DNA of 64,000 nt, from contig RPFO01000065.1 in assembly GCA_009746045.1 (NCBI GenBank), positions 1,946,484 through 2,010,483 on the forward strand, read 5' to 3'. The position numbers were made by a program, and so were the translations under genes. Origin of the DNA: Mesostigma viride (Eukaryota > Streptophyta > Mesostigmatophyceae > Mesostigmatales > Mesostigmataceae). The notes beneath the pieces are model-generated. The model saw only the letters and a program-made list of their open reading frames with translations, was not told the DNA's origin and did not search any database. Below, piece after piece: positions 1 through 64,000 of the stretch (within the stretch, counting starts at the first letter, position 1; each line of letters opens with the position of its first letter).

Positions 1-640
1 TAAAGCCATTACCGTACGTAACGTACCCTATGGCCGAAGTTGAAAATTACGCAAAATCGTGACGGTCCGGAAGTGATGCGGCAAAGTTGTCACGCCACGT
101 GCGCATGCAGTTAAGTTGTCCGCAATAATTTGGTCAATGGTAATGTCTGTCAGGGTCCGCGAGTCAGTGCGGCCGTTAAAGTTGTGCAGAAAATCGCTGC
201 TGCAGTGCCGTGCACATACACCAGCAAGTTTACAGTTTAAAGTTGCGTAAAGCATTAAGTTTACATCGTCATCAAGTGGCTACAGGACATTGGGCCAGTG
301 TTGGCTTAGAAAGTCGGAGGTCCTGACACAGATTCCAGGCGGTGCCAGCAAATTTTGTGTGCATTTTTTTTCCGTCACCGGTTTTCTTGCATGCGAATGC
401 TGGTGACCACTGTCAGTCGTCGGACCTCAGTGACCCACGATCTTCAGACGCACCCGCGTTGTCCAGTCAGCCAGGTTTCATTTTACAACTTCAAGGTGCT
501 TGCGCGAAGGCCCCATTTTGTTGTAAAGCCGACCAGGGTTTTTTTTCCCTTTCTAATTCTTCCATGGGAAAATGGCATGTTTCCAAAGGTTGTCGCTAAA
601 CCTATAAAAGCGTGTTGCATGTCAAAGGTGACCAGTCACT
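1..640. other. no recognisable feature
   Basis: Short open frames only, none with a recognisable domain or splice-bounded coding pattern. The sequence is moderately GC-rich on the left and becomes AT-rich towards the tandem array that follows. Confidence 0.5.
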
Positions 641-647
641 AAAAATA

Positions 648-1093
648 TATAAATACTGTCCTCTCAGTACAAACAAACAAATGAAACTGTTACCAAACCA
701 TGGTTGGTGTTGAGGCAGCACAGATACTGTCCTCTCACTACAAACAAACAAATGAAACGGTTACCAAACCATGGTTGGTGTTGAGGCAGCACAGATACTG
801 TCCTCTCACTACAAACAAACAAATGAAACGGTTACCAAACCATGGTTGGTGTTGAGGCAGCACAGATACTGTCCTCTCACTACAAACAAACAAATGAAAC
901 GGTTACCAAACCATGGTTGGTGTTGAGGCAGCACAGATACTGTCCTCTCACTACAAACAAACAAATGAAACGGTTACCAAACCATCGTTGGTGTTGAGGC
1001 AGCACAGATACTGTCCTCTCACTACAAACAAACAAACGAAACGGTTACCAAACCATGGTTGGTGTTGAGGCAGCACAGATACTGTCCTTTCAA
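648..1093 (+). repeat. 71-bp tandem repeat array, about 6 units
   Basis: A unit of 71 bp recurs with starts at 719, 790, 861, 932, 1003 and 1074 (anchor CACAGATACTGTCC), plus a diverged partial unit before the first. Units contain a (CAAA)n run, GGTTACCAAACCATGGTTGG and TTGAGGCAGCA. The near-palindromic CCAAACCATGGTTGG lies in every unit but is broken by one G-to-C change in the fifth. Inner units are almost identical and the outer ones diverge, as expected for an array kept alike by unequal exchange. A decayed unit (AGGCAGCAAAAATTCTGTCC) persists near 1148. Confidence 0.92.
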
Positions 1094-1200
1094 TACAGTG
1101 CACAAACAAGAAAAACTGATATACATGTAAAGGACTGATTGACTTTGAGGCAGCAAAAATTCTGTCCTCCCAAAACCAAGTACTTTAACCTTATACTAAA

Positions 1201-2260
1201 GCACTAACCCCCACTGTTGACAACTCCATTGATATCAAGGAGCTTGCTCACCAGCTGCACGTAGCCATGGGTCATGAGACAATGGCTGAGGACCTGGCTA
1301 AACGTGTGGGGGGTAGTAGCATGGGAAAACAACTCAGGGATGCAGTACAACTGGCTAGACAGCACTGGCAAGACTGTCAGTTCAACAGCCCCAAACCATG
1401 CCAAAATGGCAAACTGCAGCCCCATCCTCCACTAGAGGCATGATAGTGGGCGATGTACACAATGCACATCAATAAGGATGTCCAACCCTACCTGATCCTA
1501 AAAGACTCTTGGTCTGGACAGGTTCACAATCATGGAACCCCTACCTGGCAAGTCAGCAGGGCAGCTACATACGTGTTGCCTTCATGATTGCTTTACCCAG
1601 ATTCAATGATCATTCTATCCAGTTGACAGAATTCTGCTTGATCAGCAGTTTCCTGTCTGACTGGCTTAGAAGGGTGTAAAGCAGTAGAAATTGCTGGGCT
1701 GGAAGATCATGAGGTTCAGGGGGTAATTGAAAGAACCATCAGATCTGTCAATTAAACCCTACTAGCAAAAAAAAACTCCAAGGATGCTACCTCAGGGGTA
1801 TACATATTGTGACACTGAGCACTGTGGTGTCATGAAATGTGCACAACACAATTATGTAAAACATGAGACCTGTCTTGCATGCTAAGTGGGGTGAGGTAAT
1901 CCCAGCAGGGTTTCAGGCAGGTGTATATCCCCCAGAGGTGATATGTAGCACTGTACAACACTGCACGTGCACAAACCTCAGCAAAGCTGGCAGAAAAGGA
2001 TAAAACCCATCCCAGGCCAGTCTTCCAAAAAGGTGATCAAGCCCTATATTACAAGGAGAACAGCTTTGGTAAGGTTGGAACTTGGCTCGGTCTAGTTACC
2101 ATCCGTGGGTTTACCTTGAGCAAGGGCAAGATAGTTGATGTCAAGCACAATTAAAATGGAAAGCGTCACAGGGTGAGCTGTCAGAGAATAAAGAAGTATT
2201 ATTTTCCCATGGCATGCGTGCCTGCATGGGGAGGAGTCATTAAGCATGGACTCACTACTT
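1201..2260 (+). pseudogene. decayed Ty1/copia-like integrase
   Basis: Several short frames, interrupted by stops and frameshifts, match in order the integrase of the better preserved copia-like element at 17.0-18.5 kb. At about 1230-1390 is the HHCC zinc-finger start (ELAHQLHVAMGHE, later WQDCQ). At about 1485-1530 is YLILKDSWSG, equivalent to YLVPVDEWSG in the other copy. At about 1680-1755 is GLEDHEVQGVIERTI, equivalent to GREDHQAQGKVDRYI. At about 2030-2160 is GDQALYYKENSFGKVGTW, equivalent to the integrase C-terminal module GDQVIFHKENAPGKRGYW. It cannot make a functional protein. The retropepsin fragment of the same family lies downstream at 3.38 kb. Confidence 0.75.
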
Positions 2261-2589
2261 TTATCTGGCAATTCCAGCATGCCGAGAAGTACAACTGAGC
2301 CACCTTACAACAGTGCTGTTGACAGCACCACAGCACCCTCTGTGAACCCTTCCACCCTCCGTGAAGCAGGTGCCACTTCACAACCTGGGGGCAGCTTAAC
2401 CAGGCAAGAGGTAGTGGGTCTGGAACTATTACAATTCGTTCAAGTGGCCAGCCCGCCGGAGCGGCTGTACAATTTTTCCCAGTGAGCGCGCTGCCAAGTG
2501 TACTTGTGGGCAAATTTTTAGGTGCTCCGTCACTTCGAGATACTAAAAATTAGGCTACGGTGCGAATTCAGCGAATTTCAGCGAATTTT

Positions 2590-3100
2590 CAGTCGAACGA
2601 AAGGAAGTGACGCCAACTACCAAAACGTTTCCGTTACGAATTTTCAGTCCAACACTTTGCGCAAAATGAAGTGACGGCAACTACCAAAACGTTTCCGTTA
2701 CGAATTTCCCAGTCCAACACTTTGCGCAAAATGAAGTGACAGCAACTACCAACACGTTTCCGTTACGAATTTTCAGTCCCACACTTTGCGTAAATTTTAG
2801 TAGGGCTACACGCAAGCTACCTTTCGAAATTTTGTGCAAGTATGGAACGCATTTCATTCGTCCGGAGGAACGCTGCCCGCCAACTACCCCCGTTCAGAAA
2901 TTTCCATCGAACTTTACTTGAGATTTGGAAATCTGAATGTCCGCGCAAATTTTAGTAGGGCTGCACGCAAGCTACCTTTCAAAATTTTGCATAAATGGAA
3001 CGCAATTCATTCGTAAGGAGGAATGCTGCTCGTCAACTGCCCCCGTTCAGAAAGTTCCGCCGAACTTTACTTGAGATTTGGAAATCTGAACGTGCGGTTG
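2590..3100 (+). repeat. two adjacent tandem repeats (about 65 bp x3, then about 155 bp x2)
   Basis: From about 2600 to 2790 a unit of 64-65 bp (GAAGTGAC, CAACTACC, ACGTTTCCGTTACGAATTT) starts at about 2604, 2668 and 2733. From about 2790 to 3100 a second unit of about 155 bp occurs twice (AAATTTTAGTAGGGCT at both starts, ending GAGATTTGGAAATCTGAA). The array separates the decayed integrase on its left from the protease fragment on its right, so it may be an insertion in that element. No coding function is evident. Confidence 0.75.
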
Positions 3101-3383
3101 GAGTTTCGCGGGGAAACCCAAGTTCCCCAAGTAATTCACCAATGACGCGCTTCGAACACTTGCCCGCTAAAACCTAAGCAGCCGCTCCGGCTGGCCACTT
3201 AAACGAAACTTGATGGCCCACATCAGACCCAAGGCACCAACTTGGCTGCTAACCTTCCAATTTAGAGGTCTAGATTGGCAGTTGCCTTGCAAGCATTACA
3301 CAGGTCACATAAGCAGCAGGCTGCTGTGGCGGAAGGGCTTGCAAAAGTCTCAGCTGTGTGCTCTAGTCAGGACCCCTGAACCC

Positions 3384-3530
3384 TGGCAGTAGACAGTCAG
3401 GCACAGGTCAGTGTGATCACTGCACAAGCCATCCCTGGTCTCGAGATTGCACCATCTCCTTGGGCCCGTGAGTTAGCATATTGGGGCACCAATAGGCTAG
3501 TTGGATGTGCACAGGTTGAGGAGACCTTTC
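3384..3530 (+). pseudogene. retropepsin (aspartic protease) fragment of a copia-like element
   Basis: The frame beginning at about 3387 reads AVDSQAQVSVITAQ then LEIAPSPW, which aligns with retropepsin VDSGAQVSVIT and with VDTKAEVSVTSPF...SLEPSPW in the element at 18.5-19.5 kb. The catalytic D-S/T-G has become D-S-Q, so it is inactive. It lies downstream of integrase remains in the same orientation, the same unusual order as in the better preserved element. No reverse transcriptase follows it here. Confidence 0.6.
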
Positions 3531-3559
3531 CAACGCCATGCCAACCGCCTCAAACAGAC

Positions 3560-4690
3560 AAGGGACTAAAAAGATATCAGGCTGCCGACCGGTGGGCGGT
3601 GGCGGTGCACTCTCAGGGCGCAGTGGACAGGACACACATGTGGCAGGCAGGGCCTGCACAGGTTTAGCCTGCACCATCACGTGGCTGTGGTACACGGTGT
3701 ACTGAGGACGCAACAGTCCTGTGGCTAGTTGAAGCCAGTAGCCAGCCACAAGGTCTGCAAGGATGTGAATCCATGCAGAGCTGTGGCAGGTCCTGAGCTA
3801 ACCTATAGACGCAGGATTGCCTGAGGTTCCTGTATGTTGCCTGCAACGAGGATGCAAGGCAATTACGATATGGGGCTCTGGCAAGGTAGCGGTGCACAGC
3901 GTTGCTCATGACCGAGGAACAAGGATGGAACGAGGTAGCATATAGCTCAAGGCCCAACGAGGCAACGAGCGTCTTCACAAACGAACCTTGGTCGTCACGA
4001 CGAGTGGCGAGCCTATCGAGGGTCGTGGCCTGGTGTGAGGATAAAGGTTGCTAGCCAAGCAGCCTAGGTTCATTCCAGCCAGCAAGACCAGGAGCTCACA
4101 AGCTCGCAGACGAGTTGCTGTGCAGGATTTCTCAAGCCAAAGCTCACTGGAAGTATATGTACAGTAAATATACAGTAGTAGCATGCTCGTTCATGACGTT
4201 GATGCGTATTGGTTGAGAACATTTGGTGTGCTTATTGGTTAACAATATCTGTATGTGCCCTGTATATGAAGTACTCGGCAACCAGCAGCCTGGCAGCCAT
4301 CTCGTCTGTGGGAACCAGCTGTTTGGCAAGATCTGCAGCTACTCCGTTATGAAGAGGAGTTGCTGATGAGGCAGATGAATGAAAAGTTCTGGTTGCAAAA
4401 TGCGAAGCTGGTACTTCGTCACGGAAACCGGTTCATATAATGATTTCGGATTTGTTCTTTCCGTTTTACATCATAATCCCATTCAGGACCCTCGGCATCT
4501 GCATGGCTGCTACATAATAACTGAAAGTCGTTGTTGCACTTGCCTGACTGCACATCGACATGCTATCTATTGCAGCATAAGTCAACAACTATTATCACGC
4601 CTTCACTATATATGCGTACGTAGACCTTGCGCGTCTTGCATATGCTGGCATAATAATGCATTATTGTTGGCTTTCCCACCAACTTACCAC
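3560..4690. other. no recognisable gene
   Basis: Open frames are short, overlap on both strands and show no known domain. Nothing repeated elsewhere in the window was noticed. Confidence 0.45.
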
Positions 4691-4699
4691 TAATATTAT

Positions 4700-4935
4700 T
4701 CCCACATAGGCCCTGAGCCAAACATTTTGTACATACAGTGTATGTAGGGCTTGTGCTTGATGGAAAGAACCGCTCGCATCTAGTTCTAGTAAAAATCTCA
4801 AACAGGGAGTGAACGCCGCGACAAGACCCCAGTCAGGACCTATAGATAGGCACCGGTCGACCGGGCTGCCCGCTGGTACATGTACTGTACATACTCCCGC
4901 AAAAACTAAGTCCAGTTCGCATACTGTCAAAAATA
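4700..4935. repeat. dispersed repeat shared with 49.03-49.21 kb
   Basis: Shared blocks in the same order include AGCCAAACATTTTG, GCATCTAGTTCTAGT or GCATCTACTTCTAGT, GTAAAAATCTCAAA, CTGCCCGCTGGTAC and CTAAGTCCA. At 49 kb this sequence abuts the broken edge of a LINE reverse transcriptase, so it is probably part of a mobile element that is not otherwise recognisable here. Confidence 0.6.
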
Positions 4936-5169
4936 CCTGGGTTTTTTTTCTCGTTTGGTACGCGTATTCCGGTATTTTTACGCGGCCCAGTACGGGTCAG
5001 GACTAGCTGTACATACAGCTGTACTTTACAGGCTGGTTATTGGCACATGTTGACACTTACCTTGAGCAATCAATGTCTAGTACGACTCCAATCGACTCAT
5101 GTTAACCCGTGGTCAATGTCGCCGCTGGCACAATTGATGTGCAATCTCAAACTGGCTTTATGTACTCAC

Positions 5170-5241
5170 ACAGTCGCCGCGGATTGCATGTTCCCCAGCT
5201 CCGGTGGGATGGTGCCACCCAGTTGGTTCTCGCTCAGGTAC
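5170..5241 (-). pseudogene. 72-nt plant-type LRR exon (isolated)
   Basis: On the minus strand an AG acceptor (CTTGCAG) and a GTGAGT donor bound exactly 72 nt. In phase 2 they encode YLSENQLGGTIPPELGNMQS, the plant leucine-rich-repeat consensus (L-x-x-N-x-L-x-G-x-I-P-x-x-L-G-N). One-repeat exons of 72 nt with phase-2 introns on both sides are typical of plant LRR receptor and LRR-RLK genes. No signal peptide, kinase or contiguous set of LRR exons was found, so this is probably a remnant or part of a scattered gene. A related exon lies at 7165-7236. Confidence 0.75.
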
Positions 5242-5574
5242 CTGCAAGCACACACATCCAGATGCCGCAGATGGCAAACACATGCACCAACAAGGCATGA
5301 GTGTAGGTTGTCAAAGAGATAGCTCTTGACACGTGGCAGCTGATGGGAGTGCACAGCGTCAGTGAGCGCATGAACCACACTGTGTGAATTATCCACACGA
5401 GAGCTACTTAGACATCAAGGGCAATAATGAAAAGGGGGCAGGCGGCATCACTATTAAGCGCATCATGTCTACATATTTCTAAGCCCTAGAATGTCCGTGG
5501 CGTGATTTCTAGCTTATCCATGGGGGAATGGGTGGGGGTCATATTGGAACAGCAGGCCCGCTGGAACAAGCGGC

Positions 5575-7090
5575 ATGGCAGTCGGGGGCTCGGCAGGTAC
5601 GTTGCAGCCACAACAAAGCCAACCTCCGCAGCAACCCCGACAGCAGCAGCTGCAGCAGCCTCAGCCTCAGCCATCTGTCGCTCTACCCCAGCGACCCAGG
5701 TTTGACTCGTCACGTAGGGAGGACAGGATTACCTTTCCAGGCTTGCCAGAGGGCTTTATTCAGGAAGATGCCTTGGAATTCCTGTAAGAGAGCACTCTTG
5801 GTCGCATGACAATATTCGTGATTGGTTTCCCTCGTTTCGTGTGTCGAACACTATGCATAAGTTGGCACCTAGCATCTTGAGCCGATGGTACATATGTATG
5901 ATCGGAATTATGTACAACAATTGTAGGCTAACTAGTGCACCTGGCGCACAGGATGTACAGGTATTCACAGAGTTCATGGCTGACCTCAAGGGGTTGTTGA
6001 CCAAAGGTGAGCACTTATGTACAGGCACTAAAGAGGATTGGTTGTCCACTTACAAGGTCAACAAAGCAAACTACGTGAGTGACAACGAGAAATACGTATG
6101 TATTATACATTGACCGGTCCGATGAGGAGCTAAAAATTAGCTCAATCCTAAGTATCACGTGCACACCTGGTTGACAATTAGGCAGAATTGGATAAAAACG
6201 ATAATGCAGTCCTGTTGGCAGGGTGAAAAGACAAGTGGGATGACTTCAAGGGGGCAATGTTGTAGATAGAGCAGAGTCTTGAGCCATTCTCCACGGTCAA
6301 GGAACCCAAAGTCAACAAGGTACAATTGGGGCGGGGGGGAACCAGGAGGGAGCAGGGGTCAGGAATGGAAAAAGCTCATTTCACAAGGTGGTGTCTACAT
6401 AAGACCTGTGTTCAAAGGCGGTATTCTCACATACTCAGAAGAATAACAATACTGTTATGTAATTGGGGGGGGGGGGGGCTCCAAGAAGCAAGGGAAGGCT
6501 GAGAAGGGGGCTAGGGGGCAAGGGGGGCAAGGGGGGCAAGGGGGGAGTAAGGCTGGGTCCTCACAGGGGACCGTAACACACGTAAGCCCCATGACTTGTC
6601 CTTATATGTACCGCACCAGGTGAGCACTCGTGCTTGCAAGGGTCATGAGAGATCTGAGCGCTGAAAAGGAAAACCTGACTATGCCTCTGATATTGATGTC
6701 TGCCCAGGCTGCTGGGAGGCTTGCCACCGGCATTGCCTGCAGGGGGGGGGTGCAACAAGCCTCGGAAAGGTCCGAGCAGCGGCTGGTTGCCCCGCCAAAC
6801 GCAGCGACACTCAGGATGACTGTAAGTCTCCTATTCCCCTATTCACAGATGTCAGACCGTGTGCCCTCTATATGCTCAGTGTTGCCTGACAGTGAGGAAG
6901 TAGACTGCCCAGGAGCTCGCCTACGTATGACATGTTCAACATTGGCTCAGGGTGGCTCAGGATCCCACTATAGCCTCACTCTAGATGCTGCAACAGATAA
7001 GGTCATTTACTATACCAAGTTAGCACAACAGCTACACAAGGCTACGGGGCATGAAGCAATAGCTGAAAATGTATTAATTACTCTATGTAG
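5575..7090 (+). pseudogene. possible decayed copia-like gag/pol remnant
   Basis: A Gln/Pro-rich frame at 5575-5787 is followed at about 7013-7075 by TKLAQQLHKATGHEAIAEN. That resembles the HHCC start of integrase in the other copia-like copies (ELAHQLHVAMGHETMAED at 1.2 kb, TLAKSLHDACGHGNNAIR at 17.5 kb). Only the last part has real similarity; the Gln/Pro-rich segment is assigned by position. Stops and guanine runs interrupt the region. Confidence 0.4.
6462..6550 (+). repeat. guanine-run tract
   Basis: A run of about 15 G is followed by several runs of five or six G separated by CAA or CTA (GGGGGGCAAGGGGGGCAAGG). Four or more close G-runs fit the G-quadruplex pattern on the plus strand. Run lengths may be inaccurate because such homopolymers are hard to sequence. 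Confidence 0.8.
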
Positions 7091-7164
7091 CCAACTCATG
7101 TTGACCCGTTCTCAATGTTGCCGCCGCCACATTTTGCATTCTCGAGCTAACTTAAATTACTCAC

Positions 7165-7236
7165 ACTTCCCCTAGGGATTGCAAGTTCCCCAGCTCCGGC
7201 GGGATGGTGCCGCTTAGTTGGTTCAGGCGCAGCCTC
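7165..7236 (-). pseudogene. 72-nt plant-type LRR exon (isolated, second copy)
   Basis: A GT-AG-bounded 72-nt minus-strand segment (acceptor GCTCGCAG, donor GTGAGT) encodes in phase 2 RLRLNQLSGTIPPELGNLQS, closer to the LRR consensus than the 5.2-kb copy. Flanking intron-like sequence is also shared (TAGCTCTTGACACGTGGCAG on the plus strand at about 5319 and 7319). The two sites are therefore a duplicated gene segment and not two consecutive repeats. It could be a live exon of a widely spaced gene on the minus strand, but no neighbouring LRR exon is convincing. Confidence 0.75.
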
Positions 7237-7239
7237 CTG

Positions 7240-10200
7240 CGAGCAGACACGTCCAGATGTCACAGATGGCACACGCATATGCACGAATGTTCAAGGCATG
7301 AGTGCAGGTTGTCAAATAGATAGCTCTTGACACGTGGCAGCTGATGGAGCTGTGCACAATGTCAGTGAGCGCATCATGGCACCAAACTTAAGGAATGGGT
7401 GCACAGCGTCGATGAGTGCACGTGCACACCAGTGAAACAAGGAATGCGTACGTGCACACCTCCTAACACATGGACGATGTCGACCCAGCTGATGTGGGGC
7501 ACAAGCTGTCAGCCAGAAGAGGCATATGTACCCCACTATGTACTACCGGCAATTCACCCCCTTTGGGGGAATAAAACGTGGGTTAAAGGTGGTAAAACGC
7601 GGGTAAAAATACTGTACCCTGGTTTTGCCCATGGTAAAAATCGGGAAAAAAATAAGGGTACTATTTTACCCTTGAAGGGCAAATTTACCCATGTTTACCC
7701 TCTTTTTCCCATGGAATTACGAAAGTTGGAGCCTAGAGTGGCATGGGAAGCCATGCTATAGTAGGGTTCACAGACTTGGTGCAGACGTGTGCAAGCAAGT
7801 GTGGCTGTCAGAGGTGTCGCAAGTGTCAGGTACGTGCACCCAAACCGCACAAGTTCCATGTGCACACGGAGGCCACAGTTTGAGCGGGGAGCACCAGGGT
7901 GAAGTGTGATGTCTTCACGTATGATGAGAGAGACTACGTGCTGGCTGTAGGCAGGTTAGAACTCCAGGTACAGTACAAGGTGATGGTGCCACTTTCGCAA
8001 GTTGAAGGAGCACCTGTGTGATCAATGCACTGCGTCTCATCAAGTCCGAATATGACCAGTGTGGTGTCTGCGTTGGGGTGTGACCAGCAGTCTGAGTGTT
8101 GTACGTATGAGTGAGGAGGGTGTGGGGAAGACAGAACTTGCTGGGGTAGCTGGCCACGAGCACCAAGGTCAAGATTGTTGAGGGCCACGAACGGACATCA
8201 AAGCAGGTGATGGCATGCATGGAGAAGATGAGGGCAGGCTTGTACCGGGAGAGGCTGGTGACCTGCAGTGAGGTATGTATAGAGCACTGCCTCAACAACC
8301 GTGTTATGGTCATTGTGAAGGTGTTGGGCGGGCAGCTAGGTGGCAGTCACGCCTACATGGAAGGGAGTAGAGATGGGCCTGTTGTCACCTGAGGCTGTGG
8401 AAGAGTACAGGGACTATTTGAGCGATCGTTACGTGCGCATGGTATAGCCATGGACGTGCGACGTGGACAGGTTTATGTGCCGTGTGTGAACGCCAGGGTC
8501 TGGGCCTACATGGAGGGCAGTCAGGAAAATGGGGCCTATTTTTGCGTATTTTTTGCGTTTTGCGTATTTTTTGCGTATTTTTTTGCGTATGAACCGTGTT
8601 CGAAGTAGCTTCTGGCATCATTTTGGACGGCACGTGGAGCCGGAACTAGACTGAGGCGACCTGTAACTCCGCGACAAATAAACGGGCGTGCAGGTGCCAA
8701 GCTGGCCGTGTACGAATGTACTTTTACATGCATTGCTGCAGATTGATCTTGCTGCGTGTCGGACTACAGTAAGGTCTAGGAGACGAAGGACGAGGAAATT
8801 AGGTGACGATGTTATGTTGTCTGCCAACAAGGGCGCGCATCTGGCACCTAAAATTTAATCGTAGCACAATTGACATCCAGGCACCATGGCTAGCGACGGT
8901 GATGGTGCGGGTCTATGGAACACGATGATGATGGGGCTTACGAGATGCAGGCCGTATTCGAGACTGTCTGGACACACATCGTGAAAGAACAGACTCTCAA
9001 CAAGAAAGGGCAGCCGACAGGTAACTAAAAGCTCAGTGACGTGCACACTTTTGGATGCAAAATTCTCGGGTTCTACCACCCGAGCAAGGCTACCACCCGA
9101 GCAAGGCTAGCACCCGCCATATCATGGGCGCCACGTATGCGAAGGAGGCAAGAGTGAGCGAGTGCAAGAGGCCGCCGGAGGCATTGCGTCGCAGGCTGCG
9201 GGGTATTTGGTGTGACTCGCGATGCACATAAATGCCTTATTTAGCCATGCCGGCTGCTGCTAGCCAGCCACCGTACCATATGTGTTAATGGTTTAGGGAA
9301 GCTGGGTCAGGTTGCTGGCATGCATGGTATCCTGCACGCTAGCCACATTGTTGGCAGCCCGCATGGATTCTTGCTTCATGTAGATCAATATTGCATGGTG
9401 GCCTACCACGAGTAGGCAAGATGTCTGTTTCTGGCACAACGTCTTATTACTTTTGGCAAGTTGGCCAACTGACCGTGTGCTGCATTTCAGTCTTAGTATA
9501 TAGCAATGCCATGCTGCCAGAGATGACGTGGTTTTCAGTTCAACCTACAGTAATGGTGGCAGCAATCTCTATACCTCTGCAAGTGTCAATGTGCATGCAT
9601 ATCTACTTGTGTTATTATCCTTTTCAGGTGTGCACTGATTGTGCATACAACTTTGTCATGGTGTGCTTTTAACAGACTTAAGGTGAGGGTCCTATGCCAG
9701 ACCCCCCAAAACCATAATATGGAATAACATGCAAAGCTGGCCTTGGGGCACCCAAACTATGATTTTGCCATGTAAATGGGATGTGTGGGGGTCCATCCCA
9801 CCCACTGAGGGGGGGTATATACCCCTTTTAGTGACCGGTATTACGCAAAAACGGACAAAAGACGCTACTCTAGGGGCATATCCCCTAGGACAATGGGGGC
9901 ACAATTACTCATGTTTCAATATATTCCCATATAAAATCGTATATGGTGAGGTTGCCTACCTAATTGGAGCCCCGGAATGATGAGTATTATTGAAGTTATT
10001 AATTTTTCCCTAAAAACCGTACTTTTTAAGGCTGAAAAAAATAAATCAAATCAAATGCACACATTTAGAGCCTGGGGAGATATACACAAATACTACACAT
10101 ATCGACAATTAATGCCACAAAATCTGAGCTCATTCTGAGTACAAACGTAGAAGTTATAGCGTTTGGCAGTTTGCCACCTGTGCTGACGCTAAGGAAGGCA

Positions 10201-11460
10201 CTAGTGAGTATTAAGGCACACTAACACTTCCTATGCCATCCAAAAGGCTCCTGACCATGCCCAATTTGACCACAATGTACAAGGAGGTGGCTGGGCACGT
10301 CATGTGCCCTTGCCTTACCTCGACACGGGCAACCTGTTGCGTGTGTGCACAACAATGAGGCAGGTAGCTCTACATGCCTAGCCAACACTTCTTATGCATA
10401 TTCCAGGTTTATGGTGTGGGCATCATCCCAAAACCAAGCTGTCCGAATTCAAACACACCCTGGAAAGCCATATCCACTAATTGCCCAACCAAGGGTAACA
10501 ACAGACAGTCGACAGAGAAAGCATAAGTATCATACATGCTGCTTGCCAAGGCTTCTTACCATGGTTACCTTGCCTTCCTAGCATATGAATTAGGGCTCTC
10601 CCATTTTAGTGGGAGAAAGGCCAACAAGACGACGATAACCCCTACCTACATGCAGTTCCACCCATGCAGTATGCCCCTCAGAACAACCACTGCCACCTTT
10701 CTTTCCAGCGCAATTGTTTGCCAAGAAACAACCTCAAGCTTGTGTGCCTCTAACCACAATGAAGCCGCTGCTAAGAAAGGCTGCGTCAATATTCACACAA
10801 AACTGAGTGCTGTTAGCAATCTCCTTCCAAGAAACCACTCAGCAAATCCCTTACAACTTGACGGCATGCCACGGCTCACGCTTTGACACGTCCCAGCCAT
10901 GCAACGTACATACAAAACACTAAAAGGTGCCAGAAATCTGGCGATGCGCAGCACGGAATGGCATTCTACCTGGCCCTAACTGCACGGAAAGAAGCCGAAA
11001 ACTTGCGTTGATAACCCATAAAGGAAGCGAAGCATCCATAGGGTGACGCTGAGCACACGATCGTACCATTACCGGCGTTGTCCTTCGCCCAGCGGCGCAG
11101 GAAAGAACAACCTTCCATGGAATAATAAGACGCGCATCCCGCGAGCCTGGAGAGTGTCTTACCGATCATGAAGGAAATCTTGCCGAAACCCAGCAATTTT
11201 TTTAAAGCTTTACCAATAACAATTTAAACGCATCCTTGACGCTAGGTAAAGCCCATAAAACCTGACAATCACCGCCGCCAGCGTGCATTCTAACTTATTC
11301 CTCTCGACGAAAACTTCAGATTGGACCCCCGTGGCGATGGTCATCAATAAAATCATCGACACTGCAAAAAACGCGAACTCCGCTAAGAAGTAATATCATA
11401 AACTTGTCGTCTTTAAGATTAGCACAGTTTCTCTGCATTCCGCGAGCTATCTTTTTCTAC
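7240..11460. other. long region without a recognisable gene
   Basis: No open frame here gives a known domain. A stretch at about 7915-8520 has several modest frames on both strands and a twice-occurring plus-strand CCTACATGGA motif (8350, 8502), which might be old coding sequence. At 8536-8592 there is a low-complexity TTTTTTGCGTA repeat. At 9.6-10.2 kb the sequence is AT-rich non-coding. Confidence 0.45.
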
Positions 11461-11546
11461 TCTGCCTGAAAGCACGTCGCCATGGCCAGCTCCGGTAGGG
11501 GTGCGCGCACCGTGCACCACTTTTTCACGGTACGGACGGGTACCGC

Positions 11547-11571
11547 GAATTTTTTCGGCGCCAAAAAATTC
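11547..11571 (-). promoter_or_regulatory. E2F-like near-palindrome in a dispersed repeat (copy 1)
   Basis: A 25-bp near-palindrome with a GGCGCC core between T6 and A6 runs. The element reads on the minus strand: after the palindrome come the shared GGTGCACGGTGCGCGCACCC and a GGCCATGGCGAC segment, as at 37.19 and 40.24 kb. The core resembles the E2F consensus TTTSSCGC. Regulatory function is inferred from the motif only. Confidence 0.5.
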
Positions 11572-11992
11572 GCGCCGGGACCGTCACCTTAACAATTAAA
11601 CAGGACAATGCTTGTACTTGTAAGCAGCAACGGTAATAATGCCAATGTCATGAGATGATGTGTCACATATAGGCATGCGGTGCATTGCAAGAACACAAAG
11701 AAAACATGCCTGATTGGTCAGAATGTTGAGGAACCCCCTGAACCATTAAAAAAACAGCATTTTCAAGAGTCACCGTACGATTTGCGTATAATACCCCGTA
11801 CGAGCGTATTATACCCAATACCCATGGGCCCCGTCTTGAAACGAGCCACGAGCCACGAGGTAGCCATGGCTGACGGCGGCGCTCATAACTTTCACGTTTG
11901 AGCACCGAATTTAGTCGTGAATATCACAATCGCTTCGTCTTTCTAAGACGCACATGCTGATATAATTTTCCGACGCTATTACGCAATATACG

Positions 11993-13398
11993 ATGAGCAA
12001 ACGCCCATCGACGCAACGCAGCCTGACTGACGGCTGCGCTCGGCAATGAAAATACGTCTGCAGCTTCGGCTGCAGCTTCGCCATCAGGTCCGGCAGGCGG
12101 CAGTGACACTAGCCGCGCACTGGTAGTCGCCCAGCACCCTCCTGGGCTTCATGCCTCGCCCTCAGCCTCGCCTGATCCCAAGCGCAGTCGCTCAGACGAA
12201 CCTGGCTGGTCTGAGCGAGATTTTGACGTTGATCGGCTTTTTGCCACCTTCGACATCAACAGGCTTGCCTTTTTCGAAATGCCACGCCATAAGTTACTGG
12301 AGCTCGTGTTTTACGGGTCCCACGCCTCACTGCTGGCCCTGTGCGAGCAGTTCCATTCCAGAACCCACCTTTTCCGCAACGGAGCTGACGGCAAGTTTTC
12401 CGATCGCGCAGCTGACGCCCCCACTTCGGCCAATATGGCCGGCTGGCCTCGCCCCCGCCTTCAGCTCGCAGCTCTCTTTACCATCACTAAGCGCTCGGCC
12501 TTCGACCTTTTGCAACCCTGCCCCGTTACCGAAGCCACCTTCCTCCGCCACCTCCACGACGCCTTCTCACAGCACGTGTCGCCCATTGCTGCCAATGTGC
12601 GCACGCTGGCTGCTGAGCTCCCCACCATCCCCACCGCCACCGCCGCCCTCCTCGCCTCCAGCCCCCCCCCCCCCTTCGCCTCCACCGACTCCATCACCGC
12701 CCAGCTCCGCGACATCGACCAGCGTCTTAAGGACAACGCCATTGCTATCGAGGTTCTGCAGAACACCGCAGGCCTCACCGCCCAGGCGGTGAAGGACATT
12801 GCCGCCAAGCCAGCCCCGGCTGGCCTGGCCGGCGATGCTCCTCCCATCACCACCTGGGCGGACATGCTTAAGCAACACACCACCTCCACCACCTCCGCCG
12901 TCGCAGCCCAGCTCCAACGGCAGACGCTTGACCTCCGCGAGGAGGCCGAGCTCGCCAAGCGCAGCCTCAACGTCATTGTCAAGAATCTCAAGATGGAGGA
13001 AGGTGAGAATTCCGAGAAGCTTGCGCGTGCTTTTGAGAGAGAAATCCTTGATCGCATGGGCCTTACTGGTGAGATCGAGCTGGCCGCCCACCGCCTTCCC
13101 CGCGCGCGGGGTAAGGCAGGGCCGCCCCCGCTCCTTCTCACCTTTAAGACCCCGGCGGACAAGATTTCTTTTCTCAGACGCCGCAAGCGGCTCGAGAAGA
13201 GTCACTCTCTTCACCCTTGACGACGACTTGACCCTGGCGCAGCAACAACGGCGACGGGAGCTATGGCCGACCTACCTCCAGCTCCGGCAGACCAAGGCGG
13301 GCCAGCCGGTGTACTGGAAGTGGGCGGCCATCTACGTCGGCCACAAGCCCTGGCAGGCGACCCCCGCGGCCCCAGCGACTCCAGCAGCCCCAGCTTAG
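11993..13398 (+). pseudogene. LINE ORF1-like protein, frameshifted
   Basis: The start is chosen by comparison with the 41.3-kb copy (MSKRPSTQRSL here, MANKRASTQRSL there). Extra bases just after it shift the frame, and a second shift lies at about 13200. The longest open part (12279-13220) holds an N-terminal region, a proline-rich linker, then a predicted coiled-coil-like stretch (QRLKDNAIAIEVLQN). After that comes the ORF1p-like core (EREILDRMGLTGEIELAAHR, GPPPLLLTFKTPADK) and, after the shift, a C-terminal domain beginning TLDDDLTLAQQQRRREL. In LINE-1-type elements ORF1p binds the element RNA and helps integration. This copy is broken in at least two places. Confidence 0.7.
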
Positions 13399-13775
13399 GG
13401 GAATACAGCAGTAGTAGTGTAGAATAGATAGACCGTGGCCATGTGCATGTACGCCTCCTAGAGGCCCTATTCCAGCTAAGCCACGCGCTTTATTTAATCA
13501 TGTACATGTGTGCCTATGATGAGCCACCCTCCAGCTAGATGATGCCTAGCTTTATTTAGTTATGCTGTGCCCATGCAGGGAGTACCTCTCTGCTGAGACG
13601 CCATGCCCTAGCTTCTTTGTATATAGCTATGCTGATCTTCCCCCCCATGACAGGCTCCCCCTTCGCTGGGCATAGCTTGAAGATCATGGGGATGCACGTG
13701 CCCTGGTGCACCTAGAGCAAGGGTCCTTTACATCCCCACCCTTGCAGGAAGTAGCTTAGGATGTATGATAGGCCA

Positions 13776-13855
13776 TATGCCCCCTCTCAAGGGCTATGTG
13801 CTACATATACTCCCAACGGAGTTATGTTACAATTCAATTCAATTCAATTCATGGG
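13776..13855 (+). repeat. LINE 3' end: stem-loop plus (ATTCA)n tail
   Basis: The sequence ATGTGCTACATATACTCCC, AAC, GGAGTTATGT can fold into a hairpin (ACTCC with GGAGT). It is followed by four copies of ATTCA/AATTC. The same hairpin with different short-repeat tails occurs at 39.92, 40.18, 49.32 and 58.73 kb. Confidence 0.75.
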
Positions 13856-13899
13856 CCCCGTACGATTGCGTATTGCGTATGCCTGTTCACTGGGTGGGG

Positions 13900-14585
13900 A
13901 GCTCAGCAGCCAGCTTACGACCCAAAGCTTGCATTTCGCAAGCGAGGGGCGTCACGTGCTGTGGAGGCGGAGGAGGGCGAATTCGGTCAAGGGGACGGGT
14001 TGCCAGAGGTCCGCGGAACAGCGTTGAAGGATGGAAAAGAGGGCGGCAAGCTGAAGGCGCGGTCGCGACCAGCCAGACAGGTCAGCCGAGCGGAGCTGAA
14101 ACTGGCCGTCAGACTGGCTGCGGAAGCATTTGTGGCGTTGGAGGCGCTGGCACAGGTCAAGAAGGGAGGCATACGACCCATAAAACAGGAGCTCCAGTAT
14201 CCGGATGTGTGGCCTGTCGAAATAGCCGGGTCTGTTGACGTCGAAGGTGGAAATTAACTCGTCAACGTCAAAGTCGACATCAGACCAGCTAGGTTCGGTT
14301 GGGCGGCTGCGTTTGGGCTCGGGCGAGGCTGAAGGCGAGGCAGGAAGCCCGGGAGGGGGCTGGGCGACCACCAGTGCGCGCTGCCCTAGTGTCACCGCTG
14401 CCTGCCGGACCTAGCTGAGGGCGAAGCTGCAGCCGGAGCTGCAGACGCATTTTCATTGCCAAGCGCAGCCGTCAGGCTGCGTTGCGTCGATAAGCGTTTG
14501 CTCATCGTATATTGCGTAATAGCGTCGGAAAATTATATCAGCATGTGCGTCTTAGAAAGACGAAGCGATTGTGACACATCAGTCC
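13900..14585 (-). pseudogene. LINE ORF1-like N-terminal part, inverted copy (b)
   Basis: Read on the minus strand, the shared 5' region ends at an ATG at 14505 (MSKRLSTQRSLTAALGNEN). A small indel follows, and the open frame resumes at 14395 with ALVVAQPPPGLPASPSASPE and continues to 13952 (LLFYGSYASLLDLCQRLQ, GWSRPRLQLAALFSI). It matches the N-terminal half of copy (a), which lies on the opposite strand immediately to the left, so the two copies converge. The ORF1p core and C-terminal domain are missing. Confidence 0.7.
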
Positions 14586-15769
14586 GGCGCCGCGCCTTGC
14601 ACGCCCCGGTAATTCCCGCGCGAAAGTTGACGAAATTCGGTGCGCGCGTACGTGCAATGTTGACTGAAATTCGGTGTGCACGGCTATGGTAGCTGAAAAT
14701 TTATTGCTCACGGAATACGAAGCCATTGTGTACCGGATTTCGCTTGTTCGAACGGCATTGTCATAGGGAAAAATAATATTCACAAAAAAACTCGCGACAC
14801 GCTGCTGTATTGGGTGTGAACGAGGACAAGGACGCAGTTGGCGCAGTTTTTGCTCGCCGTCCGACCAGCCCCGTGCATCTTTAAGGTAAGGTCTCATTGC
14901 CCAAACTACTTGACGGTGGAAGCGAACACGTTCTACCAGTTCCTAACATCATTTCAAAGAAACCCAGCGATGGATTTCCCTTAATTTTGCGTTTCCGATT
15001 TTTACGCCCCTTCCGCGAAAAAGTGAGAATTATAGGAGCGCTGACAGGGGCAACACTGCATGTCGTGCTTTTAATCGCTTTTACGTCTTTTCTTGCAGCT
15101 ATATGACTTCCCTTGGGCGCAGCAACATCGCCCGGTGTTTATCCTGCGTGCGGGGCTTGCTCGCCCCGTCCGGAGTGTGCTCGGGGTGCGGGAAAAACCA
15201 CAGCTACTGGTTTATAACGTCGACAACCGCCCATTTTCTGGTCATTAACCGGCGTATTCTTGTGGTTTAAGTTGGTTGGAGACCCATCCAGGGTCCACAT
15301 GGGTCCTCAGAGATAGAGGATCTTGTACAGATTACTACAATATACTTTATTGTAGTATTGGGCCAATGGCTGTACTTCACTAGTACTCGCCAATGCATGG
15401 GATAACGCCACGTAGAATGTGTGGGCGTCTCCCAGGCCTCCACGTCACCGGCTGGTCAAGGGCCGGTGTAGTCCTGTCAATAGGACTGAGCCGACTATCG
15501 GCCTATCATGTATGCGCATCTGCCTTGGTACCTCCTAGAGGATTCTAGAAGTATCTAACACGCGGCATGCACTGAACTACATGGAATGCATGTCCACGTA
15601 GGATATTCAGCAAGACTGATGAGGGTGCCAAGCGCAACAGGTTCTTATGCGCAACGAAGACGAACTATGCAAAAACAACAACAACGTATGAGAACAATAA
15701 ACACAACGTTCATTTCATGCTTTCTGATTTATATCGCATTCCATTTATTTGCAACTTGTATTCATTTCG
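14586..15769. other. leader or flank of the copia-like element; no gene
   Basis: No convincing open frame. It lies directly before gag, so part may be the 5' LTR and leader. I could not match it to the 3' flank (21066-21229) as a terminal repeat, nor find a primer-binding site complementary to an initiator tRNA. Confidence 0.4.
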
Positions 15770-15870
15770 ATGTCTTCGGACGATGATCTTTCAGAGCCGA
15801 GGTCTGGCCCTGGTGAGCACGGACCGGCTCAGTTTTCTGTCGACCCTGGCCCAGGCGAGCACAGGGATGA

Positions 15871-17013
15871 CAATAAAGATATGTCCGACCAGCCCCGGGA
15901 GGAGGGCTGCGGGCAGGGAAGTACTATAGTAGTGACAACCAGCGTGCGCGTGATAAGGTGCTTCGGCGAGAGACCTTGCTTCAGGAGGCGAAGCTGCTGT
16001 CGGCAATCAAGAAATGGGTTCCAGCCCCGCTGGTACCTGGTGCTATTCAAGCAGACCGGGATCGCTTTGTAACCTCTCTTGGGCCGTTTTTCCGCAGGCT
16101 CGCGGGCAACCGAGACATCATTCCGGACTGGCTGGAGTTTCTTCGTGGAACTCCGCTGGGAGACCGCGAGAAAAACCACCCAGAGTGGATTTCGCTGCTG
16201 GATAGAGCACAGCGTCTGCGGTGGTCGCCGTTCGAGTTTCTGCGCCGAGCGAGGGAGACTTTTCTTCGTTCTATCACTACCAAAACCTGCGACGAGATCG
16301 AGGAATTTGTAGATGCAAAGCCAAAGCCCGGGCAGACCATCATCGAGCACCTCAACTCTTACTACGACACGCTGGAGAAGCAGGGGCTCCGGTGGCCTGA
16401 CGAGGCGGTGAATCTCCGATGGATCCAAAACTGTGCTTTATCCGAATCCGAGAAGCGGAATATGGTCGCCAACTGCCGCGGTTACCTGAGCGACACTCAC
16501 CGATGCAGAGCTCACCTCAAGGAGCTCCTGACGAACCAAACCCGTGTTTCCAAAGAAGGAGGTGCCGCGGAGGTGCCTCGTGTCGCCATGGTGATGGAGC
16601 AGCAACGGGAAATCTTCTGCTACAACTGCGGGCAGCCCGGGCACACACGCCGCGCATGTAAGGGTAAGGTTGTCGCTAATTCTGAGTGCTTCCCTCCCTG
16701 CACTTTCTGTAATAGGACTAACCATCTGGCTAAGGATTGCTACTTTCGCAAGTGCAAGTCTTGTGGCAATTCTGGTCATGATGCGTCTGCCTGCAGGAGT
16801 AAGGCTGGCGCTGGACCCAAGGATACCCAGATGGAGGTCCTCAAGCTGCTGCAGCAGATCTCCCAAGCCGTCAAGAGCGGTGCCCTTCGTGGTGGTGACG
16901 CTTCTCAGCCGCGTGGTGGTGACGCTTCCCAGCCGCGTGGTGGTGATGCTTCTCAGCCGCGGGGTGGCAATAACTCTCATGGCCGCAAGAGGAAGCAGCA
17001 GCAGAAAAACTAG
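15871..17013 (+). pseudogene. copia-like gag with three CCHC zinc knuckles
   Basis: The nucleocapsid part carries three consecutive CCHC knuckles at about 16615-16795: CYNCGQPGHTRRAC, CTFCNRTNHLAKDC and CKSCGNSGHDASAC. Upstream is a helical capsid-like region (WLEFLRGTPLGDREKNHPEW, LNSYYDTLEKQGLRWPDE). The C-terminus has three copies of a 9-residue GGDASQPRG repeat before a basic tail (GRKRKQQQKN). A plausible start, ATG at 15770 (MSSDDDLSEPRSGPGEHG), is in another frame, and a stop at about 15871 separates the two, so one frameshift breaks the N-terminus. Gag would package element RNA into particles. Confidence 0.85.
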
Positions 17014-17051
17014 ATGATCCTCTCTGTTTATATAACCCCTACAGCGTCCTC

Positions 17052-18500
17052 ATGGACGTTGATGAGAGTGGTTTCATGGCAGATGAGGCCTGCCAGGTGG
17101 TAGGGGCTCCAGCAGTAACCCCTACTGACCGTAAAGCTGCCCCAGTGAGCAGCAGTAAAAATGCCCCTGTTTGTGGCATTCCTATCCATGCCTGGATTAA
17201 AAAGAGTACCCCAGAGGGAACTCTTTCTGTAAATAATACATGTGGATCTGCTCCTGGTTGTAGACAGATGCCACACGGTGTTGCCCAGGTGAGCAACATA
17301 TCTGTGAACAATACATGTGGTGCAGCTCCTGGTTGTAGCCAAGCACCCATTGATATTGTTAACAGTCAAGCTCCTCAGAGCAATAATCCTTGTTATATTG
17401 ATAATAAAAACTTGGACTCTTGCTCTGCCAGGAACGTGGATGATCGTCCATGTCCTGAAGAGCCTGAGCCTAATGATTGTATTAATCTTAGGACTCTGGC
17501 TAAGAGTTTGCATGATGCCTGTGGCCATGGAAACAATGCCATTAGGCTTGTTCAAGCCATTAATAACAAGGCTCTCTGGCAGGCTTATCAAGACGTCAGA
17601 GAACATTGTGTGTGCCAATTGTGTGCTAACAAGCCTTCCAAACGTCATGCAAAGCATCCTGCAGATGGTAGAGGTAATCTACAAGCTGATATCCTCTACT
17701 TCACCAATTACAGGCAGTTGCCTTACTTGGTGCCTGTGGATGAATGGTCAGGCTACATTGGAATTGAACCTATGGCAGCAATGGATGAGAATACGCTCCA
17801 TGCCGCTGTTCTTGTTATTCTGCAGAAGTTTGCAGTTATTCACAAGCTGCAGATGGACTTGCAGTTCAACTGCCTGACCAAATACTCTGATCTGCCTTTC
17901 CTAAGGATTGTGGGTCGTGAAGATCACCAAGCCCAAGGCAAGGTTGACAGATATATACAGGAGCTCCCAGTTATCGGGTTTTTCCTTATGTTGCATGCCT
18001 ATCTCACCTCCGTAATCTATCATTCTCAATGAAGATATATACAGGAGCTTAAGAAGTTGGTAATATCCGGGGATTATCCTGAGATGTTTAAACCAACTTT
18101 TGCTGTCAGGTGTTTGGGTGCTGCAAAAGTGGAAAACACCATGAACAACCGTTTTCATACTTCAAGGTGCGTGGTGTTCCACGGCTGGTCTCACCTCGTG
18201 GACTAGCAGGTGGCCTCTACCCTGATGACATCATGCAGGCATGGAGTAAGCAGAGGTGGGCACAGTATGCTCATCCCTGTGAAAAGGATAAACAGAGAGG
18301 AGAATCATTAAAATTTAAGGCACTGGGAGACCAGGTGATCTTCCACAAAGAAAATGCTCCTGGTAAACGTGGTTATTGGCAGGGTCCAGGGACCATAACC
18401 TCAGTTGACCTGGAGATGAAAACTGCTGATGTGGTCTGGAATGGGACCACTTATCATCTGGCTTGGAATAGATTGAAGAGAGATCCAATGAACGTTCAAG
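17052..18500 (+). pseudogene. copia-like integrase, frameshifted
   Basis: The first open part (17052-18032) has a Cys-rich N-terminal region with an imperfect repeat (SVNNTCGSAPGC and SVNNTCGAAPGC). It continues with the HHCC zinc finger (LAKSLHDACGH then CVCQLC) and the start of the rve fold (LQADILYFTNYRQLPYLV, VDEWSGYIG). The segment holding the second acidic residue looks shortened. The third is near GREDHQAQGKVDRYIQEL, followed by a stop at 18030. The C-terminal module continues in another frame from 18110 (GDQVIFHKENAPGKRGYW, GPGTITSVD, TTYHLAWNRLKRDP). Integrase would insert the cDNA; this copy is broken. Confidence 0.75.
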
Positions 18501-18516
18501 AAAATCCCCTGGAAAT

Positions 18517-19470
18517 ATGGCCCCTGAAGAGGCACTTGGATCTCCCAATCTTTCCTGTCCACCTTTGGCCAGTGAACAGGCTGGACTCCAACTACCAGAA
18601 AGGGCGGCCTCCCATCAACTGGAGCCTACTACTCAGCAAGCTCAGCCTAAGACATTGACTGGGATATCACAGGATGATATGGATGAAGCTGACTTGTTGG
18701 ATAATAGGGTGTCTGATCAGCACCGGAAGCTCCGGCCGTTGGAACATGGGCTTGAGACCCCTGGGCAGGTGGATAACATATTTCAGTCTGAACAGCCAAA
18801 GCTTGGATCCAATTACCCTGGTAATAAGCCATTGCCCTTGGAGACTGATGGGATTCCAGCCCAAGGAAGACAAGCTGAGGAGGGGTTGTCCAGGTTGAAC
18901 ACTCAGCTCGGCAAGAGAGGCAATCCTCAAGAGCTTCGGGATATTGTAAAGAAGCTCAAGCCCTCACTAAAGATTGCCAAAATAACTTCTCTTCTAGAGA
19001 AGGGCATGGACCTTGATGGCTTTGATGTGGATACCAAAGCAGAGGTCTCTGTCACCTCGCCCTTTAATGCTTTGCTGGATAAGTATTCCCTTGAACCCAG
19101 TCCATGGACTATTGTCCAAGACTTTGCGGGTAACACTGATCATCAAGTTCTTGGGAATATCACTATCCCATTCTTGGGTGAGTCTTTGACACTTTGTGTT
19201 GTTGATGGCTATAAGGGACCCACTCTCATTGGCCAGCCATTCTTGGTGACTCCCGGTGTTACCATTGTTGATGGCCCCAATAACACAAAGAGTCTCCTAA
19301 AAACCCATTGTGACCCAATTCCTCTGGAATCATTCAGATGTCTCTTGCCTCTTGAAATGTTCCAGAAGGCAAATTGGAAGACCGCCTGTGTCGGTTCAAT
19401 AAAAGGAGCAGAATGGGGAAGGGATATACCCCCAGCTTCTGAGCTGGTAGAACCGCCCAGCTCAGTGTGA
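18517..19470 (+). pseudogene. retropepsin-like domain placed after integrase
   Basis: After a linker of about 150 residues, the frame reads FDVDTKAEVSVTSPFNALL, SLEPSPWTIVQDFAG, DHQVLGNITIPF and GPTLIGQPFLVTPGVTIVDG. This is the retropepsin pattern: D-S/T-G-A, then a flap region, then an I-L-G-like strand before F-L. The catalytic D-T-G is D-T-K here, so it is inactive. Retropepsin normally lies between gag and integrase in copia elements; here it is between integrase and RT. The open frame ends 4 nt into the RT frame. Confidence 0.65.
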
Positions 19471-21065
19471 CTTCTCTTGGTCTCACAAAAAGGTCATTTG
19501 CTGCTCATAGCCCCATGTCCTTTGATGATGTAGACCTGGATTGTCACACTTTCGCTGGCCTTGAGGCCTGGCGAGTAGCATTGGCGCGTGCGCTCCAGGA
19601 GTGGCAAACGCTGGATGTTTTTGAAGGCATTTCAGAACCTCCACCCAATGCTCAAATGCTTCAGTTGCGTTTTGTATGCAAGATGAAGAGCAAGCTTGGT
19701 GAGCCTCCCATACCAAACGCACGTCCAGTCGTGACCCAGTTCCATGGTACTACAGACTTTGATAAGGAGGAGCTGTACACTCCTGGCCTGTCACATCCTG
19801 TTCTCAGGCTTATTCTTAGTCTGTACCTTGGTGCTTTGGACTATGGCTTGGATTATGGAGCAGAAATTGATGACTTCACCAGGGCCTTTTTGCATGGTGA
19901 TCCTCAGGTGGCCAGAGCCACTTGGCAAGCTCAAAGACCCTGTTGTGTTAAGACCCCAGCATGCTGGATAGCTGAAGTAGGTCATCCCTACATGCAGCCT
20001 AAAGTGGGCTGGGAAGGACTGGTCAGCAGTCCAGTCATCTGGTATGAAACCATTGCTCCTGCCATCCAGGAGAGATGTCAGATGCAACAATCTCATCTTG
20101 CTTATTGTCTCTTTGTGGGGCAATCCAAAGGACAACCCACCTGGGCTACCTTACATGGAGATGATATGCAACGCATTGGTCCCAAGGGATGGTTGAATGA
20201 GACCTATAAAAGGCTCAATGACAAGTCCCCTATTGGTACCAGAGCATGGTTTAGTAAAAACAGCCAGGTACCTTACTGTGGCATTGGCTGTACCCTTTTC
20301 CAGGATGACAAAGGATGGCATCTTAAGCTGCAATCGGCGAAGGGGTATAAAGAAAAAGTAATAACTCAGTTGCCCAAGAGAGTAACTGAGGAGAATGCCC
20401 CTACGGTTAAAGGTCAACTGGGTTGGCTGGCTGCCACAACTAACCCTGACCTGGCAGTACAGAGTAGGATGCCAGACTCTGTTGTTGTAGGAGAAGGAAG
20501 GAGGCGCCTGGAGAGCTGCCTCAATGAATCTCCTGACTTGGTGTTGTCCGGTGTAGACTGGCATGGGCGCATCATCATAGACGCCTACACAGATGCTAGC
20601 CAAGAGTCTAGATCTGCCAACAAGATTGGTGCCAGAGCCGGATGCCTGATCACCATCAGGAATGAAGGCAAACAGCCCTCGTTGGTATACTGGTCCAGTA
20701 ACCTTCAGAGGAGGCGGTTTGCTGGCATTGACACCGCTGAGTGCAGGGCATACGCCATGTGCATTCGCGATGCCATATACATAAGAGAGCTACTCTTATG
20801 GTGTCTGAGTCAGATAAGACCTCAACCCGTGATTGATGTCAGGGTTTATTGTGATAATAAGCCCGTGGTCTCTTTTATCAAGAATGAGAGGGCCACTACT
20901 ACTGACTTGGACTACCTTGTGGCAAAGGAGTTGTCCAGCCACTGTATAACCATACATCTGCCAGGACACTCAAATCCTGCTGATGCTATGACCAAGCTTC
21001 CACGACTGGCCCTTAATGGGTACCAGTTGCTGCGGTCCATGATGGCTGGGAAACCCTTGTCATGA
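19467..21065 (+). CDS. copia-like reverse transcriptase and RNase H
   Basis: A 532-residue open frame with no stop. Near the N-terminus FVCKMKSKLGEPPIPNARPV corresponds to the copia RT start (K.RLVAKG region). EIDDFTRAFLHGDPQ carries the first catalytic Asp, as in copia QMDVKTAFLHG. The Y-V-D-D box is replaced by LHGDDMQ. RNase H follows with the four acidic positions: IDAYTDAS, AECRAYAMCI, VRVYCDNKPVV and NPADAMTK. It copies element RNA and degrades the template. There is no ATG at the start; the frame joins the upstream ORF by overlap, so translation would need a frameshift or it is a decayed polyprotein. The altered YVDD box argues against activity. Confidence 0.85.
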   Translation: MTSLGLTKRSFAAHSPMSFDDVDLDCHTFAGLEAWRVALARALQEWQTLDVFEGISEPPPNAQMLQLRFVCKMKSKLGEPPIPNARPVVTQFHGTTDFDKEELYTPGLSHPVLRLILSLYLGALDYGLDYGAEIDDFTRAFLHGDPQVARATWQAQRPCCVKTPACWIAEVGHPYMQPKVGWEGLVSSPVIWYETIAPAIQERCQMQQSHLAYCLFVGQSKGQPTWATLHGDDMQRIGPKGWLNETYKRLNDKSPIGTRAWFSKNSQVPYCGIGCTLFQDDKGWHLKLQSAKGYKEKVITQLPKRVTEENAPTVKGQLGWLAATTNPDLAVQSRMPDSVVVGEGRRRLESCLNESPDLVLSGVDWHGRIIIDAYTDASQESRSANKIGARAGCLITIRNEGKQPSLVYWSSNLQRRRFAGIDTAECRAYAMCIRDAIYIRELLLWCLSQIRPQPVIDVRVYCDNKPVVSFIKNERATTTDLDYLVAKELSSHCITIHLPGHSNPADAMTKLPRLALNGYQLLRSMMAGKPLS

Positions 21066-21229
21066 GGAGTAATCTGGGAGCCTGAGCCTAATGCTCCTCC
21101 TGTAGGTTTTTATCCCCCTGGAGGTTTTGTCCTCTCTGGAGAAGAGGTTTTCCTTCAGATTTGGGTTTTCCCTACAGCAGGTTACACCAACCATGCAATG
21201 ATGAGATGCAAGCTCCATAAGACCCAAGT

Positions 21230-22438
21230 GAGGGAGGGAGGGGAGGGAGGGAGGGAGGGAGGGAGGGAGGGAGGAGGGAGGGAGGAGGGAGGGAGGGAGG
21301 GAGGGAGGGAGGGAGGGAGGGAGGGAGGGGGAGGAGGGAGGGAGGGAGGGAGGGAGGGAGGGAGGGAGGAGGGAGGGAGGGAGGGAGGAGGGAGGGAGGG
21401 AGGGAGGGAGGGAGGGAGGGAGGGAGGAGGGAGGGAGGGAGGGAGGGAGGGAGGAGGGAGGAGGGAGGGAGGAGGGAGGGAGGGAGGGAGGGAGGAGGGA
21501 GGGAGGGAGGGAGGGAGGGAGGGAGGGAGGGAGGAGGAGGGAGGGAGGGAGGGAGGGAGGGAGGGAGGAGGGAGGGAGGGAGGGAGGGAGGGAGGGAGGA
21601 GGAGGGAGGGAGGGAGGGAGGAGGGAGGGAGGGAGGAGGGAGGGAGGAGGGAGGGAGGGAGGGAGGGAGGGAGGGAGGAGGGAGGGAGGAGAGGGAGGAG
21701 GGAGGGAGGGAGGGAGGGAGGGAGGAGGGAGGGAGGGAGGGAGGGAGGGAGGAGGAGGAGGGAGGGAGGGAGGAGGGAGGAGGGAGGGAGGGAGGGAGGG
21801 AGGGAGGGAGGGAGGAGGGAGGGAGGGAGGGAGGGAGGGAGGAGGGAGGAGGAGGGAGGGAGGGAGGGAGGGAGGGAGGAGGGAGGGAGGGAGGGAGGAG
21901 GAGGAGGGAGGGAGGGAGGAGGGAGGGAGGGAGGGAGGAGGAGGGAGGGAGGAGGAGAGGAGGGAGGGAGGGAGGGAGGGAGGGAGGGAGGGAGGGAGGG
22001 AGGGAGGGAGGGAGGGAGGGAGGGAGGGAGGGAGGAGGGAGGGAGGGAGGGAGGGAGGAGGATCGAGGGAGGGAGGGAGGGAGGGAGGGAGGAGGGAGGG
22101 AGGGAGGGAGGGAGGGAGGAGGGAGGGAGGGAGGGAGGGAGAGGAGGGAGGGAGGGAGGGAGGGAGGGAGGGAGGGAGGAGGGAGGAGGGAGGGAGGAGG
22201 GAGGGAGGGAGGGAGGGAGGGAGGGAGGGAGGGGGAGGGAGGGAGGGAGGGAGGGAGGGAGGGAGGGAGGGAGGGAGGGAGGGAGGGAGGGAGGGAGGGA
22301 GGGAGGGAGGGAGGAGGGAGGAGGGAGGGAGGGAGGGAGGGAGGGAGGAGGGAGGGAGGGAGGGAGGGAGGGAGGAGGGAGGGAGGGAGGGAGGGAGGGA
22401 GGGAGGGAGGGAGGGAGGGAGCCAGGGAGGGAGGGAGG
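21230..22438 (+). repeat. 1.2-kb GGGA/GGGAGGA homopurine microsatellite
   Basis: About 1.2 kb of (GGGA)n interspersed with GGA units, almost pure purine on the plus strand; one interruption reads GATCGAG near 22062 and another GCCAGG near 22422. Long open frames on both strands here (Gly-Arg-Glu or Pro-Ser-Leu repeats) are artefacts of the repeat. The strand can form G-quadruplexes and triplex DNA. Confidence 0.97.
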
Positions 22439-22444
22439 GTATGA

Positions 22445-22790
<346 letters not shown>

Positions 22791-22799
22791 CTGCTTAGG

Positions 22800-23054
22800 C
22801 GTTGGAGCACACGCATGCACTGGAGGAAGGGGCCGGGTGATGAAAACCCAGACCAACTGTCGCACCCACCCCTCCACCTTCACCAAGCGTATAAAGGCCA
22901 AGCGTGCCATGGGGGTACGGTAGCGGACGCAAGTCACCAACGTCAGGGTGCTCACCAGGCTGGTGGATGAGAAGATGGGGGCAGGCCCCTGTCAGATGCA
23001 GAGAAGAAGAAAAGGAAAAGGATGCAGCAGGGCCGTGAGAACGTGCCCCCGGGT
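22800..23054. other. unique spacer before the duplicated block
   Basis: No recognisable gene. Its right edge at 23054/23055 is where similarity to the other side of the N gap begins. Confidence 0.5.
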
Positions 23055-23214
23055 GTGGCATTAGCCACTATATAGCTAGCTAGCTGGCTAGAGCTGTGTT
23101 ATTAATGCATTGTACTATAGGCATGTGCCCCCAAGTATGCCTTCCTGCATTGTAAATATGATGCATAATGTAATGATGTGTTGTTTGGAACCTTCTGTAC
23201 ACCAAGGTGGAATG

Positions 23215-24020
23215 ATTGCCATGAAACCCTTGGAAGAACAATAGAAAGCTGCTTTTCTGTGGTATTTATGCTAGCAGCTGTCACCAATTTGTTATCCAAC
23301 CAGCCTGAAGCTTTGTGGGCAGGCTGCATGGGATGTGTTTCGAACATGTGCCAAGTTCCAGGTCTAGCTGAGTTCATTTGATGTCATTATATACGCACAT
23401 GTGTGATGAAACCCTTGAAAAACCATGAAAAACTGCATTTTTGTGGTATTTATGCTAGCATTTGTCACCAGTTTGTCATCCAACCAGCCTGAAGCTTTGT
23501 GGGCAGGCTGCATGGGATGTGTTTCGAACATGTGCCAAGTCCCAGGTCCAACTGAGTTCATTTGATGTCATTATATATGCAAATGTGTGATGAAACCCTT
23601 GGAAAACCCTGAAAAACTGCATTTTTGTGGTGTTTATGCTAGCATCTGTCACCAATTTGTCATCCAACCAGCCTGAAACTTTGTGGGCATGCTGCATGGG
23701 ATGTGTTTAGAACATGTGCAAAGTTCCACGCCCAACTGAGTTCATTTGGTGTCATTATATATGCATATGTGTGATGAAACCTTTGGAAAACCCTGAAAAA
23801 CTGCATTTTGGGGGTATTTATGCTAGCATCTGTCACCATTTTGTGATCCAACCAGCCTGAAACTTTGTGGGCATGCTGCATGGGATGTGTTTATAACATT
23901 TGCAAAGTTCCAGGCCCAACTGAGTTCACTTGATGTCATTATATATACGCATACATGCCAGAAAGTGCTGAAAATTCGGTATTTTTATGCTAGCAAATGT
24001 CACCATGTTACCATGCTGCC
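23215..24020 (+). repeat. 184-186-bp satellite, about 4 units
   Basis: The anchor GATGAAACCCTTGGAAAA (variants) starts at about 23219, 23405, 23589 and 23773. Each unit contains TTTATGCTAGCA, TGTCACCA, ATCCAACCAGCCTGAA, TGCATGGGATGTGTTT and a central ATTATATATGC. A partial diverged unit ends near 24020. Minus-strand frames of 65-91 residues repeat with the unit and are not genes. Confidence 0.9.
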
Positions 24021-24164
24021 GACTCCCAAAAACTTATTTGACCACATGCCACCATAAGATATCTGATTAGGCACCTTGGTGCCAAATTTGAGGCCAAACT
24101 GACTATTAGCCTATCTTGAAATAATTTTCAGGGAATAAAAACGCGTTTTTGGATTGATGTGGAT

Positions 24165-24240
24165 ATTCACGACTAAATTCGGTGCTCAAACGTGAAAGTT
24201 ATGAGCTCCGCCGTCAGCCCTGGCTACCTCGTGGCTCGTG
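24165..24240 (-). mobile_element. LINE 5'-region fragment
   Basis: The reverse complement matches the segment upstream of ORF1 at 11.85-11.93 kb and 41.16-41.24 kb (ACGAGGTAGCCA, CATAACTTTCACGTTTGAGC, ACCGAATTTAGTCGTGAATAT). Only about 75 bp remain. Confidence 0.75.
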
Positions 24241-24513
24241 GGCTTAGCAGCATACCATGATTGCCTTAGCAGCATACCATGAAAGCCCAGGGTGATTACA
24301 GGTAATAATTTTTTCATGCCCTGGTCGGCTCAAGTCCTGCCTTGCTCGTCTTCAGTTTTGGTACCCGAGCATTGTCCTGCTCAAGCCGTACTGACGTACT
24401 GTCTTTCCAAACCAACTCCAACTGCAGCGTTCCTAGGATTCAGATGGTACGGGCCGGGCTGACGGCCTGACGCCGCGCCGCTGGACCTTAGGTCTGGCCT
24501 TCAGGACTTAGGT

Positions 24514-24690
24514 GGTTGACGAATACCCTAAACATTTCGTCAAACCGGTTGACGAACTTCGGAACATATACGTCAATTGATTGGTTGACGAATTGCCGAG
24601 TTGGTTGACGAATGTGGTTGACGAATTGCCCAAAATGGTTGACTATTTTACTACTATTTTCAAAATTCGTCAAACGGTTGACGAAATAGT
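24514..24690 (+). promoter_or_regulatory. cluster of GGTTGAC motifs (W-box-like)
   Basis: GGTTGAC occurs seven times in 175 bp (24514, 24547, 24583, 24603, 24616, 24638, 24675), mostly as GGTTGACGAA, with inverted TTCGTCAAAC at about 24536 and 24666. TTGAC is the core of the W-box bound by plant WRKY factors. Spacing is irregular, so it is not a simple tandem repeat. Regulatory function is inferred only. The same cluster at 30459-30635 is part of the duplicated block. Confidence 0.45.
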
Positions 24691-24959
24691 CCCGTTAGCA
24701 AAAGCACTGCGGCACGGTTTACAGGATGCTTCGACAGGTCCTGAATGTAGGGTTTTCCACGCATAGGTCATTAGAGTCTTTGTATCAGGGTATGCCTCGC
24801 ATTTCGGACGAGATAGTAAGTAAGTAAGTAAGTACTAAGACGAGATAGGCGGCGTAAGATAGCATTTGTAGGACATCTTGCTCGCACCAGCCAGGTAGAT
24901 ACCGCGGCCCTTGGTCTGGCCGTTCCCCAGCAGCTTGGCCAACCACTGAGGGCGGCACA

Positions 24960-25200
24960 TCCTGACCTGGCCTGGCCCCAAGGACATTCCCAGAAAGCTG
25001 GGTAAATTAAACCTGCCATGAACTACATCCAGACGTTGCTGGCCGACCTAGTGGTCCCAGCTCAGTTTGAACACCGCATTCACTCCCTCTCTCTTGCTTG
25101 GACTGCTATGCAGAACAAGAAGAGGTGGCAGTTCTAAGATTGTCCAGGCTCACATGCCAGCCCCTGTGGGCAAGCCCCCTCCCCCCAAGCGGAAGTGAGG
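24960..25200 (+). pseudogene. possible C-terminal coding remnant of a retroelement
   Basis: The frame MNYIQTLLADLVVPAQFEHR, then SLSLAWTAMQNKKRWQ, resembles the Trp/Arg-rich C-terminal tail seen in some non-LTR polyproteins. Similar sequence occurs at 39.97-40.11 kb (LAWTAMQNKKRWQKIVQAH) and, diverged, at 36.73-36.85 kb (LSVIWTKMMDKAKWAQVIED). Three copies sharing this frame suggest real coding ancestry, but the family is not identified. Confidence 0.35.
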
Positions 25201-25325
25201 GGCGCTTTGCTGAGTAGTGTCAAGGAGACTACCAGCGCAGGCCAGATATCGGGAGAATCCGGACCATGGTAGCTCAGTGTACGTAGTTAGGATTTTCTAG
25301 ACTAGTTAGCTTAGAGTTAGCTTTA

Positions 25326-25395
25326 ACCCGTGTTTTTTTACAACGCGATGTATCGCGTTGTAGGGTTAGAACGCGATGTATCGCGTTGTAATCTG
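25326..25395 (+). repeat. double CGCGAT palindrome (repeat-element terminus)
   Basis: After AACCCGTG and a T run come two inverted-repeat motifs. The first, ACAACGCGAT-GT-ATCGCGTTGT, is a perfect 10-bp-arm palindrome; the second, AACGCGAT-GT-ATCGCGTT, is separated from it by AGGGTTAG. The same arrangement, same or opposite strand and more or less complete, is at 31270, 39840-39873, 55817-55876 and 58189-58256. It therefore marks one end of a dispersed repeat. It could extrude as a cruciform. Confidence 0.8.
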
Positions 25396-25720
25396 ACACG
25401 TGGCAGGCACAGTAGATACGAGATTTTCGGTCTGAAACTCGGTGGACGGCCTCCTTACATCCCGTAGAACTCAAGAAAAAATCCTGGTATTTTTTGGATT
25501 TTTTTTGTGACAGCTGCAAACAAATATGTACCACTGAAATCAGGCATTTTCGCGGGACGAAGGTGAAGACGACGGCGATGGCGGCAGGTAGATCTCGCCA
25601 GTTTTCGCGCGTCGGAATTTCAGTGGCTGTTGGGTGGCATGACCATGATGATGCGTTCAAAGGTTGATAATTAGGTTTCTACGAGTTTGTTGAGGTACTG
25701 GGGCAAAGGAAACGTAGATT

Positions 25721-27801
25721 CGTGTATCCATTGCTCCCACTCCACCAACTTCTTATTGAAAACATTAAGTGGTCGCTTAAAATGGACAGCAAAATGGCGT
25801 CCACTGCCATTTGCAGTTCTCCGAGCAAAGTTTGCGAAACCCCAAGACAACAAAACACAGGGAGGGTGGGTGGGCAAGAAAAAAGACCTTCCCCTTCCTC
25901 GCAAGGTCCCTAAAAAGACGACACAACACGCTACATGGCAACGCCCCTAAAAAAATCCCAGCCTTACTGACACAACTAATGTCAGACCGGCAACTACGAA
26001 ATGTCAGCAAAATGATTCGAGTCAGAACTTTTAACTACACTAGTCGCCAATCAAAGGCAGTTTCAGGCCAGCATACAAAATTAAAAGGCCTTATAAATAC
26101 GACCTTTTTAACCGCCTGAACAACAACGAAAACTGCCCGTAACTAATCACCCAGTTACAAAATCCAAACTGATTATCATCCGCTAAAAACGGCCCTAGTC
26201 GCCGGCCATGCCAGCGAAACTGGAACCCCAAGAGCGTGCCACGTAATCTTTGCCGCCGTCAGGAACACTTCGATTGCGGCGTTCGTTCTCGCCCATTATA
26301 AGAAACTATTTTCAGAGAAATCCGATTCGTGTATCCATTGCTCCCACTCCACCAACTTCTTATTGAAAACATTAAGTGGTCGCTTAAAATGGACAGCAAA
26401 ATGGCGTCCACTGCCATTTGCAGTTCTCCGAGCAAAGTTTGCGAAACCCCAACTCCCCCACGCCTGGCTGACTCAAAGCCGCTCCCCTCTTTCCAAGGAC
26501 CGCGTGTCCATTGAGAATGCCCTGCCGCAATGGACCCCGTTTTAACACCAGCAGCTGTGGATGCATTGATGCACTGTTATAGGTAACCACATTCTCGCGA
26601 ATTGACCCTTTGCAGGGCCCGCCACCGACCCCAAAGAAGGCCTCCCCTCTGATCGGCAACAGGAGTTGTTGTTGTTGCGAAGACAAAGCAGAAGACACAG
26701 CGATCAAGCAATTACCGTAACCCCAAGTTTCGTTTCTCACTATATTTCGCCACGACCCCTTTAGGAGAGCATCGTCCTTGACAGGGGGCACACCCCCGCA
26801 CCTACCATGCTAACAGATTTACCGTTAGGCATATAATCAAGGCCGCATATCAGCCCTCACCCCCAGCGCCGAGACCGCGCGCCAAACAACGGTGTGGGTG
26901 AAAATATTTTTAAATTTATTAAAATTATCGCCACGACCTCAACTAGTCCAACCCGGAGCGCAAGCATCCCCAGGTACGAACCAGCCCAAGGCAGGCCAGC
27001 CAACGTCACAGAACCTTAACCCGAAGCGCAAGCATCCTCAGGTACAAGGCTGCCACGCAGGCCAGCCCTTCCGTTTCGACAAGCAGATCTTCCCCTTCAT
27101 ATTCGATCTGAATATTGCACTAGCGCAGCCCAACCTCCTGCGCAGATTCCCAACCATCCGGACCCAGATCCAAAGTGAGAATCAGTCCGGACACTTGGCA
27201 GCCGCTGTGACTTCCGTGAAACCGGAAGCTCAGGGGCTGCCGCCCGTCTGTTAATTTAATTAAGCCCTGCGCCCGAGCGGGCACAAGGCCGGGGAGGCGT
27301 CGGCATTCCTTGCATCACCATAGCCTCGGCCAACGCGTGCCCAGCGTCATGCAAGAAAAAAGACCTTCCCCTTCCTCGCAAGGTCCCTAAAAAGACGACA
27401 CAACACGCTACATGGCAACGCCCCTAAAAAAATCCCAGCCTTACTGACACAACTAATGTCAGACCGGCAACTACGAAATGTCAGCAAAATGATTCGAGTC
27501 AGAACTTTTAACTACACTAGTCGCCAATCAAAGGCAGTTTCAGGCCAGCATACAAAATTAAAAGGCCTTATAAATACGACCTTTTTAACCGCCTGAACAA
27601 CAACGAAAACTGCCCGTAACTAATCACCCAGTTACAAAATCCAAACTGATTATCATCCGCTAAAAACGGCCCTAGTCGCCGGCCATGCCAGCGAAACTGG
27701 AACCCCAAGAGCGTGCCACGTAATCTTTGCCGCCGTCAGGAACACTTCGATTGCGGCGTTCGTTCTCGCCCATTATAAGAAACTATTTTCAGAGAAATCC
27801 G
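25721..27801 (-). mobile_element. split-direct-repeat element SDR-1 (non-autonomous)
   Basis: On the plus strand the order is a1 (25721-25845), a 28-bp G-rich linker, b1 (25874-26324), ATT, a2 (26328-26452), an 898-bp internal region, and b2 (27351-27801). The a copies are 125 bp and the b copies 451 bp, essentially identical. ATT stands immediately left of a1, between b1 and a2, and right of b2. Read on the minus strand this is A-internal-B-A-B, the split-direct-repeat plan of PAT/Ngaro tyrosine-recombinase elements and Chlamydomonas TOC1. The internal region has no recognisable protein. The host sequence without the element is present in inverted form at about 57866. Confidence 0.85.
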
Positions 27802-27804
27802 ATT

Positions 27805-28670
27805 TTTCCAGTTTCTCACCCAACTTTCATGCGGAAACCCTGGAAACCGGTTTACATATTATTACGGCAAGACTCGGGTCTGCTGCGGCACCATGCTTGG
27901 TATTTCCATGGTGTTTCGACTTCTTAACACATGTTTATTCATTCCGAACGCCCGGACTCTCGGCTAAACCGAGATTTGTGCAGACTTTTATTGGGTAGCT
28001 CCGGGCATGATGGTGCCTGCAATTAGCGTAAGGCGTGACCGTGGCTATTGCTACGGTATGCTGTATTTTCCTGGAAATGGCCTCTGCCACCGGCTCAATA
28101 GTGCTTGCAGGCGTAAGAATGTCGTGTTTCTATCTAGTTTCTGCCAGTTTTCCACTTATCTCTACCGACCTCTGCCCAGCCTCTCTAAGACCGCCATCCT
28201 ACTCGACGTTGCTTGCATGTCAGCCATAGCAGGTTGCAGCTGTGCAGTATTTAGGTGCTGTATACGTCGTCAAGCCGTGAATATATCGTGAGGATTGGAT
28301 ATTGATGGTTTATACTGCGTTGATTGTGCAAGAAGATCAGCTAGGTGCCCATATTTATGGTGTATAATCATGTGTTGTTAGCATCTTGCCACCATTTGCT
28401 AGCATGCATTCCAGCGTCATCTTTGCCTGCATGTAAGCTCATGGATCACTCAACCTATCCAAGCCTTGCATTAAAAACATGCCTCTTTCTTTCAGTATTG
28501 CACACGTTATGGAATGAAAACCCAGTGCCTCCCTTCCCACGAGGCATGTGCTCAACACGTTGTGAGAGTGGATGATGCTTTGGCTATGGCTGCCTGATTC
28601 AGTCATATTATGTCATCCAGTCATGATGTTTGATGCATGTTTGATGCTGTATAACTTATACAACACCTAT
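27805..28670 (+). repeat. host repeat between SDR-1 and SDR-2
   Basis: This stretch and 25396-25717 are one dispersed repeat, present inverted at 56281-58256 without either SDR element. No protein domain is recognised. In the inverted copy the same sequence instead carries a SINE-like insertion. Confidence 0.8.
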
Positions 28671-28876
28671 TCATGTCCCACGTAGCTCCCACAAAAACCA
28701 GCATCTTCATTAAAACAATAAGTGGAAGCATACATGTGACACTAATTGACATGCCCGGAGGCACGCCGTTCAAGGCCCTTCATGAAGTACGTTGCCCTAG
28801 AGGCAACCAAGACACGGGTGGGTGGGTGGGGAGCAAAGAAAGAGGCCGACAAAACCAGCCAGAGCGGCTTTTAGTC

Positions 28877-29000
28877 NNNNNNNNNNNNNNNNNNNNNNNN
28901 NNNNNNNNNNNNNNNNNNNNNNNNNNNNNNNNNNNNNNNNNNNNNNNNNNNNNNNNNNNNNNNNNNNNNNNNNNNNNNNNNNNNNNNNNNNNNNNNNNNN
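28877..29000. other. assembly gap (124 N)
   Basis: A run of undetermined bases, flanked by near-identical contig ends as described for the 5.82-kb block. The gap probably has no biological length. Confidence 0.99.
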
Positions 29001-32000
29001 GTGGCATTAGCCACTATATAGCTAGCTAGCTGGCTAGAGCTGTGTTATTAATGCATTGTACTATAGGCATGTGCCCCCAAGTATGCCTTCCTGCATTGTA
29101 AATATGATGCATAATGTAATGATGTGTTGTTTGGAACCTTCTGTACACCAAGGTGGAATGATTGCCATGAAACCCTTGGAAGAACAATAGAAAGCTGCTT
29201 TTCTGTGGTATTTATGCTAGCAGCTGTCACCAATTTGTTATCCAACCAGCCTGAAGCTTTGTGGGCAGGCTGCATGGGATGTGTTTCGAACATGTGCCAA
29301 GTTCCAGGTCTAGCTGAGTTCATTTGATGTCATTATATACGCACATGTGTGATGAAACCCTTGAAAAACCATGAAAAACTGCATTTTTGTGGTATTTATG
29401 CTAGCATTTGTCACCAGTTTGTCATCCAACCAGCCTGAAGCTTTGTGGGCAGGCTGCATGGGATGTGTTTCGAACATGTGCCAAGTCCCAGGTCCAACTG
29501 AGTTCATTTGATGTCATTATATATGCAAATGTGTGATGAAACCCTTGGAAAACCCTGAAAAACTGCATTTTTGTGGTGTTTATGCTAGCATCTGTCACCA
29601 ATTTGTCATCCAACCAGCCTGAAACTTTGTGGGCATGCTGCATGGGATGTGTTTAGAACATGTGCAAAGTTCCACGCCCAACTGAGTTCATTTGGTGTCA
29701 TTATATATGCATATGTGTGATGAAACCTTTGGAAAACCCTGAAAAACTGCATTTTGGGGTATTTATGCTAGCATCTGTCACCATTTTGTGATCCAACCAG
29801 CCTGAAACTTTGTGGGCATGCTGCATGGGATGTGTTTATAACATTTGCAAAGTTCCAGGCCCAACTGAGTTCACTTGATGTCATTATATATACGCATACA
29901 TGCCAGAAAGTGCTGAAAATTCGGTATTTTTATGCTAGCAAATGTCACCATGTTACCATGCTGCCGACTCCCAAAAACTTATTTGACCACATGCCACCAT
30001 AAGATATCTGATTAGGCACCTTGGTGCCAAATTTGAGGCCAAACTGACTATTAGCCTATCTTGAAATAATTTTCAGGGAATAAAAACGCGTTTTTGGATT
30101 GATGTGGATATTCACGACTAAATTCGGTGCTCAAACGTGAAAGTTATGAGCTCCGCCGTCAGCCCTGGCTACCTCGTGGCTCGTGGGCTTAGCAGCATAC
30201 CATGATTGCCTTAGCAGCATACCATGAAAGCCCAGGGTGATTACAGGTAATAATTTTTTCATGCCCTGGTCGGCTCAAGTCCTGCCTTGCTCGTCTTCAG
30301 TTTTGGTACCCGAGCATTGTCCTGCTCAAGCCGTACTGACGTACTGTCTTTCCAAACCAACTCCAACTGCAGCGTTCCTAGGATTCAGATGGTACGGGCC
30401 GGGCTGACGGCCTGACGCCGCGCCGCTGGACCTTAGGTCTGGCCTTCAGGACTTAGGTGGTTGACGAATACCCTAAACATTTCGTCAAACCGGTTGACGA
30501 ACTTCGGAACATATACGTCAATTGATTGGTTGACGAATTGCCGAGTTGGTTGACGAATGTGGTTGACGAATTGCCCAAAATGGTTGACTATTTTACTACT
30601 ATTTTCAAAATTCGTCAAACGGTTGACGAAATAGTCCCGTTAGCAAAAGCACTGCGGCACGGTTTACAGGATGCTTCGACAGGTCCTGAATGTAGGGTTT
30701 TCCACGCATAGGTCATTAGAGTCTTTGTATCAGGGTATGCCTCGCATTTCGGACGAGATAGTAAGTAAGTAAGTAAGTACTAAGACGAGATAGGCGGCGT
30801 AAGATAGCATTTGTAGGACATCTTGCTCGCACCAGCCAGGTAGATACCGCGGCCCTTGGTCTGGCCGTTCCCCAGCAGCTTGGCCAACCACTGAGGGCGG
30901 CACATCCTGACCTGGCCTGGCCCCAAGGACATTCCCAGAAAGCTGGGTAAATTAAACCTGCCATGAACTACATCCAGACGTTGCTGGCCGACCTAGTGGT
31001 CCCAGCTCAGTTTGAACACCGCATTCACTCCCTCTCTCTTGCTTGGACTGCTATGCAGAACAAGAAGAGGTGGCAGTTCTAAGATTGTCCAGGCTCACAT
31101 GCCAGCCCCTGTGGGCAAGCCCCCTCCCCCAAGCGGAAGTGAGGGGCGCTTTGCTGAGTAGTGTCAAGGAGACTACCAGCGCAGGCCAGATATCGGGAGA
31201 ATCCGGACCATGGTAGCTCAGTGTACGTAGTTAGGATTTTCTAGACTAGTTAGCTTAGAGTTAGCTTTAACCCGTGTTTTTTTACAACGCGATGTATCGC
31301 GTTGTAGGGTTAGAACGCGATGTATCGCGTTGTAATCTGACACGTGGCAGGCACAGTAGATACGAGATTTTCGGTCTGAAACTCGGTGGACGGCCTCCTT
31401 ACATCCCGTAGAACTCAAGAAAAAATCCTGGTTTTTTTGGATTTTTTTTGTGACAGCTGCAAACAAATATGTACCACTGAAATCAGGCATTTTCGCGGGA
31501 CGAAGGTGAAGACGACGGCGATGGCGGCAGGTAGATCTCGCCAGTTTTCGCGCGTCGGAATTTCAGTGGCTGTTGGGTGGCATGACCATGATGATGCGTT
31601 CAAAGGTTGATAATTAGGTTTCTACGAGTTTGTTGAGGTACTGGGGCAAAGGAAACGTAGATTCGTGTATCCATTGCTCCCACTCCACCAACTTCTTATT
31701 GAAAACATTAAGTGGTCGCTTAAAATGGACAGCAAAATGGCGTCCACTGCCATTTGCAGTTCTCCGAGCAAAGTTTGCGAAACCCCAAGACAACAAAACA
31801 CAGGGAGGGTGGGTGGGCAAGAAAAAAGACCTTCCCCTTCCTCGCAAGGTCCCTAAAAAGACGACACAACACGCTACATGGCAACGCCCCTAAAAAAATC
31901 CCAGCCTTACTGACACAACTAATGTCAGACCGGCAACTACGAAATGTCAGCAAAATGATTCGAGTCAGAACTTTTAACTACACTAGTCGCCAATCAAAGG

Positions 32001-34819
32001 CAGTTTCAGGCCAGCATACAAAATTAAAAGGCCTTATAAATACGACCTTTTTAACCGCCTGAACAACAACGAAAACTGCCCGTAACTAATCACCCAGTTA
32101 CAAAATCCAAACTGATTATCATCCGCTAAAAACGGCCCTAGTCGCCGGCCATGCCAGCGAAACTGGAACCCCAAGAGCGTGCCACGTAATCTTTGCCGCC
32201 GTCAGGAACACTTCGATTGCGGCGTTCGTTCTCGCCCATTATAAGAAACTATTTTCAGAGAAATCCGATTCGTGTATCCATTGCTCCCACTCCACCAACT
32301 TCTTATTGAAAACATTAAGTGGTCGCTTAAAATGGACAGCAAAATGGCGTCCACTGCCATTTGCAGTTCTCCGAGCAAAGTTTGCGAAACCCCAACTCCC
32401 CCACGCCTGGCTGACTCAAAGCCGCTCCCCTCTTTCCAAGGACCGCGTGTCCATTGAGAATGCCCTGCCGCAATGGACCCCGTTTTAACACCAGCAGCTG
32501 TGGATGCATTGATGCACTGTTATAGGTAACCACATTCTCGCGAATTGACCCTTTGCAGGGCCCGCCACCGACCCCAAAGAAGGCCTCCCCTCTGATCGGC
32601 AACAGGAGTTGTTGTTGTTGCGAAGACAAAGCAGAAGACACAGCGATCAAGCAATTACCGTAACCCCAAGTTTCGTTTCTCACTATATTTCGCCACGACC
32701 CCTTTAGGAGAGCATCGTCCTTGACAGGGGGCACACCCCCGCACCTACCATGCTAACAGATTTACCGTTAGGCATATAATCAAGGCCGCATATCAGCCCT
32801 CACCCCCAGCGCCGAGACCGCGCGCCAAACAACGGTGTGGGTGAAAATATTTTTAAATTTATTAAAATTATCGCCACGACCTCAACTAGTCCAACCCGGA
32901 GCGCAAGCATCCCCAGGTACGAACCAGCCCAAGGCAGGCCAGCCAACGTCACAGAACCTTAACCCGAAGCGCAAGCATCCTCAGGTACAAGGCTGCCACG
33001 CAGGCCAGCCCTTCCGTTTCGACAAGCAGATCTTCCCCTTCATATTCGATCTGAATATTGCACTAGCGCAGCCCAACCTCCTGCGCAGATTCCCAACCAT
33101 CCGGACCCAGATCCAAAGTGAGAATCAGTCCGGACACTTGGCAGCCGCTGTGACTTCCGTGAAACCGGAAGCTCAGGGGCTGCCGCCCGTCTGTTAATTT
33201 AATTAAGCCCTGCGCCCGAGCGGGCACAAGGCCGGGGAGGCGTCGGCATTCCTTGCATCACCATAGCCTCGGCCAACGCGTGCCCAGCGTCATGCAAGAA
33301 AAAAGACCTTCCCCTTCCTCGCAAGGTCCCTAAAAAGACGACACAACACGCTACATGGCAACGCCCCTAAAAAAATCCCAGCCTTACTGACACAACTAAT
33401 GTCAGACCGGCAACTACGAAATGTCAGCAAAATGATTCGAGTCAGAACTTTTAACTACACTAGTCGCCAATCAAAGGCAGTTTCAGGCCAGCATACAAAA
33501 TTAAAAGGCCTTATAAATACGACCTTTTTAACCGCCTGAACAACAACGAAAACTGCCCGTAACTAATCACCCAGTTACAAAATCCAAACTGATTATCATC
33601 CGCTAAAAACGGCCCTAGTCGCCGGCCATGCCAGCGAAACTGGAACCCCAAGAGCGTGCCACGTAATCTTTGCCGCCGTCAGGAACACTTCGATTGCGGC
33701 GTTCGTTCTCGCCCATTATAAGAAACTATTTTCAGAGAAATCCGATTTTTCCAGTTTCTCACCCAACTTTCATGCGGAAACCCTGGAAACCGGTTTACAT
33801 ATTATTACGGCAAGACTCGGGTCTGCTGCGGCACCATGCTTGGTATTTCCATGGTGTTTCGACTTCTTAACACATGTTTATTCATTCCGAACGCCCGGAC
33901 TCTCGGCTAAACCGAGATTTGTGCAGACTTTTATTGGGTAGCTCCGGGCATGATGGTGCCTGCAATTAGCGTAAGGCGTGACCGTGGCTATTGCTACGGT
34001 ATGCTGTATTTTCCTGGAAATGGCCTCTGCCACCGGCTCAATAGTGCTTGCAGGCGTAAGAATGTCGTGTTTCTATCTAGTTTCTGCCAGTTTTCCACTT
34101 ATCTCTACCGACCTCTGCCCAGCCTCTCTAAGACCGCCATCCTACTCGACGTTGCTTGCATGTCAGCCATAGCAGGTTGCAGCTGTGCAGTATTTAGGTG
34201 CTGTATACGTCGTCAAGCCGTGAATATATCGTGAGGATTGGATATTGATGGTTTATACTGCGTTGATTGTGCAAGAAGATCAGCTAGGTGCCCATATTTA
34301 TGGTGTATAATCATGTGTTGTTAGCATCTTGCCACCATTTGCTAGCATGCATTCCAGCGTCATCTTTGCCTGCATGTAAGCTCATGGATCACTCAACCTA
34401 TCCAAGCCTTGCATTAAAAACATGCCTCTTTCTTTCAGTATTGCACACGTTATGGAATGAAAACCCAGTGCCTCCCTTCCCACGAGGCATGTGCTCAACA
34501 CGTTGTGAGAGTGGATGATGCTTTGGCTATGGCTGCCTGATTCAGTCATATTATGTCATCCAGTCATGATGTTTGATGCATGTTTGATGCTGTATAACTT
34601 ATACAACACCTATTCATGTCCCACGTAGCTCCCACAAAAACCAGCATCTTCATTAAAACAATAAGTGGAAGCATACATGTGACACTAATTGACATGCCCG
34701 GAGGCACGCCGTTCAAGGCCCTTCATGAAGTACGTTGCCCTAGAGGCAACCAAGACACGGGTGGGTGGGTGGGGAGCAAAGAAAGAGGCCGACAAAACCA
34801 GCCAGAGCGGCTTTTAGTC
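29001..34819. repeat. 5.82-kb block, right contig-start copy (likely false duplicate)
   Basis: Second copy of 23055-28876; features recur at +5946 on the left, falling to +5943 on the right after three single-base deletions. It repeats the satellite, the GGTTGAC cluster, the CGCGAT palindromes and SDR-1 (here 31664-33744). These should not be counted as independent loci. Confidence 0.93.
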
Positions 34820-36572
34820 GCAAAACCTCCCTTATCCCTAGCTAACTGACGTCATTAAACCCTTATGTTTAGTGGATGCTAGTAAGACGCTAACCGTACA
34901 AACCGGGGTAGAATATCCCGAATCTGCACGGCTAGTATTAAATAATGCGTAGGTTGTTCTTTTCAGGGGCACTGCACCTCACGCCCCGTTCCGCCCGGGT
35001 ATAATCAACCCAAGCGCGGAACGCACATTTTATTTAATTCATTTTTCAACCATGCACTATATTGCATCTACTAATCACAAAAGCTCTAGCCAAACAGCTA
35101 CGAGTAAACACTACGACCTATAAGCCGCTCATCCAGCGGCCTCTTGTTCCCGCATTCACGTATAGAAGAAACTCCGTTCAAAGAACCCCGATTCATGTCC
35201 CACGTAGCTCCCACAAAAACCAGCATCTTCATTAAAACAATAAGTGGAAGCATACATGTGACACTAATTGACATGCCCGGAGGCACGCCGTTCAAGGCCC
35301 TTCATGAAGTACGTTGCCCAATCACCCCCGCCCTGGCTTTCCCTTGAAGCCGCACTCCACCTTGCTCGTTGTCACAAGTGACCGCCCTGCCGCAAAACGG
35401 GAGCCCCCCCACATCGGGAGGCGTGTGCCCGGCGGCTGTGGATGCATGGCCAGGCCCAAAAAGGCCCAGCGCATTTGCACTGCGATTGCGCACGGCCAGC
35501 CTATCATGACCCCTCTCGGGGCCCCGAGTCGGTACCGCTATGGCCGTCTCCCCATAGACCCGGGGTGCTTCGAGAAAAAACGTGGACCTAGCCCAGGCCC
35601 CGCCAGCCCGGATGCCCGAGGCCACAGCCCCAGGCACCTGGCTGAACGAGAGTCCGTTCAGCCAAGACCGCATTCCCCCCGAGGTTTCTATGCGTGGGGA
35701 AAAAATTTCTAGCTTAGGCGCTTTTCCCATCGCCGTCCCCAGCCCCAACCACCCCCCCCTCGGCGGAAGGCAATTGCAAAGTTTGCTGGCCAGCAGCAAT
35801 TTCCGAAGAAAAAGCCGCAGGCCGCGGACCGAGACACGGGTCGCCAGTGCCAGCCATCCGGCTCCAACCCGGGGTGCAAGCATCCCCAGGTACGGAGCAC
35901 CAGCTCGCGCACTGGGCCGACCAAGCGACAGTTGAGCACCTGTCACGGCATCCGGCCCACCAAAGACCCCAAGCTGGGGAAAAGGTGCGGACCGGAGGTA
36001 ATCATTTTCTTTTCTTTTAGTTAACCGAGCGAGGAACTACGCCTGGCCGGTTAACAACTGGAAGTCTCACCACTGGCCAAGTGGCCAGTGCAACCAGTGC
36101 TTTTGGGATTTTGCTCCGCAGCACCCATAGCTGCGGCTGCCGCCGCAACGACAACGAGCAAAGAAAGAGGCCGACAAAACCAGCCAGAGCGGCTTTTAGT
36201 CGCAAAACCTCCCTTATCCCTAGCTAACTGACGTCATTAAACCCTTATGTTTAGTGGATGCTAGTAAGACGCTAACCGTACAAACCGGGGTAGAATATCC
36301 CGAATCTGCACGGCTAGTATTAAATAATGCGTAGGTTGTTCTTTTCAGGGGCACTGCACCTCACGCCCCGTTCCGCCCGGGTATAATCAACCCAAGCGCG
36401 GAACGCACATTTTATTTAATTCATTTTTCAACCATGCACTATATTGCATCTACTAATCACAAAAGCTCTAGCCAAACAGCTACGAGTAAACACTACGACC
36501 TATAAGCCGCTCATCCAGCGGCCTCTTGTTCCCGCATTCACGTATAGAAGAAACTCCGTTCAAAGAACCCCG
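34615..36572 (-). mobile_element. split-direct-repeat element SDR-2 (same family as SDR-1)
   Basis: On the plus strand: a1 (34615-34740, 126 bp), a 33-bp linker with GGGTGGGTGGG, b1 (34774-35190, 417 bp), ATT (35191-35193), a2 (35194-35319), an 836-bp internal region, b2 (36156-36572). ATT also lies at 34612-34614 and 36573-36575. It shares short blocks with SDR-1: CTCCCAC near the a start, ATAAGTGG, CTGTGGATGCAT and GCAAGCATCCCCAGGTAC internally, and AGAAACT then CCG at the b end. The two are therefore diverged members of one family. The empty site, matching exactly with one ATT, is inverted at about 56301. An incomplete copy at 28672-28876 is due to the assembly overlap. Confidence 0.85.
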
Positions 36573-36639
36573 ATTTTCAACGTTTTGACCCTCCTAGCTC
36601 ATGATATCCCCGTTTATCACGTTTGTCACGTGGCCCCCC

Positions 36640-36900
36640 CGCAGGTCTGCGACCAGCTCAGCCTGGCCGGCACCTCCTGACGTGGGCCGGGCCCAGTCAT
36701 GTTAGACGCCGCAAGGCCCGCACCTTCAAAGAACAGCTAACTAGTAGAGGACATGGGGGGCCTAGGCCTCTCCGTGATTTGGACGAAGATGATGGACAAG
36801 GCCAAGTGGGCCCAGGTCATAGAGGACAACGAGCCCCCCCTGTGGGAAAGCGCCCGCGTGTGCAAACCCGTGGGAGGCACGCCAGCCAGCTCCCCTAGGG
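36640..36900 (+). pseudogene. possible retroelement C-terminal remnant
   Basis: LSVIWTKMMDKAKWAQVIED and flanking sequence (GTCTGCGACCAGCTC, CCTGGCCGG) parallel the segment at 24.93-25.15 kb, at lower identity. No further domain is visible. Confidence 0.3.
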
Positions 36901-36999
36901 CAGCCTGAGGCTGTCTAGATAGATGTTGTAGTTAGAATGCTGTTAGATATGTCGTAGGTAGCTGATGTAGATCGATAGATTAGACCGGTAGGACTGTTT

Positions 37000-37169
37000 G
37001 CACCCATCCATCCATCCATCCATCCGGCCATGCTCCGTGACTCCCCAACGGGAGCACGAGTCTAATTAATTAATTAATTAATTAATTAATTAATTAATTA
37101 ATTAATTAATTAATTAATTAATTAATTAATTAATTAATTAATTAATTAATTAATTAATTAATTAATTAA
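37000..37169 (+). repeat. (CATC)n and long (AATT)n tail
   Basis: (CATC)n at about 37004-37022 is followed by CCCCAACGGGAGCACGAG. That resembles the CCCAACGGAG loop of the LINE 3' stem-loops, and a 110-bp (TAAT/AATT)n tail ends at 37168. This is the longest of several short-repeat tails in the window. Confidence 0.75.
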
Positions 37170-37186
37170 GGGGTCCGGACGGACCG

Positions 37187-37210
37187 GAATTATTTCGCGC
37201 CAAAAAATTC
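37187..37210 (+). promoter_or_regulatory. E2F-like near-palindrome (copy 2)
   Basis: A 24-bp near-palindrome with TTTCGCGCCAAAA at its centre, a close match to E2F TTTSGCGC. It starts only about 20 bp after the (AATT)n tail and is followed by GCCGGTACC and GGCCATGGCGAC, as in the copies at 11.5 and 40.2 kb. Confidence 0.5.
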
Positions 37211-39320
37211 CCGCCGGTACCCGACGCTACCTCGGCACGTGAAATTGTGGTGCACGATGCGCGTAACCCTTGCGCCAAGTTGGCCATGGCGACGTGCGTT
37301 CGGTAATAAATGCAGTAATATGGCAATAAGACCGCAGAAAATTATGCAGATGCGTCAAATCAAAGTTTCATCATGATCTTGCGTAGCCGAAGATGCATTA
37401 TTGACGAGATCGATGCCATTTTTCATCCGCGTTTGCGAGGGGGTCTGGCCCGGAAATCTTGCCGAAACGAATATAAAGCAGCAATACATGCCTACAGCGA
37501 TAATTACAAAGGTTCTTAGTCCCTAGCGATGCAGAAAGCAACGTTCATTAACGGGGAGATTGAAAATGTTAAAGAACCTTTTATTTTATTACTTTTCCTC
37601 GTCATTTTCGGAAAGAAAACGCCAGGTCCTGCTTTATGCGCTGTCAACCGGTCCATGGGTGGCTGGCATTTCTTGCGCGCCTTGTCAGGAAAGATAGCAT
37701 GCCATTGTACGTCTATTATCCAGTGGTTACCCCCGAAGTCTATTGCGTTTAGAAATCCCTTTATTCTAAGCTTTCAGCACGGTTTCCTGGAAGGGTGCGT
37801 TGTTTTGTTCGCCGCTTGCTGCATGCACGTCTCTAGTTTTCCGGCAGCTTTCAACCGATTCGCTTACGTTATGCGTGGCAAGCTCTGAAATCCTGTCTAG
37901 GATTGATTTGGGTAATATCAAGGTAAGCTGCTACGTTAATGTAATGATATATAGAAGGATTTGGATGGCAGAGTGCTTATATTGCATATTCAACACGTAC
38001 CCCGGCATGCCTCGAGGGCGGCATGACCGTTGCAACAAGCTGGCGAGCATATGAACCGTGCGTCTCAACGTGCTGGGAAACAAGGTGGCTATACTTCTTT
38101 GCTGGCCATGCTTTGTATATGTGTAAGCTATGCTTACGTGTGTGTTCTCTTTAGATTTGTGGATCACAGCCACTATGCATCACAATCAATGTGCTCTCAA
38201 GAATGCTAGCCATGCTTATGAGGATGGCTGCAAGCCATTTCTCTTATGGCTTTGCTGTATTTCGTGTTTGCGCTTACAGTTCTGTTTTGTTGGTTGGTTT
38301 TTGAACGGGGTGATGTGAACCTGCAGGGTTAGAACATTGTGTTATTATTGCTGGTTGATTGAGGCATCATCCTCTACTCTAAGTCAGCATAGCACGTGTA
38401 TATGAGCATGCTGTTTATGCACCTTATTGTTGAGCATGGTTTACAACCATGGTGAGGTGTGGGGTGTGGCTAGCATGTACGAGTCACCCATATAATCCCA
38501 CATGTTTCTGTTGCTATTGAACGTTGCTTGGGCCTCTAAACATTTCTGTTATTACCAATGAAGATTGCCAACTATGCTACCATAGTGTGGTGCTGCATGC
38601 TATGAATGACCTCTCTAGTACTCAAGGCTCATGCTGAGCTTGATCCTGCATTTGGTGGCTGTTTGTATAACTCAATTGGCAGCCGTCTATGTTAGGATTC
38701 TGATGATTTGTGGTGGGCAGGTGATGAAAAGGGTTATGTTTGAGCTCATGCCAGTCTATACTAGGGTTGAGGGGTGGCAGTTGAGGACACTAGTTTATGC
38801 CATCAGTCTAGCTCAGAATGACCTGAATTTTGATTCCAAGATAGTTTGCATGATAAATAACTTGCTGGCACCTTGTTTGGCCCACACTGTGGTGGGCAAG
38901 GGTGTGAGTGGTGTGGCCATGTGTCTTACAACCGTATTTTCGTGCATTTTTTTTTTCATACAAAAGTGTTGGCTGTTCACATACGTGGTCAGAATGAGCT
39001 GAAAATTGGTGCCATTGATATTCCCACCCTGTGGAAGTTATTTTTATCTCCCTGGGCCCAACCCATGCGTATTTGATTTGATTTTTTTTTTGTCACAAAA
39101 ATGACGTATTTTTCGGTAAACTGCATAAGTATGCCCAGACGTGCGATTTTGGTGCTGCAAATTAGCTCCATTCTTTGGTCTGGGTGGGGATTTGAACTTT
39201 TTATGGTGTTTGGTACACAAGTGTGGGGGGTTGTCCTAGGCAATCCGTGCTTGTAGGACGTGTCCTTGCCAGATTTAGCTCCCTGCACATGTATTGTGAT
39301 GGGCCTTGAACTCAACAAGT
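37211..39320. other. no recognisable gene
   Basis: After the first 100 bp of the repeat described above, frames are short and uninformative. From about 38.3 kb the sequence is AT-rich and resembles, in scattered phrases (CAGAATGAGCTGAAAATT, TATTTATGGTCCCC), the non-coding region at 52-53 kb. Both may be old satellite or repeat sequence. Confidence 0.45.
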
Positions 39321-39619
39321 AGTGGGATGCATGCCCAAGGGTCATATTTATGGTCCCCCATCATCATTTGCATTGCCAGCATGGGTATTGAGTGCAAAAC
39401 ATGTGTATTCAATTTGGGGGGGGGCAGGTCCGTTTATGGGGCTCGTGTCGTTGGGTCATGTTGTGAAGGGCTCTCATTTTTCCCACTGCGTTGTAATTGT
39501 AATGCTAATAAAAAATAGCTCCAGTGGCCTGATGGGCCTGAGTTTTGTTTCACAGAGCCTGCATATGTTGCCCATAGCTCGTGCAAGAAGCCAGATTTTT
39601 TTCATGAACCATTTGTGAA

Positions 39620-39880
39620 TAAGCACATGACTTGTGACCTAGGGTCAACAAATCACGGTCATGGTCAGACCCCCCTGTATTCAAACCAGTGTATCTCTCT
39701 AATGAATTAGCATTTTGTAGGTCTGAGTAGCTCAAAAAATCCTTTGATTTATGGGCTTTCAGGAAAGTACACACATGACTATGAAAAAAATTTTTCTCTA
39801 GATGTTATGGCGTGTTCTATAAATAGCTTACAAGGCAGTATATCGCGTTCTAAAAAAAAAAAGCACGGGTTAAGTAGTTC
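39620..39880 (+). repeat. dispersed repeat, inverted relative to 55.82-56.07 kb
   Basis: GTGAATAAGCACATGACTTG, CTGTATTCAAACCAGTGTAT and TATGGGCTTTCAGGAAAGTA are found in reverse complement at 55.91-56.07 kb. Both copies end with a half of the CGCGAT palindrome and CACGGGTTAA. Confidence 0.85.
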
Positions 39881-39899
39881 GATTTCGCGGCTCCGCCCA

Positions 39900-40225
39900 C
39901 CTCCACCCATCCAGCAAGTAATATGTGCTACATGATCTCCCAACGGAGTCATGTTGTATTTTAATTTCAATTAACTCCTTCTCTCTTGCTTGGACTGCTA
40001 TGCAGAACAAGAAGAGGTGGCAGAAGATTGTCCAGGCTCACACGTACGCCAGCCCCTGTGGGCAAGCCCCCTCCCCCCAAGCGGAAGGGGCGCTTTGCTG
40101 AGTAGGATTTTCCAGACTAGATAGCTTAGTTCGACTCCGCGGCTTCGCCCACCTCCATCCATCCATCCAGCAAGGAATATGTGCTACATGATCTCCCAAC
40201 GGAGTCATGTTAGAATTTAAGGGGA
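39900..40225 (+). repeat. two stem-loop 3' ends flanking a SINE/LINE-like fragment
   Basis: ATATGTGCTACATGATCTCC, CAACGGAGTCATGTT appears at about 39924 and again at about 40184, each followed by an A/T-rich tail. Between them is the LAWTAMQNKKRWQKIVQAH fragment. The second tail runs directly into the E2F-like palindrome repeat. Confidence 0.7.
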
Positions 40226-40237
40226 CGGGACATGCCC

Positions 40238-40261
40238 GAATTTTTTGGCGCCAAAAAATTC
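40238..40261 (+). promoter_or_regulatory. E2F-like perfect palindrome (copy 3)
   Basis: A perfect 24-bp palindrome centred on TTTTGGCGCCAAAA, followed by CGCGCCGGTACCG, CGGTGCGCGCACCCCTTG and GGCCATGGCGAC. This is the best preserved of three copies and lies about 1 kb upstream of a LINE ORF1 in the same orientation. Confidence 0.55.
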
Positions 40262-41159
40262 GCGCCGGTACCGAAGGTCATAAATTTCACGTGCACGGTG
40301 CGCGCACCCCTTGCGGAAGTGGCCATGGCGACTGCGTTCAGGCGAAACTACCACACTAGGGCAGGCGAAATGCAAAAATTTTACTCGAATCTAAAAGACG
40401 ATGAGTTTATTATGTTAGTTTGTGGCGGAAATCAGCTGGTTTACAATATCGCTGTTGTTTTTTTATGCCATCGGCATGGGGGGTAATCTGAATTTTTTGG
40501 TCGCGCGGAATGAAATAGAATTCATGATAGCGGCTGTAAAATCGCGGTTTTGGGGGTTGTTCTGACCGTGAAGCAGGCGTTAATATCGGTTGCATCGAAT
40601 TCTAAACCGAGCTGGTGCTTTTTGCGCCAGATTTTCGGCCATTATCAGTAAGTAATTGTTCAGACCTGCGCAGTGCGTGTCTGACCTGTCCATGGAATAA
40701 CGGCTGTTGTTGCGCGCCTGGGCGAGGGATTTACGAGGGCGGGGTACAGATTTGTCGCGAATGTTATCTGCTATCAGTGCTTTCTTCTATGAGCTCGTCG
40801 TTCGATTTTTTTTGCGTTCTTTTTGGGCAGTTTCCGCCAGCTAGCTCGCCGTCGCTTGCCGTTGTGTTGTCGAATACCTGGCAGCTTTAGATTGTTTTCG
40901 TTGATGTCGTGATCAGGGCCGCTTCAGTCGCAGCCTATAGCTCTTCGGGAAGGTATAAGGCATTTCATAAAACGTGTTCTGGCAAGGATGTTGCACATCA
41001 GCGTATGTATGGACGCTTCTTGTTGTTTGAGAGTGACGCACCCTCTCTTCGCAGGCCGCAGCGGCATCACAGCGCTCATGCGCTGAAGGGCCGCCAATGG
41101 TTTCTTTGCATTTTATCGTGCAGGGATGGAAGTCGATCTAGCCCCCTGAGCCGAAATTC

Positions 41160-43045
41160 CGGCCACGAGGTAGCCATGCATGGCTGTCGGAGCTCATAAC
41201 TTTCACGTTTGAGCACCGAATTTAGCCGTGAATTTCACAATCGCTTCGTCTTTCTAAGACGCACATGCTGATATAATTTTCCGAATCTAAAACGCAATAT
41301 ATGGCGAACAAACGCGCCTCGACGCAACGCAGCCTGGCGGCTGCGCTCGGCAATGAAAATACGTCTGCAGCTCAGGCTGCAGCTTCGCCATCAGGTCCGG
41401 CAGGCGGCGATGACACTAGTCGTGCACTGGTGGTCGTCCAGCAACCCCCCGGGCTTAACGCCTCGCCATCTGCATCGCCTGACCCCAAGCGCACCCGCCC
41501 AGCCGACGACACAGGAGGGTCTTCACGCCCCCCAGAACCGAGCTTTCGGCCCCAGCCTTTCAAGGTCGCAGATTACGACTGGGCCACCATTTCTCCGACC
41601 GATGCTATGCGCTGCATCTTCTTCGGGGATTACGCTTCGCTTTACGACCTGTGCCTCCATCTCCACGACCAAAATCGCCTCCTCGGCCCGGCCGGCAGCC
41701 GCTGGGCCAGCATCGCCCATCTGTCCGGCTGCGTCCGCCCCCATCTCCACTAGCACGCCATCCTCAACTCCCTTCTCCAGCGCTCTGACGGCGAGATCTG
41801 GGCTCCATCCCTTTCCGCCCCCACCCTCCGCTCCATCCTCACGGAAGCCTTTCAGCAGCACGTGACCCCCCTTGCTGCCGACATAGCAGCAATCGGCGGC
41901 ACGCTGACTGCTGAACTTCCTCACATTTCCACCGCCGCCGCCTCCACCTCCACTGCCATTTCCGACTCCACTGCCGACATCAAAGCCCAGCTCCTCGACC
42001 TCGACCAACGCCTTCAACTGAAGCCACCGCCAACGCCCTTGAGAGCGCACATGACACCGCCGGCCTCACCTCCCAGGCGGTGAAGGACATCGCCGCCCAG
42101 CCGGCGCCTGCTGGCTCGGCCGGCGATGCTCCCTCCACCTGGGCGGACTTGCTTAAGCAGCACACCACCTCCACCACCTCTGGACACCATCTCGGCACAA
42201 CTCAAGCAACAAGCCCTCGACCTTCGCGAGGAAGCCGACATCGCCCGGTGCAGCCACAATGTCATCGTCAAGCACTTCGACCAGCCGGCAGGTGAGACCT
42301 CCACGAGCCTTCTTGCGGCATTTAAGCGCGACATTTTTAATTGCCCCCATGCTACTCACTGACCAGTGAGCTGGACATGTCGGCTGTCCGCCTCCCCGCG
42401 CGCGGGGGAAGGAGCCCTGGCCCGGCACCCGTGCTCCTCACCTTTAAGTACATGGCGGACAAGCTGTCGTTCCTTAAAATTATGCCGCAAGAAGCTCTCG
42501 GAGACTCGCTTCACGCTGGACAACGACTTGACCCTGGCCCAGCAACAGCGGCGACGCGAGCTATGGCCGACCTACCTTCAGCTCCGGCAGAGCGCACGGG
42601 GGAAGCCGGTATACTGGAGGGGGGCGGTCATCCACGTTGACCACAAGCCTTGGCAGGCCCCCCCTGCCACCTCAGACTAGGGAATATATACCAGTAGTGT
42701 AGATTAGTAAGGCTTAGCCTTTGCAAGTGGCCCACGCGCATGTGCGCCCCCATGGATGATGCCTTCAGAATTTAGCCACGCCCTGCCTATAATGGGACCC
42801 CCATGGATGTTGCATTAAGAATTTAGCCATGCTATATGCAGTGCAGAGAGATGCTCTCTGTCGAGAAGCCCTGCCCTAGCCCTTGTATAGCCATGATGAT
42901 CTTCCCCCCGTGACATACTCCCCCTTAGCTGGGCATAGTGTGAAGATCATGAGGGTGCAGGTGCCTTGGTGCACCTAGAGCAAGTGTTGCTTACATTCCC
43001 ACCCTTGCAGGAAGTAGCCCAGAATGTATTAAAAGCCAGGTTGTA
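41160..43045 (+). mobile_element. ORF1-only LINE-like element (copy c)
   Basis: Same layout as copy a: shared 5' region (CACGAGGTAGCCAT...), ORF1, then a 3' untranslated region of about 360 bp. The 3' region shares with copy a AGTAGTGTAGA, GATGATCTTCCCCC, GAAGATCATG, GGTGCACCTAGAGCAAG and CACCCTTGCAGGAAGTAGC. No reverse transcriptase frame lies between. Confidence 0.65.
41301..42680 (+). pseudogene. LINE ORF1-like protein, broken
   Basis: It begins MANKRASTQRSLAAALGNEN, which I take as the true start because it is shared with copies a and b. The first frame stops at 41751. Continuity with the family protein is found in other frames: the coiled-coil-like segment, WADLLKQHTTSTTS, ADIARCSHNVIVKHFDQPA, PAPVLLTFKYMADKLSFLK, and the C-terminal TLDNDLTLAQQQRRRELWPT ending at 42680. 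At least three frameshifts and an internal stop are present. Function as in copy a: RNA-binding ORF1p. Confidence 0.7.
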
Positions 43046-43324
43046 AAACACGTGTGCGGGGTATAATACGTGGACTTAAAATACGCGTATTATACGTGGG
43101 GGGTATAAAATACGCGGTGGTAAAATGCGCGACAGTTTGTGTGGTCCAATTGTCAGTCACCCAATTAGCACGCTCCTTGATGATGGTCATGCAGTTATTA
43201 CAACTGAAATTTGGTGTATATGCTTATTTATTAACATCTTCCATTTATGCCCTGCAATCCTATCTGATTATGATTTGTTAAATGCAGGGGGGAGCATGCT
43301 GCAACGGGAATAGTAAGGATTCAA

Positions 43325-43434
43325 TTAATTAATTGATTGTAAGGAAAGCCATCCACTATATAATGCATGAGAGGACATAAGACACAACTTCCGAGAAGGA
43401 GGGGTGACGTGCCCTCCTTTGTACTGGATCATGC
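43325..43434 (-). pseudogene. hAT transposase, downstream piece
   Basis: On the minus strand this reads GMIQYKGGHVTPPSRKLC then LMSSHALYSG, matching the hAT-family motif in which an SFK-M-V helix is followed by Y-x-x-P-S-R. It joins in frame to the upstream piece at 46019-46542 if the element between them is skipped. It ends near an (AATT)n-like junction at about 43325, so the transposase C-terminus including the dimerisation domain is missing. Confidence 0.7.
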
Positions 43435-46018
43435 CTGTCGCGTCCGTGATCTATCACGTCCGCAATTCAGATTTTAGCGTAATTCTGACGTCCGCAGCCT
43501 TGTGCGGGTTGCTATACCGCGGCCCGGTACTGACGCCGCGGATCTCAATTGTACTCACGCGCCGAGTCCGCTGAATTTGCTGACGGAACTTTTGGGCGGA
43601 CCTGAATTTCACTGACATTCGTCACAAGGGCAGTTTGCCGAATGCTGGTACGCAGCAAGCCGGCGAGGCACTGAGCAGATGTGCAATTTCAGGATTTCAA
43701 CGTGGGACACCAGACACAAATGCAAGGAAGCCCCAGGCGGTGCCTGGCATAGCCGATAGATTTGCCCTTGTATATTTGTGTTCGCTTGACAGATAAAGCG
43801 TGAAGTTTAGCTTGTCGGAAATTAGACAATGTTATGATTGGCTGATGTCTAAAGTGGCGCTAGTGGCGCCAGCCGCCAGGCTTGAGCTTTGAGCAGTATA
43901 GAAGGATGAGCAACGAACCATGGTGGTCGTTGTTCGTCCGTTTCTCTCCCTCACAACTGGTTTGTTGTCGTCATGGGGTGAAATAGTTCGAGCAGCCCGG
44001 AGCAGCCCCCGTGAGTGGTTGCATGCAGTCAGTTGCCATGAGGATGGACTGACGGATATGACAATGTATTGGTTTTGTTAAGAATGTGTGTAAGACTGAG
44101 AACGAGACAAGGGACAGGGCCTTCGGGCACCCTGGTCGTCGTTGGCAAGAATGCCAGTAGGAACTAGGTCGGGAACACACGCGCACTGCCGCCACAAGGG
44201 GCCTGCAGTGGCGTCAACCAAGGGACCTCACAGCTGCTCTTATAACTACAACATTACAACTCGACACTCTTTGTAATTCGTCATGTATCTCATTGGAATT
44301 GAAATGTCTTTTGGTTGCTTTAATGATAAAGCATGGTCTCAATAATCGGCTGGTTGGGCCGGATTGCCTGTCATGAAGGTGGCGGTGCCATAAAGGACCG
44401 CACCTTTCATTCTCATTTTAAACGGACGAACAACCCATGATGGGTTCAGTCCGGCCAGCCTGGGGTTCCTCCTGCTTCACCCAGGGAAGCACAAGGAAGA
44501 GGTTATTGCTTAGCCTTCAAAAGCATCTGAAGAGGTTAGGCTTTTCCCTGAAAAAGCCATTGAAGAGGTTATTGCTTAGCCTTCAAAAGCATCTGAAGAG
44601 GTTAGGCTTTTCCCTGTAAAAAGCCATTGAAGGGGTTATTGCTAAGCCTTTAAAAGCATGCGTGTTAAGGTTGTTGCTGATCCTGGAAAAGCATCTTTGA
44701 GCAGCTGGATTTTTTTTTTCCTTTTTGCTGCTGCCTGGAATGACGCCCTCTTTGGGCTTCCTTCTTTAGTGTGAGATGCCTTTCTTTCACTTTTTGCTCT
44801 CACGTTGTTGTGAGCTAAATAGTGGGGGGGAGGTGGCATATCTCACACATGATTACTGCTGATAGTGGATGCATTCCAAGTAGCGGTAATGACCAGTCCA
44901 GGATGATATGGCACGCAAACGCGACAGCTGTCGCGTCCGTGATCTATCACGTCCGCAATTCAGATTTTAGCGTAATTCTGACGTCCGCAGCCTTGTGCGG
45001 GTTGCTATACCGCGGCCCGGTACTGACGCCGCGGATCTCAATTGTACTCACGCGCCAAGTCCGCTGAATTTGCTGACGGAACTTTTGGGCGGACCTGAAT
45101 TTCACTGACATTCGTCACAAGGGCAGTTTGCCGAATGCTGGTACGCAGCAAGCCGGCGAGGCACTGAGCAGATGTGCAATTTCAGGATTTCAACGTGGGA
45201 CACCAGACACAAATGCAAGGAAGCCCCAGGCGGTGCCTGGCATAGCCGATAGATTTGCCCTTGTATATTTGTGTTCGCTTGACAGATAAAGCGTGAAGTT
45301 TAGCTTGTCGGAAATTAGACAATGTTATGATTGGCTGATGTCTAAAGTGGCGCTAGTGGCGCCAGCCGCCAGGCTTGAGCTTTGAGCAGTATAGAAGGAT
45401 GAGCAACGAACCATGGTGGTCGTTGTTCGTCCGTTTCTCTCCCTCACAACTGGTTTGTTGTCGTCATGGGGTGAAATAGTTCGAGCAGCCCGGAGCAGCC
45501 CCCGTGAGTGGTTGCATGCAGTCAGTTGCCATGAGGATGGACTGACGGATATGACAATGTATTGGTTTTGTTAAGAATGTGTGTAAGACTGAGAACGAGA
45601 CAAGGGACAGGGCCTTCGGGCACCCTGGTCGTCGTTGGCAAGAATGCCAGTAGGAACTAGGTCGGGAACACACGCGCACTGCCGCCACAAGGGGCCTGCA
45701 GTGGCGTCAACCAAGGGACCTCACAGCTGCTCTTATAACTACAACATTACAACTCGACACTCTTTGTAATTCGTCATGTATCTCATTGGAATTGAAATGT
45801 CTTTTGGTTGCTTTAATGATAAAGCATGGTCTCAATAATCGGCTGGTTGGGCCGGATTGCCTGTCATGAAGGTGGCGGTGCCATAAAGGACCGCACCTTT
45901 CATTCTCATTTTATGGGGGGGGGAGGTGGCATATCTCACACATGATTACTGCTGATAGTGGATGCATTCCAAGTAGCGGTAATGACCAGTCCAGGATGAT
46001 ATGGCACGCAAACGCGAC
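43435..46018 (+). mobile_element. split-direct-repeat element SDR-3, inserted in hAT transposase
   Basis: The order is A1 (43435-44420, 986 bp), internal (44421-44821), B1 (44822-44927), A2 (44928-45913, 986 bp), B2 (45914-46018). A1 and A2 differ at one base that I noticed (G/A near 43564/45057); B1 and B2 differ only in the length of a G run. CATGCC borders the element on both sides, and the B1/A2 junction CGCGACAGCTGTCGCG is itself a palindrome. The internal region has no recognisable protein. A simple LTR element is excluded because B2 lies outside the second A copy, and hAT coding sequence resumes only after B2. Confidence 0.85.
44501..44700 (+). repeat. 66-bp tandem repeat inside SDR-3, 3 units
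   Basis: GGTTATTGCTTAGCCTTCAA starts at 44501 and 44567 and in diverged form at 44634. Each unit also holds AGGTTAGGCTTTTCCCTG. The repeat makes up about half of the element's internal region. Confidence 0.85.
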
Positions 46019-46542
46019 ATGCCGGCCACCATCTGCTTGAAAGAGGCGCTCTCAGCCGCATTGAAGGCAATGCCGTTCTCGATAAAAAATTCGGCAGCCA
46101 GCAGCTGGACACCTTTCTCGTCGACGGGAACCAGCCATTTGGTGATGCTCAGCTGGCCTTTGCTGGGAACCGACGACAAGTCAGCCGGCGCAGCCCCTCC
46201 CATCTCCGCCATTGCCCTGTTCAAATTGTGCTGCTTCTTGGCGTCTGACTGCTGCGACTTGTTGTTATACATCCTGAGAAACTTGCTCCGGATATTCGGT
46301 GGAATTTTGTCGCAGGGTAACATCCCTTCCCCTGCGATTCCGGCAAAGTGTGCACGGACTCGGAATACGCTGATTGCCCCCGCCCCGTATGAGAACTTCT
46401 TGTTGCAAAATGAGCAGAACTTATTCGACACAAACTGCGTTTTGTTACTAACAGCATCTGTGACTGCTTCTTTCTTCTCGAGAACGAAATCCCATTCAGG
46501 CCCTTTCTTCCTCATGGCTGCAAATCGAAAATGGCTGCACAC
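46019..46542 (-). pseudogene. hAT transposase, N-terminal part with BED-like zinc finger
   Basis: On the minus strand, from MRKKGPEWDFV a BED-like finger follows (FCSFCNKKFSYGAGAISVFR, then a histidine in VRAHFAG). After a linker with MYNNKSQQSDAKKQ comes the hAT motif AEFFIENGIAFNAAES, SFKQMVAGM. The start at 46542 or the internal Met of MRKKG is uncertain. Transposase would bind terminal inverted repeats and cut out the transposon; none of these repeats were found. The frame is interrupted at 46018 by SDR-3 and continues at 43434. Confidence 0.75.
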
Positions 46543-46811
46543 TGTCGCACAGTCGCACTGGCCTCGTCGTCGCTATATTGCATTACACCGTCAGTAGCAC
46601 AGCTGGCATTTGCTGGCACACTGTTATTATGCGTTATGTACCTAGTCCTAGCTGTCTCCAACCGGCCAAACATTTTCGGGGAAATGGGTATATTTTATTA
46701 GCCAATTATGGACCAAAGAGGTGAGAGGGGAAATGAGTATCAGCGAATCCTAATTAAGGTGGGCACACACACGTGTGGCGGTGACAGGTGAAAGGCTAAT
46801 AGGGCGCGTTA

Positions 46812-49051
46812 TTAGACCAGGGAATTAAGCCATTGGACCTGAGTAATGTCGCCATGAGGCATACTGGTGAATACCTGATTACGGCCCAGTAGATCATGAA
46901 AAAGCTGGAGCGGGCTGGGCTTGTCGTTATTGGGCCCTGGGTCCCACACCCTGTGTTGTTCCTGAGCTAACAGCCAGTAGCGGCGCATAGCCGCATTCCA
47001 TAGGTATATAAAGCGCCGGACTACGCCGCCGCGGGTATACTCCTCGCGGACATTAAAGACTGTCTCGTTGCGTATGGTCCAGATCGCGTATAGCATAGTA
47101 GTGCGTAGCCATATCCATTCTGCTTGGGAAACTGAAAGCTCGGTCCCTGGTGTGCCAGCAATACCGAAAATGATGGTACGCACGCTAATTGGGAGATTGG
47201 GTGGCGATGCCGTCCATGCGGCCCAGATGTTAATGAGCCACGTCCAAACCCCTGGGAGATTACAGAAAAGGAACCTGTGCTCAATGGTTTCACTAGGGTG
47301 CGTGCACAGGCATGATGCATCATGACCAAAACGCTCGTGGAGCGTAGCGCAGACCCCTATCGCCCTATGCATCAAAAGATGTTGTACATCAGTGGCCCTG
47401 CGGTCCACGAGAGGGTGGTCTACCGCCAGGGTAATCATCTTAACCCAAGTGTAGCCCGGCCAATGTATTCCCCAGCGGGCTCGGCCCGGATGGGGCTGAT
47501 GGTACGTATGCAACAAGATATCATAACCCCAATCTGCGGTGTACTCAAAGATACATTTGCTGGTTCTGATGTCCCCCTTGGTTAAGACCCATCCAAATTC
47601 AACCGGGTCCAGATGTAGTAGATCGAGCCGTGTGTTGCCCACGTGTAGCCATGTAATGCTCTCAACCGGGGATAATGGGTCCGGCTGGATCATGCAAGAT
47701 CTTGGCACAGACCATGGGACTACGCGTATGCGGTGACACTGGGAAGATGGCGTGTACGCATATAAGGTGGATAGTTGATACAGACACCCATTGTGGCCAG
47801 AAATAGCTTCCAGCAGTTGTAGTTGGAGCCCCTCATGTGGCAGAACCGTCACGACTAAACCCTTGCACGCAGGCGTGACTCCGTCGGCGTAGAAGCTAAC
47901 CCAGTCGCCGGTTATAATTGGCTTGCGTGGGGCAGTCATCAATGCATGCCACGCAGCTGGTATCGCACTTATAAGGTTTGCCACGCTTGCAGGGAGGGCA
48001 TGTGGGAGACCCAAGTGCTGACCTCGTCGTAGCTGAGCCGTCGATACGTAGCGCCGTGCCCCAGGTAGAGGTCCAGCACCCTGACAATCGGCGGTGACGC
48101 GCGCAGAAAGCCATCATACGGGTTGTGTCCGTGGAGAGCGCCGAGGGGCTTGTTAGTAGCGTCTGTGATTAAGTCATTAAAAAAGAGTGGCTGCCGTGCC
48201 ACCTCCTCTCGAGTAGTAGGAAAGACTAGGCGACCCGGCTTGAGCTTATTGTAACCTGTCCATATGCGCTGCCAGTACCATGGGAGTCCTTTGTACGAAA
48301 TAAGGGTGCTGCCCAGTATTCCCGCCCCCAGTTGCCACGAGGTGCCACTAGCATGGGTGGAAAGAGAGGCTAGCATTTCACGTGCAAGCATGCAGCCAGG
48401 GTGTGTGTTAACTCCCATAAAAACGGATATCACTTGTTTAGCATACAGCGACCACAGACGCCATTGTATGTTGTGGAGCCCGAGGCCCCCGCGCACCCAT
48501 GACATGAAGGACATCTCTCTGTTGATCCATCCGTGTACCGTGTGGGAGCCTTTCTGTTTCCAGACAAAATTGCTGCCAAGGCGTTGGATGAGCTGTGTGG
48601 TGGCATCATTGGGTGGGTGTGCTTGGCAATAGTACAAGACCTTAGAGAACAACAGTTGGTTGACGATCAGGGTTCGCCCTCGTAGGCTCATGCGGTGGAC
48701 GGCCCCCCAGCGCCCTGCGGTAAGGAGAACGCCTGCAAGCTTGCCCACGTGGTTGGTTTCATCATACATGAAAGAACGTTGTTCAGCCAAGCGTCCCTCG
48801 GGTGTGCAGCCGATGGGACAATTGTGCAAAAGGTGGTGATCCCCCGGCTTGACCCAGGTCACAGCCAGTGAGCCAGGTTGGGGAGGGCGTAGCGTAGGGT
48901 GTTGGTTTTGCCGATATGCAGTCCCGTGCCGGGACTTGAGCACATTGCATCGTTGTTGTGTGGCAACAGAATAGGTAGTGATATTATCCATGACAGCATG
49001 CACTTCAGGCAGAGAGATACAAACATTTGTTGTGTCATCCACATAAGCCAA
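46812..49051 (-). pseudogene. LINE ORF2, reverse transcriptase C-terminal part
   Basis: Two overlapping minus-strand frames, 49051-47969 and 48014-46812, form one broken polyprotein. It starts at the RT catalytic box AYVDDTT (Y-x-D-D). The thumb and connection region follow (GRTLIVNQLLFSKVLYYCQA, WINREMSFMSWVRGGLGLHN), then a zinc-binding RT domain, zf-RVT (LHERFGHDASCLCTHPSET, IEHRFLFC). It ends RNQVFTSMPHGDITQVQW. The endonuclease and RT fingers are missing: at 49.05 kb the sequence switches to the repeat shared with 4.7 kb. A frameshift at about 48.0 kb joins the two frames. Confidence 0.85.
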
Positions 49052-49299
49052 ACATTTTGCAAGGCTTGCGCTTTATGAAAAGAACTGTACGCATCTACTT
49101 CTAGTAGTAAAAATCTCAAATGTGCAGTGAGCGCGCCGCGCCCAGAATCTGGGCACCGCGCCAGTGCCCGCTGCCCGCTGGTACCCCCGAAAAATTCTAA
49201 GTCCAAACCGCGTGGTCAGACGTAAAATACGCGTAAAATACGTCGAGGCCCATAATATGCTTTATCCCGCATTTTATCGCAAAAGTGCGGCGTACATAA

Positions 49300-49382
49300 C
49301 AACCATATGCCCCCTCTCAGGGATATGTGCTACATGTACTCCCAACGGAGTTATGTTCCTAATTAATTAATTAATTAATTAA
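49300..49382 (+). repeat. LINE-type 3' end: stem-loop plus (TTAA)n tail
   Basis: CATATGCCCCCTCTCAGGG, ATGTGCTACATGTACTCC, CAACGGAGTTATGTT and then about 6 repeats of AATT. The same 3' terminus as at 13.78-13.85 kb, but with a different tail unit. Confidence 0.75.
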
Positions 49383-49784
49383 TGGAAGTGTTTTAGTGAT
49401 GATGATGTTGGAGATATTGCATTTGTGTGACTGCATGTTGATAGCTGGCCAGCACCAATGGTTGTTTGAGCTTTCCTTTGTTATTAAATTAAATTATGAT
49501 GATTTGTTATTATAGTTTGTTATGATGATGTGACAAGACTACAATTAATGTGCTGAGCCAACCATGGTTGACATGCATGACTGCATGCAAGCTATATATA
49601 CCATGTTCCTACTTGGTTCCTTGCCCTCCATAGTCCCAGTTTGTCATCCATGCCGGGGAGGACAGTTTAGGAGGTGTTGTTGAGCTGATTAGCTTGGTTG
49701 GCATGAACCTTACACTCTAACCTGGGAGAAACATAGGAAATGCTGCTTAGGCATGTTAGGGCTACCATCGTCAAGGCTATGAAC
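49383..49784. other. no recognisable feature
   Basis: AT-rich sequence with GATGATG runs; no open frame with a domain. It ends at the target-site duplication of the SINE-like element. Confidence 0.45.
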
Positions 49785-49794
49785 ATATTTACAA

Positions 49795-51987
49795 CGACAC
49801 GTGTGTAGTACTCCTACACACACAGATCTCGAATGATTTATCTAGTACCAAATCCGAAAGGCTTGCATCACTCCCCGGAAAGGAGAACTTTTGCGGATGA
49901 CTGTAGGTGTAAGTTGGCGATGCCCTAGGATCCGGAGATGTCCGTCCTATAGTCAGCAAAAGTTGGTGCAAGAGGTCCCCAGTTCGATTCCGGTCGGATT
50001 CATTTGCAGATCGCGTTTTCCGCGTTTTCCGCGGACCGGCACTGAACGCAAATGGTTTTCACCTTTGCGGCGTGCCAAATCAGAATATACGCTTGGCTGA
50101 TCTCGATAGTACCGGCTACGCCCCCTTCTAATAAAGAAGGTTCCAGCCGTGTTCAGCCCGTCTCACGTTGCGAGACTGAACAAATCTCGCGTGCAGACAC
50201 GTGTGTAGTACTCCTACACACAGATCTCGAATGATTTATCTAGTACCAAATCCGAAAGGCTTGCATCACTCCCCGGAAAGGAGAACTTTTGCGGATGACT
50301 GTAGGTGTAAGTTGGCGATGCCCTAGGATCCGGAGACATCCGTCCTATCAAGGAGACAACCAGCGCAGGCCAGAAATCGGGAGAATCCGGACCATGGTAG
50401 CCCGATCCTGCCGTTATCAAGATTGTCCGCGTGTTCGAGTCGTTCAGGATGATGAAGATGAATGGTGATGGAAATGTGTATCCGTGTGCATTGAAATTAT
50501 GGCTGGCTTACGTGTAGAGCGACTAGATGACCTAGACGGTGGGGCCGGAAACAGCATGCTTGATCAGGGCGTGTGTTTCGAGCCTAACTGGCCGGGAGTG
50601 TCTAGTGGTGAGCACCATTGCTGCGATCGCTCTCCCACCATTTACGAGGAAATACCCGCAAATGGAAAACCACTGAAAAGGTCTAGCTAGTCAGTCATCA
50701 CGTTAGCCATGCCATGATTCCAAACGTCCAAGAACTGCACACGGTGCAAAGGCAAAAAGCCGGAGGACAGCTCACTTTCAAATGTGTGGCGGGAACCAAA
50801 AGCCCGCGTATGCCAGAAAACAGCGTGTTGCTGCAGGGACGCGATGATGTGGACAACGAATCCAATGCCAAGCTCGGAACGGCCGCAAAGGAGATCTGGC
50901 ATCACAGGGTTCAGATGTGCGGCTCAGATACTATGCGATCCAGCCGGTCCACGACCTGTTTGTAGAGCTTGTGCCAAGGGGCAGCACCGAACAGATGTGG
51001 GTGACGTTGCAAAAAACACCGGACTTGACGGAGCATAATGTCTCGGGCATAGTCTTTGACCAATAAACGATGCAAGAGTTCAACAAGAGTCGTGATGAAA
51101 TCGACACGATAAGAACAAAGACGTGAAAAACGATGTAACTGAGAAAGAACAACACCATATTTTGCTGTGTGGGAAAGGAGACTGTGAATATCGGGGTAAC
51201 GAATAAAAGGAATTTGCTGGTATTTAGGATCCTTGCGCTTATCATAGACAGCCGTACGCCAGCCCTTCTTGTTATGGGTAATGTTAAGATCGAGGTAATT
51301 GCAATGAGTATCCTCTGACGTGAGCTTTAATGTGAGGGACGCTTGCGGGTAGATGCCAGGCAGACCAGCGGTGATATACAAATGGGTTGCGAAATCAGGG
51401 TTGTCGAAAGCAATGACATCATCAATGTATCGACATGTGTGGATAAAACGCCTTATATGAGAACATCATCGTTTGAGGCAATGAGATTCTCCATGAATGC
51501 AAGCTCATAGGTGTATAGATAGAGGTTTGCAAGGAGCCCGGCACAGTTAGTGCCCATAGGGATGCCGATAGCTTGTTGGTATACATTGCCCGCAAAACAA
51601 ATGAAGGTGTTATCAACAAGATAAGAGATCCAATGAACAAGGTCAGCCTTCGTGATAATATCAAGGAGACAACCATATAAGGAGACAACCATATAATTAT
51701 AAGCATCCCGCACGATAGCACCTGCCGCAATCCCTGAGAGCCACGTTGCCGTGGGCTTGGTCTGAGAAACACGCACGTGCAGGTGGTTGCGCCCGTGAGG
51801 CCTACGTGCATACAGACGAGTAAGGAGGCTATCTAAACGAGCTTTAGCCCTATAGTCAGCGAAAGTTGGTGCGAGAGGTCCCCAGTTCGATTCCGGTCGG
51901 ATTCATTTGCAGATCGTGTTTTCCGCGTTTTCCGCGGACCGGCACTGAACGCAAATGGTTTTCACCTTTGCGGCGTGCCAAATCAGA
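49795..51987 (+). mobile_element. dimeric tRNA-derived SINE-like element (with nested insertion)
   Basis: Flanked by the 10-bp duplication ATATTTACAA (49785-49794 and 51988-51997). Each unit starts CACGTGTGTAGTACTCC (a hairpin, TGTAG/CTACA) and contains a tRNA-like segment: A-box-like TATAGTCAGCAAAAGTTGG and B box AGTTCGATTCC before GGTCGGATTCA, with no anticodon arm. Units end GCGTGCCAAATCAGAAT. A spacer with an AGACTGAACAAATCTCG hairpin separates unit 1 (49795-50085) from unit 2 (from about 50195). Unit 2 is split at 50348 by a reverse-transcriptase fragment and resumes at 51849. Confidence 0.65.
50349..51848 (-). mobile_element. nested reverse-transcriptase fragment, Penelope-like or related
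   Basis: A 1,500-bp insertion flanked by CCTAT (50344-50348 and 51849-51853). On the minus strand, one frame holds RT motifs GNVYQQAIGIPMGTNCAG and LLANLYLYTYELAFMENL. After a frameshift near 51460 comes CRYIDDVIAFDNPDF (the Y-x-D-D active site). Then IYPQASLTLKL, NYLDLNITHNKKGW, AVYDKRKDPKYQQIPF and a tail with YGVVLSQLHRFSRLC. This series is known from a widespread single-ORF RT family that I think is Penelope-like; no GIY-YIG endonuclease is visible. Both ends are truncated, and the frameshift makes it inactive. Confidence 0.75.
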
Positions 51988-51999
51988 ATATTTACAAGG

Positions 52000-53575
52000 C
52001 TGGCCATGCTGGAGGGATGGTGAACACATATGAGGTGCGTGGTACCACCCCTTTGTACATTGTAAACATACTCAGCATGGTTTTGGTGCATGTTGGATGG
52101 CATATGAAGTGGCACTGTGGGGTTACTAACTTACTGAGTGGTCCTTAGCGCCTTGTCAGGTGGTCATATAGGAAACCCATCAACTTGAGTAGTTCTTGTC
52201 ACAATGACCCCCCACGTTGAGCATGCGTTGCCGTCAGCGTGCAAGAGTTAATTATGTGTGCTTTGGTCAGTTTGCAGATGTCTTTGATGAAGAAGGAGGT
52301 GCTAGTGTGGCTGAATGGTTACTATAATTCCCTTGTAGTGTCTACATGGGTGGCCGTCTTGGAATGGTTGTAACTTGGGCAGTTCTTGTCAGAACGTCGT
52401 CAAACCTTGAACATAGGAGGTACCATATGTGCAGAGGATGGTAGTATGTGGTTTGGCCAGTTTTCACGTGGCTTAGATGTATAAAGGGGTTTTAGTGTGG
52501 TTAAATACTAGCTAAAACCTCAGTCAGCGTCATCACAGGTGGTGATCTAGGAATATCCATCAAATAGGGCTGCGCTTGTCAGAATGACCTGAAAATTTGG
52601 GGCTGCATGTCCCCCAACCTCTAGTATTTGGGAATATATGATTTGGCACTATTCCATGTGTTTATGATTTGATTTATTTATTTTAAATTAAAAAAGTACC
52701 CTTTTTGCGGGAAAATCCATCAATGCGTCTAAACATGATTATTCTGTGCTCAAAATTAGGCAGACTTTCTCAAAGTCAGGGAACTATATGGGAATATATG
52801 ATTTGGTCCCAATATGTTTGCCCACTGCCCTAGGAAAAATGTAACTAAAATAGCGTCTTTTTCTATTTTTAGCGCGTTACCGGTGTATGGTGGGGGCTAG
52901 TACCCCCCCAAGTGGCTGGAAAATTTTTTTAAATCATATTTATGGTCCCCAATCATCTTTGGATTTTTAGCACATACATAGGTATGGTTTCCAGAAAAGT
53001 GCCCTTTAGGCATGTCCCCTCCCCTTAATTTAAATTTAATGCCTACTATCGAGGCAGCTGAGTATAGTGTAGTTAGGATTTTCTAGATAGCTTAGAGTTA
53101 GTATAGTTCGATCACGCGGCTTCCTCCACCCCACAGGCGGGAAAAATGGTTTCGACTTAGGACTTTTGTTTTTTGCAAAACTTAGCCCTAACCGGGAGAA
53201 TTAATTAATAAGCACGTGACTGCGTCACGTGGGTGCCAATACAGAGTAAAGGAACCTTCAACCCTATATACACAGTGAGAAGGAGGGAGGGCGCCCTAGC
53301 TTCTCTCACTGCCGCAGGTGGGCAGGCCACAGAGCGCTCTCTCCACGGCATGGTGCCGGGGCGCAACACTGTGGGTGCAATACAACCAGTGCAATACCAT
53401 AGGTAGGCTGACGCATAGCTTATGCTACAAATGTGAGGTGGGCTCAAGACGTCGGCTAATTAAGGCGCAAGCTGATGGCCACAAGGTGCCAGAGCTAATT
53501 GAAGGTACTATAACGCTGTGCGCTAATATCGTTTCAAGTGCTGTAATGCCTAAGCTATCCCATCATCGATTGCCC
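52000..53575. other. non-coding, with degenerate roughly 180-bp repeats
   Basis: Phrases such as GTTCTTGTCAGAA or CTTGTCAGAATGACC, preceded by TAGGAA and CATCAA, recur about every 180 bp from 52.15 to 52.62 kb. This suggests an old tandem array. From 52.6 to 53.2 kb the sequence is AT-rich; a fragment (ATATTTATGGTCCCC) is shared with 39.34 kb. No gene is recognised. Confidence 0.45.
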
Positions 53576-53579
53576 CCAT

Positions 53580-54239
53580 CTAGACAACTAGCTGGAGTGC
53601 TCTATCCCGGGGAAGCCCGGGGGGCTTCCACAGTTTCTTGTTGACGTAGAGGTCCCCGCCCCGCCAGTACACTTGGGGCTTCTCGGGGTTGGTCTTGTGG
53701 CGGATGTAGTCGGGCCACTGATCGCGGCGTTGCTGCTGCTGGGCTGGCGTCAGGTCGTCGTCAAGCGACCAGGAGGTGTCCACCAGCTTCTTGCGGCGAG
53801 AGAGGAACCGAACTCGGGCTGTGATGTCGCTGAAGGTGAGGACCACTGGAGGGGGCCCAGCCTTGGCCCGTGGATGGGGCAGGCGGTAGGCGCCCTGCAG
53901 TATCGCACCTGGCAGCTGCATGCGCGCCAAGAGCTGTTTCTTCAGCTCGTCGAGAAGAGAGTCTGGGGTCTCCTCCGGCAGCATGTCGAAGCGCCTGAGG
54001 ATGACCCGGCAGCGGCGACGGTCGCGGTCAGCGGCCTCGCGGCGCGTGTCTTCCAGCTCCTGGAGCTTGGTGGTGATGGCGGTCGTGGTAGAGGATGCCT
54101 GGCTCTTGAGCAGGTCCGCCCAGGAGGCGCGAGTCGAGGGGTCATCACTAGCCCTACCAGCAGGTTGGGCGGCGATGGTGGCCGTTCGCTCGGCGATCTC
54201 GGGGACCTGCGTGGCCAGGGCGTCTCCGGGAGAAGACAA
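53580..54239 (-). CDS. LINE ORF1-like protein, C-terminal two-thirds
   Basis: A 219-residue open minus-strand frame: coiled-coil-like QELEDTRREAADRDRRRCRV, the RRM-like ORF1p core (ILRRFDMLPEETPDSLLDEL, GAYRLPHPRAKAGPPPVV, LTFSDITARVRFLSRRKKL), and the C-terminal domain (SLDDDLTPAQQQQRRDQW, KPQVYWRGGDLYVNKKLW). It is clearly related to but diverged from the copies at 12-14 and 41-43 kb. There is no frameshift in this part. Upstream the family's N-terminal domain is absent, so the element is 5'-truncated or unrelated there. It is not followed by a reverse transcriptase. Confidence 0.75.
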   Translation of the reverse strand: MSSPGDALATQVPEIAERTATIAAQPAGRASDDPSTRASWADLLKSQASSTTTAITTKLQELEDTRREAADRDRRRCRVILRRFDMLPEETPDSLLDELKKQLLARMQLPGAILQGAYRLPHPRAKAGPPPVVLTFSDITARVRFLSRRKKLVDTSWSLDDDLTPAQQQQRRDQWPDYIRHKTNPEKPQVYWRGGDLYVNKKLWKPPGLPRDRALQLVV

Positions 54240-54369
54240 GTGTACAACACGGAAACTCGTCTGTGGGGGGACGTGCTACTGATATAAGTCGTACACAGCG
54301 TACGACATCAGCGATGAAACGCCAAATCATAGGGAAAGGCTATCAACAGGAAGTTATGAACACTCAGGA

Positions 54370-54948
54370 TTGGACGAAAAAATGAAACGCCAAGTCATGG
54401 ACAGAACCGGTAGAGGGAAAAAGATTCGCATGAAAGGCAATCAGATTCGAAACGGACGATTAGAGGAAAAAATTATCATGGAATCGAAATGGAGACGCAC
54501 GATTGGATACAAAAACGGAACAAAACATTCACAAAGGACATTCTGGAAAGGACATGACAGCGCATACTACTGGACAGCGTCCCACGAAAAAACGAAACGT
54601 GGAGGGAAGAAGAATATACGATATTCAGAGGCATTTGATTCCAAATGGACACGCACGATTGGAAGGAAGAATAAAATTAGGAAAGCACATGCCAGCGCAT
54701 ATACAACAGGACATGGTCAAGCTGGAGAAGCCAGGCGCCAAGCCCGGCATGAGCTTGAAGACGACGACGTCGCCGCCGACGAGCTTAACCCGCGCACCAC
54801 ACGGCACAGTAACTTCATTTTAAGCGATGAATCGAGCGGCGATACCGAAAATGTGGTGGAGAGAGAGGAGAGTGATAAAGGCGAGGATTCAGAGGAAGGG
54901 GAGTGTCAAAATGAAGAAAAAGAAGAAACTGAGGTGACCCCGCAGTAG
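54370..54948 (+). CDS. hypothetical basic/acidic repeat protein
   Basis: A 192-residue open frame of unknown function. The first 120 residues are Lys/Arg-rich and contain imperfect repeats (SKWRRTIGYKNGTKHS and SKWTRTIGRKNKIRKA; KGHDSAYYW and KAHASAYTT). The tail from about residue 130 is acidic (SDESSGDTENVVEREESDKG). No domain is recognised. The internal DNA repeats suggest that the frame may be partly a repeat by-product. Confidence 0.35.
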   Translation: MDEKMKRQVMDRTGRGKKIRMKGNQIRNGRLEEKIIMESKWRRTIGYKNGTKHSQRTFWKGHDSAYYWTASHEKTKRGGKKNIRYSEAFDSKWTRTIGRKNKIRKAHASAYTTGHGQAGEARRQARHELEDDDVAADELNPRTTRHSNFILSDESSGDTENVVEREESDKGEDSEEGECQNEEKEETEVTPQ

Positions 54949-54989
54949 AACCTGCACCCGGCTTATGCCGAGCAGAGGGAGCACGACAG

Positions 54990-55590
54990 GGCACAACCTG
55001 TACCTACTAATGGATACCCGTGCGACTGCTGCAATCGGATATTCACAACACCAGGGCGACGCAGACAGCACCTACGCAGCGAAGCCAGAAAAAAAGTTTC
55101 TTGGTGGTTCGTGTGGACGCTATTCTTGCATTTTGACCTTTTGCTTAATGCGTTATATCCATGCTAATTACAATTCGGCTTTCTGCTATCTGTTATGCTG
55201 GGATTTTGCAGGAAGGCGAGTGAGAAAGCAGAGAGGAAGGAAGCGCAGAAGAAGGCAGCACAAGGCGATGCCCAGCAAGCCAAGCAGCCGTCTGCCGAAC
55301 ACGCTGGGAGTGATGTTCCAAACTGGCCACTACTCAATCGACACAAAGTTTTTGTCTGGTGCGGGCATTGACTCATTGTTCGAGATCATGGCATGCCCCA
55401 CCCTGAACGAGATCACAGCAGCCAGTGTAGGGGCACTGGTGGCAGCCGCCATATATGCTCCGCGTACTTCGACCTCGGGGAGGAGGAGGCTGGCCTGCAG
55501 CCTGTCACTAAAAAATTGAAAAAAGAATCTGCAAAAATTGAGTCACCTGTTGCTGACGACGCGCAACCATCATTGTACCATTAAGTGGTG
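54990..55590 (+). pseudogene. possible C2H2-like finger and charged coding remnant
   Basis: Downstream of the acidic ORF, one frame reads YPCDCCNRIFTTPGRRRQHL: a C-x2-C-x12-H half of a C2H2 finger, without the second His. Another, beginning after a possible AG acceptor at about 55210, reads KASEKAERKEAQKKAAQGDA. A third reads EEEAGLQPVTKKLKKESAKI. These may be exons of one gene, but no consistent splice model was found and a stop breaks the second. Confidence 0.3.
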
Positions 55591-55816
55591 GACTTTGAGA
55601 ATGAGATGGAAGTAGAAATTGCCCATGGATAGAAAACTCCTGCACAATTACGTGTGGTGACTGGCAAGTTTAATGATGCCTGGCTAGACAGGATCATAGA
55701 CGGTGATGATGGTCGTGATGAGATGATTTTGCGCGGGGACTATATTGAAGTGTCGTGAAGTTATGGTGATGATGGCTGTAACATGGGGATGAAATTAAGT
55801 GACCTAAAATATTTTT

Positions 55817-56290
55817 AACCCGTGTTTTTTTAATTAGAACGCGATATATCGCGTTGTAAGCTTTTTTTAGAACGCGTATAGCACCTAAGGAAAATTTTTT
55901 TTCATGGTCATGTATATACTTTCCTGAAAGCCCATAAATCAAAGGATTTTTTGAGCTACTCAGACCTACAAAATGCTTATTCATTAGAGAGATACACTGG
56001 TTTGAATACAGGGGGGTCTGACCATGACCGCGATTTCTTGACCCTAGGTCACAAGTCATGTGCTTATTCACAAATGGTTCATGAAAAAAATCTGGCTTCT
56101 TGCACGAGCTATGGGCAACATATGCAGGCTCTGTGAAACAAAACTCAGGCCCATTGGGCCACTGGAGCTATTTTTCATTAGCATCACAATTACAACGCAG
56201 TACAACGCAGTGGGAAACATGAGAGCCCTTGACAACATTACGCAACGACCCGAGCCCCATAAACGGGGCCATAGTGAGCTTGGAGGGTCA
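55817..56290 (-). repeat. CGCGAT-palindrome repeat, inverted relative to 39.6-39.9 kb
   Basis: It starts AACCCGTGTTTTTTTAATT with AGAACGCGATATATCGCGTT, then the shared sequence described at 39620-39880. It continues to GGAGGGTCAAAACGTTGAAA, where the larger inverted repeat with 25-36 kb begins. Confidence 0.8.
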
Positions 56291-58256
56291 AAACGTTGAA
56301 AATAGGTGTTGTATAAGTTATACTGCATCAAACATGCATCAAACATCATGACTGGATGACCTAATATTCTGATCAGACACTCCGCAAAGGTGAAAACCTT
56401 TGCGTTCAGTGCCAGGCCGCGGAAAACGCGGAAAACGCGATCTGCAAATGAATCCGACCGGAATCGAACTGGGGACCTCTCGCACCAATTTTGCTGACTA
56501 TAGGACGGACGTCTCCGGTTACCATGGCATCGCCAACTTACACCTACAGTCATCCGCAAAAGTTCTCCTGTCCGGGGAGTGATGCAAGCCTTTCGGATTT
56601 GGTACTAGATAAATCACTCGAGATCTGTGTGTAGGAGTACTACACACGTGTCTGCACGCGAGACTTGTTCAGTCTCGCACCGTGAGACGGGCTGAACACG
56701 GCTGAATCCTTCTTTTTAGTAGAAGGGGGCGTAGCCGGTACTATCGAAATCAGCCAAGCGTATATTCTGATCAGACACTCCGCAAAGGTGAAAACCTTTG
56801 CGTTCAGTGCCAGGCCGCGGAAAACGCGGAAAACGCGATCTGCAAATGAATCCGACCGGAATCGAACTGGGGACCTCTCGCACCAATTTTGCTGACTATA
56901 GGACGGACGTCTCCGGTTACCATGGCATCGCCAACTTACACCTACAGTCATCCGCAAAAGTTCTCCTGTCCGGGGAGTGATGCAAGCCTTTCGGATTTGG
57001 TACTAGATAAATCACTCGAGATCTGTGTGTAGGAGTACTACACACGTGTCTGCACCTAATATGACTGAATCAGGCAGCCATAGCCAAAGCATCATCCACT
57101 CTCACAACGTGTTGAGCACATGCCTCGTGGGAATGGAGGTGCTGGGTTTTCATTCCATAACGCGTGCAATACTGAAAGAAAGAGGCACGTGTAATGCAAG
57201 GCTTGGATAGGTTGAGTGATCCATGAGCTTACATGCAGGCAAAGATGACGCTGGAATGCATGCTAGCAAATGGTGGCAAGATGCTAACAACACATGATTA
57301 TTCACCATGATTATGGGCACCCAGCTGATCTTCTTGCACAATCAACGCAGTATAAACCATCAACATCCAATCCTCACGATATATGCACGGCTTGACGACG
57401 TATACAGCACCTAAATACTGCACAACTGCAACCTGCTATTGCTGACATGCAAGCAACGTCGAGTAGGATGGCGGTCTTAGAGAGGCTGGGCAGAGGTCGG
57501 TAGAAATACGTGGAAAACTGGCAGAAACTAGGTAGAAACACGATATACTTACGCCTGCAAGCACTAAATATTGAGCCGGTGGCAGAGGCCATTTCCAGGA
57601 AAATACAGCATACCGTAGCAATAGCCACGGTCACGCCTTACGCTATTTGCAGGCACCATCATGCCCGGAGCTACCCAATAAAAGTCTGCACAAATCTCGG
57701 TTTAGCCGAGAGTCCGGGCGTTCGGAATGAATAAACATGTGTTAAGAAGTCGAAACACCATGGAAATACCAAGCATGGTGCCGCAGCAGACCCGAGTCTT
57801 GACGTAATAATATGTATGCCGGTTTCCAGGGTTTCCGCATGAAAGTTGGGTGAGAAACTGGAAAAAACTACGTTTCCTTTGCCCCAGTACCTCAACAAAC
57901 TCGTAGAAACCTAATTATCAACCTTTGAACGCATCATCATGGTCGTGCTACCCAACAGCCACTGAAATTCGCGCGAAAACTGGCGAGATCTACCTGCCGC
58001 CATCGCCGTCGTCTTCACCTTCGTCCCGCGAAAATGCCTGATTTCAGTGGTACATATTTGTTTGCAGCTGTCACAAAAAAAATACCAAAAATACCAGGAT
58101 TTTTTCTTGAATTCTATGAGATGTTTCTGACCTATCTTGAAAGTTTCAGACCAAAAATCGCATGTTTAATAGGTTTGCCACGTGTCAGATTACAACGCGA
58201 TACATCGCGTTCTAACCCTACAACGCGATGTATCGCGTTGTAAAAAAACACGGGTT
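56281..58256 (-). repeat. inverted paralogue of the 25.3-36.6 kb host repeat, lacking SDR-1 and SDR-2
   Basis: Read in reverse it runs from AACCCGTG with both CGCGAT palindromes (58256) to GTTTTGACCCTCCA (56281). It is colinear with 25326-25717, 27805-28670 and 36576-36597, skipping both SDR elements. It has its own insertion, a SINE-like dimer at 56368-57053. It is diverged by base substitutions, so it is an older copy and not an assembly artefact. Confidence 0.88.
56368..57053 (-). mobile_element. dimeric tRNA-derived SINE-like element (second copy)
   Basis: Flanked by the 9-bp direct repeat ACCTAATAT (56359-56367 and 57054-57062). Two apparently identical 283-bp units, offset 398 bp (56371-56653 and 56769-57051), are separated by a spacer with the AGACTTGTTCAGTCTCG hairpin. 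On the minus strand each contains the tRNA-like segment with B box AGTTCGATTCC. The uninserted sequence exists at 28600 (CATATTATGTCATCC), confirming the borders. The perfect identity of the units contrasts with the divergence of the host repeat. Confidence 0.7.
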
Positions 58257-59235
58257 AATGCAATACTTGTTGACTTGGATCATGACCCACACAATCATAT
58301 CATAACTGTAACCTTATATGAATCTGGCATGGCAACATGAAATAAGCACATGTGCATTACACACAGCATAATGAATACACGCAAGTCCCCACGTTTTTTT
58401 TTTTTGGAAATGCTACAAGTTTACATTTTCAGCTCTTGCATTACCCTTGGTATCTTTTTTTTTTTTGCAGGGCTGCGTTAGGAAAAAAGCACAGGACGTA
58501 AGTGTTTTAGCCGTGCAGTAACCCTTGATAGCAGCGCTTTTTTTTTGCAGGGCTGACTTAGGCAAAAAACACAAGTCCTAAGCCAAAAGCATATTTGCGT
58601 CATAAAGTAGGTTTGGCTTTGGACTTAGGTTTTTTTCATTACTTAGGTAAGTTTGAAAAAAAAAAGTCTGAAAGTCCGGGCAAAGGTGAATACAACAAAA
58701 AACAATCCCCATCCATCATGGAATATGTGCTACATGACCTCCCCATGTAGCACATATTCCAAGAGGCATGTTATAATTTAATTTAATTTAATTTATCGAG
58801 GCAGCTGAAAAACTATGAAAAGAATCTTCTATAATACAACTGAAACAAAATTTTCTGCACTGTTAACTATCATCTATCTTAAGTGAGACATCCAATCTGC
58901 TCCACACTCAAAAATCCGAACCAGGGATGCCAGCACAAGAACTATACCTATATATTGGATGTACTTCAAGCCAATGAAAGAATTCCACCCTCATCCGCAA
59001 ATATTCCACCTTTGCAGAATTCCTGCTTCAACCATAAACATGGGTTCGCTAAAGCCAGTACATAAATAAAGCCAAATTACAGGCCTGCCGACCACCGGAT
59101 CCAAGATCCATGCATTTCCTGTATAAACGGGCCAGCCCCAGTAGGTATGGTGAGGCGAACGTATGGAAGTAAAATGCCAGGGGAACATCTGCTACAAAAC
59201 CGGGACAAGCAGCATTCTTGTAGGGGGAAGATGAC
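58257..59235. other. intergenic, 3' of OEP24
   Basis: Contains T-runs (58397, 58457, 58540), a 17-bp-arm inverted repeat (GGAATATGTGCTACATG and its complement at 58719-58761) and an (AATTT)n tail to about 58795. These mark a LINE/SINE-type 3' end near the gene. No coding frame is supported. Polyadenylation of OEP24 would fall below 59236; no signal was assigned. Confidence 0.5.
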
Positions 59236-60773
59236 TTAAAGAGTGAAGTTCCAGGTCCGCTCGAAGGTGATTACTGGGTTTGGCTTCTCCTTCTTGACGG
59301 GCATTGTCGCGGTGACCCTCCACAGGTCCTTCGTGTAGTCCAACGTGGCCTGGTTGGTCTTGACCGCATACGTGGCCTTGAGCTTCTCGTTCTTGGCACG
59401 CTGGTGCGTGAGCGATACGGAGAGAGCCTTCTTGGAGAAATCGTAGTAGGGCTCCAGCTGTTGGGTAACGTGCCCATGAAAATGTGTCCCAGGCCAAGGA
59501 AATGCATCCCAGACCACGGAAAAATTACGATAACATGCTTCGATGAAAGCAGTTGGAGGTTGGATAGCAACCCATATAAGATACATTTACAACCGAGACT
59601 GCAGCAACTGAGAACCAAAGAAAAGACACGTAGGGGCAAGGCAGCAAATTTGAAAGCAAAAGAAAACACAAAAAGCTAGCAATGTCAGGTACAATTCAAG
59701 AACTTACAGTGTTCTTGTCGTTGACCTTGTAGGCATACTTCACATCGAAGTTTTCCGATGCGAAGTTGTACCTGCCACCGTAGACACGGACAGCCAGGCA
59801 CACACACCAGCATTGACACACTCTCACAACCTCAGGAACAGGTGTTTTAACCCCTCCAGGGAGCCCCAGCTTGGACATCTCTTTCCGCACACACTGGTGC
59901 ACCTCACGCTTGGCCAGCGCCACCAGCTTCCTACGCCAGCGGTGAAACACAGGGTCTGGGTCTCGCAGCACCACAGCAGCAGACCTTTTGAGGTGCAGGC
60001 ATACGGTGATTTAACGTAACAGTAGCAGAGCATCAAAGCACAGCATACAACAGCCAGATTAGCTGCCAAGCAGCCAATCTGGCCAACAGACTGCCAAGAT
60101 AAACTTATCATACAGTTTGCTCATTCAAAGCAGTCACGAGGATCCATAGGTATACATTAATCCAAGAAATTCGTCACCCGACTTCAAAGCCAGTTGGTAG
60201 CCAAGCCGAGTCACGTATAAGCAAGACTTTCTATTGTAAAAATCAGGCAGAATAGTGAACTGAACTAAAGAAATTGTTGCCGGGAGACCAGGCTTCCAAC
60301 AATGACTAATTACTTACCCAGGATTATTCTCACAATGCACATACTTGAAAATATAAAATCACTGAATTCGATAGCGATGAAAGTCAATCAAACATACTTA
60401 ATGGCACTCACTTTGACGTGACGAGGTCCTTGTTGTCACGAAGGGGTACGGCTCCCTCAAGCGTTGCCAGATTAGCCTTCTGGTCGTGGACGTACTTCAT
60501 TGCGACTTTTTGCTTGGCAAGAGTAGCCTTTGTCTGGAATTGGAACTTGGCCGCCTTCTTCGAAACGTCCCAGTCGTACCGGAACAGGCCAGGTTTCTCA
60601 CACCCGATAGTGACATCGGTCAGTTTGTTGTCCTCCTTCAACGTCCGGTCGGTAAGGCCAAGGCGGAGCTTAACGTCCTCGAGGGCATACGTAAGCTCCG
60701 CTCCAAGAAGCTTGGTCTTGGAGTTGTAGGTGGCGCGAAGAGAAGCATTGGTAGAAGTGGTTTTTGTCGCCAT
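59236..60773 (-). CDS. OEP24: chloroplast outer envelope pore protein, OEP24 family
   Basis: Three exons on the minus strand: 60773-60412, 59771-59708 and 59457-59236. Donors are GTGAGT and GTAAGT, acceptors GGCAG and CAACAG; the phases join cleanly to give 215 residues plus stop. Plant OEP24 is about 213 residues. The start MATKTTSTNASLRATYNSKT is the first ATG of the frame, in a good context. Motifs include KLLGAELTYALEDVKLRLGL, GLFRYDWDVSKKAAKFQ and exon 2 YNFASENFDVKYAYKVN. The C-terminus ends TWNFTL, as OEP24 ends in TWNFEM. OEP24 forms a beta-barrel channel in the plastid outer envelope that passes phosphorylated sugars, ATP and similar solutes. There is no transit peptide, as expected. 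It is head-to-head with chlD. Confidence 0.9.
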
Positions 60774-61325
60774 ATTTCTCGGTTATATGCTGGGAAAACC
60801 CTGTGACCACGACGATGAAATTTGGCCCGCGTGACGAGTGCGATGTGCTGCAGGCAGCCGGGTAAGATAAGTGCTGCCACGGCACGCGCGCGCGCACCCG
60901 TTGCCAAACGGCAGGATGATCAACGCGGCGTCACGGCGGATGAACCTGCCCACGTCAGCGGGCGGCATCCGTTTGTTTGAACGACCCGTTAGCTGCGCGC
61001 CGCGCCTGGGGCCCGGGGCTGGGGCGCGGCGGAGATGAAGAAATACGTGTCGCGCGGGCCGGGCGATTACTAGCCATAACCTAAACCTAGCCCTGCCCAG
61101 CCCGTTTTGGATTTACTTGGACCGTACGAAGTATAGCTGCTCGAGGTGGAGAATCCACCCGACTGCCCCACGAACCAAAGTGAAGTTTGCCGTCGCGTCG
61201 CCAATATTTTCTCCTTCAATGGCCTCCGCCGAGCCCAGCGCGAGCAGTCCTTAAGCAGGCCGGGGTAGGGATTGGCTTACGTTTGCATGCTGCTCAGGCC
61301 AGGTGGTTAGTGCCTATCTTCCGCC
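60774..61325. promoter_or_regulatory. divergent promoter region between OEP24 and chlD
   Basis: 552 bp lie between the two start codons. It is GC-rich, with CACGCGCGCGCGCACCC near 60880 and GCGCGCCGCGCCTGGGGCCC near 60995. No clear TATA box was assigned for either gene. Both transcripts must start here unless there are upstream non-coding exons elsewhere. Confidence 0.6.
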
Positions 61326-64000
61326 ATGGCGCTCGCCGCGCATGGCTCTTTGCTCAGCTGTCAGATATCGACGAACTCGTCATTGTCTTTCCGGTTGACT
61401 GGTAAGGAGGCTACCCCGGCGCAGGCTTCCAAGCGCGGACTCCGCGGCATCCTTGCCGGCTCGCCCGTTACAAATAGCGTAAATAGGCATTTAGCATGCC
61501 TAAGCCTATCGCGCGTGTCCGGGCGATCCCTCGCCCGCGGAACAGTTTGCAAGGCGGCTGCTCCTCCTCAGGATGCACCTCTATCCGTCAGTAAACCTGT
61601 TACTAAAATCAGCTTCGCCAAGGAAAACAATGCATCCCAGGGAGGGCCAAAGACCTCGTTCCCCCTCGCTGCAGTTATTGGTCAGGTGAGAAGCCGATCG
61701 AGACGGCTGCATGTTCTGGATTAGAGATCCTGATGACATCCTGGATAACCTTTGGGGCCTACAGTCGCTTATCCCGTCTCTTATCCCGTCTCCTAATCTA
61801 CTCTGAATAGCACTGCGCATCCCAAGCAAAATTTTCACCAAGATTCACAAATTGTCTCCCTGGATTGATCCCGGGTTAGCCTATGGCAGCGCTTTATTCA
61901 CATGGGCTACCAAGTGTCGTACATCGGAAATACGCGCTTGCGGCATGACAGGAATCTATCAAGACTGCGCTCTTGCTGGGAGCTATTGACCCCAAGGTTG
62001 GCGGCATCTGTATTTCTGGGCGGAGAGGGACGGCCAAGTCCGTCATGGCTCGTGGCATCCACGCCATCATGCCACCAATTGAGGTGGTCGAGGGGAGCAT
62101 CGCCAATGCTGACCCAAGCAACCCAGACGAGTAAGTGACTTAACGACACTGCGGCAGATACTGATATGCTGTTTAGTCACTTAAGACTATTTCTCGGGTG
62201 GCCAGTTCCTTCGCGGTGGCATGTATGGGGCTTCTCAGCGTCGATAGCTTTGCTCTTTGAACCTCACTTCCATGGATAACACGCACCTGATGGTCACGAG
62301 AAATGGTTATCTATAACAGTAGATGAAGGAGTGGATATGGCATGGTGGCTGTCGCCCGGCGTGACCAGCAGTGAACGCGCTTGACAGTTGCTTCTGTGCC
62401 GGCGCTCGGTGGTGATGCCTGTGGTTTTGTCCTATTGCCTGCTTTCCACCACCTTGATGGTAACATGGGCAGGACTTGTTGGGACTTAATTATTTTGCTT
62501 GCTGGCAATTATCTGGACAACAGACTTACTGTGCAGCCACATTTGGGACCGTGATGACCTCACTTTTCTGCTGGATATGTTGTCAGCTTAACGGCATGGT
62601 TGCAGATGCTGGCATCGTCTGGCACTGTTTGCTATTGCAATTTTTGGCTCCACTGATCTCTTGTTGGTGCTGGAAATAGACTTGGCTTATCGAGCGGCTG
62701 CCATGAGAGGCCCGCGTGCAACCAGTGAAGTTCAACTAAGTCTGTGCAAAAGCCCTGATTGTCCTCATACATGTCTCATCTCATCGTGTGCATGTGCACG
62801 CTACATCAACCCCGTTCAGGTGGGAGACAGGCCTGGAGGAAGCCGCCCCGCGCGACAGTGAGGGCAATGTGAAGACGCGTATCATGCAGTGCCCCTTCGT
62901 CCAGGTGAGTGGCGCGCCCACACGCAGATGGCTGGGTGCCCCAGCACTGTGCACGTTGCTGTGTCGGCACGTTTCCCACCCGCCTGCTTCCCATGGGATG
63001 CATGCGTGTGTGTGAGCATTTGTTTGCCCCGTCGTGTTTGCCATCACCATGGCCAGGCCTGCCCCATGTCCTGCGTTGGCAGCACGCATGTCAGGTTGTG
63101 GTGGAGCAAGGCCGCTGCACCTGCGTTGCACCTACACCACTAGTGTATCCTTACACCGATTGTTGCTCTTCCGCTTGGTTCCCGTTGTGGTTTGTCCGCC
63201 CATGCGAGTGCGATGGCTGACGGTCGGCCCGTCCCCTCTGGGCTCCCCCCCCGCTTTCTGTCGCAATGCCTACTTGCGTGCATGGCCGTGCATGCGCACG
63301 CGCTCTCGTCCACACACTCACACTCACAGTCACACGCACACGCACACGCACACGCACACGCACACGCACACGCACACGCACACGCACACGCACACGCACA
63401 CGCACACGCACACGCACTCGCACACGCACACGCACTCGCACTCGCACTCGCACTCGCACTCGCACTCGCACTCGCACTCGCACTCGCACTCGCACTCGCA
63501 CTCGCACTCGCACTCGCACTCGCACTCGCACTCGCACTCGCACTCGCACTCGCACTCGCACTCGCACTCGCACTCGCACTCGCACTCGCACTCGCACTCG
63601 CACTCGCACTCGCACTCGCACTCGCACTCGCACTCGCACTCGCACTCGCACTCCCACACCCACTCCCACTCCCACTCCCACACCCACACCCACACCCACA
63701 CCCACACCCACACCCACACCCACTCTCTCTCTCTCTCTCACACACACACAGATCCCGCTGGGCATCACGGAGGACCGTCTTCTGGGCAGTGTGGACGTGG
63801 AGGAGTCGATCAAGAAGGGCGAGACGGTGTTCCAGCCCGGCCTGCTGGCCAAGGCGCACCGCGGCATCCTATACGTGGATGAGGTCAACCTTCTGGACGA
63901 GGGCATCATCAACGTGCTGCTCAACGTGGTGTCCGAGGGGGTCAACATCATCGAGCGCGAGGGGCTGTCCATCCGCCACCCCTGCCGCCCGCTGCTTATC
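61326..64000 (+). CDS. chlD: magnesium-chelatase subunit D, 5' part (window-truncated)
   Basis: Four exons: 61326-61685, 61952-62130, 62820-62904 and 63752-64000 (open at the edge). All introns are GT-AG, and the phases 0, 2, 0 join without error. Residues 1 to about 85 are Ser/Ala/Arg-rich and fit a chloroplast transit peptide. Then [21 protein letters not shown], the Walker-A-like [51 protein letters not shown] and the Walker-B region [16 protein letters not shown] follow; the window ends in [10 protein letters not shown]. ChlD is the AAA+ partner of ChlI; with ChlH they insert Mg2+ into protoporphyrin IX in the plastid, the first committed step to chlorophyll. The Pro-rich linker and C-terminal integrin-I-like domain lie beyond the window. 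Confidence 0.93.
62131..62819 (+). other. chlD intron 2
   Basis: 689-bp intron with donor GTAAGT and acceptor CCGTTCAG. No other feature is seen in it. Confidence 0.85.
63310..63751 (+). repeat. microsatellite block filling the 3' half of chlD intron 3
   Basis: (CACACG)n to about 63430, (CACTCG)n to about 63650, (CACTCC/CACACC)n to about 63720, then (CT)n and (CA)n ending directly in the AG acceptor at 63750-63751. The long Ser-His, Arg-Val and Cys-Glu frames here are repeat artefacts. The (CT)n(CA)n run serves as the polypyrimidine tract of the splice site. Confidence 0.95.

Follow-up and report, generated by a model that had tools for sequence, protein, structure and literature searches.

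Two gene-less split-direct-repeat families of Mesostigma viride, very probably non-autonomous tyrosine recombinase retrotransposons mobilised in trans

A 64,000-nucleotide stretch of the Mesostigma viride genome, referred to here as the window, contains two elements, SDR-1 and SDR-2, in which two repeats, a and b, each occur twice in direct orientation, and this raises the question of what kind of elements these are and how they integrate. In the portions of the literature available to us, circle closure and target choice in split-direct-repeat retrotransposons have so far mostly been inferred from structure. Mesostigma is an early-branching streptophyte with many near-identical gene-less copies and abundant recombinase genes, which allows the integration site to be examined in natural copies and makes an exchange point and a target half-site testable. 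We conclude that SDR-1 and SDR-2 are very probably two non-autonomous families of split-direct-repeat retrotransposons of the tyrosine recombinase (YR) type, mobilised in trans by a reverse transcriptase (RT) and tyrosine recombinase encoded by split-direct-repeat elements of the same genome. The finding is real and well supported, and it is of a known kind.

On the + strand both elements have the order ATT-a-linker-b-ATT-a-internal-b-ATT, and in the window copies of each the two a repeats match at every base, as do the two b repeats. The clean copy of SDR-1 (31661..33747, minus strand) is 2,087 bp long including its terminal ATT triplets, and is composed of a left outer ATT (31661-31663), a first a copy that is B2 in sense orientation (31664..31788), a linker (31789..31816), a first b copy that is A2 in sense orientation (31817..32267), the internal ATT core at the b-ATT-a junction (32268..32270), a second a copy (B1; 32271..32395), the internal region (32396..33293), a second b copy (A1; 33294..33744) and a right outer ATT (33745-33747). 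SDR-2 (34612..36575, minus strand) is 1,964 bp long, counted likewise, with a left outer ATT (34612-34614), a (B2; 34615..34740), linker (34741..34773), b (A2; 34774..35190), internal ATT core (35191..35193), a second a (B1; 35194..35319), internal region (35320..36155), a second b (A1; 36156..36572) and a right outer ATT (36573-36575); in both elements the repeats, linker and internal region are assigned to the minus strand. The part lengths given in the earlier note are exact (125 and 126 bp for a, 28 and 33 bp for the linker, 451 and 417 bp for b, and 898 and 836 bp for the internal region, in SDR-1 and SDR-2 respectively), and both window elements do have ATT at their two outer ends and at the b-a junction.

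The two elements are alike only in blocks, as had been noted, when local alignments are compared with shuffled sequences. The a repeats score 33 (largest of 200 shuffles, 23) and the internal regions 56 (largest shuffle, 31), and the b repeats score 21, within the shuffle range. One top block is 85 bp long and spans the b-ATT-a junction (73% identity, E 5e-7), the other is a 32 bp segment of the internal region (94%, E 4e-9), and 25 positions agree within the final 45 bases of b, where offset windows reach 20 at most. No open frame longer than 141 amino acids was seen in the SDR-1 internal region, and a stop-to-stop frame of 244 amino acids (35302-36036, minus strand) overlaps that of SDR-2. 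An Rfam search of the window gave no matches at gathering score, and one internal motif has no exact matches in viral contigs. Elsewhere in the window, the segment at 43436-46019 was considered as an element of the same kind and rejected, as its ends are TGTCGCG and CGCGACA with TGCC outside both, and there is a copia-type ORF that shares 100% identity with a gene model of Mesostigma viride.

SDR-1 is present again at 25718..27804 (minus strand), followed by the start of an SDR-2 (28669..28876, minus strand) that is cut by a gap of 124 Ns (28877-29000). Both edges of this gap coincide exactly with the ends of a longer repeat, in which 23055-28876 and 29001-34819 are 99.95% identical over 5.82 kb, with three 1-base indels between them. 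As judged from the sequence, this repeat is very probably an unmerged contig overlap, and we therefore do not count the SDR-1 at 25718-27804. A 24-kb contig (C725, locus L003) also repeats the flanks of the window SDR-1, and carries an SDR-2 unit.

To determine how widespread these elements are, we searched the 440-Mb Mesostigma viride assembly. With a+linker+b of SDR-1 as the query, the best 40 of 127 candidates were scored and all 40 were read, and removal of same-flank duplicates (L002, L003, L012, L023 and L034) leaves 35 distinct loci. For SDR-2 there are 1,290 first-look candidates, of which the best 40 were scored and are about 100% identical. Neither set is a random sample, since both comprise best-scoring candidates only. 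The earlier note's two copies thus describes the window, and the genome has many. A second a, full or partial, is present in 31 of the 35 SDR-1 loci and both b copies in 27 of them, 23 within the first stretches and four behind nested insertions (L043, L044, L046 and L048); in four others (L009, L011, L033 and L040) the second b was not seen within the stretch fetched. Solo a-linker-b units, a minority form that, if common, had been proposed as a sign of chance tandem insertion, account for the remaining four (L010, L024, L031 and L036). Another a lies three bases downstream in 39 of the 40 scored SDR-2 units, and at C2:4749163 SDR-2 forms a tandem of a-linker-b, a-linker-b and a. Among 20 SDR-1 loci, mean differences are 1.85 within an element versus 3.17 between loci for b, and 0.95 versus 1.33 for a; homogenisation of the repeats at insertion is therefore weakly supported, because the within-element differences are not always zero.

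We then tabulated the junction triplets genome-wide. Left ends were counted for 34 SDR-1 and 20 SDR-2 copies, right ends for 27 (including L037) and 19, and both ends for 26 and 19; the left end of L037 was left out because its first a is truncated and the triplet tabulated for it is its internal junction, that of L038, where the alignment was offset, was read as ATT, and the right end of L100/L101 was left out because the element end was not found. All 31 SDR-1 loci with an internal junction have ATT there. At the outer left end, 53 of 54 copies carry NTT (33/34 in SDR-1 and 20/20 in SDR-2), the sole exception being the diverged L035 with AAT, and the outer right triplet is ANN in 46 of 46 (27/27 and 19/19). 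ATT is present at both outer ends in 15 of the 45 two-ended copies; equal triplets are seen in 16 (these 15 together with L035, AAT/AAT) and unequal triplets in 29. Five copies that conform to the rule have ATT at neither end: L007 (CTT/ATA), L008 (TTT/ATC), L010 (TTT/AGT), L031 (TTT/AAT) and L094 (TTT/ACT). The proposal that ATT occurs at every junction therefore fails at the outer ends, where the triplets vary, but not freely; the internal junction is supported as the conserved site.

Because the outer junctions vary in this fixed way, the target need not be ATT. The simple reading of left NTT and right ANN is that TT-a...b-A is inserted between target base 1 and target bases 2-3, with zero duplication. 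Taking base 1 from the left triplet and bases 2-3 from the right triplet, the predicted targets are ATT (15), TTT (9), CTT (4), AAT (4), ATA (3), GTT (3) and seven others once each. We found no description of this NTT/ANN asymmetry for split-direct-repeat elements in the parts of the open-licence literature searched. To the earlier note the present analysis adds an exchange point that lies between target bases 1 and 2, the target arm and the YR-coding relatives described below, and the corrected copy number.

Empty sites provide a comparison for eight insertions, using host-sequence paralogs among the sequences retrieved, from which 11 alignments were read. A host-repeat paralog within the window (56259..58261, minus strand) contains both empty sites, that of SDR-1 at about 57864-57866 and that of SDR-2 at about 56301-56303; it also bears a different insertion at 56364-57055. 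The empty site of the window SDR-2 has one ATT, and ATT is likewise found for L013 (in both of two paralogs, one of which has no mismatch across 203 bases), for the SDR-2 copy L110/L111 (in all three alignments) and for L096/L097. The copy L104/L105, with TTT on the left and ATT on the right, has TTT at its empty site, matching the prediction of the rule. The site is ATG for L020, where the following base differs too (94% paralog), and AGT for L039, a weak case resting on a gapped 84% paralog. For the window SDR-1 (L001), which has ATT at both ends, it is TTT in two paralogs where the rule expects A, and this would contradict the rule in one base unless the original target copy had A. With this one site of eight off by a base, the internal B-A junction is that predicted for a circle junction, and no longer target duplication is seen in the paralogs of the eight insertions, in agreement with the suggestion that the elements insert without a conventional one.

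Flanking positions, counted leftward from target base 1, show a preference for A at -7, which is present in 47 of 54 copies (30/34 for SDR-1, p 4e-14, and 17/20 for SDR-2, p 6e-8; binomial, uncorrected for the positions tested). A is also found at -6 in 24 of 34 SDR-1 copies and at -9 in 13 of 20 SDR-2 copies, and no signal as strong as that at -7 was seen to the right of the core. In SDR-1, SDR-2 and a YR-coding family described below, family (i), the b end carries RAGAA (-10 to -6), with A at both -6 and -7, such that this end of the element resembles the left arm of the target.

A search with the PF00589 profile identified 824 candidates, and all of the best 150, which were scored, lie above the cut-off, with four (three in C2011 and one in C1532) far above the remainder. 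We read L070, L071 and L072, one per group, together with the 3' end of L073, a second member of the L070 group (family (i)), and left out C2011 and C1532. None of the four relatives read has both ends complete. L071 and L072 have part of a 5' A followed by B1-A2-linker-B2 at the 3' end, although the 5' A of L071 lacks its start and that of L072 runs off the stretch. The 3' end of L073 reads B1-AAT-A2-linker-B2-AAT, with B1 and B2 as direct repeats. No 5' A was found within 1.9 kb ahead of the L070 ORF, and its 3' end is damaged; an inverted A in L070 was considered as a DIRS1-type inverted repeat and rejected because it is missing from L073, and we therefore take it as part of the damaged 3' end. 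The PF00589 domain closes each of the three ORFs read, and the upstream ORF region, inside which the L072 frame starts, is related to P0006, whose RVT_1 score of 28.8 is just under the cut-off of 29.6, and on which the RT assignment of the ORFs depends. By eye these ORFs also contain what we take to be RNase H motifs, recombinase residues and 2A-like NPGP motifs. They give no Pfam match to a methyltransferase even at E 10, in searches in which Pfam missed their RT too.

In sense orientation the junction of SDR-2 shares 75.5% identity with L070 across 94 bp (E 5e-9 as a single comparison). Against L073 the SDR-2 junction scores 68, where the best of 100 shuffles reaches 35, and the SDR-1 junction scores 43 (best shuffle, 29). 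Both window elements therefore have the minus strand as their sense strand, and the order A-internal-B-A-linker-B proposed previously is borne out; the resulting A1-B1-A2-B2 split direct repeats are those expected of the class, and its assignment to the circle-integrating YR kind gains support from coding relatives with the same layout and junction. Relatives with a tyrosine recombinase, an RT and the same ends are thus present, with the junction common to family (i) only. Outside the junction and linker the SDR internal regions match the relatives at E 0.2 at best, so none can be assigned as the specific partner of SDR-1 or SDR-2.

These observations suggest a route by which an RNA spanning A1 to B2, in the minus-strand order A1-internal-B1-A2-linker-B2, would be reverse transcribed, and the internal B1-A2 junction, as a template or as a splint, would allow the ends to be restored. 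The circle would then close with a B-A junction of AAT (ATT on the + strand), and the recombinase may bind the same half-site in the element end and in the target left arm, with the ATT core probably preferred but not required. Solo a-linker-b units such as those seen would result if b1 and b2 recombined.

The linker contains a further shared feature. The SDR-1 linker together with the next base contains GGGAGGGTGGGTGGG (31803-31817, + strand) and the SDR-2 linker contains GGGTGGGTGGGTGGG (34759-34773, + strand), and the only other occurrence of (G3N)3G3 in the window is a simple repeat at 21.2-22.4 kb. Of the 35 SDR-1 loci, 33 have the exact tract (L020 as judged by eye) and two, L017 and L019, have one base changed; the tract is present also at the A2-B2 linker of L070, L071, L072 and L073. 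An RNA hairpin in the linker was rejected, as five linkers fold no better than shuffles. Our guess is that the G tract serves as a signal on the G-rich strand of the cDNA. We raise tentatively, and with more doubt than conviction, a two-part proposal. The recombinase may work on a one-armed site, exchanging strands within a loose core at a fixed point that lies between its bases 1 and 2, directed by a single half-site (A at -7 in the target and RAGAA in the element) and not by 3-bp identity. The G-quadruplex-type (G3N)3G3 tract, shared at the A2-B2 linker by five families that are otherwise unlike (SDR-1, SDR-2 and the three YR families read), may be a replication or circularisation signal new to the DIRS order.

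Cryptons are elements in which a tyrosine recombinase excises and reinserts DNA circles. SDR-1 and SDR-2 could similarly move only as DNA circles, with replication raising copy number and no RNA step, and it is true that the junctions, empty sites and target preference all concern recombination and none of them RNA. We consider this unlikely, since the relatives encode RT-related sequence beside the recombinase, and a doubled B-A junction is, in the sections available of the papers describing them, typical of retro-elements of the DIRS order (PMC4157794, PMC8547959). The tandem at C2:4749163 fits RNA and DNA-circle readings alike.

Chance tandem insertion of a-linker-b and a-internal-b, by a cut-and-paste transposon that duplicates 3 bp of its target, could also produce the order, as the solo units at 4 of 35 SDR-1 loci, the SDR-2 tandem and the equal outer triplets of 16 of 45 copies might suggest. 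This is very improbable: the order is repeated at 27 of 35 SDR-1 loci and in 39 of 40 SDR-2 units (for the parts seen), a fresh target duplication of the DDE-transposon type would not yield unequal triplets in 29 of 45 copies, and relatives with the same junction code for a tyrosine recombinase; a-internal-b without a linker unit was found at none of the 35 loci, although the a+linker+b query could hardly find one. Mis-assembly very probably did produce the 5.82-kb block next to the gap, but as an explanation of the repeats it has almost no probability, since tens of loci whose flanks differ, spread over many contigs, share the architecture.

TOC1 of Chlamydomonas is a non-autonomous example among elements with which SDR-1 and SDR-2, read as trans-mobilised YR retrotransposons, can be compared. 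In the two Mesostigma genome papers searched, PMC6947507 and PMC7027972, the word DIRS is absent from the main text. Split direct repeat layouts are described, in the portions seen of the respective papers, for PAT, Kangaroo, TOC, Ngaro and VIPER (PMC4157794, PMC6681497, PMC8547959, PMC9210276). The PAT group, including TOC and Kangaroo, of chlorophyte algae shares split direct repeats with SDR-1 and SDR-2 (PMC4157794, PMC3266345, PMC8226300, in part), and relatives of Chlamydomonas contain PAT-like elements (excerpts of PMC8226300); PAT elements are placed, according to the same partial sources, within a group that has a methyltransferase domain, for which the three Mesostigma ORFs give no match in Pfam searches that also missed their RT.

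In DIRS1-like elements the terminal repeats are inverted, in contrast to the split direct repeats of SDR-1 and SDR-2. As far as the available text of PMC3266345 goes, DIRS1-like ends are NTT, with ATT commonest, and complementary to the circle junction; integration is modelled as recombination of the 3-bp junction with an identical genomic triplet without target duplication, and some elements are tabulated with unequal end triplets (GTT/GAT and TTT/TAT). Ends of GTT or AA are given for one element (PMC9210276, in part), and DIRS-1 circles have been verified according to an excerpt of PMC5633606.

Ngaro and VIPER elements of Cafeteria, Xenopus and trypanosomatids have in common the layout A1-[ORFs]-B1-A2-B2, and in Cafeteria elements of this type also form solo AB repeats, as in SDR-1 (portions of PMC8547959, PMC9210276 and PMC6681497). 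The Mesostigma relatives, whose ORFs give no methyltransferase match in the same Pfam searches, have a layout that fits Ngaro, with repeats B1-A2-B2 downstream of the YR, and may belong there; SDR-1 and SDR-2 differ from Ngaro and VIPER in that they have no recognisable ORF. SIRE of Trypanosoma cruzi is a short VIPER relative that matches the A2-B2 stretch (PMC6681497, in the portion available), whereas SDR-1 and SDR-2 retain all four repeats and an internal sequence of their own.

A near-identical block of 5.82 kb is present twice in window 23055–34819, with the repeats abutting either edge of a 124-N gap, and this is a probable false duplication of the assembly. The GGGA-type simple repeat at 21227–22439 is long and adjoins a copia-type element.

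In the gene-less split-direct-repeat elements, inspection by eye places a short inverted repeat immediately before the ATT core, TTTC-AGA-GAAA in SDR-1 (33725–33744) and GTTC-AAA-GAAC in SDR-2 (36553–36572), and by the same inspection the two differ by one paired change. Unusual copies are found elsewhere in the genome: the second a repeat of two SDR-1 copies (L043 and L044) is interrupted by insertions of about 1.7 kb, with approximately 4 bp of a repeated at each break, and an SDR-2 tandem at G000:C2:4749163–4750450 has the order a-linker-b, a-linker-b, a, with 3 bp between units.

Among the relatives coding for a tyrosine recombinase, L070 has an aberrant 3' end (5895–6333): only the first 30 bp of B2 remain, and next to them stands A in inverted orientation, 430 bp long and 99.5% identical to A2 of L073, the second member of the L070 group. 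The inverted copy is not present in L073. Each of the three ORFs read (L070, L071 and L072) also shows, on inspection by eye, 2A-like NPGP motifs in the stretch that separates its RNase H region from its recombinase. With 150 of 824 candidates scored, four matches to the recombinase profile PF00589, on G000:C2011 and C1532, far outscore the rest (E 7e-23 to 1e-44); these may be of another kind or of contaminant origin.

Other repeat elements lie in the window. At 56364–57055, 104 bp are enclosed by 294-bp direct repeats; this insertion shares its host repeat with the SDRs and has ATATTAGG on either outer side, and a second copy seems to be split between 49796–50348 and 51849–51991. The element at 43436–46019, possibly the "first family" of the earlier note, has the order b-403 bp-a-GC-b-3 bp-a; the two ends of each unit are TGTCGCG...CGCGACA, TGCC is present at both outer flanks, and its mechanism looks different from that of the ATT elements.
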